Source of the DNA: Coprococcus comes ATCC 27758
Lineage (GTDB): Bacteria > Bacillota > Clostridia > Lachnospirales > Lachnospiraceae
DNA: 64,000 nucleotides
Reading direction: 5' to 3'
Assembly (NCBI RefSeq): GCF_025149785.1
Contig: NZ_CP102277.1
Coordinates: 1,302,001-1,366,000, forward strand
Within the stretch, counting starts at the first letter, position 1, and the number at the start of each line of letters is the position of its first letter. The notes beneath the pieces are model-generated. The model was given only the letters and a program-made list of their open reading frames with translations. It searched no databases and was not told the origin of the DNA. Of this stretch, positions 1 through 64,000 are shown piece by piece. The translations under genes were made by a program, and so were the position numbers.

Positions 1-2
1 CC

Positions 3-470
3 CAGCTCAAAGAGCAGGGAGCAGAAGACAAGTTCTACGACGTACTTGAAGAAGTACCGAGAGTTCGTAAAGACCTTGGTGAACCACCGCTGGTTACTCC
101 GTCATCACAGATCGTTGGTACACAGGCAGTATTCAATGTCCTGATGGGCGAACGCTACAAGATGGCAACAAAAGAGACGAAAGACATCCTGAGCGGAAAA
201 TACGGTGCAACTGTTAAACCGTTCAACCCGGATGTTGTTCAGAAAGTACTCGGAGACAATCCGGAAGTTATCACATGCCGTCCGGCAGACCTGATCCCGG
301 ATGAACTCGGAACTCTTGAAAAAGAGATGGAACAGTACAAAGAGCAGGATGAAGACGTACTCAGCTACGCACTCTTCCCGCAGGTAGCTACAGACTTCTT
401 CAAATACCGCGAGGCACAGGAGAAGAAAGTAGATGCTACAATTGCAAAAGACGGAAGTTATCCGGTATAA
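3..470 (+). CDS. Oxaloacetate decarboxylase / pyruvate carboxylase-type alpha subunit, C-terminal part (5' truncated)
   Basis: The reading frame is open from the window edge (first full codon at base 3) to a TAA at 468-470, so only the last 155 residues are visible. The segment starting PPLVTPSSQIVGTQAVFNVL, followed by GERYKM, is the conserved C-terminal region of carboxyltransferase subunits that use a biotinyl carrier (OadA/PycB family). These move CO2 between oxaloacetate or pyruvate and biotin. No biotinyl (MKM) domain follows, so the carrier is probably a separate polypeptide, as is usual in Lachnospiraceae. A strong terminator follows 60 bases downstream, so this is probably the last gene of its operon. 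The family call is solid; whether it works as a Na+-pumping decarboxylase or a carboxylase subunit cannot be told from this part. Confidence 0.82.
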   Translation, partial: QLKEQGAEDKFYDVLEEVPRVRKDLGEPPLVTPSSQIVGTQAVFNVLMGERYKMATKETKDILSGKYGATVKPFNPDVVQKVLGDNPEVITCRPADLIPDELGTLEKEMEQYKEQDEDVLSYALFPQVATDFFKYREAQEKKVDATIAKDGSYPV

Positions 471-530
471 TAACGATGAACTGACGAAAGCTGTTACAGA
501 CAGTATTTTGTGAGCAAAACGTAACCTCAG

Positions 531-570
531 GAGCCATAAAATTCGAGTTGAATTTTATGGCTCTTTTGCT
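531..570 (+). terminator. Rho-independent terminator after the carboxylase subunit
   Basis: A perfect 14-bp stem (531-544 pairing with 550-563, arms GAGCCATAAAATTC and GAATTTTATGGCTC) with a 5-base loop is followed by a T-rich run. It separates the carboxylase operon from the RpiR regulator. Confidence 0.9.
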
Positions 571-653
571 TATAATAAAAAGGGTTGTGACCTTATTTAT
601 AATAGAAGTAAATGAGTTTATAAAAAGGCACGTTTCTTATTTGGAGGCAAATT

Positions 654-1553
654 GTGAGCACAAAAAATGAGTTACTGATTAGAATTGATGAGAGATATCC
701 GAAGTTCAGCAAGGGACAGAAGCGGCTTGCGGATTACATCAAAGAAAATTATGATAAAGCAGCCTTCCTGACGGCTGCAAAGATGGGAGAGGCAGTCGGT
801 GTCAGCGAATCAACGGTTGTCCGTTTCGCAACACAGCTTGGATATAAAGGCTATCCCGAATTCCAGAAAGCACTGGGAGAACTGGTGCGTACCAAGCTGA
901 ATTCTATCCAGCGTATGGAAGTGACCTACGGACGGATCGACCGGAGCGAGATCCTGGCGACGGTTCTGCAGTCTGATATCGAGAAGATCAAGCAGACATT
1001 GGAATCAGTGGACAATCATGCATTTGAGCTGGCGGTGGATACGATCCTTGCGGCAAAAAAGGTTTATGTGATCGGAATCCGAAGCTGTGCACCTCTGGCA
1101 AAATTCCTGACTTTCTATCTGAATCTGATCTGTGAGGATGTGGTAGAGGTCGATACCAACAGTTCCAGCGAGATTTTTGAGCAGCTGATCCGGATCGGGG
1201 AAGAAGATGTGATCATCGGGATCAGTTTTCCGCGATATTCCATGCGTACTTTAAAAGCACTGGAATTTGCCAGCAACCGGAAAGCAAAGGTAATAACCTT
1301 GACCGACAGTGTGAATTCACCGATGAATCTCTATTCCTCCTGCAATCTGATCGCCAAGAGTGATATGGCATCTATCGTAGATTCCCTGGTTGCACCGCTC
1401 AGTGTGATCAATGCACTGGTGGTTGCACTCTGCATGAAGAAGCAGGATGATGTCATCGAGACGCTGGAGACACTGGAGGACATCTGGGACGAATATCAGG
1501 TTTATTCCAGAGATGAGCTGGAGCCTGTAGAAGATGAGGTAAGGATCAAATGA
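654..1553 (+). CDS. MurR/RpiR family transcriptional regulator
   Basis: A 299-residue protein with the two-domain RpiR architecture. The N-terminal helix-turn-helix (about residues 1-80) contains SKGQKRLADYI and VSESTVVRFATQLGYKGYPE. The C-terminal SIS sugar-phosphate-binding domain (about 120-260) contains VYVIGIRSCAPLAKFL and IIGISFPRYS. Members repress or activate sugar catabolism genes in response to phosphosugars. The start is GTG at 654, chosen because GGAGG lies at 643-647. The stop overlaps the next gene by 4 bases (ATGA), so the two are translationally coupled. The target genes cannot be deduced. Confidence 0.9.
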   Translation: MSTKNELLIRIDERYPKFSKGQKRLADYIKENYDKAAFLTAAKMGEAVGVSESTVVRFATQLGYKGYPEFQKALGELVRTKLNSIQRMEVTYGRIDRSEILATVLQSDIEKIKQTLESVDNHAFELAVDTILAAKKVYVIGIRSCAPLAKFLTFYLNLICEDVVEVDTNSSSEIFEQLIRIGEEDVIIGISFPRYSMRTLKALEFASNRKAKVITLTDSVNSPMNLYSSCNLIAKSDMASIVDSLVAPLSVINALVVALCMKKQDDVIETLETLEDIWDEYQVYSRDELEPVEDEVRIK

Positions 1554-2782
1554 GTAAAGTACTGATCGTAGGGGGCGGAGCTGCCGGTATGTTCGCATCG
1601 ATTTTTGCGGCGAAAAATGGCAATGAAGTCCACGTATTTGAGAAAAATGAAAAACTTGGAAAGAAGCTTTTCATCACGGGAAAAGGCAGATGCAATGTCA
1701 CCAATGCCTGTGACGTGGATGAACTTTTCCAGAATATGGTATCCAATGAGAAATTCATGTACAGCAGTTTTTACGGATTTACCAACCAGGATGTGATGGA
1801 TTTCTTTGAAAATGCAGGATTGCGTCTGAAGACGGAGCGTGGCAACCGTGTATTTCCGCAGTCGGATCATTCTTCGGATGTTATCCGCACACTGGAGCTG
1901 GAAATGAAGCGAAATGGAGTACACATCCATCTTTATTCCAATGTAGAAAAGGTTGTGGCAGAGGATGGAAGATTTTCCTATCTTGTCATGGCAGATGGAA
2001 GCAAAGAAGAAGGGGATGCCTGCATTATCGCAACCGGTGGTGTCAGCTATCAGACAACAGGTTCCACCGGAGATGGCTATCGCTTTGCAGAAGCGATGGG
2101 ACACAAGATCACCGAACCTGCACCTTCCCTGGTTCCGATGAATGTCAGAGAAGAGTACATTCCGGCACTGATGGGGCTTTCCCTCCGGAATGTCCAGGCA
2201 ACGGTCTATGACGGAAAGAAAGAGCTGTACAGTGATTTCGGAGAAATGTTATTCACCCACTTTGGAGTAAGCGGACCACTGATCATCAGTGCGAGTGCCT
2301 ATGTAGGTAAAATCCTGCAGAAAAAGCATGAGTTAAAGCTGGTCATAGACCTGAAGCCGGCACTTTCCGAAGAGCAGCTGGATGCGAGAGTGCTGCGGGA
2401 ATTTGATGCAAACCATAATAAACAGTTTAAAAATGCAGTTACCGGACTGTTTCCGGCAAAATTACTTCCGGTTATGATCCACTTAAGCGGCATTGATCCG
2501 GAGAAGAAGGTCAATGTGATCACAAAAGAAGAGCGGATGAATTTCGTCCATCTGATCAAGCATTTTACTGTGACACTGACCGGGCTTCGAGATTTCAAAG
2601 AGGCAATTATTACACGGGGCGGCGTAAAAGTCAAAGAAGTCAATCCGTCTACGATGGAGTCCAAGCTGGTACAGGGACTGTATTTTGCAGGGGAAGTGCT
2701 GGATCTGGATGCACTGACCGGTGGATTCAATCTGCAGATCGCATGGTCGACTGCATATGCGGCAGGAAGTAATATCTGGTAG
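1550..2782 (+). CDS. BaiN/RdsA family NAD(P)/FAD-dependent oxidoreductase (HI0933-like flavoprotein)
   Basis: A 410-residue flavoprotein. The N-terminal dinucleotide-binding motif GGGAAGMFASIFAA is followed by EKNEKLGKKLFITGKGRCN, the hallmark of the HI0933/BaiN family. The C-terminal segment with GGVKVKEVNPSTMESK and FAGEVLDLDALTGGFNLQ is also diagnostic. Family members reduce diverse substrates; BaiN was linked to bile-acid dehydroxylation, but most homologues lack an assigned substrate. Full length. It overlaps the RpiR gene by 4 bases and precedes cmk, an order common in Clostridia, which suggests a conserved operon rather than a dedicated pathway. Confidence 0.88.
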   Translation: MSKVLIVGGGAAGMFASIFAAKNGNEVHVFEKNEKLGKKLFITGKGRCNVTNACDVDELFQNMVSNEKFMYSSFYGFTNQDVMDFFENAGLRLKTERGNRVFPQSDHSSDVIRTLELEMKRNGVHIHLYSNVEKVVAEDGRFSYLVMADGSKEEGDACIIATGGVSYQTTGSTGDGYRFAEAMGHKITEPAPSLVPMNVREEYIPALMGLSLRNVQATVYDGKKELYSDFGEMLFTHFGVSGPLIISASAYVGKILQKKHELKLVIDLKPALSEEQLDARVLREFDANHNKQFKNAVTGLFPAKLLPVMIHLSGIDPEKKVNVITKEERMNFVHLIKHFTVTLTGLRDFKEAIITRGGVKVKEVNPSTMESKLVQGLYFAGEVLDLDALTGGFNLQIAWSTAYAAGSNIW

Positions 2783-2861
2783 TTTTTGGATTATAGATAT
2801 CGCACAGCAATCCAGAGATGGCGTAAACAGGAAAATGTGAGTGAAACAGGGAGGATATAAA

Positions 2862-3518
2862 ATGGGATATAATATCGCAATTGACGGACCGGCAGGTGCC
2901 GGAAAGAGCACGATCGCAAAACTGGTTGCAAAGGAACTGGGATTCATCTATGTAGATACCGGGGCAATGTACCGCGGACTTGCCGTACATTTTCTGAAAA
3001 AGGGGATCGTACCGGGAGAAGTAGAGAAGATCGAGGCAGCATGCGAGGATGCAAAGGTAGAGCTTGGTTATGAAAATGGTGTGCAGCAAGTCTATTTGAA
3101 TGGAGAAAACATCACTTCACAGCTTCGTGAGGAAGCGGTTGGAAATATGGCATCCGTAAGCTCGGCAGTACCGGCAGTCCGTGCAAAGCTTCTGGATCTG
3201 CAGAGGAATCTTGCAAAAGAAAAAGATGTCGTTATGGACGGAAGAGATATCGGAACCAATGTACTTCCGAATGCGGACGTTAAAGTGTATCTGACTGCAA
3301 GTGTAGAATGCCGCGCAATGCGCCGGTTCAAAGAACTGGAAGGAAAAGGAGAAGCCTGTGATTTTGAACAGATCAGGCAGGATATCCAGGAAAGAGACGA
3401 GCGCGATATGACAAGAGAGATCGCACCGCTTAAGCAGGCTGAAGATGCAACGCTGATTGACAGCTCTGAGATGGGAATTGACGATGTGGTGAAGGCAATT
3501 ATTGCACTGACAAAGTAG
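2862..3518 (+). CDS. cmk: Cytidylate kinase
   Basis: A 218-residue (d)CMP kinase. The P-loop GPAGAGKST is near residues 9-17. It is followed by YVDTGAMYR, the CMP-binding region containing MDGRDIGTNVLPNADVKVYLTA, and a lid segment with RDERDMTREIAPL. It phosphorylates CMP/dCMP for nucleotide salvage and lipid/DNA precursor supply. I chose ATG 2862 rather than the in-frame GTG at 2841 because AGGGAGG lies at 2848-2854, seven bases upstream of that ATG, and the family starts directly with the beta strand leading to the P-loop. A terminator follows at 3621. Confidence 0.95.
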   Translation: MGYNIAIDGPAGAGKSTIAKLVAKELGFIYVDTGAMYRGLAVHFLKKGIVPGEVEKIEAACEDAKVELGYENGVQQVYLNGENITSQLREEAVGNMASVSSAVPAVRAKLLDLQRNLAKEKDVVMDGRDIGTNVLPNADVKVYLTASVECRAMRRFKELEGKGEACDFEQIRQDIQERDERDMTREIAPLKQAEDATLIDSSEMGIDDVVKAIIALTK

Positions 3519-3620
3519 AAAAACTGTCAGAAATCAGATTGCAGCAGCAAAAAAGGTGATTATTGTATGGAAAGGGTAAAAATCTATAATTGAAAATACA
3601 ATAATTGATAAATAATTAAA

Positions 3621-3667
3621 AAGTCATTAGTTTTTAGAAAAAAGTACATAAAACTAATGGCTTTTTT
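3621..3667 (+). terminator. Rho-independent terminator after cmk
   Basis: Arms 3621-3634 (AAGTCATTAGTTTT) and 3650-3663 pair over 14 positions, including one G-U, followed by TTTTGC. It closes the cmk operon and marks the boundary to the polysaccharide locus. Confidence 0.82.
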
Positions 3668-3798
3668 GCGCGGAAAGTCGATAAAATGTCGAAAAAGAGA
3701 ATTGTACATGAAGATTGCTTTACCTTTTATACGAAATATGTTATAAATGTTAGAGAAAAAAATTACGAAAGTAATGTTTAAGAGGGTTGGGTTCACTT

Positions 3799-5220
3799 AT
3801 GTACAGAAAGAAAACTTCCAGTTGGTTAAAACACTGGGATTTTATTTTGTTAGATTTAATATTGTTGGAATTATCTTATTTACTTGCTCACTGGTTATAT
3901 CATGGGACTGCATATTACAGAGAAGCACCGCTTTACCGGAATGTGTTTTTTGCGATAGCGGCGATCGATCTGGTTGTGGGACTGATGATGGGAAGTTACA
4001 AGGGCATCTTAAGAAGAGGGTACTGGTTGGAGACTAAGGCAGTCGCAAAGCACGCAATCATCGTGACCGTGTGTGTGATTGCTTATTTGTTTGCAATGAA
4101 AGAGTCGAGCAATTACTCACGAGTTGTTATATTTGCATTCCCAATCATATCGATCTGCGTATTATATATAGGAAGGATTTTGTTGAAAAAATGGCTTTCC
4201 AAGCACAGAGGCCCTGCATCAGGGAAAAGAGCGATCCTTCTGATCGGTGGAAAAAAGAATTATAGAGAAATTGTGGAGGCATTTACCAGCAATCCCTACA
4301 GTGAGTTTCATGTAATGGGAATTGGAATTATTGATGCAAAAGAAAATGAAATTCCAAATTATCATGGATTCCCGGTATTTTGTGGAGAGAGTGCGATTGA
4401 AGATTTTGCACAGTTGAACTGGGTGGATGAAGCACTTTTCAGCATTCCGACAGAGCTTGCGCTTTCGGATAAAATGATCAAAAATTTCGGTATCATGGGA
4501 ATTACCATACATATCAAGCTGGCAAGAGTTGCGGATGATTCTTCCAATCAGATTGTGGAAAAGCTGGAAGGATATACGGTGCTTTCGACCAGCATCAATA
4601 TGGTAAGCGCCGGTCAGCTGATCTTCAAAAGGACGATGGATATCTGCGGAGGACTGGTTGGAATGCTACTGACAGGTATCATTTTTATCTTTGTAGCACC
4701 AATCATTTATATTAAGTCACCGGGACCGATCTTCTTCAAACAGGTGCGAATCGGAAAAAATGGCAAAAAATTCAACATTTACAAATTCCGAAGCATGTAT
4801 ATGGATGCAGAAGAGCGGAAGAAAGAGCTGATGGCGCAGAACGATATCAAAGATGGTATGATGTTCAAGATGGATAATGATCCACGTATCATCAAGGGAA
4901 TCGGTAATTTTATCCGTGATTACTCTCTGGATGAATTTCCACAGTTCTGGAATGTACTCATAGGTGACATGAGCCTTGTGGGAACCAGACCGCCAACAGT
5001 GGACGAGTGGGAGAAATACGAGATGCATCACCGCTCCAGACTGGCATTCAAGCCGGGACTTACCGGTATGTGGCAAGTCAGCGGAAGAAGTAATATCACA
5101 GACTTTGAAGAAGTTGTAAGACTGGATACCGAGTATATTAAAAAGTGGAGTCCGGGGTTGGATATTATGATTCTGTTTAAGACCGTGGCTGTTGTGCTGG
5201 GGAAGGTTGGATCGAAGTAG
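3799..5220 (+). CDS. Polyprenyl-phosphate sugar-1-phosphate transferase (initiating transferase of polysaccharide synthesis)
   Basis: A 473-residue WbaP/CpsE-type enzyme. Hydrophobic segments occupy about the first 130 residues, then a nucleotide-binding-like middle domain, then the bacterial sugar transferase domain from about residue 275. That domain shows KRTMDICGG, a membrane hairpin ending in KSPGPIFFKQ, RIGKNGKKFNIYKFRSM, DEFPQFWNVLIGDMSLVGTRP and KPGLTGMWQVSGR. It transfers a hexose-1-phosphate from a UDP-sugar to undecaprenyl phosphate, the first step of capsule or exopolysaccharide assembly. ATG 3799 is preferred over TTG 3787 because AGAGGG (3781-3786) nearly abuts the TTG. Being first after the cmk terminator, it probably opens the polysaccharide operon. 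Confidence 0.92.
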   Translation: MYRKKTSSWLKHWDFILLDLILLELSYLLAHWLYHGTAYYREAPLYRNVFFAIAAIDLVVGLMMGSYKGILRRGYWLETKAVAKHAIIVTVCVIAYLFAMKESSNYSRVVIFAFPIISICVLYIGRILLKKWLSKHRGPASGKRAILLIGGKKNYREIVEAFTSNPYSEFHVMGIGIIDAKENEIPNYHGFPVFCGESAIEDFAQLNWVDEALFSIPTELALSDKMIKNFGIMGITIHIKLARVADDSSNQIVEKLEGYTVLSTSINMVSAGQLIFKRTMDICGGLVGMLLTGIIFIFVAPIIYIKSPGPIFFKQVRIGKNGKKFNIYKFRSMYMDAEERKKELMAQNDIKDGMMFKMDNDPRIIKGIGNFIRDYSLDEFPQFWNVLIGDMSLVGTRPPTVDEWEKYEMHHRSRLAFKPGLTGMWQVSGRSNITDFEEVVRLDTEYIKKWSPGLDIMILFKTVAVVLGKVGSK

Positions 5221-5362
5221 GATTGTTGTAAAAGGTCAATAAAAAGCATACGAAATGCTGAAAAGGCTACTTCTTTTAAGTATGTAGAGTGCAGAAATGT
5301 CTACTCAACAAAAGTACATAGATATAAAGGAGTAGAGGGGACAATATTGGTTGGAGAACATT

Positions 5363-6493
5363 ATGAAAGATAGATTTGCAGTGTCCATGTTCGGACAAAA
5401 AAGACTGTCCCGTGAGGGCGGGATAGAGATTGTTGTAAAAGAATTGTGCACCAGAATGGCACGAGATGGATGTCAGGTTACCTGTTACAACAGATCTGGT
5501 CATCACGTGAGTGGTGCAGAGTATGACAATAAAATTGAATATGATGGAATCCGACAGAAATTTGTTCCAACTATTGAAGGAAAAGGTCTTGCAGCGGTGA
5601 GTTCCTCTTTCTTTGCGGCCCTGTACAGTGCTTTTGGAAAATATGATGTGGTACATATCCATGCAGAAGGTCCAGCTTTTTTCTCGTGGCTACCTAAGAT
5701 GTTTGGAAAGAGGGTTGTGGTTACCATTCATGGTATAGACTGGCAACGGGAAAAATGGAAGTCAGGATTTGGCTCTAAATTCATCCGTCAGGGTGAAAAG
5801 AATGCTGTAAAGTATGCAGATGAAATCATCGTTCTGAGTAAAGGTGTTCAGGATTATTTCAGAGATACCTATGGCAGGGAGACACATTTCGTTCCGAATG
5901 GAGTGAACAGACCAGAAACCCGAGAAGCTGGTTTAATAACAGAAAAATTTGGACTGACGAAAGATTCCTACATATTATTTCTTGGTCGACTGGTACCGGA
6001 AAAAGGTATCCGGTATTTGGTTGAAGCGTTCAAGGATGTCAAAACAGATAAAAAGCTGGTCATCGCAGGCGGTTCCAGTGATACAGATTCCTTTATGAAG
6101 GAATTGAAAGAACTGGCGAAGGGTGACGATCGGATTCTCTTTACCGGATTTGTGCAGGGAGCGATGCTGGATGAATTATACAGCAACGCTTACATCTATA
6201 CGCTGCCGTCTGATCTGGAAGGAATGCCATTAAGTCTTCTGGAAGCCATGAGTTATGGAAATGCTTGTCTGGTATCTGATATACCGGAATGTACCGAGGT
6301 GGTAGAAGATAAAGCAATCATATTCCGAAAATCCAATATCAAGGACCTGACAGAAAAACTGCAGGACGCATGCGATGATATTCGGAAGGTAGGAAAGTTA
6401 AAAGAACAGGCAGCCGACTTTATCTGTGCAAAATACAACTGGGATGAAGTAGTGGATAAAACACTTGCATTGTATGAGGAGAAGAGCCGATGA
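5363..6493 (+). CDS. Glycosyltransferase family 4 protein
   Basis: A 376-residue GT-B fold enzyme. The N-terminal acceptor domain contains SREGGIEIVVKELCTRMA and VVTIHGIDWQREKW. The C-terminal nucleotide-sugar domain contains FLGRLVPEKGIRYLVEAF (about residues 206-223) and a terminal ELYSNAYIYTLPSDLEGMPLSLLEAMSYG motif region with the catalytic-type glutamates. It presumably adds the second sugar of the repeat unit. ATG 5363 is supported by GGAG at 5353-5356; the TTG twelve bases upstream lacks a usable site. It overlaps the next gene by 4 bases (ATGA). Donor and acceptor are unknown. Confidence 0.88.
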   Translation: MKDRFAVSMFGQKRLSREGGIEIVVKELCTRMARDGCQVTCYNRSGHHVSGAEYDNKIEYDGIRQKFVPTIEGKGLAAVSSSFFAALYSAFGKYDVVHIHAEGPAFFSWLPKMFGKRVVVTIHGIDWQREKWKSGFGSKFIRQGEKNAVKYADEIIVLSKGVQDYFRDTYGRETHFVPNGVNRPETREAGLITEKFGLTKDSYILFLGRLVPEKGIRYLVEAFKDVKTDKKLVIAGGSSDTDSFMKELKELAKGDDRILFTGFVQGAMLDELYSNAYIYTLPSDLEGMPLSLLEAMSYGNACLVSDIPECTEVVEDKAIIFRKSNIKDLTEKLQDACDDIRKVGKLKEQAADFICAKYNWDEVVDKTLALYEEKSR

Positions 6494-7689
6494 GAGTATT
6501 AATAATAAATAAATTTTTATATCCGAATGGCGGATCGGAGACGTACATATTTAAGCTGGGTGAGGCACTGGAGCAGCACGGACACGAGGTTCAGTACTTC
6601 GGTATGGAACACGAAGGCCGCTGTGTGGGCAACCGTGTCAATGCTTATACATCTGATATGGACTTCCACGGCGGCAGTAAACTGAGCAAGCTGACCTACC
6701 CGATCAAGACCATCTACAGCAAGGAAGCAAGAGAAAAATTAAGACTAGTACTAGATGACTTCAAGCCGGATGTCTGTCACCTGAACAATTTTAACTACCA
6801 GCTGACACCTTCCATCATTCTGGAAATCGTGAAGTGGCGCAAGGAGACCGGAAGAGATTGTAAGATCATCTTCACGGCACATGACTACCAGCTGGTCTGC
6901 CCGAACCACATGCTGAACAATCCGAACGCCCACCAGAACTGTGAGAAGTGTCTCGGCGGTCATTTCGCGAACTGCATGAAAGGCAAGTGCATTCACGGCT
7001 CCACGGCGAAATCTGCCATTGGCATGATGGAAGCGGAGTTCTGGAAGTGGAAAGGCACCTATAAGTACATTGACACCATGATCTGCTGCTCGGAGTTCAT
7101 GAAGAGCAAGATGGACAGCAACCCGCTGTTTGCGACGAAGACCGTGGCAATGCACAACTTCATCGATAAGGTGGAGTGGAAAGAGACTCCAAAGAAGGAT
7201 TACGTCCTCTACTTCGGCCGCTTCTCGGAGGAGAAGGGTATCGGTACGCTCATCAAGGTCTGTAAAGAACTGCAGGATGTGCAGTTCATCTTCGCCGGTA
7301 CTGGCCCACTGGAAGAGACAGTAAATGGTATTAAGAACATCAAGAACGTTGGCTTCCAGAAAGGCGAGGCACTGGAGAAGCTGATCCGTGAGGCACGGTT
7401 CTCCATTTATCCTTCTGAGTGGTATGAGAACTGCCCGTTCTCTGTGATGGAATCCCAGATGTATGGCACACCAGTGCTGGGAGCGAACATCGGCGGTATC
7501 CCGGAACTGATTCAGGTTGGCAAGACCGGCGAGCTGTTTGAAAGCGGTAACGGGAAAGATTTGAAGAGAAAGATAGAGAAGCTCTGGGGTGATAAGAAGC
7601 TGTGTGCGGAGTACAGTGCGAACTGCAAGGACATCAGCTTCGATACCATCGATGAGTATTACGAGAAAATTATGAAAGTTTATAGATAA
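6490..7689 (+). CDS. Glycosyltransferase family 4 protein with Cys-rich insert
   Basis: A 399-residue GT-B enzyme: N-terminal PNGGSETYIFKLGEALEQHGH, C-terminal YFGRFSEEKGIGTLIKVC (from about residue 240), then PSEWYENCPFSVMESQMYG and GTPVLGANIGGIPELI. A cysteine-rich stretch at about residues 150-175 (NCEKCLGG, NCMKGKC) occurs in a GT4 subgroup and may bind metal. It is coupled to the preceding gene through ATGA. From about base 6540 its base composition becomes visibly GC-richer than the upstream gene, with many CTG, ACC and GGC codons. This continues through the radical SAM gene and suggests both arrived together. Confidence 0.88.
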   Translation: MRVLIINKFLYPNGGSETYIFKLGEALEQHGHEVQYFGMEHEGRCVGNRVNAYTSDMDFHGGSKLSKLTYPIKTIYSKEAREKLRLVLDDFKPDVCHLNNFNYQLTPSIILEIVKWRKETGRDCKIIFTAHDYQLVCPNHMLNNPNAHQNCEKCLGGHFANCMKGKCIHGSTAKSAIGMMEAEFWKWKGTYKYIDTMICCSEFMKSKMDSNPLFATKTVAMHNFIDKVEWKETPKKDYVLYFGRFSEEKGIGTLIKVCKELQDVQFIFAGTGPLEETVNGIKNIKNVGFQKGEALEKLIREARFSIYPSEWYENCPFSVMESQMYGTPVLGANIGGIPELIQVGKTGELFESGNGKDLKRKIEKLWGDKKLCAEYSANCKDISFDTIDEYYEKIMKVYR

Positions 7690-7714
7690 AAAGAGAGATA
7701 GAGGTATTAGAAAA

Positions 7715-8902
7715 ATGGCTAACAATAACGAAAAGAAACTGAATGGTACGGTTATCGTCACTTACCGCTGCAATGCTCGTTGCTCCATGTGCAACCGTTA
7801 TAAGGCACCTTCCAAGCCGGAAGAAGAAATCAGCATTGAAACCATCAAGAAGCTGCCGAAGATGTACTTTACCAACATCACCGGTGGTGAGCCGTTCATC
7901 CGTACCGACCTGAAGGATATCGTGCGTGAACTGTACAAGAAGTCTGACCGTATCGTTATTTCCACGAACGGTTTCTTCACAGATCGTATCGTTGATTTGT
8001 GTAAGGAGTTCCCTCAAATCGGTATTCGTATCTCTATCGAGGGTCTGGAGCAGACCAACAATGAGATTCGTGGCCTGCAGAACGGCTACCAGCGTGGTTA
8101 CGGCACACTGAAGAAGCTGCGTGAAATGGGCATGAAGGATGTCGGTTTTGGTATGACCGTTCAGGACAAGAATGCTCCTGACCTGGTTCCGCTGTACAAA
8201 ATCTCCAACGAGATGGGCATGGAGTTCGCAACAGCATCTCTGCACAACAGCTTCTACTTTGTTGAGGCCAAGAACATTATCCATGACCGTCCGATGGTTG
8301 CTAAGAACTTCGAGAATCTGGTCAACGAACTGCTTCGCAGCAACAGCCCGAAGAAGTGGTTTCGTGCGTACTTTAACCACGGCCTGATCAACTACATCTA
8401 CGGTCAGAAGCGTCTGCTGCCTTGCGATATGAGCTTTGATACCTTCTTCATCGACCCGTATGGCGATGTCATGCCTTGCAACGGTACCAAGGACAAAGAG
8501 GTCATGGGCAACCTGAACAATCAAACCTGGGACGAGCTTTGGAACAGCCCTGAAGCAGAGAAGGTTCGTGCAAAGGTTCGCTGCTGTGACCGTGACTGCT
8601 GGATGATCGGTTCTGTCAGCCCGGCTATGCACAAGTACATCTGGAAGCCGGCTATCTGGGTTCTGGTTCACAAGTTCAAGGCTCTGTTCACCAAGCATCC
8701 GTACAGCATGTATGAGCTGAAAATCTGCCGCGATTATCGTGATGGCAAAGTTACTAAAGAGGATTTGGACAAGTGCAGCACCTGCGATATGAACTGTGTA
8801 ATCAATAACGGCCTGAGTGAAGCCTCCAAGGAGCAGCTGAAGCATAAGACCGGCGAGGAAATCGTGGATGCTGATATTGCACAGCAGATGGAGACGAAGT
8901 AA
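7715..8902 (+). CDS. Radical SAM / SPASM domain protein in polysaccharide locus
   Basis: A 395-residue radical SAM enzyme. CxxxCxxC sits at residues 19-26 (YRCNARCSMCNRY). It is followed by TGGEPFIRTDL and a C-terminal SPASM-type auxiliary cluster region (DPYGDVMPCNGT, then a CCDRDCW segment and a final CSTCDMNC). SPASM enzymes modify peptides or, in some families, sugars and other small molecules. No precursor peptide is apparent nearby, and the flanking genes are glycosyltransferases and an acyltransferase, so a sugar or lipid-linked substrate is an inference only. It shares the GC-rich composition of the upstream GT4 and shares one base with the next gene's start. Confidence 0.85.
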   Translation: MANNNEKKLNGTVIVTYRCNARCSMCNRYKAPSKPEEEISIETIKKLPKMYFTNITGGEPFIRTDLKDIVRELYKKSDRIVISTNGFFTDRIVDLCKEFPQIGIRISIEGLEQTNNEIRGLQNGYQRGYGTLKKLREMGMKDVGFGMTVQDKNAPDLVPLYKISNEMGMEFATASLHNSFYFVEAKNIIHDRPMVAKNFENLVNELLRSNSPKKWFRAYFNHGLINYIYGQKRLLPCDMSFDTFFIDPYGDVMPCNGTKDKEVMGNLNNQTWDELWNSPEAEKVRAKVRCCDRDCWMIGSVSPAMHKYIWKPAIWVLVHKFKALFTKHPYSMYELKICRDYRDGKVTKEDLDKCSTCDMNCVINNGLSEASKEQLKHKTGEEIVDADIAQQMETK

Positions 8903-9871
8903 TGGGTGGCCGATTGGATAGGACGACTACGAATTGCTGTAAAGGAATTGCGGCAATAATTATCATGTTGCACCACATATCTTTTCGGTTATCAAATTTA
9001 CCTGTGTATGTGAAACCGATTTGGTACATTGCTTTTCCGATAGTGGGATTCTTCTTCTTTATGTCAGGCTATGGCTTGACCTGTGGGTTACTGCAAAAGA
9101 GAAATTATCTTCAAGGTTTTCTGTCCAAAAGGCTTTTGAACATTATTGCTCCCTATGTGATAGTCGCAATCGTCTGGATAGGACTGGAAATTATCGGGGG
9201 GGGGGCAAACACCTACAAGAGCAATTGCTGAAGTATTTACAATTCGATACATTCAACCGCTTTGGTTTATATGGGTGATTATAGCCGTATACATTGTATT
9301 CTATGCAGTGTTTAACCATACAGAAATCAATGTAGGAGCATATTGGTTTGCGGTTATAACTATTGCTTATATCTTGATAAGTGCTTTTGTTAACCCGCGA
9401 GATGAAATGTATGCATCTATTATTGGAATGCCTCTCGGCATTTTGTGGGCGATGTATGAGAGAAAAATTGATTCTTATTTTGAAATCGGTTTTTTGAGGA
9501 AAGAAATTGTTGCAATTGTAGCTTTTGTAATTTTGTTTATCGGAAGACTCACATTAAGTGTGGTGGGTTTTGATAATCAATTGTTTCAGTCGGTTCTTCG
9601 GAATATTATCACGATAGCATTTATTGTTCCTCTAATTGAATTATTGAAAAAAGTGAAGATACAGAAAAGATTTCTGATTTGGTTAGGAACAATATCTTAT
9701 GAAATTTATATCATCCATCCGTTTATTCTTTATTTCTTTGAAAAGGAGACAACGGAAGGAAAACAAGTAGGTAACTTGGAAATTGTATTGTGGACAATTG
9801 GATTAACCCTACTTTTGTCAAGTGTGTTGCAGATTGTCCAGGATAATTTAGTTAGAAAAGTGAAATTATAA
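8902..9871 (+). pseudogene. Acyltransferase family 3 gene, frameshifted in a poly-G tract (probable phase-variable OFF state)
   Basis: Two adjacent open frames form one membrane O-acyltransferase (acyltransferase_3 / OafA-like). The first (8902-9231) carries the N-terminal CKGIAAIIIMLHHISF and later FFFMSGYGLT. The second, frame +2 relative numbering, resumes just after a run of ten G at 9196-9205 and runs to 9871 with WLGTISYEIYIIHPF, a typical C-terminal motif. With nine G the frames join as I-G-G-G-Q and give a 322-residue protein. The product would acylate (usually acetylate) sugars of the repeat unit at the membrane. As sequenced it is out of frame. A slippage-prone homopolymer rather than random decay is indicated because both halves are otherwise intact. 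Confidence 0.82.
9196..9205 (+). repeat. G10 homopolymer inside acyltransferase gene (candidate phase-variation tract)
   Basis: Ten consecutive G in a gene with otherwise low GC. Nine would restore the frame (ATC GGG GGG GGG CAA). Tracts of this length are prone to slipped-strand mispairing. Confidence 0.9.
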
Positions 9872-9889
9872 AAATGATAGGGGTCTAAA

Positions 9890-10780
9890 ATGAGCAATAT
9901 AACAGTTCTTACACCCGCCTACAATAGAGGAAAACTTCTGGAAAAACTATATGAATCCTTATGTGCTCAGGACTGTAAGGACTTTGAGTGGCTCATTGTA
10001 GATGATGGTAGTACGGATGATACAAGCGAACGTGTCGAGCAAATGAAACAGACGGCAGATTTTCCAATTTCTTATCATAAAAAAGAAAATGGCGGAAAGC
10101 ACACGGCTCTGAATTATGCATATCAGTTTATAAAGGCTCCGTTGACATTTATTGTTGACAGCGATGATTCTCTTACAGTAGATGCAATTTCTTGTGTCAA
10201 TGAGATTTATAAAAAGTACAAAAACGAGAGTGATCTTTGTGGCTTTAGCTTTTTGAGAGGAAAGCCGGATGGTGGATATCTAAGTACATCTGGTGTGCCA
10301 CAGGATGGGATGAAAGAGTCCTATGTTGAGTGCCGAATTAATAGAAATATTGGTGGAGATATGGCGGAAGTATGGTATACGCACTGTCTAAAAGAATATC
10401 TATTTCCTGAGTTTCAAGGGGAAAAGTTTCTAGGTGAGGATATCGTTTGGGTTAGAATGTCTGAAAAGTATAAAATGCGATTCTTTAATCGTGTAATTTA
10501 CATTTCAGATTATCTCGAAGATGGTCTGACTAATAACCGTAGAAAACACAATATAAAGTCCCCGAATGGATGCATAGCTAGAGCAGAGGCATTCTTGGAC
10601 TCGAATGCTTGCATGAAAATAAGAATCAAATCAATGCTGCAGTATCAAATATACGGAAAGTTCGCTGGAAGAAAAAGTGGTGAGCTTTTGAGTAATAGTA
10701 GTGACAAAATTTTATATTGTGCTCTTTTCCTTCCGAGTCAATTATTGTATGGAAAGTGGAAACGAGATATAAAAGAATAA
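9890..10780 (+). CDS. Glycosyltransferase family 2 protein
   Basis: A 296-residue GT-A fold enzyme. The N-terminal strand ITVLTPAYNRGKLLEKLYESL is followed by WLIVDDGSTDDT, GGKHTALNYAY and the DxD-type metal site FIVDSDDSLT. A downstream FLGEDIVWVRMSEKY contributes the usual ED base region. It transfers a sugar from a nucleotide donor to the growing lipid-linked unit at the cytoplasmic face. ATG 9890 lies 18 bases after the acyltransferase stop. AT-rich codon use from here on contrasts with the two GC-rich genes before the acyltransferase. Confidence 0.87.
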   Translation: MSNITVLTPAYNRGKLLEKLYESLCAQDCKDFEWLIVDDGSTDDTSERVEQMKQTADFPISYHKKENGGKHTALNYAYQFIKAPLTFIVDSDDSLTVDAISCVNEIYKKYKNESDLCGFSFLRGKPDGGYLSTSGVPQDGMKESYVECRINRNIGGDMAEVWYTHCLKEYLFPEFQGEKFLGEDIVWVRMSEKYKMRFFNRVIYISDYLEDGLTNNRRKHNIKSPNGCIARAEAFLDSNACMKIRIKSMLQYQIYGKFAGRKSGELLSNSSDKILYCALFLPSQLLYGKWKRDIKE

Positions 10781-10847
10781 TTATGTCATGCAACTGCTCT
10801 AGTTAAAGTGGGATTGAGGAAGATGTGGAGAGGACAAGGATTAGGGA

Positions 10848-11138
10848 ATGAAGAGGGGAGCATATATTTTGCCGTATTTTGACCATCTTCCCAAAGAGTT
10901 TGAAGTTGGAACGCCTATTGTCACAACAGACGTTCCGCTAAATTCTACCTATATCAAAGATTATCAACTTGGCATTGCGAAGAAACAGTGGAATAAATCC
11001 GATTTGAATGACGTGGTTTCTAACAGTGAAATGTATATTGAAAACTGCATGAAATACAGATACAAACTTTCTACAAAACAAAGGGTAGAACAATTTTTAG
11101 AGATAGAAAGAGAAAGGCTTGACGATGGAAAAAAGTAA
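10848..11138 (+). pseudogene. Glycosyltransferase C-terminal remnant (truncated)
   Basis: A 96-residue frame. From residue 19 on (EVGTPIVTTDVPLNSTYI to the C-terminus) it looks like the tail of a GT4-type glycosyltransferase, the loop where the donor-sugar domain normally ends. The preceding hundreds of residues are missing. The first residues (MKRGAYILPYFDHLP) resemble the start of the DUF6625-type protein encoded at 16445, so this may be a deletion fusion of two genes. The start at 10848 has AAGGA seven bases upstream and may be translated, but a catalytic protein is not expected. It overlaps the next gene by 14 bases. Confidence 0.5.
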
Positions 11139-12129
11139 AAAACAATATTTTAATGAAATAAATATAATGCGTGGAATGGCTGTGCTTTGTGTCGTCATTG
11201 GACATTCTTTTAATCCGACAGAAACGCCTACTATTTTGGGTTTTATAAAAAGTTTTGTTTATTGTTTTCATATGCCAGCTTTTTTCTTTATTAGCGGATT
11301 TCTTGAAGGCGAGAAAAGACGTAGCATTAGCGAAAAGAAACAAGCTATTGTAAAAAAAGCTAAGCGGCTGATGGTGCCGTATTTCTTTTTAACAGTGGTC
11401 ACAGCCGTTCTTAAGCTATTATTTGGAGCATTTGCAAGGAATCCACTTAATTATTCTACTCTTGCAGTAGATGTTTTAATTGGAAGAAACAATCCGAATG
11501 GTGGTCTTTGGTTTCTGTATGCTTTGTTTGTTATTTCTATTTTTGGAATCTTATTTGATAGTGTGAGTCGTACGGTTTTAGCGGGTGTTATGTTTGTACT
11601 ATATATGCTAAACACTGTTGTATTAAAACAGTCTGGATATATTGTTGGCTTTTTCTTGAGTTACGCATGGATTTACTTTATGGGCGGTGCTGTGAGAAAG
11701 CATCTTTTTGAAATAATAAAGAATTCCGAACTACTCATGTCAGTAAAAGGAATAGTGTTAATAGCGGTTGTTTCCGTAGGATATATGATGCTTGCGTTTG
11801 TTAGTATTTATAAGTCTCAGTCTTGGAGTTTGGCAACTGCAGTAACCGTTATTGGCGTATTTCTGCTTTTTGTTATTGCAGTGCAGATTGAACATTACCA
11901 TTGTGGAGAAAAGCTATGGATGGTGCTAGGTGATTATGGAATGGATATATATATGATTGGTTATTATGTGCAGCAGGCGATTTTTGTTGTATGTGGAAAA
12001 ATTTTAGGATTTGATTATTTAGTATACGCATGGATGATGCTGTTTTTTGGATTGATTGCTCCGATTTTTCTGTCAAAATACGTCGTTAGAAAAAATCATA
12101 TGCTTTCAACATTGATTCTTGGGAGGTGA
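11125..12129 (+). CDS. Acyltransferase family 3 membrane protein
   Basis: A 334-residue integral membrane O-acyltransferase with about ten hydrophobic segments. Motifs include NEINIMRGMAVLCVVIGHSF (catalytic-type His in the first membrane segment) and FHMPAFFFISGFLEGEKRR, the second family signature. It probably O-acetylates a sugar of the polysaccharide or lipid intermediate. ATG 11125 is preferred over TTG 11119 because AAAGG lies 7 bases upstream of the ATG. Unlike the two other acyltransferase_3 genes in the locus, it has no long G tract, so it would be constitutively expressed. Confidence 0.87.
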   Translation: MEKSKKQYFNEINIMRGMAVLCVVIGHSFNPTETPTILGFIKSFVYCFHMPAFFFISGFLEGEKRRSISEKKQAIVKKAKRLMVPYFFLTVVTAVLKLLFGAFARNPLNYSTLAVDVLIGRNNPNGGLWFLYALFVISIFGILFDSVSRTVLAGVMFVLYMLNTVVLKQSGYIVGFFLSYAWIYFMGGAVRKHLFEIIKNSELLMSVKGIVLIAVVSVGYMMLAFVSIYKSQSWSLATAVTVIGVFLLFVIAVQIEHYHCGEKLWMVLGDYGMDIYMIGYYVQQAIFVVCGKILGFDYLVYAWMMLFFGLIAPIFLSKYVVRKNHMLSTLILGR

Positions 12130-12130
12130 A

Positions 12131-13342
12131 ATGGTGAATTATCTTATTTCTGCATATAGCGTGAACCCTTATAAGGGTTCAGAGGATAGTATTGGTTGGA
12201 ATTGGGTTTTACAGTATGAGAAAAACTATAAAGAAGGAGATAGAATAATCCTTCTTACTAAGAAATTCAATGAGAAGGACACGAGAAGAGGTCTCAAAGA
12301 ATTTAATATACAACATGTCGAATTAGTTATTGTTGATGTCCCTAATGCACTTAACTGGTTCAGAGAAAAGCATTCCGCTTTTCATCATATGTATTATATT
12401 TTATGGCAGCATTGGGCATGGCTTTGGGTTAAACATTCAGGAATCCATTTTGATGTAATTCATCATGTTACTATGAATGATTACAGAATCCCAAGTGAGT
12501 TATATAAGGCTAAAGGTGCAAAGGTGATTTGGGGGCCAATGGGAGGTGCGCAGGTAACACCAAGGCCATTGAAGGTCTATGAAAAGAATCAACTGGTTGC
12601 GAGTTTTAGAGAGTTTGTAAATAAGAGCTGTTCATGGAATCCCTTTTATAAGAAAGCACTGCGCTCATATTATAAGATATATTGCATAAATAATGAAACT
12701 CAAAAGCAAATTTCTCGCATCGTAGGAAAAGATGTGCCATTAATGCCGGAGTTGGCATTAAGAGATGAATACAAAAACCTTCCTATTCGGAAAGGAAACA
12801 ACGATATTCTCAAAATCGTTTTTGTAGGAAGATTGATTGGAAAAAAAGGAATAGCTTTTCTTGTTGACGCTCTTTCTTTGATGCCTACCGATATGAATTG
12901 GGAACTCTTGATTTTTGGTGATGGCGATGATCATGCATTAATTGAAAAACAAATAGCAGATAGTGGTATTGGAAAAAATGTAAAATTAATGGGTAACCGT
13001 CCGCTGAATCAAATTGCTGAAGCATATCAGCAGGCAGATGTTTTTGTTTTGCCGAGTCTTAGAGAAACAAGTGGAAATGTGCTGCTCGAGGCAATGGCAT
13101 ATGCAGTGCCAATAGTTGCATTTGATACAAGTTTTTGTAGGCTGCTAAAAGAAGTTGACTGCGGTGTATTCGTAAATACGGACCAGGCACTTGAAGGCAT
13201 CAAGGAAGACTGGTGCAAAGCAATTGTAACATTAGGACAGGACAAAGAACTGGCAAAGCAGATGGGACTAAATGGTTATAAATATGTGAACAGTAAGCTA
13301 ACATGGGATGAGAAGTATAGAATTATTGTTAACGATATGTAA
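12131..13342 (+). CDS. Glycosyltransferase family 4 protein
   Basis: A 403-residue GT-B enzyme. The N-terminal YSVNPYKGSEDSIGWNWVLQ and WGPMGGAQVTP are typical of a capsule GT4 subgroup. The C-terminal domain has VFVGRLIGKKGIAFLVDAL, ADVFVLPSLRETSGNVLLEA and PIVAFDTSFCRLL. Start uncertain between ATG 12131 (four bases after GGAGG at 12122-12126) and GTG 12134 (spacing seven). The 5' end overlaps nothing; the upstream acyltransferase stops at 12129. Confidence 0.87.
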   Translation: MVNYLISAYSVNPYKGSEDSIGWNWVLQYEKNYKEGDRIILLTKKFNEKDTRRGLKEFNIQHVELVIVDVPNALNWFREKHSAFHHMYYILWQHWAWLWVKHSGIHFDVIHHVTMNDYRIPSELYKAKGAKVIWGPMGGAQVTPRPLKVYEKNQLVASFREFVNKSCSWNPFYKKALRSYYKIYCINNETQKQISRIVGKDVPLMPELALRDEYKNLPIRKGNNDILKIVFVGRLIGKKGIAFLVDALSLMPTDMNWELLIFGDGDDHALIEKQIADSGIGKNVKLMGNRPLNQIAEAYQQADVFVLPSLRETSGNVLLEAMAYAVPIVAFDTSFCRLLKEVDCGVFVNTDQALEGIKEDWCKAIVTLGQDKELAKQMGLNGYKYVNSKLTWDEKYRIIVNDM

Positions 13343-13396
13343 TTGTAGTACTGCTGTATGAAAAATACAGTTTAGCGCATCTATGAGGAGAATATG

Positions 13397-14458
13397 ATGA
13401 AGCAAACAGAAGAAAAAATTAAATTTAGTGTTGTACTGCCAATTTATAATGTGGAAAAATATCTGAATAGATGCCTTGATAGTGTCATGAATCAGACCTA
13501 CAAAAAGCTTGAAATTATTCTTGTTGATGACGGCTCTCCGGATAATTGCCCACAAATGTGTGATAATTGGGAAAAAGTTGATGATCGTATTAAGGTTGTA
13601 CATAAAAAAAATGCTGGTCTGGGTGAGGCGAGAAATTCTGGCTTAGATGTTGCTACTGGAGATTATATTGCTTTTTTTGATAGTGATGACTATATTGATA
13701 CAAGACTGTTTGAAGAATTATATACAGTCATAATTTCAGATAATCCAGATTTGATTGAATTTGGACATCATGACGTTGATAGACAGGGAAATATTACCAA
13801 AACATTTATTCCAAAAACACCGTTGGAAAAGTATGAAGGTGAAGAAGTTTTATCAAAATTCCTACCTGAGTTGATTTGTACAGATCCTAAAACAGGAACA
13901 GCCAGTGACTTGTTAATGAGCGCGTGGAGTTGCTTATATAGAAGACAACTATTGGCAGAATGCAACTTCCATTTTGTCTCCGAAAGAAAGTATATTAGTG
14001 AAGATGTGTATTCGCTAATGAAACTCATGCCGAATGTACATAGTGTTAATGTTGTACATAAGGCATATTATTATTATTGCGAAAATGACCAGTCGCTTAC
14101 ACATGTATATAAGCCAGATCGCTTTGAAAAGCTTGTCGCATTTCAACTGCATTTAGAAGAATTATGTGCATCAGATGTCTACAGCGATGAAGTGAGATAC
14201 AGGATTAAAAGACCTTTTTTGGATAACTTGCTTGCTTGTATGAAAAGCGAAGTCAATTGTGTAAAAGAAATTGGTGTTAAAGAAATCCATCGTTCGATTT
14301 CCCAAATGTGTACAAATAAGATGGTTCAAAAAATTGTATGGATGGTACCAGATGCTAGTTTTTCAAGAGCAAGAAGAATGATTCATTTTTGTATTAGACA
14401 TAAGATGAGTTTCAGCACTATTGCGTTGATAAGAGCTCAACAATATTTAGGGAGATAA
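13397..14458 (+). CDS. Glycosyltransferase family 2 protein
   Basis: A 353-residue GT-A enzyme of the capsule type. It shows FSVVLPIYNVEKYLNRCLDS, EIILVDDGSPDNCPQMCD, NAGLGEARNSGLDVATGDYI and the metal-binding FFDSDDYID. A C-terminal extension of about 150 residues probably binds acceptor or membrane. ATG 13397 is better spaced (six bases) from GAGGAG at 13385-13390 than the adjacent ATG 13394. It probably adds a sugar to the lipid-linked repeat; the specificity cannot be predicted. Confidence 0.88.
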   Translation: MKQTEEKIKFSVVLPIYNVEKYLNRCLDSVMNQTYKKLEIILVDDGSPDNCPQMCDNWEKVDDRIKVVHKKNAGLGEARNSGLDVATGDYIAFFDSDDYIDTRLFEELYTVIISDNPDLIEFGHHDVDRQGNITKTFIPKTPLEKYEGEEVLSKFLPELICTDPKTGTASDLLMSAWSCLYRRQLLAECNFHFVSERKYISEDVYSLMKLMPNVHSVNVVHKAYYYYCENDQSLTHVYKPDRFEKLVAFQLHLEELCASDVYSDEVRYRIKRPFLDNLLACMKSEVNCVKEIGVKEIHRSISQMCTNKMVQKIVWMVPDASFSRARRMIHFCIRHKMSFSTIALIRAQQYLGR

Positions 14459-14462
14459 AAGT

Positions 14463-15740
14463 ATGCGAAGAGAATTATTTATAGTTACACCAAAGAAGTG
14501 CATATTTTGGATACTATACGCATGCATTGTGTTCTCTGTAGCGTATAGTTTGTTTGGTATTAGCCTTTCAACATTCTATTTGTGTGATGTTTTGAATTTG
14601 ATGTTGCTTTACTTTGAAGCAAAGTATATTAAGGAGATTAAAAATCGATGCGCCCCTCTTCTCTATATTTTGATTGCACTTTTGCTGTTTTTAATGGTTG
14701 GCGCTGGAATAAATTATGTAAAACCGTTGCTCATTTTTTGGGGAATAAGAAATCTCTGCCGCTATTTTATATTGTTTTTTGGAGTAATTCTCTTTTTTAC
14801 ACTTGATGATGTCGAAAAAGTGATTCGGTTTTATTTTGCATCACAAATACTTAATGCGCTTGTTGGTATATATAAGTATTTTGTCCTTGGGCTTTTTAGC
14901 GATGATTTTGGTGGAGGAATTTTTTGGGGCGGTGGTGGCTTGAATCCATTCTGCCTGTTGCTTTTATGCTTTTACTCAAGCCTTTATTTTGCTAAAAAAA
15001 CTACATTCAAAAAATTTGCGGTTATTATTGCGGCTACATTTATGCTAGGTGCAATGGCTGAGGAAAAGATGATGTTAATGTTGGCCGTGTTATGCATTAT
15101 TTTGTCAGCACTGATTAATCAATATGTTGAAAAAGGTCTTACAGTTAGAAAGTTAGGTATTCTAGTTGGTTTATTACTGGGCTTTGTGGTTGTTATCAAT
15201 TTGGTTGATCGTTTGGCACCGGATATGTTGAAAATTCTTTTTAATAAAAAGAATTTTATGGATTATGCAACTGCGACTTTTGATGAGGGGTATAGAATTC
15301 CACGTGTCGGATCATTCCAAGTGATTAATAATTTATTCCTGAGAACTCCGATTAAAGAGTGGTTTGGTTTGGGTATTGGTAATTGTGACACATCTGCATT
15401 TTCATTTTTTCAGAGTGACTTTTACAGAGCTTATGGAGACTATAATTATCGCTGGTTTACAAATCAATGGACGTATTTGGAATGCGGAATTGGCGGTTTT
15501 GGATTGTACGTGTTTTTCTTTATTACATTGATTATTACGTTGTTGGCAAAGTTAAAAAGGTATCCTAATGCGATTCGGCCATATATGATTGCAAGTGCTA
15601 TTTTCACAGTCGCTATGATTTTTTTGATGTGGCACAGCTCAGCAATTCGAGTGGATACAGCTTATATAATTTATTTTGGAATGGCAATTGGTTTTGTAGC
15701 AATGCAGTATGATAGCAACGAAATTAAGGAGGATTGCTAA
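14463..15740 (+). CDS. Wzy-like polysaccharide polymerase / O-antigen ligase family membrane protein
   Basis: A 425-residue protein with at least ten hydrophobic segments and a large extracytoplasmic loop before the last membrane spans (around GIGNCDTSAFSFF to YRWFTNQWTYLECGIGG). Sequence conservation in polymerases is poor; the topology, length and position between glycosyltransferases and the flippase point to the repeat-unit polymerase. It would join flipped repeat units on the outer face of the membrane. GGAGAT precedes ATG 14463. A different multi-spanning function cannot be excluded. Confidence 0.7.
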   Translation: MRRELFIVTPKKCIFWILYACIVFSVAYSLFGISLSTFYLCDVLNLMLLYFEAKYIKEIKNRCAPLLYILIALLLFLMVGAGINYVKPLLIFWGIRNLCRYFILFFGVILFFTLDDVEKVIRFYFASQILNALVGIYKYFVLGLFSDDFGGGIFWGGGGLNPFCLLLLCFYSSLYFAKKTTFKKFAVIIAATFMLGAMAEEKMMLMLAVLCIILSALINQYVEKGLTVRKLGILVGLLLGFVVVINLVDRLAPDMLKILFNKKNFMDYATATFDEGYRIPRVGSFQVINNLFLRTPIKEWFGLGIGNCDTSAFSFFQSDFYRAYGDYNYRWFTNQWTYLECGIGGFGLYVFFFITLIITLLAKLKRYPNAIRPYMIASAIFTVAMIFLMWHSSAIRVDTAYIIYFGMAIGFVAMQYDSNEIKEDC

Positions 15741-15741
15741 A

Positions 15742-16464
15742 GTGAATATAAAAAGCATTTTGAGAAAGACCGCTTATGGGTATAAGGCAGAATCATCATC
15801 TTATATTGAACACTTAAGATCGATAGGAATGAAAATTGGAAGCGATTGCATTATATATGTCCCGACAAAGACGCTAATTGATGAGCAGTATCCGTGGATG
15901 ATTACTATTGGTGATCATGTAAGGATTACTGAGGGTGTAAAAATTTTAACACACGATTATTCATGGTCGGTTCTTAAAAATTGTCGGGGGGGGATCCTTG
16001 GAGCTAGTGGTATCGTCGAAATAGGAAACAATGTATTTATTGGTATGAATACAATTATAGAAAGAAATGTGAAAATAGGCGATAACGTTGTGGTTGGAGC
16101 AGGGAGTCTAGTTACAAAGGATTGCGAGTCTGACAGCGTTTATGCGGGCGTTCCAGCGAGAAAGTTGATGAGTATTAATGAATTCTTTGACAAACGTTAC
16201 GCTAAACAAAAGGCTGAAGCGAAAGAATTAGCTCAGAGGTATTATGAGCGTTTTAAACGTCGGCCCGATCCAGAGGTTTTTCATGAGTACTTTATGCTGT
16301 TTGAAACAAAAAGTAGCGTTTTAATAAACAATGTGTTTTCAAATAAGCTTAAGCTAGGCAATACAGAAAAGCAGTCAATTGAGTATATGGAAGAACATGC
16401 TCCTGAATTTTCTAATTATGAAGAATTTATGAGGTATTGTTTTGATGATGAGGAAGAAAAATAA
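15742..16464 (+). CDS. Left-handed beta-helix acetyltransferase (acyltransferase family), poly-G tract in ON frame
   Basis: A 240-residue hexapeptide-repeat acetyltransferase. Repeats such as ITIGDHVRITEGVKI, VEIGNNVFIGMNTIIERNVKIGDNVVVGAGSLV and the closing VYAGVPARKL are typical of sugar O- or N-acetyltransferases using acetyl-CoA; THDYSW holds the probable catalytic His. GTG 15742 is the likely start: AAGGAGG at 15726-15732 precedes it, and the upstream in-frame ATG 15709 lies inside the previous gene. A G8 run at 15986-15993 encodes R-G-G and is in frame, so a change of one G would inactivate it. A C-terminal helical extension of about 80 residues is unusual. It overlaps the next gene by 20 bases. 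Confidence 0.83.
   Translation: MNIKSILRKTAYGYKAESSSYIEHLRSIGMKIGSDCIIYVPTKTLIDEQYPWMITIGDHVRITEGVKILTHDYSWSVLKNCRGGILGASGIVEIGNNVFIGMNTIIERNVKIGDNVVVGAGSLVTKDCESDSVYAGVPARKLMSINEFFDKRYAKQKAEAKELAQRYYERFKRRPDPEVFHEYFMLFETKSSVLINNVFSNKLKLGNTEKQSIEYMEEHAPEFSNYEEFMRYCFDDEEEK
15986..15993 (+). repeat. G8 homopolymer inside acetyltransferase gene (ON frame)
   Basis: Eight G (TGT CGG GGG GGG ATC) in the coding frame. A gain or loss of one would truncate the protein. It matches the tracts at 9196 and 20572. Confidence 0.85.
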
Positions 16465-17425
16465 AAGATGTGTCTTGATTTTACCCTACTTTGGACAATT
16501 TAATAATTATTTCCCGCTTTTTCTTAAATCATGTGAGGCCAACCCTACATACACATGGATGATTTTTACTGACAATGAGTTTAAGTATGTCTGTCCAGAA
16601 AATGTTCATGTTATTAAAACTACACTTGATGAAATACGTAAGATAGCTAACGAAAAATTTGGATTTAAGATTGTACTTGAATCAGCGTATAAATTATGTG
16701 ATTACAAACCTGCCTATGGGTTTCTGTTTGAGAAATACATTAAGGATTTTGATTACTGGGGTCACTGTGATTGCGATTTGATTTTTGGAAACCTCGAAAA
16801 AAATGTTACACCATTGTTGAACGAGGACTATGATAAATTGTTCGCTGCGGGACATTTGACAATATATAAAAACACGTATGATAATAATCGTCGCTTTATG
16901 AAGTCTTTTAAAGGACGCGTTTTATATAAAGAAGCATTTACAACGGACAAAATATTTGTGTTCGATGAAGACTGTAATGGTCACGACAATGTTCATAGTA
17001 TTTTTCGTGAAGATGGAGCAAGGATTTATGAAAAGGATTTAAGCATGAATCCTTCTGTCTTTTCTGCAAAATTTATTAGAGCATTTTATGATGTTTCTAA
17101 ACACGACTTTGTTAATGAAACGTATAAAAAAGCACGGTATTATTGGAATAATGGAAATGTTTTGCGAATCGAGTGGAATGGTTCGAAACTAGTTCAAACA
17201 GAATTTGCTTATATTCATCTCCAAATGCGTAAAATGCGTGTTAAAGTGTCTGTACAAGATGCGTGTTTTGAAATCTTGCCAGATAGGTTTGTTGAGCAAG
17301 AGTTGCCGAAAAATCGTAGCGAACTACATTTGTTAACAATCGGATGGCCATATTTGTACTGGATTGATAAATATAAGAAGCGGGTAACTAGAAAGTGGAA
17401 GAAGATCGTTAGAAAGACAATCTGA
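16445..17425 (+). CDS. DUF6625-like putative glycosyltransferase
   Basis: A 326-residue protein of the capsule-locus family beginning with CVLILPYFGQFNNYFPLFLKS. It carries YWGHCDCDLIFGNLEKNV, where the D-x-D is a plausible nucleotide-sugar/metal site, and MFTDNE-like strand WMIFTDNEF. It is thought to act as a GT-A-like transferase; no substrate is known to me. The start is ambiguous (ATG 16445 or 16448; GAGG at 16431-16434). It begins inside the acetyltransferase gene (20-base overlap). The start of the broken gene at 10848 resembles its N-terminus. Confidence 0.65.
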   Translation: MMRKKNKRCVLILPYFGQFNNYFPLFLKSCEANPTYTWMIFTDNEFKYVCPENVHVIKTTLDEIRKIANEKFGFKIVLESAYKLCDYKPAYGFLFEKYIKDFDYWGHCDCDLIFGNLEKNVTPLLNEDYDKLFAAGHLTIYKNTYDNNRRFMKSFKGRVLYKEAFTTDKIFVFDEDCNGHDNVHSIFREDGARIYEKDLSMNPSVFSAKFIRAFYDVSKHDFVNETYKKARYYWNNGNVLRIEWNGSKLVQTEFAYIHLQMRKMRVKVSVQDACFEILPDRFVEQELPKNRSELHLLTIGWPYLYWIDKYKKRVTRKWKKIVRKTI

Positions 17426-17484
17426 TGATGATATATATATTGTGTCCAGTCATTTAAGAGTACAAGGAAGATGAGGATGAATTT

Positions 17485-18297
17485 ATGATACCTAAAGTAA
17501 TACACTATTGCTGGTTTGGAGGGAATCCTCTTCCAGAAGAAGCAAAGCGTTGTATAGAATCATGGAAAAAGTATTGCCCAGACTACAAGATAATAGAGTG
17601 GAATGAAAATAATTACGATGTGAATAGCAATGAATATATGAAAGCCGCTTATAAAGAAAAAAAATGGGCTTTTGTATCTGATTATGCCAGAATTGATGTC
17701 GTGTATAAGTACGGTGGCATATATATGGACACTGATGTTGAGTTAGTAAAGGAGCTTGATAGTTTTTTAAATGATAGAATGTATTGTGGGTGGGAAATGA
17801 GAGACCCATTGCTAGACAAACTGGGAAGAAGCTATGAGAATTCTGTGGCGTTTGGATTGGGATTTGGTGCAGAGAAAGGTCATCCAGCTTTGAAAAAGAT
17901 TCTTGATTTATATGATAGGATTTCCTTTTATAACGAAGATGGAACTCTGAATTTAATTGCGTGTCCGCATTATCAAACGGAAATCCTAAAAGAATATGGA
18001 CTAGATGATACAAGGAGAACATATCAACACTTAGATGCAGGAATTGTGGTCTATGAAGAAGAAGTGTTTTCGCCGAAGTCACCACTAACAGGGAAAACAA
18101 CAATTACAAACAAAACTGTAAGTATCCATCAATTTTCAATGACTTGGATTAATGCAAAAGAAAGAAAACTTCAGAATATAGAATGGAATCTTACAGAACG
18201 GTTTGGATATGGATTTGCTCATACGGTTACTAAGATTATTTCTTTGCCGTATAGAGTAGAAAAAAAGATAACTAAGATAGTGAAAAAGTCCCAATAA
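17485..18297 (+). CDS. Glycosyltransferase family 32 / capsular polysaccharide synthesis protein
   Basis: A 270-residue GT32-type enzyme. It opens with IPKVIHYCWFGGNPLPEEAKRC and contains WAFVSDYARIDVVYKYGG followed by IYMDTDVEL, the DxD motif that binds Mn2+ and the nucleotide sugar. Length and motif order match the family used in capsule and lipooligosaccharide synthesis (mannosyl-, galactosyl- or related transfer). It is preceded by a 59-base gap and followed by the flippase. Confidence 0.88.
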   Translation: MIPKVIHYCWFGGNPLPEEAKRCIESWKKYCPDYKIIEWNENNYDVNSNEYMKAAYKEKKWAFVSDYARIDVVYKYGGIYMDTDVELVKELDSFLNDRMYCGWEMRDPLLDKLGRSYENSVAFGLGFGAEKGHPALKKILDLYDRISFYNEDGTLNLIACPHYQTEILKEYGLDDTRRTYQHLDAGIVVYEEEVFSPKSPLTGKTTITNKTVSIHQFSMTWINAKERKLQNIEWNLTERFGYGFAHTVTKIISLPYRVEKKITKIVKKSQ

Positions 18298-18365
18298 GGT
18301 TGACTGTGTAGAAATTCGATGTTAAATAATGGAAGGAGTTCTTGGACAATAGTCCGTAAAAGATA

Positions 18366-19808
18366 ATGCAAAAATCATTAACTAAAAATTCAATATATAA
18401 CGTAATTTATACGATAGCTAATATCCTGTTTCCTTTTGCTACATCTATTTATGTCTCAAGGATTCTTCTGCCGGCCGGCGTTGGTAAAGTGGCTTCTGCA
18501 CAGAATATTGTTTCCTATTTTGTGACACTTGCAGCACTTGGATTGCCATCCTATGGAGTACGAGAGTTTGCAAAAGTTAGAGAAAAAAAACATGAAAGAA
18601 ACAAATTGTTCACCGAGCTTCTACTTGTGAATATTATATCGACAACTTTGGCAGTTGTTGGATTCATTGGTCTAGTTGTTGCTAATGAGGGTTTTAATGG
18701 ACAATGGACACTTTATGTAGCCTGTGGTCTTTCTATTGTCTTTAATTATCTTAACATTGACTGGATGTATCAGGGCCTGGAAGAATATGGATATATTACA
18801 GGGCGAAGCTTACTTATTAAAGGCCTCTCTCTTTTGGCATTATTTTTATTTGTGAAAACAAGGGAAGATTATGTAATATATGCGCTTATATCTAGTTTGG
18901 CCACAGGCGGAAATTATGTTTTTAATGTTCTGAACGCAAGAAAATATGTCGCACTTGATTTCTCTAGAATCGAGTTAAAACGCCATATGAAACCTGTTAT
19001 CTTGATTGCGTGTATTATATTCTTATCGAGTATTTACAATAAAATTGATGTGACAATGCTTAACATCTTGGCGACGGATGAATCTGTTGGATACTACACA
19101 TACGCACAGAAGACAATTATAATGGTTTTGACTATGGCGAATGCTATTACTGCTGCATTGCTACCAAGGCTTAGCTATTACTATGACAATGACAGACAAG
19201 GATTTTATAAATTATTAGATAAAGGTTTTCAAGTCCTATGTTTTATGACTTTTCCGATGACAGTAGGAATGGCGCTTGTTGCTCCGCAAGCAGTTGAGTT
19301 CTTATACGGCGAGGCCTTTGAACCCGCTGTTTTAACAATACGCTTGATGTGTCCTCTGATTCTGATCAAAGGCTTTGGAGATTTGTTCTGTTACCAGCTT
19401 GTTTATAGTACAAAGAGTGAAAAGATTATTTTGCCTGCTTCAGCATCTGCATCTGTGATAAATATTATAACGAATGCAGCTTTAATTCCTACACTTCTTC
19501 AAAATGGTGCTGTAATAGCTTCTGTATTTAGTGAACTGGTCACAAATGCTGTTCAATTCATCTATATGAAGAAAAAGGTGAAATTTACCATTAATATGAA
19601 AGCATTGACGAAGGGGCTTATTAGTACAGCAGTGATGACATTGAGTGTCTACATCATTATGCAGTTTAAATTGCCAAATACTATTGGGCTTATATTAGAG
19701 ATTTTATGTGGTGTTATCGCATACACAGCAGTAAACTTAGTTATGAAGAATACCTTGATATTCGAGATTGTGAATAAAGTGAAAGGGAAAATCTCACATA
19801 AGGCCTAA
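18366..19808 (+). CDS. Oligosaccharide flippase (Wzx-like)
   Basis: A 480-residue protein with about twelve to fourteen hydrophobic segments and the polysaccharide-biosynthesis (MOP exporter) signature near the N-terminus: NVIYTIANILFPFATSIYVSRILLP is its beginning, followed by GVGKVASAQNIVSYF. It moves the undecaprenyl-linked repeat unit to the outer face. Together with the initiating transferase at 3799 and the polymerase-like gene at 14463 it defines a Wzx/Wzy-dependent pathway. GGAAGGAG lies upstream, though with a rather long spacing to ATG 18366. Confidence 0.9.
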   Translation: MQKSLTKNSIYNVIYTIANILFPFATSIYVSRILLPAGVGKVASAQNIVSYFVTLAALGLPSYGVREFAKVREKKHERNKLFTELLLVNIISTTLAVVGFIGLVVANEGFNGQWTLYVACGLSIVFNYLNIDWMYQGLEEYGYITGRSLLIKGLSLLALFLFVKTREDYVIYALISSLATGGNYVFNVLNARKYVALDFSRIELKRHMKPVILIACIIFLSSIYNKIDVTMLNILATDESVGYYTYAQKTIIMVLTMANAITAALLPRLSYYYDNDRQGFYKLLDKGFQVLCFMTFPMTVGMALVAPQAVEFLYGEAFEPAVLTIRLMCPLILIKGFGDLFCYQLVYSTKSEKIILPASASASVINIITNAALIPTLLQNGAVIASVFSELVTNAVQFIYMKKKVKFTINMKALTKGLISTAVMTLSVYIIMQFKLPNTIGLILEILCGVIAYTAVNLVMKNTLIFEIVNKVKGKISHKA

Positions 19809-19824
19809 ATATGAAGAAAGTGGG

Positions 19825-20861
19825 ATGATGGATGAAGTGCAACGCAATAAAGATTACAAACTGATAGATTTGATAAAATTTTTGTGTGCATATCTTGTAA
19901 TTGGGATACACACGAGACCACTTCAAGCTGTTAGTGTTCTCTTAGACAAAGTTGTGTACTATAATATATCAAACTATGCAGTACCGTTCTTTTATGCATG
20001 TACTGGATATTTCTTGATTGTTAAACAACCGGAAAAAGATTTGTATATAAAACTTGGCTACCGCATAAAAAAGATTTTTAATATTTATATCATATGGTCT
20101 ATCGTATATTTGCCATTGACAGTTTATGGATGGTTTATTGAAGGAAATAAAACAGTAGAATATGCAGCTCTTTGTATTCGGAATTATATCCTCGTGGGAG
20201 ATAATTTTTATTCATGGGCGCTATGGTATCTCAATGGTTTAATCTTCGCCTTGATTCTTATAGATATTTTATCAAAAAGAATTTCAATAGAAAAGATTGT
20301 AGGTTTTGGATCAGTGGCATATCTTGTTGGTATAGTTCTTACCGCTTTTGGGGGGCATCAAGACAAGCTACCGGCATTATTAGCATTTCCAGTTAATATT
20401 TATTTCTCAATCTTTGCGACGACAAGAAATGGTTTCTTTCAATCGTTAGTATTTGTTTCTTTAGGTATGTATATTGCTGACATTGAGAAGTCAGGTGAGT
20501 TGACAAAAATTCTTCACAAGGGAAAGATTGCACTATTTGCTTATCTAATAAAAATTCCTATAAGCCTTATCGGGGGGGGCAGTACCTCAGCCAGATGCTT
20601 GACCTTCCAATCTTTTTCGTGTTATTCTGCCTGATTATATATAAATGTCCAATGATGGAACTTCATGGAGATTTTTATAAGAAACTGAGAAACTTAAGTG
20701 GAACAATATATTTTGTCCATATGTATTTTGTGGCATTGTGTGCGCTTGTTTTGTATAAGGAAGATTACCATAATTTCGTATCCTTCTTTATTTGCGTAGG
20801 AAGTGCGACTTTAATTGCTATACTATTCAATTACATTAGGGAAAGGAAAAGATGCAAGTAG
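19825..20861 (+). pseudogene. Acyltransferase family 3 gene, frameshifted in a poly-G tract (probable phase-variable OFF state)
   Basis: A membrane O-acyltransferase split by a frame change. The first part (19825-20634) shows KLIDLIKFLCAYLVIGIHT, VPFFYACTGYFLIVK and SWALWYLNGLIFALIL. The second (to TAG 20859-20861) starts in another frame right after a G8 run at 20572-20579 and contains LSGTIYFVHMYFVALCA, the normal C-terminal motif. Nine G would join them as I-G-G-G-Q, the same junction as in the gene at 8902, giving about 345 residues. Apart from the tract no lesion is seen. A second G6 run lies near 20350. The stop overlaps the next start by 10 bases. Confidence 0.82.
20572..20579 (+). repeat. 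G8 homopolymer inside acyltransferase gene (OFF frame)
   Basis: Eight G; nine would read GGG GGG GGG CAG TAC and continue into the downstream acyltransferase frame. Candidate phase-variation tract. Confidence 0.88.
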
Positions 20862-22324
20862 TAGCTGATGACGTTTTTTATAGTATATATCAATATTTAG
20901 GATTCGGGCTGATTTTCGCAGTAATATGCATGATCGCCTTGCCCGAAGTAGAACATAAAGGATTAAAGAAGTGCCTTATTCATCAGTGGCATATGCTTAG
21001 AACGGATAAGATCACTCGATATAAATTTGCATTCTTTACCATCCTGTTTATGGTGCTGTCTAGAACTTTGATTTGTCGCAGTATATGGCAATGTCCGTGG
21101 GAAAATATAATTGGGGAATGGGGAGTTTTCACTTCAGATGGCACCCTAAATACGGAAGGGATGCTTAATGTTCTTCTGTTTGTCCCACTTGCTTATTTTG
21201 GAGTGCTTGGTTTTTTTCAACAAGATGGATTGGACAAGGAAATCTTGTTTAATATTGTAAAGACTTCCTTTGGTTTTTCATGTTTAATTGAAATATGTCA
21301 GCTTTTTTTAAGAGTAGGAACATTTCAGTTATCGGATATTTTCCAAAATACGCTTGGTGGCTTTATAGGTGTAGCTGTTTGGGCTATGCAACAAAAAATA
21401 ATGAAAAGAGGAAGAAAAAATATGAACACAACATTACTTATTATGGCAGCTGGTATCGGCAGCCGATTTGGAACGGGTATTAAGCAACTGGAACCGGTGG
21501 ATGCTTCTAATCACATCATCATGGACTATTCCATCCATGATGCAATCGAAGCAGGCTTCAATCATGTGGTATTTATCATCCGTAAGGATATCGAGAAGGA
21601 GTTCAAAGAGGTCATTGGTGGTCGCATTGCCTCCATTTGCTCCTCTCACAACGTAACTGTAGACTACGCTTTCCAGGATATCAACGACATTCCGGGAACT
21701 CTGCCGGAAGGACGTACAAAGCCTTGGGGGACGGGGCAGGCAGTCCTTGCAGCAAAGGATGTCATCAAGACCCCGTTCATTGTCATAAATGCAGATGATT
21801 ACTATGGAAAGGAAGGCTTCAAAGCCGTCCATGAGTATTTGGTGAATGGTGGCAAGTCTTGCATGGCAGGCTTTGTGCTGAAAAACACACTGTCCGATAA
21901 CGGCGGCGTGACTCGTGGTATCTGCAAAATGGACGAGCAGAACAATCTGACTGAGGTTGTTGAGACTAAGAACATTGTAAAGACGGCAACCGGAGCAGAA
22001 GCAGACGGCGTAGTGGTTGATGTGAATTCTCTGGTTTCCATGAATATGTGGGGCTTGACTTCTGATTTCTTGGATGTGCTGGAGGAGGGCTTCCAGGAAT
22101 TCTTCGAGAAAGAAGTACCTAGCAATCCTCTGAAAGCAGAGTATCTGATTCCTATCTTCATTGGTGAACTGCTGGAGCAGGGAAAGATGTCTGTCAAAGT
22201 ATTGAAAACAAACGATACCTGGTACGGCATGACCTATCACGAGGATGTAGCAGCAGTAAAGGATAGCTTTAAAAAGATGCTGGAGAACGGTGTGTACAAG
22301 GCTGACCTGTTCAGTGATCTATGA
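20852..22324 (+). CDS. VanZ-like membrane domain fused in frame to a sugar-phosphate nucleotidyltransferase
   Basis: A 490-residue frame with two parts. Residues 1-190 form a VanZ-like membrane protein (LVELI-type segment, then LRVGTFQLSDIFQNTLGGFIG). Residues from about 191 are an NTP_transferase: LLIMAAGIGSRFGTGIKQLE, NADDYYGKEGF and WGTGQAVLAAKD. ATG 21422 starts the second part, with AGAGG at 21407-21411, so separate translation is possible. The nucleotidyltransferase part is nearly the same protein as the one encoded at 25900, where it is separate and a VanZ gene follows instead of preceding. A lost stop codon or a recombination event probably created the fusion. The nucleotidyltransferase would activate a sugar (or similar) phosphate for the locus. 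Confidence 0.8.
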   Translation: MQVVADDVFYSIYQYLGFGLIFAVICMIALPEVEHKGLKKCLIHQWHMLRTDKITRYKFAFFTILFMVLSRTLICRSIWQCPWENIIGEWGVFTSDGTLNTEGMLNVLLFVPLAYFGVLGFFQQDGLDKEILFNIVKTSFGFSCLIEICQLFLRVGTFQLSDIFQNTLGGFIGVAVWAMQQKIMKRGRKNMNTTLLIMAAGIGSRFGTGIKQLEPVDASNHIIMDYSIHDAIEAGFNHVVFIIRKDIEKEFKEVIGGRIASICSSHNVTVDYAFQDINDIPGTLPEGRTKPWGTGQAVLAAKDVIKTPFIVINADDYYGKEGFKAVHEYLVNGGKSCMAGFVLKNTLSDNGGVTRGICKMDEQNNLTEVVETKNIVKTATGAEADGVVVDVNSLVSMNMWGLTSDFLDVLEEGFQEFFEKEVPSNPLKAEYLIPIFIGELLEQGKMSVKVLKTNDTWYGMTYHEDVAAVKDSFKKMLENGVYKADLFSDL

Positions 22325-22330
22325 TTTACT

Positions 22331-22481
22331 GGGAGCGTAAGCTCCCTACGCTCCGGCAGATATTCTGGCGTTCTGAAGGACATAAAAAAACTGGAGCTGA
22401 AAGATATGAAGTTTAGAATTACGCTGAAAGCATGGCTACGCCAACCAGGTATGCTGCCTCTATGTGGCGGATGGTAGGCAA
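22331..22481 (+). repeat. Structured repeat element, copy A (downstream of nucleotidyltransferase 1)
   Basis: A 212-base gap between genes. It holds a perfect hairpin GGGAGC-GTAA-GCTCCC (22331-22346) and, further on, a segment CCTCTATGTGGCGG followed by GGTAGGCAAC ending at 22481. A shorter related element occurs at 27445-27510 with the same order of hairpin and CCTCTTTGTGG/AGGCAAC segment. It may be a structured RNA or a recombination module; no known family recognised. Confidence 0.5.
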
Positions 22482-22536
22482 CAAAAAGCATACAGCTTTT
22501 TGTTGGTTCGCTTTTTAAATAGGGAAATAAATTTAT

Positions 22537-23922
22537 ATGGCTAAATATTTTGGAACAGATGGCTTCCGTGGTGAAGCTGGTATTACATTAACAGCAGACC
22601 ATGCCTACAAAGTAGGTCGTTTTCTGGGCTGGTATTATAATGTGTTGCGTGAGCGCAATGGTGACACTGATCCTGCTCGTATCGTCATTGGTAAGGATAC
22701 TCGTCGCAGCTCCTATATGTTTGAATATAGTCTGGTGGCTGGTCTGACGGCTTCCGGTGCAGATGCTTATCTGCTCCACGTTACTACCACGCCGTCTGTA
22801 GCTTACATCGCTCGTGTGGATGACTTTGACTGCGGTATCATGATTTCTGCCAGCCATAATCCGTATTACGATAACGGCATTAAGCTGATCGACTGCTACG
22901 GTGAAAAAATGCCCGAGGAGATCCTGCTGTTGGTGGAGGACTATATTGACGGCAAGCTCCATGTATTTGACAAGGACTGGCCGGAGCTGCCTTTCGCTCA
23001 TCGTGAGCATATCGGCTGCACTGTGGATTATGTGGCCGGACGCAACCGTTACATGGGTTATCTGATCTCTCTGGGTATCTATTCCTTCAAAGGTGTCAAG
23101 GTTGGTCTGGATTGCGCCAATGGTTCCAGCTGGAATATCGCTAAGAGCGTTTTCGATGCTTTGGGTGCTGACACCTACGTCATCAATAATAAGCCGAATG
23201 GCACGAACATCAACAACAACGCAGGTTCTACCCACATTGAGGGTCTTCAGAAGTTTGTTGTGGAGAAGGGCTTGGATGTTGGCTTTGCCTACGATGGTGA
23301 TGCTGACCGCTGCCTGTGTGTGGACGAGAAGGGCAATGTTATCACTGGCGATCACATCCTGTACATCTACGGCTGCTATATGAAAGATCGTGGTAAGCTG
23401 TTAAATAATACAGTCGTTACCACAGTTATGTCCAACTTTGGTCTCTACAAGGCTTTTGATGAGCAGGGTATCGGCTACGCTAAGACTGCTGTGGATGACA
23501 AGTATGTTTACGAGTATATGGCAAAGAACGGTTGCCGTATTGGTGGTGAGCAGAGCGGCCATATCATCTTCTCCAAGTACGCAAGCACTGGTGACGGTAT
23601 TCTGACCAGCTTGAAGATGATGGAAGTCATGCTGGCTAAGAAGAAGCCGATGAGTGAACTGGCAGCACCGCTGAAGATCTATCCGCAGGTGCTGGAAAAT
23701 GTCCGCGTGATCGATAAGAAGGCTGCACAGAATGATCCTGCCGTGCAGGAAGCCGTGTCTAAGGTTGCTGAGGCTCTGGGCGATACCGGCCGTATTCTGG
23801 TGCGTGAGTCAGGCATTGAGCTGGTGGTTCGCGTGATGGTAGAAGCCCCTGACCATGATACCTGCCAGAAGTATGTTGATGAAGTGGTCAATGTGATCTG
23901 CGAAAAGGGATATAAGGCATAA
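22537..23922 (+). CDS. glmM: Phosphohexomutase, phosphoglucosamine mutase-like
   Basis: A 461-residue alpha-D-phosphohexomutase. The N-terminus KYFGTDGFRGEAG is GlmM-like. The catalytic serine loop is GIMISASHNPYYDNGIKL (phospho-Ser in SASHNP), the metal loop is AYDGDADRCLC, and the sugar-binding loop is GGEQSGHIIF. Together with glmS directly downstream it would give glucosamine-1-phosphate for a UDP-amino sugar, so GlmM is the preferred assignment, though a phosphomannomutase-like specificity cannot be ruled out. Codon use is GC-richer than the glycosyltransferase genes. A terminator follows. Confidence 0.83.
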   Translation: MAKYFGTDGFRGEAGITLTADHAYKVGRFLGWYYNVLRERNGDTDPARIVIGKDTRRSSYMFEYSLVAGLTASGADAYLLHVTTTPSVAYIARVDDFDCGIMISASHNPYYDNGIKLIDCYGEKMPEEILLLVEDYIDGKLHVFDKDWPELPFAHREHIGCTVDYVAGRNRYMGYLISLGIYSFKGVKVGLDCANGSSWNIAKSVFDALGADTYVINNKPNGTNINNNAGSTHIEGLQKFVVEKGLDVGFAYDGDADRCLCVDEKGNVITGDHILYIYGCYMKDRGKLLNNTVVTTVMSNFGLYKAFDEQGIGYAKTAVDDKYVYEYMAKNGCRIGGEQSGHIIFSKYASTGDGILTSLKMMEVMLAKKKPMSELAAPLKIYPQVLENVRVIDKKAAQNDPAVQEAVSKVAEALGDTGRILVRESGIELVVRVMVEAPDHDTCQKYVDEVVNVICEKGYKA

Positions 23923-23930
23923 AGTCAATG

Positions 23931-23961
23931 ACGACTCTGGCAATTATCCGGAGTCGTTTTG
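23931..23961 (+). terminator. Rho-independent terminator after glmM-like gene
   Basis: ACGACTC at 23931-23937 pairs with GAGTCGT at 23951-23957, extended by a GG/CC pair, followed by TTTTGC. Confidence 0.85.
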
Positions 23962-24008
23962 CATAAAAGGGAAAGTATAATAGATAAAATAACGGGAGGG
24001 ATAAAACT

Positions 24009-25877
24009 ATGTGTGGAATCGTTGGTTTTACAGGAAATCGACAAGCAGCACCGATCCTGCTGGATGGTCTGTCAAAACTAGAATATAGAGGATATGACTC
24101 GGCCGGATTGGCTGTCCGTGACGGAGAAAATCTGGCACAGGTCGTGAAAGCGAAGGGACGCCTGTCCAATCTGATCGAGAAAACAGATGGCGGCAAGGCA
24201 TTGAAAGGAACCTGTGGTATCGGTCATACTCGTTGGGCAACTCACGGTGAGCCGAGCCAGACTAATGCACATCCGCATGTTTCAGGCAACTGCACCCGTT
24301 CTGGTTCAGGCACAGTGGAGTCTGAGGTCGTTGGCGTACATAACGGCATCATTGAGAACTATACCGAACTGAAAGAAAAGCTGCTGAAGCACGGTTATAC
24401 ATTCTATAGTCAGACGGATACGGAAGTGGTCATCAAGCTGGTGGACTACTATTATAAGAAGTATAATCTCGGCCCTATCGATGCCATCGCTAAGACGATG
24501 GTGCGTGTCCGTGGTTCCTACGCTCTTGAGCTGATGTTCCGGGATTATCCGGGTGAGATTTGGGTGGCGCGTAAGGACAGCCCGATGATTATCGGCATTG
24601 CAGATGGTGAGACCTATGTGGCTTCGGATGTTCCGGCAATTCTGAAATACACTCGCAATGTATATTATATTGGTAACCTTGAGTTTGCAAAACTTGTTCC
24701 AGGCGAGGCTCATTTTTATAATCTCGATGGTGATGAGATCGAGAAGCAGACCACTGAAATCAAGTGGGATGCCGAGGCTGCCGAAAAAGGCGGCTTTGAG
24801 CATTTCATGATGAAAGAAATCCATGAGCAGCCGAAAGCTGTTCAGGATACCCTTAACTCTGTGATCAAGAACGGCGCCATCGACCTGTCCAGTGTGGAAA
24901 TCACTGAGGATGAGATCAAAAACTTCGAGCAGATCTATATCGTTGCCTGTGGCTCTGCATGGCATGTGGGCATGGCTGCTCAGTATGTGCTGGAAGATAT
25001 AGCGGATATCCCAGTGCGTGTGGAACTCGCATCTGAGTTCCGTTATCGGAAGATGCCGCTCAATCAGAAAGCACTGGTAATCGTTGTCAGCCAGTCTGGC
25101 GAGACAGCAGATACATTGGCTGCACTGCGACTTGCAAAAGAAAAAGGCATAACCACAATGGCAATCGTCAATGTGGTAGGCAGCAGTATTGCCCGTGAAG
25201 CGGACAAAGTGTTCTACACCCTTGCCGGTCCAGAAATCTCTGTTGCAACGACCAAGGCATACAGTGCACAGCTGGCAGCTATGTACTGTCTGGCGGTTCA
25301 GTTTGCGAAGGTTAGAGAAAAAATCACTGAAGAACAGTACGGTTACTATATTTCTGAACTGTTGACTCTCCCGGAGAAGATGCAGAAAACTTTGGAAGAT
25401 AAAGAGCGCATTCAGTGGTTTGCAGCAAAGTATGCCAATGCACACGATGTGTTCTTTGTAGGCCGTGGCATTGATTATGCGGTCAGCTTGGAAGGCAGTC
25501 TGAAACTGAAAGAAATCAGCTACATTCACTCTGAAGCATACGCAGCGGGTGAACTGAAGCACGGAACCATCAGCTTGATCGAGCAGGGAACACTGGTTAT
25601 TGGTGTGCTGACCCAGAGCAAGCTGTATGAGAAAACGGTAAGCAATATGTTGGAATGCAAGAGCCGTGGAGCTTACTTGATGGGTCTGACGACTTATGGA
25701 AACTACGAAATCGAAGATCAGGTGAACTTCACAGTTTATGTTCCAAAGGTGGACGAGCACTTTGTTGGTAGCCTGGCAGTGATTCCGTTGCAGCTACTCG
25801 GCTACTATGTGTCTGTAGCCAAGGGCCTGGATGTGGATAAGCCAAGAAATCTGGCGAAGAGTGTGACAGTAGAATAA
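24009..25877 (+). CDS. glmS: Glutamine--fructose-6-phosphate aminotransferase (isomerizing)
   Basis: A 622-residue full-length GlmS. Residue 2 is the nucleophilic Cys of the class II glutaminase (MCGIVGFTG), followed by YRGYDSAGLAV and HTRWATHGEPSQTNAHPH. Two SIS domains follow (IVVSQSGETADTLAALR and the second around FFVGRGIDYAVSLEGSLKLKE is its beginning). The C-terminus ends KPRNLAKSVTVE. It makes glucosamine-6-phosphate from fructose-6-phosphate and glutamine. A strong RBS (GGGAGGG, 23994-24000) and a -10-like TATAAT near 23977 precede it. Lying inside the polysaccharide locus, it is probably an extra copy that supplies capsule amino sugar; the genome may have another. Confidence 0.95.
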   Translation: MCGIVGFTGNRQAAPILLDGLSKLEYRGYDSAGLAVRDGENLAQVVKAKGRLSNLIEKTDGGKALKGTCGIGHTRWATHGEPSQTNAHPHVSGNCTRSGSGTVESEVVGVHNGIIENYTELKEKLLKHGYTFYSQTDTEVVIKLVDYYYKKYNLGPIDAIAKTMVRVRGSYALELMFRDYPGEIWVARKDSPMIIGIADGETYVASDVPAILKYTRNVYYIGNLEFAKLVPGEAHFYNLDGDEIEKQTTEIKWDAEAAEKGGFEHFMMKEIHEQPKAVQDTLNSVIKNGAIDLSSVEITEDEIKNFEQIYIVACGSAWHVGMAAQYVLEDIADIPVRVELASEFRYRKMPLNQKALVIVVSQSGETADTLAALRLAKEKGITTMAIVNVVGSSIAREADKVFYTLAGPEISVATTKAYSAQLAAMYCLAVQFAKVREKITEEQYGYYISELLTLPEKMQKTLEDKERIQWFAAKYANAHDVFFVGRGIDYAVSLEGSLKLKEISYIHSEAYAAGELKHGTISLIEQGTLVIGVLTQSKLYEKTVSNMLECKSRGAYLMGLTTYGNYEIEDQVNFTVYVPKVDEHFVGSLAVIPLQLLGYYVSVAKGLDVDKPRNLAKSVTVE

Positions 25878-25899
25878 AAGTTAGAAAGAGGAAGACGTT

Positions 25900-26802
25900 A
25901 TGAAAACAACATTACTTATTATGGCAGCCGGTATCGGTAGCCGTTTTGGAACAGGAATCAAACAGTTGGAGCCAGTGGATGATGCTGGACATATCATCAT
26001 GGATTACTCGATCCATGATGCGATCGAGGCTGGTTTCAATCATGTAGTATTTATCATCCGTAAGGATATCGAGAAGGAATTCAAAGAGGTCATCGGTGAT
26101 CGCATTGCCTCCATTTGCTCTTCTCATAATGTAACTGTTGACTATGCTTTCCAAGATATCAATGATATCCCGGGAACTCTGCCAGAAGGCCGGACAAAGC
26201 CGTGGGGAACCGGTCAGGCCGTCCTTGCAGCGAAGAAGGTCATCAAGACTCCTTTTATTGTAATCAATGCAGATGATTACTATGGCAAGGAAGGCTTCAA
26301 GGCTGTTCATGAGTATCTGGTGAATGGCGGCAAGTCCTGCATGGCTGGCTTTGTGCTGAAGAACACGCTGTCCGATAACGGTGGTGTGACTCGTGGTATC
26401 TGCAAGATGGATGAGAATGGAAACTTGACTGAGGTTGTGGAAACCAAGAACATCGTCAAGACTGCAGATGGAGCAGAGGCAGACGGTGTGGTTGTTGATG
26501 TGAATTCTCTGGTATCCATGAATATGTGGGGTCTGACTCCAGATTTTCTGGATGTACTGGAGGAAGGCTTCAAAGAGTTCTTTGAGAAAGAAGTCCCGGG
26601 CAATCCTCTGAAAGCAGAGTATCTGATTCCCATCTTTATCGGTGAATTGTTGGAGCAGGGCAAGATGTCTGTGAAGGTTCTGAAAACCAATGATACATGG
26701 TATGGTATGACCTACCATGAAGATGTCGCAGCAGTAAAGGGCAGTTTCAAGGAGATGCTGGAGAACGGCGTGTACAAGGCTGACCTGTTCAGTGATCTGT
26801 AA
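25900..26802 (+). CDS. Sugar-phosphate nucleotidyltransferase (NTP_transferase family)
   Basis: A 300-residue Rossmann-type nucleotidyltransferase. LLIMAAGIGSRFGTGIKQLE holds the glycine-rich pyrophosphorylase signature; NADDYYGKEGF binds metal. It catalyses NTP + sugar-1-phosphate (or a related phosphoester) to the activated donor. It differs from the copy fused to VanZ (21422-22324) at only a small number of residues, but the DNA differs at many third positions, so the copies diverged some time ago or came from different sources. Next to glmS/glmM, an amino-sugar-1-phosphate substrate is likely but unproven. Confidence 0.85.
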   Translation: MKTTLLIMAAGIGSRFGTGIKQLEPVDDAGHIIMDYSIHDAIEAGFNHVVFIIRKDIEKEFKEVIGDRIASICSSHNVTVDYAFQDINDIPGTLPEGRTKPWGTGQAVLAAKKVIKTPFIVINADDYYGKEGFKAVHEYLVNGGKSCMAGFVLKNTLSDNGGVTRGICKMDENGNLTEVVETKNIVKTADGAEADGVVVDVNSLVSMNMWGLTPDFLDVLEEGFKEFFEKEVPGNPLKAEYLIPIFIGELLEQGKMSVKVLKTNDTWYGMTYHEDVAAVKGSFKEMLENGVYKADLFSDL

Positions 26803-26808
26803 ACAGCG

Positions 26809-27420
26809 ATGAAAGAAACGATTGATTTACTCGGAAAGATCATCACAAACATCCTGACTGCTCTCTATGAGCCATTTGGATTTTCACTCCTGCTTTCCTT
26901 CCTTGCCATGTTTTTCTACCTGTATGCGTATGAACCTTCCGCAGCAGGTAAAGGATGGAAGAGTGCCATAGTGACATGGTATCAGAAATTCAAAGAGAGT
27001 GTATTCTTTCGGAAGCTGTTTCTATTGGCGTTCGTGACTTCACTTATTCTATTCCGAACTCTGTTAAATCGCGATTTGTGGATGAATCCATTATCCAAAG
27101 TCATGGGCGGTTGGGGCATCTGGGAGACTGTGAACGGCGAACAGAAGTTGACCACCGAGTGTATCGAGAACGTAATCATGATGATGCCATTCTCAGCAGT
27201 AGTGATGTGGTCATTCGAAGAAATGATAGGAAACGGCTGGAAGAAGATACTGTGGTATAGCGGGAAGATAGCAGTTATCTTTTCTGTAAGTATTGAGACG
27301 CTACAATTATTGCTTCGCTTGGGTACATTCCAGCTATCAGACATCTTCTATAACACAGTCGGCGGAGTGCTAGGCGGCGTGTGTTACTGTGGAATCATGA
27401 AGGTAAGAAAGCGTCTGTAA
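26809..27420 (+). CDS. VanZ-like family membrane protein
   Basis: A 203-residue membrane protein with four or five hydrophobic segments. The VanZ signature near the C-terminus reads LRLGTFQLSDIFYNTVGG, and ENVIMMMPFSAV marks the first conserved block. VanZ proteins alter envelope properties such as teicoplanin tolerance; here the link to a nucleotidyltransferase suggests a role in surface glycan handling. It starts 7 bases after the nucleotidyltransferase stop and is homologous to the N-terminal part of the fused gene at 20852. Confidence 0.8.
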   Translation: MKETIDLLGKIITNILTALYEPFGFSLLLSFLAMFFYLYAYEPSAAGKGWKSAIVTWYQKFKESVFFRKLFLLAFVTSLILFRTLLNRDLWMNPLSKVMGGWGIWETVNGEQKLTTECIENVIMMMPFSAVVMWSFEEMIGNGWKKILWYSGKIAVIFSVSIETLQLLLRLGTFQLSDIFYNTVGGVLGGVCYCGIMKVRKRL

Positions 27421-27444
27421 AACTGAATGAAATTGTGATATGCA

Positions 27445-27510
27445 GGGAGCGGAAGCTCCCTGTGCTGCTCGAATGAATCACACACCTCTTTGTGGTGAGT
27501 AGCAGGCAAC
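27445..27510 (+). repeat. Structured repeat element, copy B (downstream of the second VanZ gene)
   Basis: GGGAGC-GGAA-GCTCCC hairpin (27445-27460), then ACCTCTTTGTGG and AGGCAAC up to 27510. It is the shorter relative of the element at 22331-22481; each sits after one VanZ/nucleotidyltransferase block. Confidence 0.5.
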
Positions 27511-27574
27511 GATCTAAGAATCAGGGATCCGGTGATCGGCTGAGATGTGAAGGAATTGAGAGGAGGAATAGCTC

Positions 27575-28273
27575 ATGCATGTGTATAAAGAACTCAGTTT
27601 TGTTGGAAATAAACCGGGATTAGACAGCTTGGCAAAAAATATATATACTGTGTTTCCTATGAATTGGATTAAGCCAAAACGTAATCAGATGTTGAAAGAT
27701 TATATTCTTGCTGATTATGTTGGAGATCAAGCTCCTCATGCTGAAGTCTCAATTTATTATGGAAAAGATACCTGGCGTGACGGATATGTTAAGGTTTGTA
27801 ATATTGTTCCACTACAAAAGAACCAACTAACTATTGAGGAATATAATCAGTTACTTGATTTGTTTTATAATGATATAGCTAAAGTGTATGGTCAAACACA
27901 TGATGATATTAAAGTTGTCGGACCGTCATCGGGTCGTTTTAACCCACTTGATTATATTTCTGAATCGGCACTAAATAAATTAACTTTATTTTGTAATGCT
28001 GCAAATAAGTCTACTGGTTCATCGCATCCTTGTGATGAGGAACGTTGGTTTGATTTTATCTGTCAGACAGTGGATGATGGAAGAGTATTTGATTATGATA
28101 CCTTGTCTAAATTTTTACAAGATGAGGAGTATTGGGGAAAGAAGGAAAAAGAATTTTTAGGTGTAATTGGACAGTTTGCATGGAGTGAAGAGAATGCGGA
28201 GGAACTTGCATCTGAGTACGATAACTATGTTCGGATTCTTCAGTACTATAAGAAAACAAGACTGGGAGAATAA
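27575..28273 (+). CDS. Uncharacterised protein, first gene of a coupled two-gene module
   Basis: A 232-residue soluble-looking protein with no motif I recognise. Visible features: aromatic-rich N-terminal half (AEVSIYYGKDTWRDGYVK), VVGPSSGRFNPLDYISES in the centre, then SHPCDEERWFDFICQTVDDG, and an acidic C-terminus. GAGAGGAGG lies upstream of ATG 27575. Its stop and the next start share one base, so the two are made together. AT-rich composition and position in an accessory island next to an IS element suggest horizontal transfer. No function is assigned. Confidence 0.6.
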   Translation: MHVYKELSFVGNKPGLDSLAKNIYTVFPMNWIKPKRNQMLKDYILADYVGDQAPHAEVSIYYGKDTWRDGYVKVCNIVPLQKNQLTIEEYNQLLDLFYNDIAKVYGQTHDDIKVVGPSSGRFNPLDYISESALNKLTLFCNAANKSTGSSHPCDEERWFDFICQTVDDGRVFDYDTLSKFLQDEEYWGKKEKEFLGVIGQFAWSEENAEELASEYDNYVRILQYYKKTRLGE

Positions 28274-28770
28274 TGGGCATGTTGGATGTTGTTTTGACAA
28301 TTATTAACGTGATACTTGCAGTTGTTTCCGCTCTTGGAGCATGGAATTCAATTAAATATTTTCGGAAAAGCAAGAATCTTACAATTTTTGCACAGACAAA
28401 CAAAGCATTAGTTGAAGTACAAAAAATGTTAATAAAGTTACCAGAAGCATTGTCTGCTTCAAATTCTTCGAGACGGGGAAAGAAAGGACTTAGCTTACAT
28501 AATACTTTATGCGATATCGGACAGGAACTTAATGCAAATTTGACTGAAATCAATTCAAATATACCAACAGAATATTCAGATGCGATTCGTCAATTACAGA
28601 ATAAGGATGGATTTAACTTGCAGGCCTATATTAATTCGTATATTAGTGGCGAGGCAGTACAGAACAATGGTATTGATTCAGATGATTTCAATGTTTGTCA
28701 GGCGAGGCTTTTGGAAATACAAGACTATCTGAAAAAAGCGGCACTGGAAACAGAAGAGAAATTGAAATAA
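28273..28770 (+). CDS. Uncharacterised small membrane-anchored protein, second gene of the module
   Basis: A 165-residue protein. One hydrophobic segment (about residues 4-24: MLDVVLTIINVILAVVSALG is its core) is followed by a short basic stretch and a long helical, probably coiled-coil region, so the bulk should face the cytoplasm. It is coupled to the preceding gene by a one-base overlap. A soluble partner plus membrane-anchored helical protein is a layout seen in some defence or signalling modules, but nothing in the sequence proves this. Confidence 0.6.
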   Translation: MGMLDVVLTIINVILAVVSALGAWNSIKYFRKSKNLTIFAQTNKALVEVQKMLIKLPEALSASNSSRRGKKGLSLHNTLCDIGQELNANLTEINSNIPTEYSDAIRQLQNKDGFNLQAYINSYISGEAVQNNGIDSDDFNVCQARLLEIQDYLKKAALETEEKLK

Positions 28771-28844
28771 AAATACACCAGAAGTTATATTCGCTGATTA
28801 CAGTGCTATACTTAAACAACTATAAAAGGAAAGAGGTTATCACC

Positions 28845-29177
28845 ATGCCCAGAACGAAAGGCAGCAAAAACCGTCCCAAAACCAATACTACCAAAGACTA
28901 CGCATTCCAGATTGCGGAGAAGCAAGAGACTATTGCGTCTCTGAATACCGAGATCGCATCCATCCAGAAAGCGATCGAAGAGCAGAAGAACACACTGAAA
29001 GAGTAGAAGACTGCTTTGAAGAAGACCGAAAAAGAAGTGGCATCCTTGGAAGCAAAGAAGGCAAAGGCAGATGCTAAGGCCGCTGGAGAAGCTAAGAAGA
29101 TCGAAGCCGAGAGTGTGGTTAAGAAATTATTAGCCAGCGGCATGAGTGCGGATGAGATTCTCGAAAAATTGAAATAA
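28845..29177 (+). pseudogene. Small coiled-coil protein gene with in-frame TAG (nonsense mutation)
   Basis: ATG 28845 (GAGG at 28833-28836) opens a frame starting MPRTKGSKNRPKTNTTKDYA and then a heptad-like coil. A TAG at 29004-29006 stops it after 53 residues. The same frame continues without another stop for 56 codons with the same Lys/Glu/Ala-rich coil (KKTEKEVASLEAKKAKADAK) and a C-terminal SGMSADEILEKLK, ending at TAA 29175-29177, just before a terminator. The intact form would have about 110 residues. AT-hook-like N-terminal residues and the coil suggest a DNA-associated small protein; the function is unknown. Confidence 0.65.
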
Positions 29178-29183
29178 GATCGG

Positions 29184-29228
29184 CCGTGTGGACAAACTGA
29201 ACTCCAGAAGTTCACACGGTATTTTTTG
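29184..29228 (+). terminator. Rho-independent terminator after the coiled-coil gene
   Basis: CCGTGTG (29184-29190) pairs with CACACGG (29213-29219), followed by TATTTTTTG. Confidence 0.82.
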
Positions 29229-29297
29229 AAGGCTGCTATATAGTTTATAACGGAAATAAAAGAAGAACAAAAATAAAAGAAATGGAGCGTGAAAAAA

Positions 29298-29681
29298 ATG
29301 AACTTATCTAAAATACACCACATCGCGATCATCGTATCCGACTACGAAGTCGCAAAGGAGTTCTATGTGAACAAGCTGGGCTTCTCTGTTATCAGAGAAA
29401 ACTACCGTCCAGAGCGTAAAGATTGGAAGCTAGATCTGCGTGTTAACGAAAACACAGAGCTGGAGATTTTCGCTGAGGAAAATCCTCCGAAGCGTGTGAA
29501 CCGCCCGGAGGCCTGTGGGCTGCGTCATCTTGCGTTCTGCGTTGATAGCGTGGAACAGACGGTGAAAGAACTAGCAGAGGTTGGGATTGAATGTGAGCCA
29601 ATCCGTGTTGACGATTATACCGGCAAGAAGATGACTTTCTTCCATGACCCGGATGGACTGCCACTGGAGCTACATGAGTAA
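29298..29681 (+). CDS. VOC family protein (glyoxalase/dioxygenase superfamily, SMU1112c/YaeR-like)
   Basis: A 127-residue vicinal-oxygen-chelate protein with two beta-alpha-beta-beta-beta modules. The metal-site signature begins KIHHIAIIVSDYEVAKEFYV, with RHLAFCVDSVEQTV in the middle and MTFFHDPDGLPLELHE at the end (Glu ligand). It resembles the SMU1112c/YaeR subgroup, possibly a lyase or detoxification enzyme; the substrate is unknown. ATG 29298 follows GGAG (29284-29287). The next gene starts inside its last codons. Confidence 0.85.
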   Translation: MNLSKIHHIAIIVSDYEVAKEFYVNKLGFSVIRENYRPERKDWKLDLRVNENTELEIFAEENPPKRVNRPEACGLRHLAFCVDSVEQTVKELAEVGIECEPIRVDDYTGKKMTFFHDPDGLPLELHE

Positions 29682-30057
29682 AATGAAGAAAACAAGAAAA
29701 CCAGGCGGCGGCCGGAAGAAGCTGAAGCCGGAGTACGATGCCGGGAAGAATCTGAAAGAGCAGATGGAAAGTGCTGTGGCACTTTATGATTCTGAGATGT
29801 CCTTGCAGGCCATCGGCGAAGAACTGGGATTAAATCCAATCAAAGTAAGAAAGCTGCTCATCACGGCCGGTGTGTATGAATCTGAAGTGGCGGAGAAGGT
29901 GCAAGCTACCTTTCAAGAATACCGTGAAACACAAGACTACAAAACCTCCATACTCTCAACTGCAAACACTCTGAAACTTTCCAAAGCCTCCGTCACCTCG
30001 TACTTGCCATATCGGAAAGGTGTGTACTTCACAAGCACAGCAGAAAAAGGGAAGATC
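29674..30057 (+). pseudogene. HTH-domain protein, N-terminal part (gene split by the IS21 element)
   Basis: Residues 1-128 of a clostridial helix-turn-helix protein. The N-terminus is basic (KKTRKPGGGRKKLK), then SLQAIGEELGLNPIKVRKLL forms one HTH and LKLSKASVTSYLPYRKGVY a second. The frame runs into the IS21 left end and stops at TGA 30058-30060, which is the first IS codon. The missing C-terminal part lies at 32626-33051. Joining the two at the target duplication AGATC restores one frame of 269 residues. It probably acts as a DNA-binding regulator of a mobile or phage-derived region. It overlaps the VOC gene by 8 bases. Confidence 0.78.
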
Positions 30058-30213
30058 TGATTATTCCGGGGCTCTCTGAGCCACCTGTCCGGACTTTGAG
30101 AGCCATATATTCCGGTAATTCAGAGCCACCTTATTGGGCTCTATTACATATATTTCCTTTATACTGTAAAGACACACCCTTGGTGTGAATACAGATAAAG
30201 GAGGTCGTAAGTT

Positions 30214-31758
30214 ATGACCAAGTATCGTGAAATCCTACGCTTGAAAAGCTTAGGATTCAGTGAGAGGAACATCGCACAGAGTTGCGGTGTATCCAGAAAC
30301 ACAGTCGCCAAGGTTTTGAAAAAAGCAGCGGAAATCAATCTTTCATGGCCGCTGGATTTTGACATGACCGACAGTGCACTAGAGGAGCTGATGTTTCCTA
30401 AAGATAAGTCGGCAACGAATAAACGTATGCCAAACTTTAACTACATCCGCAAAGAACTTCTGCGGAACGGCGTAAACAAAAAGCTTCTCTGGGTAGAATA
30501 CTGTGAGGAGTGCCGCATGAACAGCGAAGAGCCTCTAATGTATTCTCAGTTCTGCTACTACATCCAGAAGGATGAAGAAAAACGCAGGGCTACCATGCAT
30601 ATCCCTAGAAAACCAGGTGAACAGATTGAAGTTGACTGGGCAGGTGACCCTGCTCACATCATTGATCCGGACACCGGAGAAATAACAGATGCATGGATAT
30701 TTGTAGGTGTATTAACTTACAGTCAGTATGCTTTTGTAAAAGCATATATGAATGAGAAAACTGACAACTGGATCAAAGCTCATATCCAGATGTTTGATTT
30801 CTTTGGCGGTGTCACACCTATGCTCGTTTCTGATAACTGCACAACCGCAGTGAATCATAAAAAGAGTGACTGGTACAACACTGCCTTAAACACAACTTAT
30901 CATGAGATGGCAGAACATTACAATCTTGCCATCCTTCCGGCCAGAGTCCGGAAACCCAAAGATAAACCGAATGTAGAGGGATCGGTAGGAAAGATATCCA
31001 CATGGATAACAGCAGCCCTTCGCAATGAACAGTTTTTCTCTCTTGCAGAATTGAATGCTTCAATCCGTGAAAAACTGGATGCCTACAACGCCCGTAAATT
31101 CCAGAAAAAGGAATGTAGCAGACTCAGTTTATTTCTTGGGGAAGAAATGCCATTACTGGCTCCGTTGCCTGCTACACCTTTTGAACTGGCTGAGTGGAAA
31201 CAAGCCACCGTCCAGTTTAACTATCACATCGCAGTAGACAGAATGTTCTACTCCGTGCCTTATCAGTATATCAAAAATAAAGTTGATGTGCGTATAACAG
31301 ATACAACGGTTGAAATATTTTATAATCACAATCGTATTGCCTCTCACAGACGACTCTATGGAAGAAGCAGTCAGTATTCTACAGTGACAGAACATATGCC
31401 GCAGGAACACCAGAAATATCTGGAATGGAACGGTGACCGGTTCCGTAAGTGGGCTGATTCGATTGGAATTAACACAAGTAAGGTTGTCGATGCAATACTT
31501 ACCTCCGGCAGGATTGAACAGCAATCCTACAGAAGCTGCATGGGATTACTGAAACTGGCAGAAAAATATTCGCCAGAAAAGCTGGAACAGGTCTGCGCTA
31601 AGGCGCTCTCTTATTCCGGTAAACCCAGCTATAAAAGTATCAAAAATCTATTGGTTGCAACAAAGGATGCACCTGATACCGAATCAGAATCATCTCAAGT
31701 AGAAAAACCACACGGCATAACCAGAGGAGCCAAATACTATGGAGGTAAACAATCATGA
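30214..31758 (+). CDS. istA: IS21 family transposase IstA
   Basis: A 514-residue transposase. An N-terminal HTH (KSLGFSERNIAQSCGVSRNTVAKVL) is followed by a DDE integrase core: D in VDWAGDPAH, D in MLVSDNCTTAV and E in KPNVEGSVGKI. AAAGGAGG (30197-30204) precedes ATG 30214. It catalyses strand transfer of the element with IstB. No lesion is seen. Confidence 0.95.
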   Translation: MTKYREILRLKSLGFSERNIAQSCGVSRNTVAKVLKKAAEINLSWPLDFDMTDSALEELMFPKDKSATNKRMPNFNYIRKELLRNGVNKKLLWVEYCEECRMNSEEPLMYSQFCYYIQKDEEKRRATMHIPRKPGEQIEVDWAGDPAHIIDPDTGEITDAWIFVGVLTYSQYAFVKAYMNEKTDNWIKAHIQMFDFFGGVTPMLVSDNCTTAVNHKKSDWYNTALNTTYHEMAEHYNLAILPARVRKPKDKPNVEGSVGKISTWITAALRNEQFFSLAELNASIREKLDAYNARKFQKKECSRLSLFLGEEMPLLAPLPATPFELAEWKQATVQFNYHIAVDRMFYSVPYQYIKNKVDVRITDTTVEIFYNHNRIASHRRLYGRSSQYSTVTEHMPQEHQKYLEWNGDRFRKWADSIGINTSKVVDAILTSGRIEQQSYRSCMGLLKLAEKYSPEKLEQVCAKALSYSGKPSYKSIKNLLVATKDAPDTESESSQVEKPHGITRGAKYYGGKQS

Positions 31759-32531
31759 CAAATCAAAGTACAATCGATAAACTTATTGAAATGCGTCTGA
31801 CTGCTATGGCAGATGCATTCCGCATCCAGATGGATGATCCTGCAATGAAGGAAGTTCCATTCGAAGATCGCTTCGGTATGCTTGTTGATGTCGAGTATAG
31901 CAACCGTAAAAACAATCGTCTGAAAAGGCTGATCCGCCAGGCTGAGTTTGAACAGCCAGATGCCAGCATCGCAGCGATCGATTACCATTCTGGACGAAAG
32001 CTGAACAAAGCACTAATCAACCGTCTGGCAACCTGTGAATACATTACAGAATACCGGAACATCTTTATTACTGGAGCAACCGGAAGTGGTAAAACTTATA
32101 TGGCCTGTGCCTTTGGCATGGAAGCATGCAAGCACTATTACTCAGTACGGTATGTACGGCTTCCTGATCTATTATTGGACTTACAGGCTGCCAGGGACAA
32201 TGGAACTTTCTCGAATGTCCTGAAGAAATATACCAAGCCAATAGTACTGATCCTTGATGAGTGGCTGCTTCTTAAACTGACCGAAGCTGAAGCCAGAAAT
32301 CTTTTTGAACTGATACATAAAAGACGTAAAAAATCTTCAACAATCTTTTGTTCTCAGTTCCGTGAAAGTGAATGGTACCAGCAAATCTGTGATGGTGAAA
32401 GTACTCTTGCCGATGCTATCATGGATCGTATTTCGTATGATTCCTATAAAATCGATATTGAAAGTGTTGACCCAGCTAAAGACCTCTCTATGAGAGAAGT
32501 ATATGGACTGGATCCAGCAATGGCAAAGTAA
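31755..32531 (+). CDS. istB: IS21 family helper ATPase IstB
   Basis: A 258-residue AAA+ ATPase related to DnaC. Walker A is ITGATGSGKTYMACAFG and Walker B is VLILDEWLL. It binds DNA and assembles the transposition complex with IstA, governing target choice. It starts inside the istA stop (ATGA). Confidence 0.95.
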   Translation: MTNQSTIDKLIEMRLTAMADAFRIQMDDPAMKEVPFEDRFGMLVDVEYSNRKNNRLKRLIRQAEFEQPDASIAAIDYHSGRKLNKALINRLATCEYITEYRNIFITGATGSGKTYMACAFGMEACKHYYSVRYVRLPDLLLDLQAARDNGTFSNVLKKYTKPIVLILDEWLLLKLTEAEARNLFELIHKRRKKSSTIFCSQFRESEWYQQICDGESTLADAIMDRISYDSYKIDIESVDPAKDLSMREVYGLDPAMAK

Positions 32532-32625
32532 CTTAATAAACAAACTGAGGTGGCTCCGTTAGTCCGGACAGGTGGCTCTCGCCACACCGGACTGGCGGCT
32601 CTGCCGCACCGTAATATTCAAGATC

Positions 32626-33051
32626 AGTGTCGGAGCAGAGCGGCAGCGGAGATACAGAACAATGAAGCGGTGGAGGGCCGATCCGACAGAAGAAAACTTC
32701 TGGGGTGTGGTTCTGGCCTATACTGGAGTAAAATTTAAGACCTACTCCGGGTTGCCATTCTCTTACGAAATTAAAAAAGGCAGGAATGGAGCGTACACGA
32801 AAGAGCTGTGGATCGACCGCCGGGAGAAGAGTAAAAGTCTGGCGTGGAGTTCAGTGCTGCTGGCACTGAAGAATATTAAAGAAGAAGTAGTAGAGAGACC
32901 CAAAGCTCTGGGCGATATTCGAGGCGTGACCTACATATACGGAATGTTCTATCGGTTCGGGCTAATCGATGTGCCGGACGAAGTGAAGGAGAAGATGGGT
33001 CATCCGAAAAACCGCAAAAAACAGGTTGCTATGTACAGAAGTGTGCGGTAA
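32626..33051 (+). pseudogene. HTH-domain protein, C-terminal part (other half of the IS21-split gene)
   Basis: The frame entering from the IS right end reads SVGAERQRRYRT, then FWGVVLAYTGVKFKTYSGLPFSY (19 of these form the conserved block), KKGRNGAYTKELWIDRREKSK and GDIRGVTYIYGMFYRFGLID. It is the conserved C-terminal domain that in related clostridial proteins follows the HTH domain directly. It has no start of its own; the open frame that reaches it begins inside IS sequence at 32572. Removing the element and one AGATC copy fuses ...KGK-I with S-V-G... without a frame change. Confidence 0.78.
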
Positions 33052-33111
33052 TATGTGCCATAACTGAGGATGTGAATTTCAGTTGGAAAGGATGGCAGCA
33101 TTATAGAAAAA

Positions 33112-33459
33112 TTGAAGGAAATGCTGGAGAAGTATTTGAAGAAAACGGAACCGGAGTATTATCCGCCAGTGGAGAATCTGCTGGATCTGATCTGCGAGCA
33201 TTACACGGAGAACAACCCAGTAGAGAAAAACACAGTTGCCGGGAAAGCAGCAAAGGCCAAGGAAAAGGAGCTGGAAGAGTGGCTGAGAGGGCTGGATGGA
33301 ATGGATAGGCTCGTAGATGACTACGTCGGAGATAAGATTCCGCTTTGGGAGAAGATCATGGACCGACAGGGAACGGTGTGCTGTGCATGGGAAAAGACCG
33401 CTTTTGAGGAAGGCCTGAAAGTAGGAATTCGGCTCATGATGGAAGTGTATAGTTTGTGA
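33112..33459 (+). CDS. DUF6809-like small protein, start uncertain
   Basis: About 115 residues. EYYPPVENLLDLICEHYTENNP is the front of the pattern, ending with AFEEGLKVGIRLMMEVYSL, which resembles small conserved proteins of mobile regions (DUF6809). The frame is open from 33076; possible starts are TTG 33112, ATG 33124 or a rare ATT near 33076. The nearby ATG 33092 is in another frame and hits TAG after four codons, so a small indel near the 5' end is possible. No function is known. Confidence 0.5.
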   Translation: MKEMLEKYLKKTEPEYYPPVENLLDLICEHYTENNPVEKNTVAGKAAKAKEKELEEWLRGLDGMDRLVDDYVGDKIPLWEKIMDRQGTVCCAWEKTAFEEGLKVGIRLMMEVYSL

Positions 33460-33474
33460 TGGAAATAAAGTGAA

Positions 33475-33785
33475 CAAGAAGATCATAACCGGCCATCTTG
33501 TTTGAATACTCATAGTAATTATCTTCACTATGCGCATGGGCGGATTCTTGAAGCAGATAATTCGCACGGATATATTTAACAGTCCTCATTTGATGTAGTG
33601 CTGTGACGCAAAGTGCACATGCAACATGCGTTTTGCCAGCTCCTGCTCCACCTGTAATCAAAAGATTGTTCGGTTCATCGACCCAATCACCTTTAGCCAG
33701 TAATTCAATGACATGTGTGTTTAACTGCCTCTCTGGATCATAAAGAGAACTATCAAGGTCAGCTGCCGGATATTTTTGTGTTGCA
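33475..33785 (-). pseudogene. istB-like ATPase fragment (remnant of a second IS21-type element)
   Basis: Read on the minus strand, the frame gives SSLYDPERQLNTHVIELLA, the segment EPNNLLITGGAGAGKTHVAC with a Walker A motif, and TALHQMRTVKYIRANYLL. It then breaks off after EYSNKMAGYDLL, before Walker B. The N- and C-terminal parts and any istA are missing. Its sequence is not a copy of the istB at 31755, so an older, different IS21-like element once stood here. Confidence 0.7.
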
Positions 33786-33830
33786 AGTCAGTCGGACTTT
33801 GATCGATTCTAAAGGTTCGACTTATTTTAC

Positions 33831-33904
33831 TTGACTTTGCAGACTATCTGATTTATTTTACTCGTAAAGAAGTAACTTACGAGTTACTAACTCACGAGTA
33901 TAAT
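33831..33904 (+). promoter_or_regulatory. Promoter with operator-like inverted and direct repeats upstream of the DUF234 ATPase
   Basis: TTGACT (33831-33836), a 17-base spacer and TATTTT (33854-33859) form a plausible promoter. Immediately downstream ACTCGTAA (33860-33867) is inverted as TTACGAGT (33877-33884), and AACTTACGAGT (33874-33884) is repeated as AACTCACGAGT (33889-33899). TATAAT at 33899-33904 is an alternative -10. The arrangement suggests repressor binding over the start region. Confidence 0.55.
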
Positions 33905-33920
33905 TATTGGAGGTGAGCAG

Positions 33921-35318
33921 ATGAGTCAATTCTATTGCCGTGAGGATGAGCTGCGGAAACTGAATAAACGGTACGCAGGTGATAAGTTTGAGTGCATTGT
34001 CATCTACGGCAGACGGCGTGTTGGTAAAACGGCACTGATCAACGAGTTCTGCAAAGATAAGCCTACCATTTTCTTTTCTGCATTGAACACGACAGGAAAG
34101 GAAAATCTGGAAGCTCTCTCAAAGTCGATTATGAGTTTTGAGCGGCCGGATATGGAGACTGCACCGGAGTTCAGGTCCTATGATGCAGCTTTGGATGAGC
34201 TGACAGCACTTTCAAAGGAAAAGAGGATTGTCTTTGTCATTGATGAGTATCCTTATCTTGCAAAAGCAAAACCAGCTATTTCAGCGATGCTGCAGCACAT
34301 CATCGACCACAAATGGACAGAGTCCAAGATGTACCTGATTCTTTGCGGCTCCTCTATGAGCTTCATGGAGAGTCAGGTGCTTGGCAAGGAAAGTCCGTTG
34401 TATGGCAGACGTACTAGCCAGTTTAAGATTGAGCCGCTAGACTATAAAGAAACCGCTGTGTTCCACCCAAATCTGTCTGCAGAAGACAATTCCCTGATTT
34501 ATGGAATCACGGGAGGAGTTCCCCACTATATCAATAAGTTGGATGTGCGAGATAGTGTGGATGAAGCTCTGTTGGATAATTTCTTTGACCGCTCCAGCTA
34601 TCTGTATGAGGAACCGGGAAACTTACTGAAGCAGGAACTCCGGGAGCCGGCCATTTATAATGCAATCATTAAAGCGATTGCAGAAGGTGCTTCCCGGATG
34701 AACGATATCAAGATGAAGGTCGGCGAGGAAAACTCGGTCGTATCGAAGTACCTGAAAACGCTGATCGACCTTGGCATTGCTAAGAAAGAAACACCGATTA
34801 CAGAAAAACTGGGTAAGAAAACCATCTATCTGCTGGCTGATAACTTCTTCCGTTTCTGGTATCGGTTTGTGCCAATCAATATGAGTGCCATTGACTCTGA
34901 CAGAATTGCAAAGACCTATCCACACGCTGTAAAACAGTATCTTCCTGATTACATGGGTCTAATTTATGAGAAGATGTGTCAGGATTACCTGCTCTATTAT
35001 TCGGATAGTCTTCCTATTGAGCTGAGTGAAATCGGCCAGTGGTGGGGGACAGACCCGAAGAAGAAAAAGCAGATACAGATTGATATCGTCGGAACTCCTG
35101 TTGAGGGCAAAGACTATATCATCGGTTCATGCAAATACCGGAATGAGAAAATCGGTGTGGATGAACTCGATTTGATTCGGGATTATGCCTCAGTTTTTGG
35201 AAAGGGCAACAACTATCACTACTATATCTTCTCGAAAGGCGGATTCACAGATGAACTTCTTCAGGCACAAGAGCGAGGTGAAGTTCGGCTGATAACGTTG
35301 GAAGACCTTTACAAGTAA
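33921..35318 (+). CDS. ATP-binding protein, ATPase_2 plus DUF234 (predicted nuclease) domains
   Basis: A 465-residue protein. Walker A is IVIYGRRRVGKTALINEF (about residues 26-43) and Walker B is RIVFVIDEYPYLAKA. A sensor-like LILCGSSMSFMESQ, a winged-helix region (about 235-300: MNDIKMKVGEENSVVSKYLK) and C-terminal DUF234 with QIDIVGTPVEGKDYIIGSCK follow. The last fits a PD-(D/E)xK-type fold (D and K of IDIVG...SCKY). These are typical of archaeal/anaerobe ATPases of unknown role, often on mobile or toxin-like loci. GGAGGTG precedes ATG 33921; operator-like repeats lie just upstream and a terminator follows, so it is a single-gene unit. Confidence 0.83.
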   Translation: MSQFYCREDELRKLNKRYAGDKFECIVIYGRRRVGKTALINEFCKDKPTIFFSALNTTGKENLEALSKSIMSFERPDMETAPEFRSYDAALDELTALSKEKRIVFVIDEYPYLAKAKPAISAMLQHIIDHKWTESKMYLILCGSSMSFMESQVLGKESPLYGRRTSQFKIEPLDYKETAVFHPNLSAEDNSLIYGITGGVPHYINKLDVRDSVDEALLDNFFDRSSYLYEEPGNLLKQELREPAIYNAIIKAIAEGASRMNDIKMKVGEENSVVSKYLKTLIDLGIAKKETPITEKLGKKTIYLLADNFFRFWYRFVPINMSAIDSDRIAKTYPHAVKQYLPDYMGLIYEKMCQDYLLYYSDSLPIELSEIGQWWGTDPKKKKQIQIDIVGTPVEGKDYIIGSCKYRNEKIGVDELDLIRDYASVFGKGNNYHYYIFSKGGFTDELLQAQERGEVRLITLEDLYK

Positions 35319-35330
35319 AAATTCTAATCA

Positions 35331-35363
35331 ACCCTGCAGGTGAAAGCTGGCAGGGTATTTTTA
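35331..35363 (+). terminator. Rho-independent terminator after the DUF234 ATPase
   Basis: ACCCTGC (35331-35337) pairs with GCAGGGT (35350-35356), followed by ATTTTTAT. Confidence 0.85.
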
Positions 35364-35460
35364 TATCCATTTTTAGTCTGTCTGCTCGGTGCAGATGGGC
35401 TTTTCTTATGCCTGCGAGGAGGTGGTTACGCAAATAGCATCCAGAATCCAGGGCATTCTC

Positions 35461-35540
35461 TGGACTTAAATCCAATCAAAATAAGAAAACTGCTCATCAC
35501 GACAGGTGTGTACTTCCCAAGTACAGCAGCCAAATTATTC
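35461..35540 (+). pseudogene. Short remnant of an HTH gene related to the one at 29674
   Basis: The frame at 35463 reads DLNPIKIRKLLITTGVYFPS, nearly the same as the HTH region of the split gene (LNPIKVRKLLITAGVY), and the DNA matches closely over about 60 bases. No other part of that gene is found in the 350-base gap between the terminator at 35331 and the gene at 35720. The rest of this gap is AT-rich, with no further gene seen. Confidence 0.6.
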
Positions 35541-35719
35541 TGCTGTTCAAGCAAAGGTAAACGAACTTTTACATTAGTAACCTGATAGAAACAAAAGAGT
35601 GACAAACACATCAGAAAGCCTTACAATATAGGAAACACAGTTATCTTGGAACTATTAAAACAGTAATTTGGATTATAAATTACAGTATAATTAAAGATTA
35701 TGGAGAATAATAAACAGCT

Positions 35720-36382
35720 ATGTCGATTAAAGAACGAGAAGAGTTTTTATTTCAAAAATTAAGAGAAAAAGATGCCAGTATTGTAGCCGATGGAGTGATC
35801 TGCGAGCAGGTATTTTTAAATGCCAGATATAAGATCGTATATATCTTAAAAGAAGTAAATGGCGGAAAAAGCTGGGACCTGCGGGATTTTGTTTATGAGG
35901 GTGGAAGACCACAGACATGGGATAATATTGCACGCTGGACGGAAGGAATTCTGTCCTGGGAAAAAGAATTTCCGTGGTCTGAGATGGAGACGGACAATGA
36001 ACAGAGACGCTTGAGGGAGTTGAAGAAAATAGCAGCGGTCAATTTGAAGAAAACTTCTGGTGGACATACTTCAAATAATGGTGAAATTTACAGGGCAGCA
36101 GTTGATCATCATGACATTATCAAGGAGCAGATTGATTTGTATAAAGCAGACTTTATTATTTGCTGTGGCACGGAGTATGCTTTTATGGATGCATGTTATA
36201 AGGACAGAGAAGTTGACTGGAAAATGACTTCAAGGGGAATCTGGTATTTCAGAGATGGCAAATCTGTTGTCATCTCATTTTCGCATCCGGAAGCAAGAGT
36301 GAAAGATGCGTATTTGTTTTATGCACTGACGGATGCGGTGAAGGAGATTATGCGTTGTGAAAAGTTTGAAGAACAACTATAA
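35720..36382 (+). CDS. Uncharacterised conserved protein
   Basis: A 220-residue protein without a motif I can assign with certainty. Visible: KIVYILKEVNGGKSWDLRDF in the first third, a central lysine-rich LKKIAAVNLKKTSGG, then DFIICCGTEYAF and SFSHPEAR. The strand-then-IICCGT and late HPEAR pattern faintly recalls uracil-DNA-glycosylase-like folds, but I do not claim this. It lies 30 bases upstream of the GH25 gene region, in the same direction. Confidence 0.6.
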   Translation: MSIKEREEFLFQKLREKDASIVADGVICEQVFLNARYKIVYILKEVNGGKSWDLRDFVYEGGRPQTWDNIARWTEGILSWEKEFPWSEMETDNEQRRLRELKKIAAVNLKKTSGGHTSNNGEIYRAAVDHHDIIKEQIDLYKADFIICCGTEYAFMDACYKDREVDWKMTSRGIWYFRDGKSVVISFSHPEARVKDAYLFYALTDAVKEIMRCEKFEEQL

Positions 36383-36468
36383 GGAGTATAAGAAAAAAGA
36401 AAAAGCCTTTTGTGGCGGTTTGGTGTGATAAAAGTGCCGGAAAATACAGTGAAGAAAATGGAGATCAG

Positions 36469-37332
36469 ATGAGAAGAGGAAAATGGATTATTTTCGGAAT
36501 GTTAGTAGCTTTGCTTGCAGGATGTTCTGGAAAGAAAACAGCAGAAACTTCTGCGGATGCAAAAAATGCGGAAAGTACAGATGAGAAAAATACGCTTGAT
36601 TTTGTAGATGCACACGGAGAGCATTATACGGTAGAAATCAATGAAGCAGTTGCGAAGAATCCGTATGATAAAGCACTTTTTGTAAAAAATGAAAATAAGA
36701 TGAGTTATGAGGATAAGAAATATACTTCAAGGCTGGGCGTAGATGTATCTGTTTTTCAGGGAGATATTGACTGGGAGCAGGTGAAAGCAGCAGGCTATGA
36801 GTTCGCAATTTTGCGGATCGGATATCGTGGCTATGGTGAAGAAGGTACGTTAAATGCAGACGAGAAGTTTGAACAGAATCTGGAAAATGCCCGAAAAGCT
36901 GGAATAGATGTGGGTGTTTATTTTTTCTCGCAGGCGGTAAATGAAGAAGAGGCAAAGGAAGAGGCTGATTTTGTTCTGGAACATTTGAAAGGGCAGGAGC
37001 TTCAGATGCCGGTTGTGTACGATCCAGAGCATATTCTGGAAGACGAAGCACGGACGGATGGTGTAACGGGAGAACAATTTACCCAAAATGCGAAGGTATT
37101 TTGTAAAGAAATAGAAAAAGCCGGTTATGATGCCATGATTTACAGCAATATGCTGTGGGAAGCGTATGAACTGGATCTGGAAAAGCTGTTGGATTATCCG
37201 GTCTGGTATGCAGATTATGAAGAACTTCCGCAGACGCCGTATAGGTTCAGTATGTGGCAGTATTCCAGTACAGGAAGCGTGCCGGGGATTGAAGGAAATG
37301 TGGATCTGAATATCCAACTGCTTAAAAAATAA
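36469..37332 (+). CDS. GH25 family lysozyme, lipoprotein
   Basis: A 287-residue secreted muramidase. MRRGKWIIFGMLVALLAGC is a lipoprotein signal with the lipobox ending at Cys19; an Ala/Thr/Glu-rich linker follows. The GH25 barrel begins GVDVSVFQGDIDWEQVKAAG (catalytic-type Asp), contains FAILRIGYRGYG, GVYFFSQAVNEEEAKEEADF, the acidic pair in VVYDPEHI, and ends FSMWQYSSTG...VDLN. It cleaves peptidoglycan beta-1,4 links, probably for wall remodelling at the outer membrane face. ATG 36469 is chosen over the upstream GTG 36412 because GGAG at 36460-36463 and the signal peptide fit. Confidence 0.9.
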   Translation: MRRGKWIIFGMLVALLAGCSGKKTAETSADAKNAESTDEKNTLDFVDAHGEHYTVEINEAVAKNPYDKALFVKNENKMSYEDKKYTSRLGVDVSVFQGDIDWEQVKAAGYEFAILRIGYRGYGEEGTLNADEKFEQNLENARKAGIDVGVYFFSQAVNEEEAKEEADFVLEHLKGQELQMPVVYDPEHILEDEARTDGVTGEQFTQNAKVFCKEIEKAGYDAMIYSNMLWEAYELDLEKLLDYPVWYADYEELPQTPYRFSMWQYSSTGSVPGIEGNVDLNIQLLKK

Positions 37333-37351
37333 AAAATTTATAGTTGTAATC

Positions 37352-37400
37352 TTGTGGTCGGCGAAAAAATATAGTATAATCGAAAAAAGAACATATGTTC
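37352..37400 (+). promoter_or_regulatory. LexA (SOS) box and promoter of the Y-family polymerase
   Basis: TTGTGG (37352-37357), 17 bases, TATAAT (37375-37380) form the promoter. GAACATATGTTC at 37389-37400 is a perfect palindrome matching the Firmicutes LexA operator (CGAAC-N4-GTTCG type), placed where bound repressor would block transcription. Confidence 0.85.
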
Positions 37401-37427
37401 TCTTGAAAATGTTAGGAGGTGCGGCGA

Positions 37428-38945
37428 ATGCCGGAGCAGACACGCAGTTATGTAGCAATTGATCTGAAATCTTTCTATGCTTCGGTGGAGTGCAAGGAAC
37501 GGAATTTGGATCCGCTTACGACGAATCTGGTTGTAGCCGATCCGGAGAGGACAACGAAGACGATCTGTCTTGCTGTTTCTCCTGCGCTGAAAGCATATGG
37601 AATTCCGGGAAGGGCAAGACTTTTTGAGGTTGTCCGGAAGGTGAAGGAGATCAACGACGAGCGAAAGCGGAAAAATGGAGGACATGAATTTACCGGGCAA
37701 TCCTGTGACACCGGGGAATTAAAGGCAGACCGAAGCTTTGCACTGGATTATATCACGGCGGTTCCGAGGATGGCACTCTATATGAAGTACAGCACCCGGA
37801 TTTATGACATTTACCTGAAGTATGTTGCACCGGAAGACATACATGTCTATTCAATCGATGAGGTTTTTATGGATGTTACCGATTATCTGCATACTTACCG
37901 GCTGACACCGGAAGAACTTGCAGGAAAGATAATGCGGGAAATCTATGAGCAGACCGGGATTACGGCGACAGCTGGAATTGGTACGAATCTGTATCTGGCG
38001 AAGATTGCGATGGATATCATGGCAAAGCATAGCGAACCGGATGAGAATGGTTTCCGGTTTGCAAGTCTGGATGAGATGAGTTATCGCAGATCTTTGTGGA
38101 ATCACAGACCGCTTACGGATTTTTGGCGTGTGGGAAGAGGCTATGCGAAAAAGCTGGAACAATGTGGATTGTATACCATGGGAGATATTGCCAGATGCTC
38201 GGTTGGAAAAGAGAATGAATTTTATAACGAAGAGCTTTTGTATAAAATGTTCGGTGTGAATGCAGAACTTCTGATCGATCATGCCTGGGGGTGGGAACCG
38301 TGTACGATTGCAGATGTAAAAGCGTATCAGCCGGAGCATAACAGTGTTGGTGCAGGACAAGTACTACATTGCCCGTATGATGCCCAAAAGGCGAAAATTG
38401 TGGTTAAAGAGATGCTGGACCTTTTGACGCTTGATCTTGTAGAAAAGCATCTGGTTACGGATCAGATCGTGCTGACTGTCGGATATGATATCGAGAATCT
38501 GACAAGTGGAAAAGGTTATACAGGGGAGGTGACAGTGGACCGGTATGGAAGAAAGATTCCAAAGCATGCACATGGAACAGCGAATCTACGAGAGTATACA
38601 GCTTCTGCGAGAATGATAACGGATGCAGTGATGGAACTGTATGACCGGATTGTGAATCCGCATTTAATGGTGCGGCGGATTTCGATGGCAGCGAATCACG
38701 TATTGGATGAAAAGAAAGCGGCAGATAAGACAGAATTTCGGCAACTGGATCTGTTTACTGATTTTACCGGAGGCAATGAAAAGAAGCAGCAGGATGAGAA
38801 GCTTGAACGGGAGAAGAAGATGCAGGAGGCAGTGCTTTCGATTAAGAAGAAGTATGGGAAGAATGCAATTCTGAAGGGACTTAATTTTCAGGAAGGAGCC
38901 ACTACCAAAGCGCGGAATGAGCAGATCGGAGGGCATAAGGCATGA
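37428..38945 (+). CDS. Y-family DNA polymerase (UmuC/DinB-like)
   Basis: A 505-residue translesion polymerase of the UvrX/YqjW-like group. The palm motifs are YVAIDLKSFYASVEC (catalytic Asp12) and VYSIDEVFMDVTDYL (Asp-Glu near 144-145). TATAGIGTNLYLAKIAMDI is the finger/helix block and FWRVGRGYAKKLEQCGLYT is the thumb HhH-like element. It copies damaged DNA under SOS control. AGGAGG (37414-37419) sets ATG 37428 over the GTG 37419. The 3' end overlaps the YolD gene by 4 bases. Confidence 0.92.
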   Translation: MPEQTRSYVAIDLKSFYASVECKERNLDPLTTNLVVADPERTTKTICLAVSPALKAYGIPGRARLFEVVRKVKEINDERKRKNGGHEFTGQSCDTGELKADRSFALDYITAVPRMALYMKYSTRIYDIYLKYVAPEDIHVYSIDEVFMDVTDYLHTYRLTPEELAGKIMREIYEQTGITATAGIGTNLYLAKIAMDIMAKHSEPDENGFRFASLDEMSYRRSLWNHRPLTDFWRVGRGYAKKLEQCGLYTMGDIARCSVGKENEFYNEELLYKMFGVNAELLIDHAWGWEPCTIADVKAYQPEHNSVGAGQVLHCPYDAQKAKIVVKEMLDLLTLDLVEKHLVTDQIVLTVGYDIENLTSGKGYTGEVTVDRYGRKIPKHAHGTANLREYTASARMITDAVMELYDRIVNPHLMVRRISMAANHVLDEKKAADKTEFRQLDLFTDFTGGNEKKQQDEKLEREKKMQEAVLSIKKKYGKNAILKGLNFQEGATTKARNEQIGGHKA

Positions 38946-39361
38946 CAGGATATGAGGATATCATTCATTTAGCGCATCATGTATCGGTCAGACATCCGCA
39001 GATGTCAAGGGAGGACAGAGCGGCGCAGTTTGCCCCGTTTGCAGCGCTGACCGGACATAAAGATGCAATCAGGGAGACCGAAAGACTGACCGAGCGGAAA
39101 CGCAGACTTAGTGAGGATTGCAGACAGATACTGGATCTGTATTTACGGGAAGTATGCCAGAGTCAGGAACCACGGGAAGTGGATTTTGAATATTTTGTAC
39201 CGGATCAGAAAAAGGAAGGTGGCTCCTATCAGAAAAAGTCCGGATGTATCCGGAGGATTGACACTTATCTGAATGAAATCGTATTACAGAGTGGAGACCG
39301 GATTCCGCTTGATGAAATCGTAGACATTGATGGAGTGATTGCCGCAGCTGACGAAGTGTGA
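38942..39361 (+). CDS. YolD-like protein
   Basis: A 139-residue protein with the YolD-like start: REDRAAQFAPFAALTGHKDA and a C-terminal IRRIDTYLNEIVLQSGDRIP. Such proteins are regular partners of UvrX/UmuC-like polymerases in Firmicutes and are thought to play a UmuD-like accessory part. It is coupled to the polymerase by an ATGA overlap, so it shares the LexA control. Confidence 0.85.
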   Translation: MTGYEDIIHLAHHVSVRHPQMSREDRAAQFAPFAALTGHKDAIRETERLTERKRRLSEDCRQILDLYLREVCQSQEPREVDFEYFVPDQKKEGGSYQKKSGCIRRIDTYLNEIVLQSGDRIPLDEIVDIDGVIAAADEV

Positions 39362-39443
39362 TAGAATAAATTTTATAATTTCATGGACAAATGCCCATAA
39401 ATTCAGAAAAGATACAGAAAACCAGGCAGGGAGAATGGAAAGA

Positions 39444-40481
39444 ATGAAACCAGTTTACGAAAGATTCATCGAAAATCCGGATTTTACGAAACCGGATTTT
39501 GTCGAATTGATAAAATGCGCAGAAGATCCGGAGGCAGTCCGGAGATTGAAAGAGGAAGCAGTCCGTATCCGGGAGATTTATTACGGGAAAAAGGTATTTA
39601 CCAGAGGGCTGATCGAATATACCAATTATTGTAAGAATGACTGCTATTATTGCGGAATCCGTAAGAGTAATACGAATGCAAAGCGCTACCGTCTGACAGA
39701 GGATGAGATCATGGCATGCTGTGAGAATGGGTATGAGCTTGGATTCCGGACGTTTGTGCTACAGGGCGGAGAAGATGCTTATTATACGGATGACCGGATG
39801 GTAGCGATTATTAAAAAAATCAAGGAGGCATATCCGGAATGTGCGCTGACGCTGTCGATTGGTGAGAAGTCTTATGAGAGTTATAAAAGATTCCGGGAAG
39901 CCGGAGCGGATCGTTACCTGCTTCGCCATGAAACGGCGAATGAGGAGCATTACCGGAAGCTACATCCGGAGAAAATGAGTCTCGCAGTCCGGAAGAATTG
40001 TCTGTATGATCTGAAGAAGCTTGGTTATCAGGTGGGGGCTGGCATGATGGTTGGTTCACCTTATCAGACGACAGAAGATCTGGCAGAAGACCTGGTATTC
40101 TTGAAAGAATTGCAGCCGGAGATGGTGGGAATCGGACCGTTTATCCCACATCATGATACGCAGTTTGCAAAAGAACCGGCAGGAAGTGTGGAGATGACAC
40201 TGTTTTTGCTCGCTGTGATCCGAATCCTGCTGCCGAAGGTACTTCTTCCGGCAACGACAGCACTTGGTACGATGGATCCGCTTGGAAGAGAGAAAGGGCT
40301 GCAGGCAGGAGCCAATGTCGTGATGCCGAACCTTTCTCCGGTGAAGAACCGGAAGCAGTATGAGCTTTATGACAACAAGATCTGTACCGGTGAAGAGGCA
40401 GCAGAATGTCGCGGATGTATGGGGAGACGAGTAGCAAGTGTCGGATATGAGCTGGTGACAGAGCGTGGGGATGCAGTGTAG
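39444..40481 (+). CDS. hydE: [FeFe] hydrogenase H-cluster radical SAM maturase HydE
   Basis: A 345-residue radical SAM protein. The cluster motif CxxxCxxC is in EYTNYCKNDCYYCGIRKSN. RTFVLQGGEDAYYTD, YLLRHETANEEHYRKLHP and IGPFIPHHDTQFAKE are HydE signatures. A C-terminal CRGCMGRR may hold a second cluster. HydE takes part in building the CO/CN/dithiomethylamine diiron site with HydF and HydG, which are not in this window. ATG 39444 is favoured over 39435 because GGGAG (39429-39433) would lie too close to the latter. It is a single gene with its own short leader. Relevance: its host makes an H-cluster, while the operon at 54.7 kb carries a TM1266 protein of the same system. Confidence 0.92.
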   Translation: MKPVYERFIENPDFTKPDFVELIKCAEDPEAVRRLKEEAVRIREIYYGKKVFTRGLIEYTNYCKNDCYYCGIRKSNTNAKRYRLTEDEIMACCENGYELGFRTFVLQGGEDAYYTDDRMVAIIKKIKEAYPECALTLSIGEKSYESYKRFREAGADRYLLRHETANEEHYRKLHPEKMSLAVRKNCLYDLKKLGYQVGAGMMVGSPYQTTEDLAEDLVFLKELQPEMVGIGPFIPHHDTQFAKEPAGSVEMTLFLLAVIRILLPKVLLPATTALGTMDPLGREKGLQAGANVVMPNLSPVKNRKQYELYDNKICTGEEAAECRGCMGRRVASVGYELVTERGDAV

Positions 40482-40689
40482 AATCGAACGGATTTTCTGT
40501 AAAAAATCACTAAAATCCTGTTTCTGATTTTAAACAGATATTACAAAGAAGAAAATTTATTTTGAATAATTAAAAGGAATTCGGAGAAAGAAAACATTTT
40601 TCGATACATTTCGGTGGATTTCGCAAGCTGTCAAACCGGTATTTTTAGTAGCAAAAGAATCTCCCTTTTTACCACTAGGAAAGTACACC

Positions 40690-40925
40690 GCAGATATGCT
40701 ACTATATAGAAGTCGACAATACTTATACGCGTAAGAATAGGAGGAACTTGATTTAGCCGTTTCTAATAAAAGACCGCAAGCCTTTCTTGTAACATGCGGT
40801 ATCAGAAGTAGAATATTTTATTTTGAAGCATATGGAAATTGTATATAGATAACCATATATACAAACCGGACACCGGGGAATGGAACCGTAAAAGGTTTCG
40901 TTCCCCGGTGTTTGGTTGGAGAATG
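40690..40925 (+). other. Gene-free region 40482-41147 with a possible small structured RNA
   Basis: No gene is seen in the 666 bases between hydE and the DUF512 gene. Around 40690-40910 there are several hairpins: ACCGCA...TGCGGT, a GTATATA/TATATAC stem and, last, a long GC-rich stem (ACACCGGGGAA...TTCCCCGGTGT, 40870-40912) that looks like a terminator without a long T run. A -10-like TATGCTACTATAT precedes. A transcript of roughly 200 bases is possible; I do not recognise a family. A 13-bp sequence GTTTCAGGCTTCT is tandemly repeated at 40959-40984. Confidence 0.35.
40870..40912 (+). terminator. Strong GC-rich hairpin, possible terminator
   Basis: ACACCGGGGAATGGAACC pairs with GGTTTCGTTCCCCGGTGT over 16 or more positions, loop GTAAAA, followed by TTTGGTTGG. 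The T tail is weak. Confidence 0.6.
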
Positions 40926-41147
40926 AAAGGTATCGTTTGAATTTATGGGTGAATTTTTGTTTCAGGCTTCTGTTTCAGGCTTCTGAATTTTATCCCTACC
41001 GAAATTTACAGTTTTATGGTATGATGAAAAAGTATGTAATCATTGCAGAAAAAGTCGTTTATGATAAAAATATGAGGATTACATGAAAGAGGAAGCTAGC
41101 CTGGAAAAGGTCTTGTTTCCGATTCCGAATTTTGGGAGGAATATAAT

Positions 41148-42578
41148 TTGAGTAAGAAAAATGAGTATCAGGGACATCTGATCCGTGAGGTTTACCCGGA
41201 TTCAATTGCCGAGGCGATGGAGATCGAGCCGGGAGATGTCCTTCTACGAATAAACAACCAGAAAATAGAGGACGTTTTTGATTATCGTTACATGATCAAG
41301 GATGAGTATGTAGAAGTGCTGATCCGCAAGCCGGACGGGGAAGAATGGCTTCTGGAGATCGAGAAAGAGTATGATGATGACCTTGGCGTAGAATTTGAAA
41401 ATGGTCTGATGAGCGACTACCGTTCCTGCAGCAACAAGTGTATTTTCTGTTTTATCGACCAGATGCCGCCGGGAATGCGTGAGACCTTGTATTTTAAAGA
41501 TGATGATTCCCGTCTGTCTTTCCTGCAGGGCAATTATATTACCCTGACGAATATGAAGCAGAAAGATGTGGACCGTATTATCGAGATGCAGCTTGCGCCG
41601 ATCAATATTTCTGTGCAGACAACGAACCCGGAGCTGCGCTGCAAGATGCTCCACAATCGTTTCGCCGGAGAAAAGCTGAAATTCCTGGATGATCTGTATG
41701 CCGGACATGTGGAGATGAATGGGCAGATCGTACTGTGCAAGGGAGTTAATGATAAGGATGAGCTGAAGCGTTCTATCGAAGATCTGATGAAGTATCTGCC
41801 GTTTATGAGGAGTGTGTCAGTGGTTCCGGCAGGACTTTCCAAGTACAGGGAGGGACTTTATCCACTGGAGCTTTTTGATAAAGAAGAAGCGGAAGAGGTC
41901 ATTGATCTGATCGAGAGCTATCAGAAGAAGGCGTATGACGAGTTTGGACTTCATTTTATCCATGCAAGTGACGAGTGGTATATTCTTGCAGAGCGGGATT
42001 TCCCAGAGGAAGGACGTTATGACGGATATATCCAGCTGGAAAATGGTGTTGGCATGATGCGGCTTTTACGGGATGAATTTTACCATGCCTTTGAAGAGCT
42101 TCAGAAAAGTGAAGAATATCCAAAGTTAAAAGAAGGGATCGCACGGACATTTACCATTGCGACTGCAAAGCTTGCGTATCCGACAATTCAGGAATTTGCA
42201 GACAGGATCACGGAAGCATTCCCAAAAGTAAAGATCACGGTTGCCTGCATCCGGAATGATTTCTTTGGTGAGACGATCACTGTATCCGGTCTGATTACCG
42301 GACAGGATCTGGTGGCACAGTTAAAAGAGAGAAAAGAAGCAGGAGAGGATCTGGGAGATACTCTGCAGATTCCGATCAATATGCTGCGAAGCGGAGAAGA
42401 GGTCTTTCTGGATGATCTGACGGTGCAGGACGTGGAAGCGGCACTTGGCATGACGGTGAAGGCAGTGGAGTCCGGTGGTAAGGATTTTCTTGACGCGGCA
42501 CTGAATTTGGATTATCATACAGAACGAAACAATGAGAATTTTGTATACATCAAAGCATACGATAGGGAGGATGAGTAA
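41148..42578 (+). CDS. DUF512 family protein (PDZ plus radical SAM-like)
   Basis: A 476-residue protein. An N-terminal PDZ domain (about 1-75; EVYPDSIAEAMEIEPGDVLL) is followed by SCSNKCIFCFIDQMPPGMR, a CxxxCxxC cluster site, and SRLSFLQGNYITLTN. DUF512 follows in the C-terminal half (FHASD-like HFIHASDEWYILAERDFPEE and IPINMLRSGEEVFLDDLT). It is widely kept in Clostridia, role unknown (often next to the GTPase der). The start is TTG 41148, with GGAGGA seven bases upstream (41135-41140) and no better ATG. Confidence 0.9.
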   Translation: MSKKNEYQGHLIREVYPDSIAEAMEIEPGDVLLRINNQKIEDVFDYRYMIKDEYVEVLIRKPDGEEWLLEIEKEYDDDLGVEFENGLMSDYRSCSNKCIFCFIDQMPPGMRETLYFKDDDSRLSFLQGNYITLTNMKQKDVDRIIEMQLAPINISVQTTNPELRCKMLHNRFAGEKLKFLDDLYAGHVEMNGQIVLCKGVNDKDELKRSIEDLMKYLPFMRSVSVVPAGLSKYREGLYPLELFDKEEAEEVIDLIESYQKKAYDEFGLHFIHASDEWYILAERDFPEEGRYDGYIQLENGVGMMRLLRDEFYHAFEELQKSEEYPKLKEGIARTFTIATAKLAYPTIQEFADRITEAFPKVKITVACIRNDFFGETITVSGLITGQDLVAQLKERKEAGEDLGDTLQIPINMLRSGEEVFLDDLTVQDVEAALGMTVKAVESGGKDFLDAALNLDYHTERNNENFVYIKAYDREDE

Positions 42579-42579
42579 C

Positions 42580-43254
42580 TTGAAATTTTCAAAACAGATG
42601 TCAGAATCAATTAAACTTGGTGTGATCCTTGCGATTGCCGGTGGATTTATGGATGCCTATTCCTATATGTGCAGAGGAAAAGTATTTGCCAATGCACAAA
42701 CCGGAAATATTCTGCTTCTTGGAATCAATATTTCAGAGAGAAACTGGCATATGGCACTCCACTATCTGGTTCCGGTGCTGGCATTTGCCATTGGAATCGC
42801 CCTTGCGGATCTGGTGAAAATACGGACGAAAGATCTGACACTTCTGCACTGGAGACAGATTTCGGTATTCTGTGAGGCAGTGATCCTGCTGAGTGTCAGC
42901 TTTATCCCACAGGATTTTAATCTGGTGGCGAATGCACTCACGTCCCTTGCGTGTGGGATTCAGGTGGAAAGCTTCCGCAAAATCCATGGAAACGGAATTG
43001 CAACCACCATGTGCATCGGAAACTTACGAAGTGCGACCCAGCATATGTGCAGTTATGCGAACACGAAAGATAAAGAATATATCAAGAAAGGACTTTTGTA
43101 CTATGGAATCATCTTCTTCTTTGTGATCGGTGCAATTATCGGAAATGCCTGTGTGGAAATGTTTGCTGAAAAGGCACTTCTGATCGCTTCTGCAATTCTG
43201 GCAGTTGCTTTTGTGATGATGTTTGTTGATGGAGAAAAAGAACAATGCAAATAA
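42580..43254 (+). CDS. YoaK family (DUF1275) membrane protein
   Basis: A 224-residue protein with six hydrophobic segments. GVILAIAGGFMDAYSYMCRG is the DUF1275 signature, followed by NAQTGNILLLGINI and MCIGNLRSATQHM. The family is of unknown transport function. I choose TTG 42580 (AGGGAGG at 42564-42570, nine bases upstream). ATG 42571 directly abuts that site and would overlap the previous gene. Confidence 0.82.
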   Translation: MKFSKQMSESIKLGVILAIAGGFMDAYSYMCRGKVFANAQTGNILLLGINISERNWHMALHYLVPVLAFAIGIALADLVKIRTKDLTLLHWRQISVFCEAVILLSVSFIPQDFNLVANALTSLACGIQVESFRKIHGNGIATTMCIGNLRSATQHMCSYANTKDKEYIKKGLLYYGIIFFFVIGAIIGNACVEMFAEKALLIASAILAVAFVMMFVDGEKEQCK

Positions 43255-43919
43255 AGCAGATCGCGTATATAAGATCTGATTTTGTGGAGAAATTCGGGAT
43301 TCCGCGACAGAGTAATCTTGCGGATACCCGGGCAGAAATCCATTTTCTGCCGGAATATCAGAATGCGGATGCACTGCGGGAAATCGAGGCGTATGATTAT
43401 CTGTGGCTGATCTGGGAATTTTCGGAATCTATCCGGGATACCTGGAGCCCGACGGTACGTCCACCGCGGCTTGGTGGTAACAGACGGGTGGGAGTTTTTG
43501 CCACCCGTTCTCCATTTCGCCCGAATCCGATCGGACTTTCTTCCGTAAAGCTTACTGGGGTGGAATTCCGGGAAAAAGAAGGTCCGGTGCTGATCGTGGA
43601 AGGTGCGGATCTTCTGGATATGACGCCGATCTACGATATCAAGCCCTACCTTCCATACGTGGATAGCCACCCGGAGGCAAAAGGCGGTTTCGCGGAAGAA
43701 AAGAAAGATTATAAATTGGATGTGAATTTCCCGGAAATGTATTTGGAACAGATTCCGGCTGAAAAAAGAGCAGCACTGATTCAGATCCTGGAGCAGGATC
43801 CGAGACCTTCTTATCAAAAGGATCCAGTCCGGATTTACGGCATGTCTTACGCGGGAATGGAAATTCATTTCCGAGTAGACAAAGAAACACTTTATGTGAC
43901 GGAGGTAGAAAGGTCATGA
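43245..43919 (+). CDS. trmO: tRNA (N6-threonylcarbamoyladenosine(37)-N6)-methyltransferase TrmO
   Basis: A 224-residue TrmO/YaeB protein. The first half has the SAM-dependent beta-barrel: EKFGIPRQSNLADTRAEIHF, YLWLIWEFSES, RPPRLGGNRRVGVFATRSPF and RPNPIGLSSVKL (the PNPIG motif is diagnostic). LLDMTPIYDIKPYLPY and DVNFPE are C-terminal conserved segments. It methylates t6A37 of tRNA-Thr. It overlaps both neighbours (10 and 4 bases), pointing to one operon with YoaK and the dihydrouridine synthase. Confidence 0.92.
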   Translation: MQIKQIAYIRSDFVEKFGIPRQSNLADTRAEIHFLPEYQNADALREIEAYDYLWLIWEFSESIRDTWSPTVRPPRLGGNRRVGVFATRSPFRPNPIGLSSVKLTGVEFREKEGPVLIVEGADLLDMTPIYDIKPYLPYVDSHPEAKGGFAEEKKDYKLDVNFPEMYLEQIPAEKRAALIQILEQDPRPSYQKDPVRIYGMSYAGMEIHFRVDKETLYVTEVERS

Positions 43920-44851
43920 AAATCTATCTGGCGCCAATGGAGGGCATTACAGGTGAGGTATACCGCAGGGCGTATCACACCTTTTTTGAACCAATGGATA
44001 AATATTTTACACCATTTTTAAATCCAAACCCGAAAGGCAAATTCAGCAGACAGGAATGGAATGAGATCCTTCCGGAGAATAATGAGGGCATGTATACTGT
44101 TCCGCAGATCCTGACCAACCGCGCCGAGGATTTCATCCGCCTAGCCCGGCAGTTGAAAGAATTCGGATATGAAGAAGTCAATCTGAATCTCGGCTGCCCC
44201 TCCAAAACAGTCGTCAACCGGAAAAGGGGATCCGGTTTTTTGTTTTATCCCGATGAACTGAATCATTTCCTTGCCGAAGTTTTCGATCAACTCGATATGA
44301 AAATCTCTATCAAAACAAGAAGCGGTAAATATGATCAGGAAGAGTTCGAAGAGCTTCTGGATATCTATAACCAATATCCTCTGGAAGAACTGATCCTTCA
44401 CCCAAGAGTCCAGCAGGATTACTACAAAAACAAACCCGACTGGATCACTTTTGCCTACGCCTGCCGGAACAGCATAAATCCTCTGGTCTACAATGGAGAC
44501 ATTTTTTGTGCGGAAGACTACAAAATTTTCCAGGAGAAATTTCCCGAAGCAGAATGCATCATGCTCGGAAGAGGAATTCTGATGAACCCATTTCTTCCGG
44601 CAGTTATAAAAGGGAAATCTACATTTGACACCAAGAAGATTGCTACATTCTGCGATCATCTTCTTGATGCCTATATCGAAAAATCTCCAGAAGAAAAAAA
44701 CGCAGTAGTCAAAATGAAAGAACTCTGGTGGTATCTTGGCAAAAACTTTAAAAACAGCGAAGAATATCTGACGCAAATCCGCAAAAGCCAGACCATCCGG
44801 GAATACCGGATGGCGGTTGAATGTTTATTGAAAGAGTGCCCATATGAATAA
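43916..44851 (+). CDS. tRNA-dihydrouridine synthase family protein
   Basis: A 311-residue FMN-dependent Dus enzyme. APMEGITGEVYRRAYH, VNLNLGCPSKTVVNRKRGSG (holding the catalytic Cys) and ISIKTRSGK are conserved; GRGILMNPFL ends the barrel. It reduces uridine in the tRNA D-loop. It is a Clostridia-type short Dus that may differ in the position it modifies. It starts in the trmO stop (ATGA). No clear terminator is visible in the 199 bases to the next gene. Confidence 0.9.
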   Translation: MKIYLAPMEGITGEVYRRAYHTFFEPMDKYFTPFLNPNPKGKFSRQEWNEILPENNEGMYTVPQILTNRAEDFIRLARQLKEFGYEEVNLNLGCPSKTVVNRKRGSGFLFYPDELNHFLAEVFDQLDMKISIKTRSGKYDQEEFEELLDIYNQYPLEELILHPRVQQDYYKNKPDWITFAYACRNSINPLVYNGDIFCAEDYKIFQEKFPEAECIMLGRGILMNPFLPAVIKGKSTFDTKKIATFCDHLLDAYIEKSPEEKNAVVKMKELWWYLGKNFKNSEEYLTQIRKSQTIREYRMAVECLLKECPYE

Positions 44852-45050
44852 AGCGTATCTTCAAGAAACACCTTCCACTTGGGACGCATCTTGCGACAAA
44901 ATCCCCCTATTTTCTAGTAAAATTGCATAAAACCACAGGCGTTAGCTTTGACTAAGATTCACAAAAATCTGAAAAACATTAGAATTTAAACTAATTTTCT
45001 GATAAAATAAAGAAGTAGAGATTCGGCAAGTTTAAGAAAGAAGGAAGAAA

Positions 45051-45572
45051 ATGTACGAAGTAGGAGATTTGATTGTTTATGGCCGGACAGGAATTTGTGA
45101 AGTGACTGAAATTACGACGCTGAAAATGGATGGAGTGCCGAAGGACAAACTGTATTATATTCTGAGACCGGTACGTGAAAAGCGTGGAAAAGTATTTACA
45201 CCGGTAGACAATGAAAAAATTGTCATGCGAAGAGTCATTTCCAAAGAAGAAGCAGAAGAATTGATCCGTGAGATTCCACAGATCGAAGGACTCTGGATCG
45301 GAAGCGAGAAGCAGAGAGAGGAAAAGTACAAGGAATGCATGAAAAGCTGCAAATGTGCAGAATGGGTGCGGATCATCAAGACCCTTTATCAGCGGAAGAT
45401 GTCCCGCCTGAAGCAGGGAAAGAAGATCACGGCGACTGACGAGCGTTATCTGAGGATGGCAGAAGGCAACTTGTATTCGGAGCTTTCCATAGCACTTGGA
45501 ATTCCGGAGAGCGGAATGGAAGACTATATCATGAATCAAATAAATGAGACAGAGGAACCGGTGCTTTGCTGA
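45051..45572 (+). CDS. CarD family transcriptional regulator
   Basis: A 173-residue protein. The N-terminal RNA-polymerase-interacting Tudor-like domain starts YEVGDLIVYGRTGICEVTEI; a helical C-terminal domain follows (CAEWVRIIKTLYQRKM, ATDERYLRMAEGNLYSELS). CarD proteins bind the RNAP beta subunit and tune initiation at stress or rRNA promoters. Full length. The hairpin at 45555 overlaps the stop codon region. Confidence 0.88.
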   Translation: MYEVGDLIVYGRTGICEVTEITTLKMDGVPKDKLYYILRPVREKRGKVFTPVDNEKIVMRRVISKEEAEELIREIPQIEGLWIGSEKQREEKYKECMKSCKCAEWVRIIKTLYQRKMSRLKQGKKITATDERYLRMAEGNLYSELSIALGIPESGMEDYIMNQINETEEPVLC

Positions 45573-45590
45573 TGCAAGGAACCGGTTCTT
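45555..45590 (+). terminator. Hairpin at the end of the CarD gene
   Basis: GAACCGGT (45555-45562) pairs with ACCGGTTC (45581-45588), with an inner TTGC/GCAA stem, followed by TTCC. It is a likely terminator, though the T tail is short. Confidence 0.6.
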
Positions 45591-45748
45591 CCGGGTATAA
45601 TGGATGTGAAAAAAATGGTGGTAGCAGCGAAAAAGGGTGATTTTACAGAACATTTGCCACTTCCTGTTTTTTGTGAAAAATGGGTTCTTCAAATAGAGAT
45701 CATTCTATGCTATACTGTTTTAGATAAAACAAAAAATGAGGTGTAATC

Positions 45749-46477
45749 ATGGATAAAGAATTAGAACTTGTGGAGCATAAAGCTTCAATCCTGATAGATG
45801 CATTACCATATATCAGAGACTTTAATCAGAAGACAGTAGTTATCGAGTACGGATGTGCCGAGTGGCTCAGCGGAGTGGAAGAGCAGAGACTGATGCAGGA
45901 TATCGTTCTTTTAAAGAGCGTTGGTATGCGTCCGATCGTGGTACATGCTACCCGTATGGGACTGGACAAATTCCGTGAAAATAAGCGGATTGCCAAGCTC
46001 CTTGAACTCTGTGGAGTTAAAGCAATCGGTATCTGCGGCGTGGATACAGAGACGATTGGTCTGATGCTGGACAATGATTATATTCCGGTCATCGTGCCAA
46101 ATGATATCGACAACGAAAGCGAATATATTGATCCAAGAGAGACTGCACTTGAGATTGCAGAGAAAATGCAGGCGGACAAGCTGGTTTATCTGTCAAAATA
46201 TCCTGGAATCTACAAAGACGAAGAGAGAAAAGATATTTATTATAAGATTACCGTCCCGGAAGTAGAAAAACTGCGCAAAGAACGTAATTTCCCGAAAGAA
46301 TTTGACGAGATCATCGGCTATGGTCTTCAGGCATCAAAAAATGGTGTCAACCGTGTACATATTCTGGACGGAAGAATCCGTCACGTTCTTCTGATCGAAT
46401 TCTTCAGTGTAAACGGAGCCGGAACGATCTTCATTGAAACAGAAGCAAAATTATATCTTCACGAACTTGGCAAATAG
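45749..46477 (+). CDS. Amino acid kinase family protein, acetylglutamate kinase-like, lacking the usual glycine motif
   Basis: A 242-residue homologue of N-acetylglutamate kinase. ALPYIRDFNQKTVVIEYGC matches the ArgB N-terminus (usually KYGG), and LMQDIVLLKSVGMRPIVVHA matches the next strand. Where ArgB has a VHGGGP loop, this has VHATRMG, and its length is about 50 residues short. ICGVDTETIG and IPVIVPNDIDNESEYID continue the fold, as does a late KLVYLSKYPGIYKD. The changed phosphate-binding loop suggests another substrate or a regulatory role rather than arginine synthesis. A -10-like TATACT lies near 45711. Confidence 0.7.
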   Translation: MDKELELVEHKASILIDALPYIRDFNQKTVVIEYGCAEWLSGVEEQRLMQDIVLLKSVGMRPIVVHATRMGLDKFRENKRIAKLLELCGVKAIGICGVDTETIGLMLDNDYIPVIVPNDIDNESEYIDPRETALEIAEKMQADKLVYLSKYPGIYKDEERKDIYYKITVPEVEKLRKERNFPKEFDEIIGYGLQASKNGVNRVHILDGRIRHVLLIEFFSVNGAGTIFIETEAKLYLHELGK

Positions 46478-46488
46478 GAAACGGCTCG

Positions 46489-47400
46489 ATGAAGAAAATG
46501 ACAGGAAAGAATACACTGATGCTCTTTTTGACCGCATTTATCTGGGGAACAGCTTTTGTAGCACAGAGCGTGGGGATGGATTATATCGGGCCCTTTACAT
46601 TTACCTGTGTACGCTCTTTGATCGGTGGGATTTTTCTGATTCCATGTATCTGTTTTCTGGATAAATGGCGTGCGAAAAATGACGGAGTAGAAAGACAGAA
46701 AAAAGTAGATAGGAAAGAAGAAAAAAAGAATGTCATCCTGGGTGGAATCTGTTGTGGACTGGCACTTTGTGTGGCAAGTAACCTGCAGCAGATCGGAATA
46801 CAGTACACAACGGTAGGAAAAGCCGGATTTATTACAGCACTTTATATCGTGCTTGTGCCGATCTTTGGAATTTTTTTGAAAAAGAAAGCCGGAGTGAGAA
46901 TCTGGATAAGCGTGGCAATTTCTGTCGCAGGCTTGTATTTGCTGTGTATTACCGATAAGCTGGTACTTGCAAAAGGAGACATTCTGGTACTGCTATGTGC
47001 GGTTGTATTTACCATCCACATTCTGGTGATCGATTATTTTTCACCAAAAGCAGACGGTGTGCGGATCGCCTGCATCCAGTTCTTTATAACCGGAGTTTTG
47101 TCGGCAATTCCAATGTTTTTATTTGAAACACCACGGCTGTCAGATATTTTCGCAGCAGCAGTACCGATACTTTATGCCGGAGTTCTCTCAAGTGGTGTAG
47201 CCTATACCCTCCAGATCGTGGCACAAAAAGATGCCGATCCAACCGTGGCATCCCTGATCCTCAGTCTGGAGTCCGTATTCTCTGTCCTCGGAGGCTGGGT
47301 GATATTAGGTCAGAAACTAAGTATCCGAGAAATAGCAGGATGCATTCTGATGTTCAGCGCCATCATCCTCGCCCAGTTGCCAGGAAATAAAGAAGCATAG
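46489..47400 (+). CDS. DMT superfamily (EamA) transporter
   Basis: A 303-residue membrane protein with ten predicted spans in two EamA repeats (FLTAFIWGTAFVAQSVGMDY and, second, VYTLQIVAQKDADPTVASL-type segment ASLILSLESVFSVLGGWVIL). Such proteins export amino acids or other metabolites. It starts 11 bases after the kinase-like gene. The C-terminus ends QLPGNKEA. Confidence 0.87.
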   Translation: MKKMTGKNTLMLFLTAFIWGTAFVAQSVGMDYIGPFTFTCVRSLIGGIFLIPCICFLDKWRAKNDGVERQKKVDRKEEKKNVILGGICCGLALCVASNLQQIGIQYTTVGKAGFITALYIVLVPIFGIFLKKKAGVRIWISVAISVAGLYLLCITDKLVLAKGDILVLLCAVVFTIHILVIDYFSPKADGVRIACIQFFITGVLSAIPMFLFETPRLSDIFAAAVPILYAGVLSSGVAYTLQIVAQKDADPTVASLILSLESVFSVLGGWVILGQKLSIREIAGCILMFSAIILAQLPGNKEA

Positions 47401-47401
47401 C

Positions 47402-47674
47402 TCTTCAATTGTTGAAATTGCGGAAAGCATACAACATTGTGGTGTCAAAGCAAAACCGCTCAGTGAGCCAAAGCTACCGCTTTCCGTTCGTTACATTGAA
47501 CAAATGCCAAAACATATAAATCGGGGGAAACCAGCAGAATGTACAAAGGATTTTGTTTCAATTCCAATTGTTGTGCAATGGAGAGAAGACTCAAAAATCA
47601 TTGAAGCCATTGCTAAAAATGATTTTCGCTTTCAGAGGCTTCTCGGAATGGTTTGCACAACGGAAGTGAAATAA
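47402..47674 (+). pseudogene. C-terminal fragment of an unidentified protein
   Basis: A 90-codon frame without a plausible start begins right after the EamA stop. It reads SSIVEIAESIQHCGVKAKPL, then LPLSVRYIEQMPKHINRGKP and IPIVVQWREDSKIIEAIAKN, ending at TAA 47672-47674. The amino-acid composition looks coding, and there is no RBS. It seems to be the tail of a lost gene joined to the EamA end; I do not recognise the family. The rest of the gap up to pyrH (47675-47836) holds only the promoter repeats. Confidence 0.45.
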
Positions 47675-47763
47675 AATCATTTGTACATTCTGCGTCAATC
47701 CCTCAATCCATAAAAACTTTGCGCTACCCACCCTCAATGTAATAAACTTAGAACTTCCATTTT

Positions 47764-47797
47764 AAATTCAGGTATGCTATACTAAATTCAGGTATGC
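47764..47797 (+). promoter_or_regulatory. Direct repeats over the pyrH promoter
   Basis: AAATTCAGGTATGC occurs twice (47764-47777 and 47784-47797), 20 bases apart, that is two helical turns. TATGCTATACT with a -10-like TATACT lies between and within them. It may be a regulator site or a promoter duplication. Confidence 0.5.
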
Positions 47798-47836
47798 GAA
47801 AGTATCTTAAAAACCAAGAGACAGGAGCAAAGACAG

Positions 47837-48532
47837 ATGAAAAGAGTTCTTTTAAAATTAAGCGGAGAAGCACTTGCAGGAGACAAAAAGACAGGTTTTG
47901 ATGAGGCAACATGCGTTGGCGTTGCAAAGCAGGTAAAGCAGATCGTAGATCAGGGAATCCAGGTTGCAATCGTAACCGGAGGCGGTAATTTCTGGAGAGG
48001 AAGAACCAGTGAGACGATCGATCGTACCAAAGCTGACCAGATTGGAATGCTTGCAACGGTGATGAACTGCATCTATGTATCCGATATTTTCAGACATGTA
48101 GGCATGAAGACAGAGGTTTTCACTCCATTTGTCTGTGGAGCATTCACTTCCCTGTTTTCAAAAGATGCAGCAGTGGAAGCACTGAACGAAGGAAAAGTAA
48201 TCTTTTTCGCAGGTGGCACAGGACATCCGTATTTTTCAACAGATACAGGAGCTGTTCTCCGTGCAATTGAGATTGAAGCAGATGCAATGCTTCTTGCAAA
48301 AGCAATTGACGGAATCTATGACAGCGATCCGAAGGTGAATCCGGAAGCGAAGAAGTATGATGAGATTTCTATTCAGGAAATCATCGATAAGAAGCTTATG
48401 GCAGTAGATCTGACCGCATCGATCATGTGCCTTGAGAATAAGATGCCGATGCTGGTATTCGGACTGAACGAAGAGAACAGTATCGTAGAGACAATGAGCG
48501 GTAATTTCAACGGAACAAAGGTGACTGTATAA
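47837..48532 (+). CDS. pyrH: UMP kinase
   Basis: A 231-residue bacterial UMP kinase. KRVLLKLSGEALAGDKKTGF, VTGGGNFWRGRTSE, ADQIGMLATVMN and FAGGTGHPYFSTDTGA are all hallmark blocks; DGIYDSDPKVNPEAKKYDEI precedes the C-terminus. It forms UDP for nucleotide and cell-wall sugar synthesis. ATG 47837 follows AGGAGC. It heads the pyrH-frr-uppS-cdsA-dxr-rseP series; in many genomes tsf precedes it, but here a gene remnant does. Confidence 0.97.
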   Translation: MKRVLLKLSGEALAGDKKTGFDEATCVGVAKQVKQIVDQGIQVAIVTGGGNFWRGRTSETIDRTKADQIGMLATVMNCIYVSDIFRHVGMKTEVFTPFVCGAFTSLFSKDAAVEALNEGKVIFFAGGTGHPYFSTDTGAVLRAIEIEADAMLLAKAIDGIYDSDPKVNPEAKKYDEISIQEIIDKKLMAVDLTASIMCLENKMPMLVFGLNEENSIVETMSGNFNGTKVTV

Positions 48533-48559
48533 GCAGCACCCATTAAGGGAGGATAACAT

Positions 48560-49111
48560 ATGAACGAAAAATTAAAAATATACGATGAAAAGATGCAGAA
48601 AACCATCCATGCACTGGATACAGAGCTTGCTTCTATCCGTGCAGGACGTGCAAACCCGAATATTCTGAACAAATTAACGGTAGAATATTATGGAACACCG
48701 ACACCGATCCAGCAGGTAGCGAACATTTCTGTTCCGGAAGCACGTATGATCCAGATCCAGCCATGGGAAAAGAAGATCATCAAAGATATTGAGAAAGCAA
48801 TCCTGATGTCTGATATCGGAATCAATCCAACAAACGATGGTACTGTTATCCGTCTGGTATTCCCGGAACTGACAGAGGAACGAAGAAAAGAACTGGTGAA
48901 AGATGTTAAGAAAAAAGGAGAAGCATCCAAGGTTGCAGTCCGTAACATCCGCCGTGATGGAAATGATGCATTCAAGAAGCTGAAAGGCACAGACGTTTCA
49001 GAGGATGAAATTCAGGATCTTGAAGATCAGATCCAGAAGCTGACTGACAAATACATCAAGGAAGTTGATGCAGCAGTCGATGCAAAGTCAAAAGAAGTTA
49101 TGACAGTATAA
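48560..49111 (+). CDS. frr: Ribosome recycling factor
   Basis: A 183-residue RRF: RAGRANPNILNKLTVEYYGT and NISVPEARMIQIQPW in the first half, LTEERRKELVKDVKKKGEAS in the long helical domain. It releases ribosomes after termination together with EF-G. GGGAGG precedes ATG 48560 (28 bases after pyrH). Confidence 0.97.
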   Translation: MNEKLKIYDEKMQKTIHALDTELASIRAGRANPNILNKLTVEYYGTPTPIQQVANISVPEARMIQIQPWEKKIIKDIEKAILMSDIGINPTNDGTVIRLVFPELTEERRKELVKDVKKKGEASKVAVRNIRRDGNDAFKKLKGTDVSEDEIQDLEDQIQKLTDKYIKEVDAAVDAKSKEVMTV

Positions 49112-49113
49112 GA

Positions 49114-49161
49114 AGGAAAGATAAGGGGCGGCGAGATGTTTGGCGCCTCTTTTCCTTTTTT
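49114..49161 (+). terminator. Terminator after frr
   Basis: AGGAAAG (49114-49120) and GGGGCG pair with CGCCTC and TTTTCCT (to about 49156), followed by further T residues. It may be a partial terminator between frr and uppS. Confidence 0.75.
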
Positions 49162-49201
49162 ATATCAGCAAATTTAGTATCAATCAAGAGAGGGTCAAAA
49201 G

Positions 49202-49921
49202 ATGAATGTACCGCAGCATATAGCCATTATCCTTGACGGTAACGGACGATGGGCGAAAGCAAAAGGGATGCCGAGAAACTACGGGCATGTGCAGGGCAGC
49301 AAGAATGTGGAAAAGATCTGTGAGGCTGCTTATAAGATGGGTGTCAAATATCTGACGGTCTATGCGTTTTCCACAGAGAACTGGAGTCGACCGAAGAGTG
49401 AAGTGGATGCACTGATGAAGCTTCTTCGTAACTATATGAAAACCTGTCTGAAGACGGCGGAAAAGAACCGGATGCGTGTCCGTGTGATCGGAGATAAGAC
49501 AGGTCTGGATGAAGATATCCGTACCAGAATTAAGGAACTGGAAGAGGCATCAAAAAATAATGACGGACTGAATTTCCAGATTGCGATCAATTATGGAAGC
49601 AGAGATGAGATGATCCGTGCCATGCGAAAAATGACAAAAGACTGTGCAGATGGCAGATTTGCACCGGAAGAGATTACAGAAGAACTGTTTGAAGGATATT
49701 TGGATACACATGGGATTCCGGATCCGGATCTTCTGATCCGTACCAGCGGAGAACTCAGACTTTCCAATTATTTGTTATGGCAGCTTGCTTATACAGAATT
49801 TTATTTTACAGATGTTCCGTGGCCGGATTTTTCAAAAGAAGAATTAGAAAAAGCAATTGAGCAATATAATAGCAGAGACAGAAGATACGGCGGAATCAAG
49901 GAGGACGAAGAAAATGTTTAA
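49202..49921 (+). CDS. uppS: Isoprenyl (undecaprenyl diphosphate) synthase
   Basis: A 239-residue cis-prenyltransferase. HIAIILDGNGRWAKAKGMPR has the catalytic Asp12; YLTVYAFSTENWSRP, NYGSRDEMIRAM and DLLIRTSGELRLSNYLLWQ (the last holding the diphosphate-binding arginines) are conserved. It makes the C55 carrier used by both peptidoglycan and the polysaccharide locus. The 3' end overlaps cdsA by 8 bases. Confidence 0.96.
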   Translation: MNVPQHIAIILDGNGRWAKAKGMPRNYGHVQGSKNVEKICEAAYKMGVKYLTVYAFSTENWSRPKSEVDALMKLLRNYMKTCLKTAEKNRMRVRVIGDKTGLDEDIRTRIKELEEASKNNDGLNFQIAINYGSRDEMIRAMRKMTKDCADGRFAPEEITEELFEGYLDTHGIPDPDLLIRTSGELRLSNYLLWQLAYTEFYFTDVPWPDFSKEELEKAIEQYNSRDRRYGGIKEDEENV

Positions 49922-50711
49922 GACAAGATTACTCAGCGGAATTGTACTGGTTATCATTGCATTTGCAACGATCTTCCTTGGTGGGGATGTATTGTTTGCA
50001 ACACTTCTGATCATCAGTCTGATCGGAGTTTCCGAGCTTTACAAGGTTGTAAAGATTGAGAAAGCACCACTCGGAATCGTAGGCTATATAGGTGTAGTTG
50101 CATATTATTTTCTGATCCGTGCACAGAAAAAAGAAGATCTGATGATGTTTGCAATCATTTTGCTGATCCTTGTAATGGCAGTTTATGTATTTGCCTTTCC
50201 GAAATATGTGTCTGAACAGGTAATGACTGCGTACTTTGGCGTATTTTATGTGGCGATTATGTTATCCTATATTTATCAGACACGTCTGTTGAAAGACGGA
50301 CTTTTCCTCGTGGGACTTGTATTTTTATGTTCCTGGGGATGTGATACCTGTGCGTACTGTGTGGGTGTACTGATCGGAAAGCATAAGATGGCACCGAAGC
50401 TCAGCCCGAAGAAATCCATAGAGGGCGGAATCGGTGGACTTGCAGGCGCAGCACTTCTCGGCGCGCTTTACGCTCTTGCAATCAATAAATGGGGTGGTGC
50501 TTCGGCAGGAGTTGGCGAATATGCGCTGATCTGTTTTGTTGGTGGAATCATTTCCATGATCGGGGATCTTGCAGCATCTGCGATCAAGAGAAATCATGAG
50601 ATCAAAGATTACGGAAAACTGATTCCGGGACACGGTGGAATCCTGGACCGTTTCGACAGCGTGATCTTCACAGCTCCGGTGATTTATTATCTGGCAGTTG
50701 CACTGATGTAA
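49914..50711 (+). CDS. cdsA: Phosphatidate cytidylyltransferase
   Basis: A 265-residue CDP-diacylglycerol synthase with about seven hydrophobic segments. The C-terminal signature is intact: MIGDLAASAIKRNHEIKDYG and PGHGGILDRFDS, the latter coordinating Mg2+. It makes CDP-DAG for phospholipids. ATG 49914 is chosen over the upstream in-frame TTG 49857, as GGAGG (49901-49905) precedes it. Confidence 0.95.
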   Translation: MFKTRLLSGIVLVIIAFATIFLGGDVLFATLLIISLIGVSELYKVVKIEKAPLGIVGYIGVVAYYFLIRAQKKEDLMMFAIILLILVMAVYVFAFPKYVSEQVMTAYFGVFYVAIMLSYIYQTRLLKDGLFLVGLVFLCSWGCDTCAYCVGVLIGKHKMAPKLSPKKSIEGGIGGLAGAALLGALYALAINKWGGASAGVGEYALICFVGGIISMIGDLAASAIKRNHEIKDYGKLIPGHGGILDRFDSVIFTAPVIYYLAVALM

Positions 50712-50729
50712 TCTGACAGGAGGTTTCAA

Positions 50730-51875
50730 ATGAAAAAAATAGCAATATTAGGTTCAACAGGTTCGATCGGAACCCAGACACTTGAGGTGATCCGTGAGAA
50801 CAAAGATATCGAAGTGACAGGGCTTGCGGCAGGGACAAATGTGGATCTTCTGGAAAAACAGATCCGGGAATTCCAGCCAAAAATTGTGGCAATGTGGACA
50901 GAAGAGAAGGCAAAGGAACTGAAAAGCCGGATCCGGGATCTGGATGTAAAGGTTGTTTCCGGAATGGATGGACTTCTGGAGATTGCCACGATGGAGGAAA
51001 GTGAGATCCTTGTAACGGCGATCGTGGGTATGATCGGTATCCGTCCGACAATTGCAGCGATCAAAGCCGGAAAGGATATTGCCCTTGCAAATAAAGAGAC
51101 ACTGGTTACGGCAGGGCATATCATTATGCCGCTTGCAAAGGAATGTGGTGTGAAGATCCTTCCGGTGGACAGTGAACACAGTGCCATTTTCCAGTCTCTG
51201 CAGGGAAGCCATGGAAAGAATGAACTGAAGAAGATCCTGCTTACGGCATCCGGTGGCCCGTTCCGTGGAAAGAAGCAGGAGGATCTTCTGAATATCCGTG
51301 TGGAAGATGCTTTAAAGCATCCGAACTGGGCGATGGGACGTAAGATTACGATCGATTCTTCGACCATGGTCAATAAAGGACTGGAAGTGATGGAAGCCAG
51401 ATGGCTTTTTAATGTGGATATTGATGATGTGCAGGTGGTTGTACAGCCGCAGAGTGTGATCCATTCTATGGTAGAGTATGTGGACGGAGCAGTGATCGCA
51501 CAGCTTGGTACTCCGGATATGAAGCTGCCGATCCAGTATGCACTTTATTATCCGGAAAGAAGATTTCTTCCGGGAGAGCGTGTGGATTTCTGGAGTATCG
51601 GACACCTTGATTTTGAAAAGCCGGATATGGATACCTTCTACGGGCTTGCACTTGCTTACGAGGCAGGGCGATGCGGTGGAACACTTCCAACGGTATTTAA
51701 CGCAGCAAATGAACTTGCAGTCAGCCAGTTCCTGAACCGGGAGATTAAATATCTGGAAATTACAGAGATTATCGAAGACTGCATGAAAGCACATAAGACA
51801 ATTGCGAATCCGACTGTGGAACAGATTCTGGACACAGAGCAGGAAACGTATGACAGAATCAGAAGCAGGAGGTAG
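50730..51875 (+). CDS. dxr: 1-deoxy-D-xylulose-5-phosphate reductoisomerase
   Basis: A 381-residue DXR. ILGSTGSIGTQTLEVIREN binds NADPH; LPVDSEHSAIFQSLQG, ILLTASGGPFRG and HPNWAMGRKITIDSSTMVNK form the active site. It makes MEP in the non-mevalonate pathway, feeding uppS. AGGAGG precedes ATG 50730. It is followed after three bases by rseP. Confidence 0.97.
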   Translation: MKKIAILGSTGSIGTQTLEVIRENKDIEVTGLAAGTNVDLLEKQIREFQPKIVAMWTEEKAKELKSRIRDLDVKVVSGMDGLLEIATMEESEILVTAIVGMIGIRPTIAAIKAGKDIALANKETLVTAGHIIMPLAKECGVKILPVDSEHSAIFQSLQGSHGKNELKKILLTASGGPFRGKKQEDLLNIRVEDALKHPNWAMGRKITIDSSTMVNKGLEVMEARWLFNVDIDDVQVVVQPQSVIHSMVEYVDGAVIAQLGTPDMKLPIQYALYYPERRFLPGERVDFWSIGHLDFEKPDMDTFYGLALAYEAGRCGGTLPTVFNAANELAVSQFLNREIKYLEITEIIEDCMKAHKTIANPTVEQILDTEQETYDRIRSRR

Positions 51876-51878
51876 CAA

Positions 51879-52907
51879 ATGGGAATCGTACTGGCGATTT
51901 TACTTTTTGGATTCATCGTATTTTTCCATGAACTGGGACATTTTCTTCTGGCGAGGATTAATGGAATCAATGTGTATGAATTCTGGATCGGAATGGGGCC
52001 GACACTGGCACACAAAAAGATCGGAAATACAGACTACTGTCTGAAAATACTGCCGATCGGCGGTGCGTGTGTGATGGGGGAAGATGAGAAAGAGGATCTG
52101 TCAGAGGGAAGCTTCAACAGCAAATCGCCGTGGCGCAGGATCTCGGTCATTGCCGCAGGTCCGGTATTTAACTTTATTCTTGCCTTTATTGGTGCATTCA
52201 TTATTATCTGCTTTGTCGGTGTAGACAAACCGGTCATAGGAACGGTAAATGCAGGAACGCCTGCAGCTGAGGCAGGGCTTCAGGCAGGGGATGAGATTGT
52301 AAAGATCAATGATAAGAGCATCCACATTTTCAAGGATATTTCTACTTACAATCAGTTTCATCAGGGACAGACGATGAAGATTGTATACAAAAGAAATGGC
52401 GAAAAAAATACGGTTTCTGTTACCCCGGAGAAGAATGACAGTGGATATTATCTGATTGGAATTACGAGCAGCAATTATGTTAAGACCAATGTATTTGAGA
52501 CTGCCGCATACAGTGCGTATAATGTTAAATACTGGATCAATCTGACGATTGACAGTTTGAAACAGCTTGTGACAGGACGGATCGGAGTGGATCAGTTATC
52601 TGGACCGGTGGGCATTGTGAGCGCGGTGGATACCACGTATAAGGAAAGCAAATCTGGTGGAGCATTGTTGATTTTCCTGAATCTTCTGCAGATGACGATC
52701 CTTCTTTCAGCGAACCTTGGAGTGATGAATTTACTTCCGCTTCCGGCACTGGATGGAGGTCGTCTGGTATTTCTGATCGTGGAAGTGATCCGCGGAAAGC
52801 GGGTGCCTCCGGAAAAAGAAGGGTATGTACATCTGGCAGGAATGGCACTTTTTCTTTGCCTGATGGTATTTGTGATGTATAATGATATCCGGAGAATCTT
52901 CTTTTAG
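51879..52907 (+). CDS. rseP: RIP (site-2) metalloprotease RseP
   Basis: A 342-residue intramembrane protease. HELGH (residues 17-21) in the first membrane span is the zinc site; a PDZ domain (about 110-190; TPAAEAGLQAGDEIVKIND) follows; NLLPLPALDGGRLVF is the third zinc ligand segment. It cleaves anti-sigma factors or signal peptides in the membrane. Confidence 0.95.
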   Translation: MGIVLAILLFGFIVFFHELGHFLLARINGINVYEFWIGMGPTLAHKKIGNTDYCLKILPIGGACVMGEDEKEDLSEGSFNSKSPWRRISVIAAGPVFNFILAFIGAFIIICFVGVDKPVIGTVNAGTPAAEAGLQAGDEIVKINDKSIHIFKDISTYNQFHQGQTMKIVYKRNGEKNTVSVTPEKNDSGYYLIGITSSNYVKTNVFETAAYSAYNVKYWINLTIDSLKQLVTGRIGVDQLSGPVGIVSAVDTTYKESKSGGALLIFLNLLQMTILLSANLGVMNLLPLPALDGGRLVFLIVEVIRGKRVPPEKEGYVHLAGMALFLCLMVFVMYNDIRRIFF

Positions 52908-52927
52908 GGATATTGGAAAATTTTACG

Positions 52928-52959
52928 AAGCACTTCGATTGGCTACAATTGAGGTGCTT
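52928..52959 (+). terminator. Possible terminator hairpin after rseP
   Basis: AAGCACTTC (52928-52936) pairs with GAGGTGCTT (52951-52959). Only a short T run follows. Confidence 0.45.
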
Positions 52960-53025
52960 TGTGTTAGGTGCATTAGTGGATGCATATTTTGATGGAAATT
53001 ATTTTACAGAAAGAAGGGTGGAAAG

Positions 53026-53529
53026 ATGCGTGAGCAGCTTACAGAAAGTGATGTAAAGAAAATTGAAGAGGAAATCCAGCATCGCAAGCATGTGATCCGT
53101 AAGGAAGCCATTGAAGCGGTCAAGGAAGCGCGTGCGCAGGGAGACTTAAGTGAGAACTTTGAATACCATGCAGCAAAAAAATATAAAAACCAGAATGAAA
53201 GCCGGATCCGGTATCTGGAAAGAATGCTGAAAAATGCGGAGATTGTATCCGATACTTCTGAAGAAGGTGTTGCCGGAATCAATAACCGTGTGACCGTATA
53301 TTTTCCGGAGGATGACGAGGAAGAAACCTATAAGCTGGTTACTTCGATTCGCGGGAATTCAATTCATAATTATATCAGTACCGAATCTCCGATCGGAAAG
53401 GCAATCTTCGGGCATAAAGCAGGAGAGACTGTGAAGGTGAAGGTTAGCGATGATTATTCGTATGAGCTTGTGATACGGAAGATTGAAGATACGACGGATG
53501 ATGAGGAGGATAAGATCCGGGCGTTTTAG
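53026..53529 (+). CDS. greA: Transcription elongation factor GreA/GreB family
   Basis: A 167-residue Gre factor. The N-terminal coiled coil has RKEAIEAVKEARAQGDLSEN followed by FEYHAAKKYKNQNESRI, the acidic tip that enters the RNAP secondary channel. The C-terminal FKBP-like domain contains ISTESPIGKAIFGHKAGETV. It promotes cleavage of backtracked transcripts. AGAAAGAAGGGTGG lies upstream. Confidence 0.92.
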   Translation: MREQLTESDVKKIEEEIQHRKHVIRKEAIEAVKEARAQGDLSENFEYHAAKKYKNQNESRIRYLERMLKNAEIVSDTSEEGVAGINNRVTVYFPEDDEEETYKLVTSIRGNSIHNYISTESPIGKAIFGHKAGETVKVKVSDDYSYELVIRKIEDTTDDEEDKIRAF

Positions 53530-53586
53530 TTTGAAGGTGGGAGCAGAGTATGTGAGCAAGGATGCAGAAATTTTCCAAAAGCAATG

Positions 53587-54309
53587 TCAATGAGAAGAAT
53601 AAAAACGGATCATGAGATTCCAGGCTCCATACAAAATCCCAGCCCCTGATATAGTCGCAAGGATATAGACCAGAATTGCAGAATTATTTCCGTAGAGTTC
53701 ACCAATTTTCACAAAGAAAATCTGTTCCATCCGGTAATCTGGATTGATGTAGAAAAGATTAATTTCACCAAAGGGATCCAGAATGTGGTTCAGGTATTCG
53801 GCAATGAGGACAAACAGAATATAGAGCAAAGTGATGCGGGAAAAAGAAGGCAGCAGACGGCGTGAAGAAGCGTCAGTCGGCTGTCTTTTAATATTTTTTG
53901 GACAGGAAAGAGGAGTCATTGGTACAGATTTCTGTACCAGAAGTATACCGGACAGGATTCCTGTGACAATTAGTAAAATATGCCAGAGATAGGAGTGAAC
54001 TGTCAGGATCAGAAGCGGATAATGCATTCCACTGGTATCGAAAAAAACGGCAATTCCACCGAGAAGATTATAGGTGGAAAGGAAGCCGAGGATGGTATTT
54101 CTGGCAGGTTCTGTGTGAAAAAATGGGTAGAGAACCAGCAGATACATCGGGAGGCTGCAGAGCTGGAATGGGAAGTACCACAGGTTGTAGTGCCCATTAT
54201 TCATGACGAAGGTCAGGAGTAATTGTTTCAGGATTTCGCTGGTAAGCAGAAAAATGCCAATGAAGAATAAAACTTTTTCTATACAGTGTAGTGAAAATTT
54301 TTTTATCAT
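53587..54309 (-). CDS. YwaF family membrane protein (TIGR02206-like)
   Basis: The only convincing minus-strand gene besides the istB remnant: 240 residues, seven hydrophobic segments, with NLWYFPFQLCSLPMYLLVLY (19-residue core of the YwaF signature) and DPFGEINLFYINPDYRME. The function is unknown. It is convergent to greA and divergent from the Nif-like operon. GAGGAGCC upstream of the start on the minus strand serves as RBS. Confidence 0.72.
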   Translation of the reverse strand: MIKKFSLHCIEKVLFFIGIFLLTSEILKQLLLTFVMNNGHYNLWYFPFQLCSLPMYLLVLYPFFHTEPARNTILGFLSTYNLLGGIAVFFDTSGMHYPLLILTVHSYLWHILLIVTGILSGILLVQKSVPMTPLSCPKNIKRQPTDASSRRLLPSFSRITLLYILFVLIAEYLNHILDPFGEINLFYINPDYRMEQIFFVKIGELYGNNSAILVYILATISGAGILYGAWNLMIRFYSSH

Positions 54310-54453
54310 ATGGGCTCCTCAAAATTTTGTTTTATAGGTGTAGTATACGCTGCAATAAAGTTTGTTACAAGATTTTATGGGGAATTTGACCAGTTATTCA
54401 TAGAAAAGTTCTGAAAAAATATAGAAAAATACCATGATAAAACATAGTTAGAA

Positions 54454-54483
54454 TTGACTGACCTATAGGCGTGGAGATATAAT
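54454..54483 (+). promoter_or_regulatory. Strong sigma-A-type promoter of the Nif-like/hyp operon
   Basis: TTGACT (54454-54459), an 18-base spacer and TATAAT (54478-54483). Transcription should start near 54490, leaving a leader of about 200 bases before the first gene. Confidence 0.75.
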
Positions 54484-54489
54484 TAAAAA

Positions 54490-54697
54490 TAATGATGCAG
54501 ACGGAGTGGAAGATTCCTATCTGAATGCTGAATGGAGATAATTTTATACAAGAGACTTTGACGGCAAGGTAGATCCGAGCGGGAAACAGTTGGTGATATA
54601 CGAAGATGTATAGTGGGACTCGTCTACCGTTTTGGGAGGCGGGTTTTTTTGTGTATACGATAAATTGCCTGCTTGGTTATAGAAAGGAAAAAGGATT
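54490..54697 (+). promoter_or_regulatory. Leader RNA with terminator/antiterminator: candidate riboswitch or attenuator
   Basis: The leader ends in an intrinsic terminator (54618-54650). A segment upstream, GGTAGA-TC-CGAG (54568-54579), can pair with the terminator's 5' arm CTCGTCTACC (54619-54628) over ten base pairs, which would prevent termination. Upstream lies about 75 bases of possible sensor RNA with small stems (TATCT/AGATA, CTTTG/CAAGG, TATAC/GTATA). I do not recognise any described riboswitch class, nor a T-box (no TGGNACCGCG). The first gene starts 47 bases after the terminator, so the whole operon could be controlled by it. Confidence 0.6.
54618..54650 (+). terminator. Intrinsic terminator in the leader of the Nif-like operon
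   Basis: ACTCGTCTACC (54618-54628) pairs with GGGAGGCGGGT (54634-54644) with ten of eleven positions matched (including G-U), loop GTTTT, followed by seven T (54644-54650). Confidence 0.85.
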
Positions 54698-55453
54698 ATG
54701 TTAAAGATTGCAATTTATGGAAAGGGCGGTATTGGAAAGTCTACGATTACGTCCAATCTGGCGGCAGCATTTGCGGCGATGGGAAAGAAAGTAATCCAGA
54801 TTGGATGTGATCCGAAGGCAGATTCTACGATCAATCTGCTTGGCGGCGAGCCGCTCAGACCGGTGATGAATTATATGAGAGAAGAGGATGAAGAACCGGA
54901 GGAGCTTTCAGATATTGCAAAAGAAGGCTATGGTGGTGTGCTCTGCATTGAAACAGGTGGACCGACACCGGGACTTGGATGCGCGGGGCGCGGGATTATT
55001 GCCACATTCCAGCTGTTAGAAGATTTGCAGTTATTTGAAACATATAAGCCGGATGTTGTACTTTATGACGTTCTTGGTGATGTGGTATGCGGTGGATTTG
55101 CAGCACCGATCCGGGAAGGGTACGCCGAAAAGGTTCTGATCGTAACTTCTGGAGAAAAGATGGCACTTTATGCAGCAAATAATATTTCAAGTGCGGTGAG
55201 GAATTTTGAGGACAGAAGCTATGCCAGAGTATTCGGTATTGTACTGAACCACAGGAATGTGGAAAATGAGACGGAAAAAGTACAGGCATTTTCCGAAAAA
55301 AGCGGGATCCCGATCGTCGGGGAAATCCCGAGAAGTGATGAGATCATCCGCTATGAGGATCAGGGAATGACGGTGATCGAAGGGGACAAAGATTCCGCGA
55401 TCAGTAAGAGATTTTTTGATCTGGCAGAGTTATTACTGAAGAGTGAGGAATAG
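54698..55453 (+). CDS. NifH/BchL/CfbC-superfamily iron protein, copy 1 (nitrogenase-like reductase)
   Basis: A 251-residue P-loop ATPase. Walker A is GKGGIGKST (residues 8-16), with GCDPKADST following. The two Cys that bind the shared 4Fe-4S cluster are present at residues 95 ([12 protein letters not shown]) and 131 ([11 protein letters not shown]), as is the Arg that follows the first. A homodimer would pass electrons with ATP hydrolysis to the NifD/K-like partner encoded next. It is shorter than true nitrogenase NifH (about 290), and no nif assembly genes are near, so dinitrogen fixation is not implied. First gene after the regulated leader; six bases before the NifD-like gene. Confidence 0.88.
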
Positions 55454-55458
55454 AAGGT

Positions 55459-56739
55459 ATGGCAAAAGAAGCATATTATTGTACCGTAAAAGAATTAAAT
55501 AAACTGGGAAGAGATGCGATTCCGGCACAGCTCCGGTCGAATACACACCTGATCTACAGCTCACCGGCAACGCTTGCATTTAACTCACCGGGAGCAGAAG
55601 GATTCGGAGTAAAAAGAGCGGGACTTGCTGTACCGGATTCGATCATGCTGATCGTGGCACCGGGCTGCTGTGGACGAAATACTTCGCTTATCAGTTCCAT
55701 GAGGGAATATGATAACCGTTTTTTCTATCTGATGATGGACGAGACCGATATCGTAACGGGACGTCATTTGAAAAAGATTCCGAAGGCAGTAGAAGAAATC
55801 TGCAATTGCTGTGAAAAGAGACCGTCCGTTGTGATGATCTGTATTACCTGTGTAGATGCTCTTCTTGGGACGGACATGGAGCGTGTGTGCAGAAAAGCGG
55901 AAGAAAGAGCCGGACTTCCGGTTCGACCATGCTACATGTACGCGCTGACAAGAGAAGGAAGAAAGCCGCCGATGGTGCATGTACGTCAGTCTTTATATTC
56001 CCTTCTGGAGCCAAAGAAGAAAAAAGGAAATGTGGTGAACCTGCTTGGATTTTTCTCGCCGCTGATCGATGAGTGTGAGCTGTATGATCTTTTGCACAGC
56101 GCAGGAGTTAAGACCATCCATGAAATCTCCAGATGCAAGGACTATGAGGAATATCAGACCATGTCTGAGGCAAATTTTAATCTGGTACTTCACCCGGAAG
56201 CCAGATTTGCGGCAGAGGATTTTCATAACCGTCTGCAGATTCCGTTTATTGAACTCAGGAGACTCTACCAGACAGACAAGATCGCCAGCCAGTATCAGGC
56301 ATTTGGGAAAGTGCTTGGGGTGACATTTTCTGATGAAGTTTATCGTGAAAAAGCGGAAGAAACCGTGGCAAAATTCAAAGAGAAACGGCCGGATGCAAGC
56401 TTTGCGATCGGGGAATGCATGAACGGAGATCCATTTGAAATGGCACTTGCGATGATCAAATATGGATTTAAGGTGCCAGAAATCTATGGAACACTGACAG
56501 CAGAGAACTTTATTTACCTAAACCAGTTATCCCAGCTCAGCCCGGAGACGAAGGTATTTTCCAATATGGAACCGACCATGCTGTACTACGATCCGGAAAA
56601 GAGCGGCGTGAATATGACCATTGGAAAGGATGCGGGATACTATCATCCGGATCAGCCGAATGTGATCTGGAATCAGGACAGACAGCCTTATGGTTATGCA
56701 GGTGTGACACGGTTGTTTGAAACCCTTTTGGAGGTGTAG
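55459..56739 (+). CDS. Nitrogenase component 1-like oxidoreductase subunit (NifD-like)
   Basis: A 426-residue protein of the nitrogenase component 1 superfamily. Metal-cluster-type cysteines lie in IVAPGCCGRNTSL (70, 71) and MICITCVDALLGTD (128, 131), where NifD-type proteins bind an Fe-S cluster. Further cysteines (115, 117, 118) cluster before the second. I see no convincing equivalents of the FeMo-cofactor ligands (Cys275/His442), although GYYHPDQPN near the end has a His. It is likely a catalytic or scaffold subunit working with the NifK-like partner (next gene, 1 base apart). The substrate is unknown; group IV-VI-type nitrogenase-like enzymes include CfbD and methylthio-alkane reductases. 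Confidence 0.82.
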   Translation: MAKEAYYCTVKELNKLGRDAIPAQLRSNTHLIYSSPATLAFNSPGAEGFGVKRAGLAVPDSIMLIVAPGCCGRNTSLISSMREYDNRFFYLMMDETDIVTGRHLKKIPKAVEEICNCCEKRPSVVMICITCVDALLGTDMERVCRKAEERAGLPVRPCYMYALTREGRKPPMVHVRQSLYSLLEPKKKKGNVVNLLGFFSPLIDECELYDLLHSAGVKTIHEISRCKDYEEYQTMSEANFNLVLHPEARFAAEDFHNRLQIPFIELRRLYQTDKIASQYQAFGKVLGVTFSDEVYREKAEETVAKFKEKRPDASFAIGECMNGDPFEMALAMIKYGFKVPEIYGTLTAENFIYLNQLSQLSPETKVFSNMEPTMLYYDPEKSGVNMTIGKDAGYYHPDQPNVIWNQDRQPYGYAGVTRLFETLLEV

Positions 56740-56740
56740 T

Positions 56741-57781
56741 ATGAGAGGACTTAGAAAATATCTGACACCATTTGCACCGGATCAGTCTGGCGCAGTGTCT
56801 GTGTTATATGAACTTGGCGGAATCATCGTCATCTGCGACGCGGGAGGATGCACAGGAAATGTCTGCGGTTTTGATGAGCCGAGATGGTTTGAACGGAAAA
56901 GTGCAGTATTCAGCGCAGGACTTCGTGATATGGATGCAATCCTTGGAAGAGATGACCGTCTGGTCGCAAAGCTGGTCGATGCAGCTGATAAGATTGATGC
57001 GAATTTTGCGGCGATTGTCGGCACTCCGGTTCCGGCTGTGATCGGAACGGATTACCAGGCACTGAAAAGAATGTGTGAAAAAAAGACCGACCTTCCGATT
57101 CTTGCCATTGATACCGACGGAATGGAGCTTTATGATAAAGGGGAAGAAAAAGCGTATCTTGCATTATTTACTGCATTTGCAAAGGAAAAATATGAAGTAT
57201 GCAAAGAAAAAGTCGGTATCCTTGGAATGACGCCACAGGATGTAAGCGATCTGAAAGCAGCAGATAAAGTAAGAGAGGAACTGAAAAAAGAAGGAAAAGA
57301 AGCCATTTGCTATGGAATGGGCGATGGGCTTGAGGCAGTAGAAAGGGCATCGGAAGTTGGCAAAAATATTGTTGTATCTGTGGCAGCACTGGAAGTAGCC
57401 AAATATTTGGAAAAGACCTTTGGTACGCCGTATGAGATCGGTTATCCGGCAGCAGGTGAGTTGGTTCCGAATCTGGACTATCAGGGAAAGAAAATCCTTG
57501 TGGTACACCAGCAGGTGATGGCGGAAGCAATCCGGCAGGAAATTCTTAAAAGAGAGAATTCGGCAGAGGTGCAGACAGCAACCTGGTTTATGAGGAAAAA
57601 AGAGCTTGCCTGTCCGCAGGATGTGTCGTTGCGTGAGGAAGATGATTATATCGATCTTGTGAAAAATGGTGGATTTGATATCATTTTTGCAGATGCATGT
57701 ATGGAAAAAATGGTTCCGGATTTTCAGGGAATCTTCGTAAATACAAGACATTTTGCAGTGTCAGGGAGACTGTGTGAATAG
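56741..57781 (+). CDS. Nitrogenase component 1-like oxidoreductase subunit (NifK/NifE-like)
   Basis: A 346-residue partner protein. CDAGGCTGNVCGFDEPRW near the start supplies Cys32, 37 and 42, a plausible cluster site; the later VGTPVPAVIGTDYQ is the position where NifK homologues usually have a further Cys, here missing. The repeating Rossmann-like blocks (KVGILGMTPQDVSDLKAADK, then KILVVHQQVMAEAIRQEIL) and the final DIIFADACMEKMVPDF, FVNTRHFAVSGR are typical of the superfamily's C-terminal domains. ATG 56741 follows GGAGGTG (56730-56736) inside the last codons of the previous gene. The protein is short for the family, and hypF starts on the next base. Confidence 0.78.
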   Translation: MRGLRKYLTPFAPDQSGAVSVLYELGGIIVICDAGGCTGNVCGFDEPRWFERKSAVFSAGLRDMDAILGRDDRLVAKLVDAADKIDANFAAIVGTPVPAVIGTDYQALKRMCEKKTDLPILAIDTDGMELYDKGEEKAYLALFTAFAKEKYEVCKEKVGILGMTPQDVSDLKAADKVREELKKEGKEAICYGMGDGLEAVERASEVGKNIVVSVAALEVAKYLEKTFGTPYEIGYPAAGELVPNLDYQGKKILVVHQQVMAEAIRQEILKRENSAEVQTATWFMRKKELACPQDVSLREEDDYIDLVKNGGFDIIFADACMEKMVPDFQGIFVNTRHFAVSGRLCE

Positions 57782-60112
57782 ATGAAAAATGAAGTGACAA
57801 AACAGATCCGCGTCTATGGGATCGTGCAAGGCGTAGGATTTCGTCCGACTGTGAGCAGGCATGCAGCTACGCATCAGATCCGGGGCAGCGTGTCCAATAA
57901 AGGTCCGTATGTGGAAATCTTTGCGCAGGGACCGGAAGAGGCAGTGGATGGATTTATCTCAGATATTGAGAATAAGCCGCCGAAGCGGGCAGCAATTTTG
58001 AAAATGAATATTGAGCCGGTAGAAGAAGCAGAAGACTTTACGGAGTTTGCGATCATTGAAAGTGAAAAGACGAAAGGTGAGATTTTTGTCTCACCGGATA
58101 TTGCAATTTGTGATGAATGCAAGGAAGAAATGTTTGATCCGAAGAACCGTAGATATCTGCATCCATTTATCAACTGTACCTGCTGTGGACCAAGACTTAC
58201 GATCCTGGATGCCCTTCCGTATGACCGGGAGCGCACCAGCATGAAAGAATTTCCGATGTGTCCGGATTGCGCAAAAGAATATTATGATCCGGCAACCCGG
58301 AGATACGATGCACAGCCAGTCTGTTGTAACGAGTGTGGTCCGGAGGTCTACCTGATCGGCAGAGAAGAACGCGGAAGAGATGCGATCATTTACACCAGAC
58401 GGACCATTGCAGAAGGCGGAATTGTGGCGATTAAGGGGATTGGAGGTTTCCACCTGTGCTGCGATGCGACTAATGAAGAGGCGGTGAAGCGCCTCAGAGA
58501 ACTGAAAAAACGTCCGGCGAAACCATTTGCAGTTATGGCAAAAGATCTGGAATCTGTGAAAAGAGAATGCCTGATCAGTGAAGAACAGGAAAAAATTCTG
58601 ACCGGACATCAAAAACCAATCCTGCTTTTGGACAAAAAAGAAGATGGTGAAGAAACACTTTGCGAAAGTATTGCACCTGGTAATCCAAAGGTTGGAGTAA
58701 TGTTGCCGTATGCACCGGTACAGCTTCTGCTCTTTACCTATGATGATGGAATCCGGATGCCGTCTTTTTTGGTTATGACCAGTGGAAATACATCTGGTGC
58801 ACCGATCTGCAGGGAGGACAAAGAAGCGATTCAGGAGCTTTCCCGTCTGTGCGACTGTATGCTTTCCCACAACCGGAAAATCCGGATCCGTGCCGATGAT
58901 TCAGTGATGGATTTTTATAAAAATGAGCCATATATGATCCGCAGATCCAGAGGCTATGCGCCACTTCCGACCATGGTTCAGATGCCGTGGAAAGGGCAGG
59001 TACTTGCTACTGGAGGAGAACTGAAAAATACATTCTGCATCGGTGTGGACGGCAGATTTTACCCATCCCCTTATGTGGGAGATCTGGAAGATCTGCGCAC
59101 CGTGGAAGCTTTAAAAGAAACGATCGGCAGAATGGAAACACTTCTGGAGGTAGAACCAAAGGTTGTGGCATGCGATCTGCATCCGAAATACAATGCGACA
59201 GTTGTTGCGGAAGAACTTGGACTTCCGGTTCTGAAGATACAGCACCATTTTGCACATATTCTGTCCTGTATGGCAGAAAATGACTGCGAAGATCCGGTGA
59301 TCGGCGTTTCCTTTGACGGAACCGGCTATGGAACGGATGGGACCATCTGGGGTGGAGAAATTCTTCGTTGTGATTACAATGGATTTGAAAGACTTGGCAG
59401 CATTAAGCCATTCTGGCAGGTAGGTGGAGATCTTTCTGCAAAAGAAGGCTGGCGAATTGCCGGGTCTCTTCTCTATGAAGAATTGCAGGATAAAGAAAAA
59501 ACGGTCGAATGGATGAAGAAACTGGAGCTTTGCACCGAACCGGAGGCAAAAGTACTGGTGACAATGACCGGACGACACCTGAATGCTGTTCGATCTACCA
59601 GTGCCGGCCGTCTCTTTGATGGAGTCAGTGCTATCCTCGGAATCCGGAAAAAATCCACTTTCGAGGGAGAAGCATCTACGGCATTAGAGTTCGCAGCAGA
59701 AGCTTACGAAAAAACAATGCAGCATCCATACAAACCCCTCATGCTTAAGCCATTTACAGAAACGGCAGAAGACCGCCTGATTCTAAATACCGGCGAATTA
59801 GTCAAAAACCTCGCCAAAAAACGTCTCGCCGGGGAAGATACCGGACAACTTGCATACGAGTTCCACCAGGAACTTGCAAGACAGATCATATCCGCAGCCC
59901 TCACAGCAAGTCATCAGACCGGAATCCGGAAAGTTGCCCTAAGCGGCGGAGTTTTCCAGAACCGCTTACTACTACGGCTGGTAGAAGAAGGTCTGGTTAA
60001 GCAAGGTCTCATCACCCTGCACCATCACCTCATTCCACCAAATGACGGAGGATTGTCACTTGGTCAGGCAGCCTACGCAATGGCATATTTACAGAAGCAT
60101 GAGATAAAATAA
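57782..60112 (+). CDS. hypF: Carbamoyltransferase HypF
   Basis: A 776-residue full-length HypF. In order: acylphosphatase domain (VYGIVQGVGFRPTVSRHA); two zinc-finger blocks (CDECKEEMFDPKNRRYLHP with CTCCGPR, and CPDCAKEYYDPATRRYDAQ with CNECGP); YrdC-like domain (IVAIKGIGGFHLCCDATNEE); Kae1-like domain with HHFAHILSCMAEN, VSFDGTGYGTDGTIWGGE and LSGGVFQNRLL. With HypE it turns carbamoyl phosphate into the cyanide ligands of the [NiFe] iron centre. It starts directly after the NifK-like stop, so translation is coupled, and no hydrogenase gene is adjacent. Both features are unusual. Confidence 0.95.
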   Translation: MKNEVTKQIRVYGIVQGVGFRPTVSRHAATHQIRGSVSNKGPYVEIFAQGPEEAVDGFISDIENKPPKRAAILKMNIEPVEEAEDFTEFAIIESEKTKGEIFVSPDIAICDECKEEMFDPKNRRYLHPFINCTCCGPRLTILDALPYDRERTSMKEFPMCPDCAKEYYDPATRRYDAQPVCCNECGPEVYLIGREERGRDAIIYTRRTIAEGGIVAIKGIGGFHLCCDATNEEAVKRLRELKKRPAKPFAVMAKDLESVKRECLISEEQEKILTGHQKPILLLDKKEDGEETLCESIAPGNPKVGVMLPYAPVQLLLFTYDDGIRMPSFLVMTSGNTSGAPICREDKEAIQELSRLCDCMLSHNRKIRIRADDSVMDFYKNEPYMIRRSRGYAPLPTMVQMPWKGQVLATGGELKNTFCIGVDGRFYPSPYVGDLEDLRTVEALKETIGRMETLLEVEPKVVACDLHPKYNATVVAEELGLPVLKIQHHFAHILSCMAENDCEDPVIGVSFDGTGYGTDGTIWGGEILRCDYNGFERLGSIKPFWQVGGDLSAKEGWRIAGSLLYEELQDKEKTVEWMKKLELCTEPEAKVLVTMTGRHLNAVRSTSAGRLFDGVSAILGIRKKSTFEGEASTALEFAAEAYEKTMQHPYKPLMLKPFTETAEDRLILNTGELVKNLAKKRLAGEDTGQLAYEFHQELARQIISAALTASHQTGIRKVALSGGVFQNRLLLRLVEEGLVKQGLITLHHHLIPPNDGGLSLGQAAYAMAYLQKHEIK

Positions 60113-60206
60113 AACCAGACATAAAAATATTTTAAACAGAGTTAATCTAAAAACTATTACAAATTACAATAAAAGAGGAAAAGGACCACCAGGAACAAAC
60201 AAATCA

Positions 60207-60240
60207 GGAATTGACAACAAGGTACTGCCTTGTCAATTCC
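60207..60240 (+). terminator. Hairpin in the hypF-hypC gap
   Basis: GGAATTGACAA (60207-60217) pairs perfectly with TTGTCAATTCC (60230-60240), followed by CCCTTTG. It may be a weak terminator or processing site. Confidence 0.5.
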
Positions 60241-60265
60241 CCCTTTGTCAACACGTTAAATTTTA

Positions 60266-60494
60266 GGAAGCGCCAGCAGGGAGAGAAAACAATTGGGACC
60301 GGCTGCATTTGCAGGAGCCCGAGCGTTCTCTTGGAAACTGCAGTGTTGCGTTATTTACAGAAATCCATCTGTTTGAGCGAAGCGAGTTATGGATTTCTGT
60401 AAATGCTCTTAGCAACACGAAGCCTTCCTAGAGAACACCGGACTCCTGCAAATGCAGCCGGTCCCAATTGTTTTCTCTCCTTGCGTCCCTTCCC
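60266..60494 (+). repeat. 229-bp imperfect palindrome (MITE-like or giant RNA hairpin) between hypF and hypC
   Basis: Two arms of about 105 bases are inverted copies: GGGAGAGAAAACAATTGG on the left matches CCAATTGTTTTCTCTCC on the right. Further inward CCGGCTGCATTTGCAGGAG, CGTTCTCT, GTGTTGC and ATTTACAGAAATCCAT all have counterparts, around a 20-base loop containing GAGCGAAGCGAG (60377-60388 region). No gene lies in it. hypC starts 23 bases after the right arm. I see no target duplication with certainty. Confidence 0.8.
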
Positions 60495-60516
60495 AAAAAA
60501 AGGAGGAATTACCCAC

Positions 60517-60726
60517 ATGTGTGTTGGATTATCAGCAAAAGTTGTAAAAATCAGTAACGGAACCGCCGTCGTTGACGCAGGCGGTGCAAAAAGAGAGGTT
60601 TCATCCAAGCTCTTGGAGAATCTGGAACCAGGTGATTACGTCATGGTCCACGCCGGAGTTGCGATCGCAAAGATCACCGATGAAGATGAAAGCGAGACCG
60701 ATCAGCTTATGGAGGAACTGCTGTAA
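60517..60726 (+). CDS. hypC: HypC/HybG/HupF family hydrogenase formation chaperone
   Basis: A 69-residue chaperone. The required N-terminal MCVGLSAKV has the Cys2 that binds the Fe(CN)2CO unit; GGAKREVSSKLLENLEPGDY and VMVHAGVAIAKIT follow. ATG 60517 is set by AGGAGG (60501-60506) and the invariant Met-Cys; the longer upstream frame lies in the palindrome. HypC works with HypD. It shares one base with hypD. Confidence 0.95.
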   Translation: MCVGLSAKVVKISNGTAVVDAGGAKREVSSKLLENLEPGDYVMVHAGVAIAKITDEDESETDQLMEELL

Positions 60727-61778
60727 TGGAAGAACAAAAGAAACGAACAGCCAGAGAGATCATAGAAAATTATGACGGACCGGCAGTGCGGATCATGGAA
60801 GTATGCGGAACCCATACCCATGAAATTTTCCGTCTGGGGATCCGAAAACTTTTACCAAAGCAGGTAGAACTGATCTCAGGACCGGGATGCCCGGTCTGCG
60901 TAACACCGGTCAGCTTTATTGATGAAGCAATTTATCTGGCGTTGGAGAAGCAGGTGACGATCTGTACATTTGGTGATCTGGTCCGCGTACCGGGAAGTCA
61001 GATGAGCCTTGCCGGAGCAAGAGAAAAAGGAGCAAAGATCCATATCGTTTATTCACCGGCAGATGCGGAAAAATATGCGAAAGATCATCCGGAAGAACAG
61101 GTGACATTTTTATCCGTTGGGTTTGAGACAACGACACCTGCAGGATGCCTTTCGGTTAAACAGGCAAAGGAAGATGAAATTTCCAATTATTCTCTTCTGG
61201 TTGCCAATAAGACGATGCCGGGAGCTTACGAGGCACTCAAAGGCAGTGCGGATGTATTTTTATATCCGGGACACGTCAATGCAATCACGGGGACCGAACT
61301 TTGTGAGGAACTGGTAAAAGAAGGAGTCAGCGGTGTGGTAGCAGGATTTACGGCAAAAGAACTGCTCACAGCACTTGCGGTCGCACTGGTACGCTTCCAG
61401 GAAGGAAAGCCGTTCTTCGTAAACTGCTATCCGAGAGTTGTCACCAGAGAAGGAAGCCGTGAGGCACAGAGGCTGGTGAATGAACTGATGGAAGGATGCG
61501 ACAGCGAGTGGAGAGGTCTTGGAATCATTCCGGGATCCGGTATGCAGCTGAGAGAAGAATGGGAAGCATACGATGCCAGAAAGAAATACAATATGCCAAA
61601 GATCGAAGGAAAAGCAAATCCGGCATGCCGCTGCGGAGATGTACTGCAGGGAAAATGCAAACCGTCCGACTGCAAGGTGTTTGGCAAGGTATGTACACCG
61701 CAGCACCCGGTAGGAGCCTGCATGGTATCCGGCGAGGGCGCATGCTCGGCTTACTATATGTATGATACCAGGGGATAA
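60726..61778 (+). CDS. hypD: Hydrogenase formation protein HypD
   Basis: A 350-residue HypD. MEVCGTHTHEIFR, ISGPGCPVCVTP and SVGFETTTPAG hold the active Cys and thiol network. The C-terminal CRCGDVLQGKCKPSDCKVFG and CTPQHPVGACMVSGEGAC carry the 4Fe-4S ligands. It assembles and transfers the Fe(CN)2CO group. All key residues are present, so it should be functional. The stop is followed by a hairpin and a tandem repeat region before hypE. Confidence 0.96.
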   Translation: MEEQKKRTAREIIENYDGPAVRIMEVCGTHTHEIFRLGIRKLLPKQVELISGPGCPVCVTPVSFIDEAIYLALEKQVTICTFGDLVRVPGSQMSLAGAREKGAKIHIVYSPADAEKYAKDHPEEQVTFLSVGFETTTPAGCLSVKQAKEDEISNYSLLVANKTMPGAYEALKGSADVFLYPGHVNAITGTELCEELVKEGVSGVVAGFTAKELLTALAVALVRFQEGKPFFVNCYPRVVTREGSREAQRLVNELMEGCDSEWRGLGIIPGSGMQLREEWEAYDARKKYNMPKIEGKANPACRCGDVLQGKCKPSDCKVFGKVCTPQHPVGACMVSGEGACSAYYMYDTRG

Positions 61779-61780
61779 AA

Positions 61781-61827
61781 GTCAGAAGTCTGACGCAAGC
61801 TTGCTTGCAGGAAGACTTCTGACCTTT
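61781..61827 (+). terminator. Hairpin after hypD
   Basis: GTCAGAAGTCT (61781-61791) pairs with AGACTTCTGAC (61813-61823), followed by CTTTATC. Probably a partial terminator; it lies at the front of the tandem repeat. Confidence 0.6.
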
Positions 61828-62123
61828 ATCTCCGCCAAAACATGAGTAAGTAGCCATTTCGCGAAGAAAAATGAGCGGATTACGAATGTTTTGAGGATTG
61901 TGAGAGCACGTAAGTGCGGAACAATCCGGTATCAGGGAAACGAAGGAATGGAACACCGACGCAAGCTTGCTTGCAGGAAGACTTCTGACCTTTATCCCCG
62001 CCAAAACATGAGTAAGTAGCCATTTTATGAAGAAAAATGAGCGGATTACGAATGTTTTGAGGATTGTGAGAGCACGAAAGTGCGGAACAATCCGGTATCA
62101 GGGAAACGAAGGAACGGAACACC
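61792..62123 (+). repeat. Two 166-bp tandem repeats between hypD and hypE
   Basis: Copy 1 (61792-61957) and copy 2 (61958-62123) both start GACGCAAGCTTGCTTGCAGG and end GGAACACC. They differ at only about ten positions. A short third echo (GGAACAATCCGGTATCA) follows at 62123-62140. No gene is seen; hypE starts at 62178. Confidence 0.9.
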
Positions 62124-62177
62124 GGAACAATCCGGTATCATATATACGGAAACGATTAGGAGAGAAGGAAGTTAAAA

Positions 62178-63197
62178 ATGGAAAATAAAATGGACAACCA
62201 GACAGTAACTATGGCACACGGAGCCGGCGGAAAGCAGACTTCAGAGTTGATCGATAAAGTATTTGCAGCACATTTTGCCAATCCGGACCTGACTGCGGAT
62301 GATGCGGCAGTTCTTACACCACCAGTCGGAAAGATGGCAGTATCTACGGATGGATTTATTGTATCTCCGGCATTCTTCCCAGGAGGAAATATCGGAAAGC
62401 TTTCCATCTGCGGAACAGTTAATGACCTTGCATGTATGGGAGCAAAACCACTTTATCTGACTTGTGCATTTGTAATTGAAGAAGGATTTCCGATGGAAAA
62501 ACTGGAAGAGATTGCAGCAGCAATGGAGAAAACGGCAAAAGAAGCCGGTGTCCGTATTGTATCCGGAGATACCAAGGTAGCAGGAAAGGGACAGGTAGAC
62601 GGTGTATTTATCACAACAACCGGAATGGGACAGATCGAGGACGGCGTAAAAGTCGGAGGAGAACTGGCACAGCCGGGAGACGCGATCATTGTGACCGGAG
62701 ATGTGGGACGCCATGGTTGTACGATCCTTCTTGCAAGAGAAGACTTCGGAATCGAAGCGGATGTGACCAGTGACTGTGCACCACTATGGCATACTGTAGA
62801 AGAAGTGATAAATGCAACACATGATCTGCATGTCATCCGTGATGCGACAAGAGGTGGAGTTGGAACAGTACTTTATGAGATTGCGGGACAAAGTAATGTT
62901 GGAATCCGTCTGAATGCTGAAAAAGTTCCGGTTGCACCGGAAGTGAAGGGAGTCTGCGGAATGCTTGGACTGGAGCCACTTTACCTTGCATGTGAAGGAA
63001 GAATGGTCATTATGGCACCAAAAGCAGAGGCAGAAAAGATTGTAGAAGTACTGCACAAATGTCCGTATTCACAGAATGCGGCAATTATCGGAGAAGTAAC
63101 TGCAGAGCAGCCGGGGAAAGTAGTCATGACTACAGAAATCGGAACGCAGGCACTTCTTCCACAGCCGGGCGGAGAATTGCTGCCACGTATCTGCTAA
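62178..63197 (+). CDS. hypE: Hydrogenase expression/formation protein HypE
   Basis: A 339-residue AIR synthase-related protein. TVTMAHGAGGKQTSELI opens, followed by AVSTDGFIVSPAFFPGGNIG, MGAKPLYL and VTGDVGRHGCTILLAREDFG (19 of these form the ATP-binding block). It ends in LLPRIC, the invariant C-terminal Cys that HypF carbamoylates and that becomes the thiocyanate donor. AAGGA (62165-62169) precedes ATG 62178. Confidence 0.96.
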   Translation: MENKMDNQTVTMAHGAGGKQTSELIDKVFAAHFANPDLTADDAAVLTPPVGKMAVSTDGFIVSPAFFPGGNIGKLSICGTVNDLACMGAKPLYLTCAFVIEEGFPMEKLEEIAAAMEKTAKEAGVRIVSGDTKVAGKGQVDGVFITTTGMGQIEDGVKVGGELAQPGDAIIVTGDVGRHGCTILLAREDFGIEADVTSDCAPLWHTVEEVINATHDLHVIRDATRGGVGTVLYEIAGQSNVGIRLNAEKVPVAPEVKGVCGMLGLEPLYLACEGRMVIMAPKAEAEKIVEVLHKCPYSQNAAIIGEVTAEQPGKVVMTTEIGTQALLPQPGGELLPRIC

Positions 63198-63248
63198 ACA
63201 ATCTGAAATGCGGAATCGGTGACATTTCAAAAAGAAAGGAGACTTTTC

Positions 63249-63521
63249 ATGGACACCAGAGTAGCAGTCATTTCAATTATTGTGGAGAATCCTGCCGCGA
63301 TTGAGGAACTGAACCATTACCTGCATGAAGCAGGAGAGTATATCATTGGAAGAATGGGAATTCCGTACCGGGAGAAGGGAATTAATATCATCAGCATCGC
63401 CATTGATGCACCGCAAGATATGATCAGTGCTTTGTCAGGGAAGATCGGGCGTCTGAATGGGGTATCCACAAAAACGGCGTACTCGAACGTCATTACGAAA
63501 GCGGAGGAAAAAGCGGAATGA
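63249..63521 (+). CDS. TM1266 family ACT-like regulator (iron-only hydrogenase system)
   Basis: A 90-residue ACT-like domain protein. [39 protein letters not shown] and [20 protein letters not shown] match the TM1266 family, normally found beside HydE/F/G genes for the [FeFe] hydrogenase. ATG 63249 follows AAGGAG (63236-63241). Here it sits between hypE and a NifH-like gene, an unusual mix. Its stop overlaps the NifH-like start by 4 bases. Confidence 0.85.
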
Positions 63522-64000
63522 AAAAGATAGCAGTGTACGGAAAAGGCGGGATCGGAAAATCCACAACTGTATCCAATCTTGCGGTGGCACTTGCCGAAAA
63601 AGGATACAAGGTCATGCAGATCGGCTGTGATCCGAAGGCGGATTCGACCATCCAGCTCCGACACGGAAAGGAGATTCCAACCGTACTGGAAATGTTCCAA
63701 CAGAAGAAACAGAATCTAAAACTGGAAGATATGGTTACGGTTGGCTATGCAGGTGTGGTCTGTGTAGAAGCAGGTGGACCGACACCGGGACTTGGATGTG
63801 CAGGACGCGGGATTATCACCGCCCTTGAGAAGCTGGAAGAAACCGGTGCTTATGAGACCTACCAGCCGGATATCGTGTTATATGATGTACTTGGTGATGT
63901 AGTCTGCGGTGGCTTTTCCATGCCAATGCGAAAAGGCTATGCGGATCAGGTATTCATCATCACATCCGGTGAAAATATGGCGATCCATGCCGGGGCCAAT
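63518..64000 (+). CDS. NifH/BchL-superfamily iron protein, copy 2 (3' truncated by the window)
   Basis: The first 161 residues of a second NifH-like protein. [32 protein letters not shown], the cluster Cys in [12 protein letters not shown] and in [16 protein letters not shown] are present. It differs from the copy at 54698 at many positions, so it is a paralogue, not a recent duplicate. It presumably serves a second component-1-like pair encoded beyond the window. Coupled by ATGA to the TM1266 gene. Confidence 0.88.

Follow-up and report, generated by a model that had tools for sequence, protein, structure and literature searches.

An island of genes in Coprococcus comes ATCC 27758, in which hypF, hypC, hypD and hypE are joined to two sets of nitrogenase-like genes, probably replaces HydG in the maturation of the [FeFe] hydrogenase H-cluster, a reading that is given a probability of roughly 0.8 from gene content and gene order. 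HydG is generally accepted to supply [FeFe] hydrogenase with its CO and CN ligands, and the proposal that the island would substitute for it is made because the block is conserved, [NiFe] hydrogenase is mostly absent from the genomes that carry it, HydF is present in all of those tested, HydG is present in almost none, and [FeFe] maturases are linked to it.

The window (the whole stretch of 64,000 nucleotides that was analysed) ends inside the second NifH-like gene, and family searches on the extended contig give the complete order as H1-D1-K1-hypF-hypC-hypD-hypE-TM1266-H2-D2-K2, all on the + strand (Table 1), with H2 opening a second H-D-K trio that continues past the window end. Family matches confirmed the position and strand of every gene named in an earlier sequence-only reading, as well as its assignment of TM1266 to the [FeFe] system; its remark that hypF follows the first trio on the very next base is exact, the TAG stop codon of K1 occupying 57779-57781 and the ATG of hypF starting at 57782. 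Gaps of approximately 400 bases separate hypF from hypC (when the later hypC start is taken) and hypD from hypE, the second of them containing a 166-nt tandem duplication. A promoter scan of the region gave sites at chance level (19 vs 18.2), and terminator-like sites were slightly over chance (16 vs 11.9). The same reading had pointed downstream for further NifD/K-like genes, hypAB and hydrogenase genes; extension of the contig beyond the window added two nitrogenase-like genes, D2 and K2, and no hydrogenase or hypAB genes were recognised by eye in the ORFs listed for approximately 15 kb past K2.

Table 1. Genes of the island and the HydE gene of the same window; positions are those of the window unless given for the extended contig (L009), scores are in bits.
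Feature	Family or role	Position (strand)	Match, score and cut-off	Remarks
HydE	radical-SAM H-cluster maturase	39339..40481 (+)	TIGR03956, 588 vs 255	
H1	NifH-like ATP-dependent reductase	54698..55453 (+)	PF00142, 300	P-loop and Cys95/Cys131 kept (93-row alignment)
D1	nitrogenase alpha-like subunit	55459..56739 (+)	PF00148, 100	predicted fold matches NifDK/NifEN
K1	nitrogenase beta-like subunit	56741..57781 (+)	PF00148, 56	open frame from 56717; probable start 56741, from conservation
hypF	carbamoyltransferase	57782..60112 (+)	TIGR00143, 786 vs 466	
hypC		60517..60726 (+)	TIGR00074, 63 vs 48	open frame from 60403; family match starts at residue 39, Met-Cys
hypD		60726..61778 (+)	TIGR00075, 384 vs 193	
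hypE		62178..63197 (+)	TIGR02124, 429 vs 252	
TM1266	TM1266-family protein of iron-only hydrogenase system	63249..63521 (+)	TIGR03959, 114 vs 61	open frame from 63219; probable start 63249
H2	second NifH-like gene	63518..64000 (+)	PF00142, 234 (cut part)	cut by window end; complete gene L009 11518-12285, PF00142 312 (genome)
D2	nitrogenase-like	L009 12261-13619		after H2 on extended contig
K2	nitrogenase-like	L009 13616-14809		after D2 on extended contig

In a scan with D1, of which the best 80 of 492 relatives were kept, the linkage between the NifHDK-like genes and hypF proved widespread across genomes, which disposes of the single-genome accident that the earlier reading had allowed for. 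The order from H1 to hypE is kept in 59 of the 61 loci of sufficient length, the exceptions being L062, where hypC was undetected, and L127, where the piece begins within D1 or immediately ahead of it; 19 shorter pieces stand outside this count and each show whatever part of the order fits in the piece. Since the order is conserved to this extent, chance is excluded as the cause of the grouping, and the earlier claim that the Hyp and nitrogenase-like genes belong together is upheld.

One explanation of the island would be that its Hyp genes act for a [NiFe] hydrogenase whose genes lie elsewhere, with the nitrogenase-like genes as chance neighbours or helpers of that enzyme. HypC, HypD, HypE and HypF all exceed their NCBIfam hydrogenase-maturation cut-offs and keep their conserved cysteines in the alignment, among them the C-terminal Cys of HypE (in Pro-Arg-Ile-Cys; Cys339 is kept in 97% or more of the 79 rows), and in three Clostridium genomes with a [NiFe] large subunit, those of C. 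ljungdahlii, C. ragsdalei and C. drakei (G156, G159 and G163), the island HypD is the sole HypD, which counts against a replacement of HydG. The island nevertheless differs from the [NiFe] maturation system in that its hyp genes are joined to nitrogenase-like genes and that HypA gave no match in a model search of the whole source genome. The [NiFe] large subunit has 0 matches in the complete source genome and is absent from 42 of 50 island genomes (scan genomes of unstated completeness); the earlier question whether such genomes lack [NiFe] hydrogenases thus has the answer yes for these and for the source genome and no for the other 8. Among 393 class genomes, HypD occurs in 71 and the [NiFe] large subunit over cut-off in 60; all 12 genomes with HypD but without the large subunit carry D1, and a 13th D1 genome of the set has [NiFe] plus a second HypD. 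A second HypD lies at most a few kb from the [NiFe] gene in 7 of the 10 genomes that have both (contig coordinates). Given these distributions and the conserved order, service to a [NiFe] hydrogenase was rejected as a general answer, the large subunit being absent from most island genomes, and is accorded hardly any weight. A loss of HypA together with [NiFe] was also rejected, since 23 of 56 island genomes have HypA over cut-off and, of these, 17 lack [NiFe].

The source genome holds the components of HydEFG maturation with the exception of HydG: HydE, which the sequence-only reading had overlooked, lies in the window, 14 kb upstream of the island, HydF is encoded (TIGR03918, 565 bits vs a cut-off of 326), as are TM1266 and two HydA with the ligand motifs TSCCP, MPC and MAC..GC, and no TIGR03955 match to HydG is over cut-off. 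Across 45 island handles (drawn from the family in 6 cases, from the 50 scan genomes in 27 and from the class in 12), which represent 43 distinct genomes owing to the duplicate pairs G153/G442 and G125/G536 with identical coordinates, HydF is over cut-off in 45 of 45 (43 of 43 distinct genomes) and HydG in 2, so that 41 of the 43 lack this enzyme, which cleaves tyrosine to yield CO and CN. C. ljungdahlii, whose island is in L111, has no HydG match. Among 35 controls, set before their HydG status was known but non-random (27 from the family, of which several carry other nitrogenase-like genes, and 8 from the class that were chosen for HypD), 17 have HydF and 16 of those 17 also have HydG; the HydF search scored the best 20 candidates per genome, and some HydF-negative controls could be misses. 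With duplicates removed, the exchange of HydG against the island among HydF-positive genomes has a Fisher p of 1.7e-11.

It has to be noted that several genomes count against a replacement of HydG. C. thailandense (G147) and C. drakei (G163) carry both the island and HydG, and one control has HydG with no HydF over cut-off (G021). The control with HydF and without HydG (G117) cuts both ways: HydE-H2-D2-K2-ABC-HydF-TM1266 stand in one run, which speaks for the replacement, and its 20-kb piece shows no hyp, which speaks against it. HydA, examined in 8 of the 17 controls that lack both HydF and HydG, has intact ligand motifs in six (G008, G017, G019, G022, G050 and G105), a partial ligand set in G003 and one ligand lost in G059; as HydA occurs without any maturase found, its presence alone is no proof of maturation.

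The genomic neighbourhood also ties the island to [FeFe] maturation. HydE and/or HydF lie within the fetched piece in 21 of the 80 D1-scan loci (9 on the island strand, 12 opposite), a count of fetched pieces, many of which stop before a neighbour could show. In divergent genomes HydE, HydF, TM1266 and once HydA adjoin or lie inside the island: HydE and HydF sit between D1 and K1 in L104, L124 and L130, and L200 has HydA-H1-D1-K1-hypFCDE-TM1266-D2-K2-HydF-HydE on one strand, without H2. L200 belongs to 12 later loci (L200-L211), several of which were fetched for nearby HydE, HydF or HydA matches; the set unselected for linkage is that of the 80 scan loci. These positions, and the near-perfect exchange of HydG against the island, bear on an alternative in which the island makes an undescribed Fe-CN/CO metallocofactor with which D1K1 or D2K2 works as an independent enzyme, and HydG is absent for another reason. 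Some genomes keep HydA without HydF and HydG, so that loss of HydG need not imply replacement, and D1, K1, D2 and K2 form separate, well-supported clades with conserved cysteines in a tree of 72 rows; placed against the linkage and the exchange, such an enzyme is improbable. The undescribed metallocofactor or reductase proposed in the sequence-only reading therefore gives way to a likelier product, the known H-cluster, which would be made without HydG.

Another explanation for the missing HydG starts from PMC9431212, a passage of which suggests atypical HydG-like radical-SAM proteins of approximately 450 residues for acetogens other than C. autoethanogenum, to which it assigns HydG by motif; both statements count against the island as a substitute. 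According to this explanation, an atypical radical-SAM tyrosine lyase would replace HydG and the island would aid the hydrogenase otherwise, e.g. by reductive activation or repair. It is regarded as very unlikely: in 15 of the 45 island handles nothing HydG- or ThiH-like scores over 100 bits, the 190-bit match of the source genome is ThiH, beside ThiF-, ThiG- and ThiE-like frames recognised by eye, and HypCDEF, with their known product of Fe-bound CN, would be left roleless. ThiH or an atypical HydG was thus rejected as a general answer.

The nitrogenase-like proteins themselves resemble the NifEN scaffold and NifDK. NifE is the top NCBIfam match for both D1 and K1, at 66 and 45 bits far under the cut-off of 505, the PDB profile matches are mainly to NifD and NifE, and the predicted model of D2, like that of D1, matches the NifDK/NifEN folds. 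Conserved in the alignment are Cys70, Cys71, Cys128, Cys131 and Cys158 of D1 and Cys45, Cys50 and Asp22 of K1 (numbering of the 56717 frame). A true nitrogenase (NifHDK) was rejected in spite of the NifH fold with P-loop and cluster cysteines in H1: scores fall under the NifD/NifK/NifE equivalog level, and Cys275 and His442, which we take to be the FeMo-co ligand positions, are not kept, the former column holding Leu in 8 of 8 D1 rows and Cys in 1 of 8 D2 rows (L058) and the latter a gap in all 16, in an alignment that includes two sets from the same family, labelled Nif-like from their gene order. Methylthio-alkane reductase, to which D2 has a weak sequence match (9d9u, E 5e-5), differs from D1 and from all but one D2 row in having a cofactor-ligand Cys at the Cys275 position of its alpha subunit. 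CfbCD, the F430 reductive cyclase, was rejected (H1 302 vs a cut-off of 402, K1 25 vs 268), as were DPOR/COR, i.e. BchLNB and BchXYZ (H1 212 vs 345 for BchL, D1 24 vs 490 for BchB). Nearest to D1, D2 and K1 in the tree are ABC-transporter-linked nitrogenase-like genes of Firmicutes (L042-L044, so labelled from gene sizes and order rather than by a profile scan), which, unlike the island, have no complete hyp genes in the pieces examined, L043 having one 118-residue frame that resembles part of HypF. To our knowledge, no function has been assigned to the D1, K1, D2 and K2 clades.

If the island replaces HydG, a division of labour may be envisaged by analogy, in which cyanide bound to iron would come from the Hyp proteins, and CO or a scaffold from the nitrogenase-like complexes. 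In the Hyp pathway, HypF and HypE turn carbamoyl phosphate into protein-bound thiocyanate and HypC-HypD place the cyanide on iron, and the island proteins would be expected to follow this family chemistry. H1-D1-K1 and H2-D2-K2 would spend ATP and low-potential electrons to provide CO, with CO2 as one conceivable source, and/or serve as NifEN-like scaffolds for building an Fe(CN)(CO)n synthon, H1 perhaps serving both D-K complexes where H2 is absent. An Fe-CN/CO unit may, as the sequence-only reading suggested, be handed to the D-K complexes. HydE would then make the two-iron precursor, and HydF would complete it and pass it on to HydA, following the standard route, with TM1266 as an accessory or regulatory part. 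Hyp yields Fe(CN)2CO in [NiFe] maturation, and each iron of the H-cluster requires a single CN and more CO; the ligand count therefore misfits unless there is an extra source of CO, which counts against the proposal. That a second, tyrosine-free H-cluster route exists in this specific form is considered somewhat probable: CN would be derived from carbamoyl phosphate by HypF, HypE and HypCD, CO2 would be turned into CO by nitrogenase-like complexes that are driven by ATP and also carry the iron synthon, and the last steps would fall to HydE and HydF.

The association of Hyp and nitrogenase-like genes was already noted in 2012 by Dos Santos (PMC3464626), who reported that in Coprococcus catus and further Firmicutes hydrogenase maturation genes are accompanied by NifHEN-like proteins in two copies that lie close together, and suggested them as helpers in the assembly of an active-site metallocluster. 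This gene group is very likely the same island; unlike the present analysis, the text concerned mentions neither the kind of hydrogenase nor HydG and contains no test of distribution. Searches of the open-licence PMC literature gave no paper in which the absence of HydG is connected with Hyp and nitrogenase-like genes, and the main text of a transposon study of C. autoethanogenum (PMC9004356) has none of the maturation terms searched. Independent data come from passages of PMC9431212: of 8 acetogenic Clostridium, 5 have no HydG according to the criteria used there, and five, in part different ones, have HypCDEF but lack HypAB. As a HydG substitute, the island would answer both of these puzzles, which those passages leave unexplained. 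If true, one route would merge the machinery of three metallocofactor families ([NiFe], [FeFe] and nitrogenase), an orphan group of nitrogenase-like proteins would gain its first function, and many gut Lachnospiraceae and Coriobacteria, as well as industrial acetogens including Clostridium ljungdahlii, would use the route. The island would also predict how hydrogenases mature in some industrial gas fermenters and a large number of gut bacteria.

The sequence-only reading placed nitrogenase-like H-D-K genes and Hyp genes in one operon, and each gene it named was borne out. Reading the contig (single, 3.37 Mb, with the window at positions 1302001-1366000) beyond the window end shows D2 and then K2 behind the second NifH-like gene, which gives an island H1-D1-K1-hypF-hypC-hypD-hypE-TM1266-H2-D2-K2 of ~12 kb with all genes on one strand. 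Its 3' side carries a prepilin-peptidase-like frame (no NCBIfam match at E 1e-20), transposase-like frames and an ABC transporter, names assigned by eye, and inspection by eye of the ORFs listed across ~15 kb past K2 revealed no hydrogenase gene. Repeats occupy two of the intergenic gaps (table); since one arm of the inverted repeat lies inside the extended hypC frame, hypC probably begins at the later start, not at the beginning of that frame.

Coordinates of the features discussed
Feature	Sequence	Position	Details
HydE	window	39339-40481	own genome, 588 bits
Inverted repeat, hypF-hypC gap, first arm	window	60261-60321	61 nt; arms 85% complementary
Inverted repeat, second arm	window	60439-60499	inside extended hypC frame
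hypC, probable start	window	60517	
Tandem repeat, hypD-hypE gap	window	61785-62116	166-nt unit, two copies, 95% alike
Partial copy of the 166-nt unit	window	62114-62140	27 nt, 85%
HydE/H2-D2-K2/HydF run	L046 (G117)	3531-12622	
Frame at expected D1 + K1 place	L039 (G071)	8353-10791	812 residues; perhaps a D1-K1 fusion

The linkage, which might have proved peculiar to this genome, is widespread. A D1 profile built from six proteins matched 492 stretches of named genomes, and the 80 that scored best include Coprococcus comes (the nearest named relative by D1 among them, 96% identical), Blautia, Eubacterium ramulus, Roseburia faecis, Clostridium ljungdahlii, Clostridium carboxidivorans and many Coriobacteria and Atopobiaceae. 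In 59 of the 61 loci extending 7.6 kb past the D1 start, the seven genes from H1 to hypE keep the same order, the exceptions being L062 (hypC undetected) and L127 (piece starting just before D1). Within the family, 17 of 120 genomes have a D1-like match (E 1e-10 or better); an ortholog-like one (E below 1e-150 and identity of 55% or more) is confined to 6, the own genome among them. Among 56 loci extending 10.5 kb, D2 occurs anywhere in the piece in 52, K2 in 46, H2 in 31 and TM1266 in 31, misses possibly also reflecting weak similarity or cut ends; in 22 that have D2 no H2 is visible, so that both D-K pairs may depend on H1 there. Blautia sp. MSJ-19 (L060) has a ~2.9 kb insert with three ORFs, perhaps a mobile element, between D1 and K1, and genome G071 carries H2-D2-K2 on a separate contig (L040) from its 812-residue frame.

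We propose that the island substitutes for HydG in [FeFe] H-cluster assembly. In a maturase sample of 80 genomes (45 island handles and 35 controls), HydF exceeded the cut-off in 45/45 island handles versus 17/35 controls, and HydG in 2/45 versus 17/35. Two handle pairs are the same genome, so that 41 of 43 distinct island genomes lack HydG, the two that carry it being a point that does not fit; among HydF-positive genomes, duplicates removed, the Fisher p for HydG versus island is 1.7e-11. The HydG model gave no match above 100 bits in 15 of the 45 handles, and weaker matches are HydE or ThiH (the latter checked in the own genome). Sixteen HydG-bearing controls also have HydF, G021 has no HydF match over cut-off, and 17/35 controls have neither protein. 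The only HydF-positive control without HydG, G117, encodes in one run HydE-H2-D2-K2, a BtuCD/FecCD-type ABC transporter, HydF and TM1266; its D2 and K2 group with the D2 and K2 clades of a 72-row tree, and the run is possibly a third variant of the system. That the 20-kb piece holds no hyp genes near this run is another point that does not fit.

Consistent with the proposal, neighbour clustering yielded a radical-SAM protein and a GTPase near the island, identified by NCBIfam in the L104 copies as HydE (578 bits) and HydF (575 bits). Of the 80 scan loci, 21 carry one or both (on the island strand in 9, on the opposite in 12). The same holds for 10 of the 12 loci added later, a set from which several were fetched for that very linkage, and both are present in 17/92; in these counts many pieces stop short of where neighbours could appear. 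Upstream of the island, L085, L090, L110, L112, L129 and further loci of Coriobacteria/Atopobiaceae carry HydE, HydF and TM1266, the first two on the opposite strand, whereas Clostridia loci have them on the same strand. HydE and HydF sit between D1 and K1 in L104, L124 and L130, and L200 reads HydA-H1-D1-K1-hypF-hypC-hypD-hypE-TM1266-D2-K2-HydF-HydE, with no H2 and a HydA of group A6 (score 776 vs 765). L095 has an extra gene of the aspartate ammonia-lyase family, a known hyd-operon partner in the part of PMC11736057 consulted. The own genome has HydF (565 bits) away from the window and two HydA with ligand motifs present.

Alternatively, the Hyp proteins might serve a [NiFe] hydrogenase. A PF00374 search for the large subunit gave 0 matches in the own genome and was likewise negative for 42 of 50 island genomes. 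Among 393 class genomes, each at least 90% complete, HypD exceeds the cut-off in 71 and the [NiFe] large subunit is found in 60; D1 (E below 1e-170) occurs in 13, including all 12 that have HypD without [NiFe], and the thirteenth (G511) has [NiFe] with a second HypD adjoining. Of the ten genomes in which island and [NiFe] co-occur, seven carry two HypD genes, and in G156 (C. ragsdalei), G159 (C. ljungdahlii) and G163 (C. drakei) the island HypD is the only copy, so that one Hyp set may serve two hydrogenase kinds there. HypA, in 23/56 island genomes, counts among the points that do not fit. The island is thus mostly not a [NiFe] system.

Other points fit the HydG-substitute proposal poorly. 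The CN:CO ratio of Hyp chemistry is unlike that of the H-cluster. HydA, inspected in 8 of the 17 controls without HydF/HydG, has intact motifs in six, a partial one in one and a lost ligand in one. The intact motifs belong to [FeFe] hydrogenase large subunits at L219, L220, L222, L223, L224, L225 and L226, from controls G008, G017, G019, G022, G050 and G105, none of which has HydF or HydG over cut-off. As far as PMC9431212 was consulted, C. autoethanogenum, a genome outside our sample, is given a HydG by motif. Separately, HydA-like proteins at L192, L193, L195, L196 and L199 read TSCSPGW, not TSCCPGW, which removes one cluster ligand; they look like parts of complexes without an H-cluster, of the HylABC type.

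The tree resolved D1, K1, D2 and K2 as four groups (support 100/99, 100/100, 100/100 and 98/95) apart from NifD, NifE and NifK rows labelled from gene order. In nitrogenase numbering, the alignment shows Cys in D1 at alpha Cys88 and Cys154, not at Cys62, with neither FeMo-co ligand kept; in K1 and K2, beta Cys95 is retained, the beta Cys153 position holds no Cys, and a conserved Asp stands one column away from beta Cys70. These residues make it likely that a [4Fe-4S] cluster is bound by Cys, perhaps together with Asp; the part of Dos Santos 2012 (PMC3464626) consulted suggests a non-Cys ligand. AlphaFold models of the window D1 (pLDDT 85) and C. comes D2 (L057; 87) match NifDK, NifEN and DPOR chains. 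Among the Hyp proteins, the C-terminal Cys of HypE is conserved, as are the cysteines of HypD (over 82 rows) and of HypC (over only 22 rows).

HydG produces CO and CN from tyrosine, and Hyp proteins turn carbamoyl phosphate into Fe-bound CN. In the portion of PMC2762031 consulted, carbamoyl phosphate had no effect in HydE + HydF + HydG extracts and showed no binding to the maturases, which is the expected outcome where no HypF-like protein is present. NifH-type proteins alone can reduce CO2 to CO, and NifH works with NifEN in cofactor assembly (PMC9571451, consulted in part). From these data we infer that HypCDEF would supply Fe-CN and the H-D-K complexes CO and/or a scaffold, G117 hinting that D2K2 is the pair nearest to HydE/HydF.

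The portions consulted of Dos Santos 2012 describe, for Coprococcus catus and Dorea longicatena, NifHEN-like genes present as two linked copies, and those of Di Leonardo 2022 (PMC9431212) leave HydG missing unexplained in 5/8 acetogens; a search of open-licence PMC papers found none joining HydG absence with the NifHEN-like/Hyp association. The association of nitrogenase-like with hydrogenase-maturation genes is thus already known, and the function proposed for it here appears to be new.
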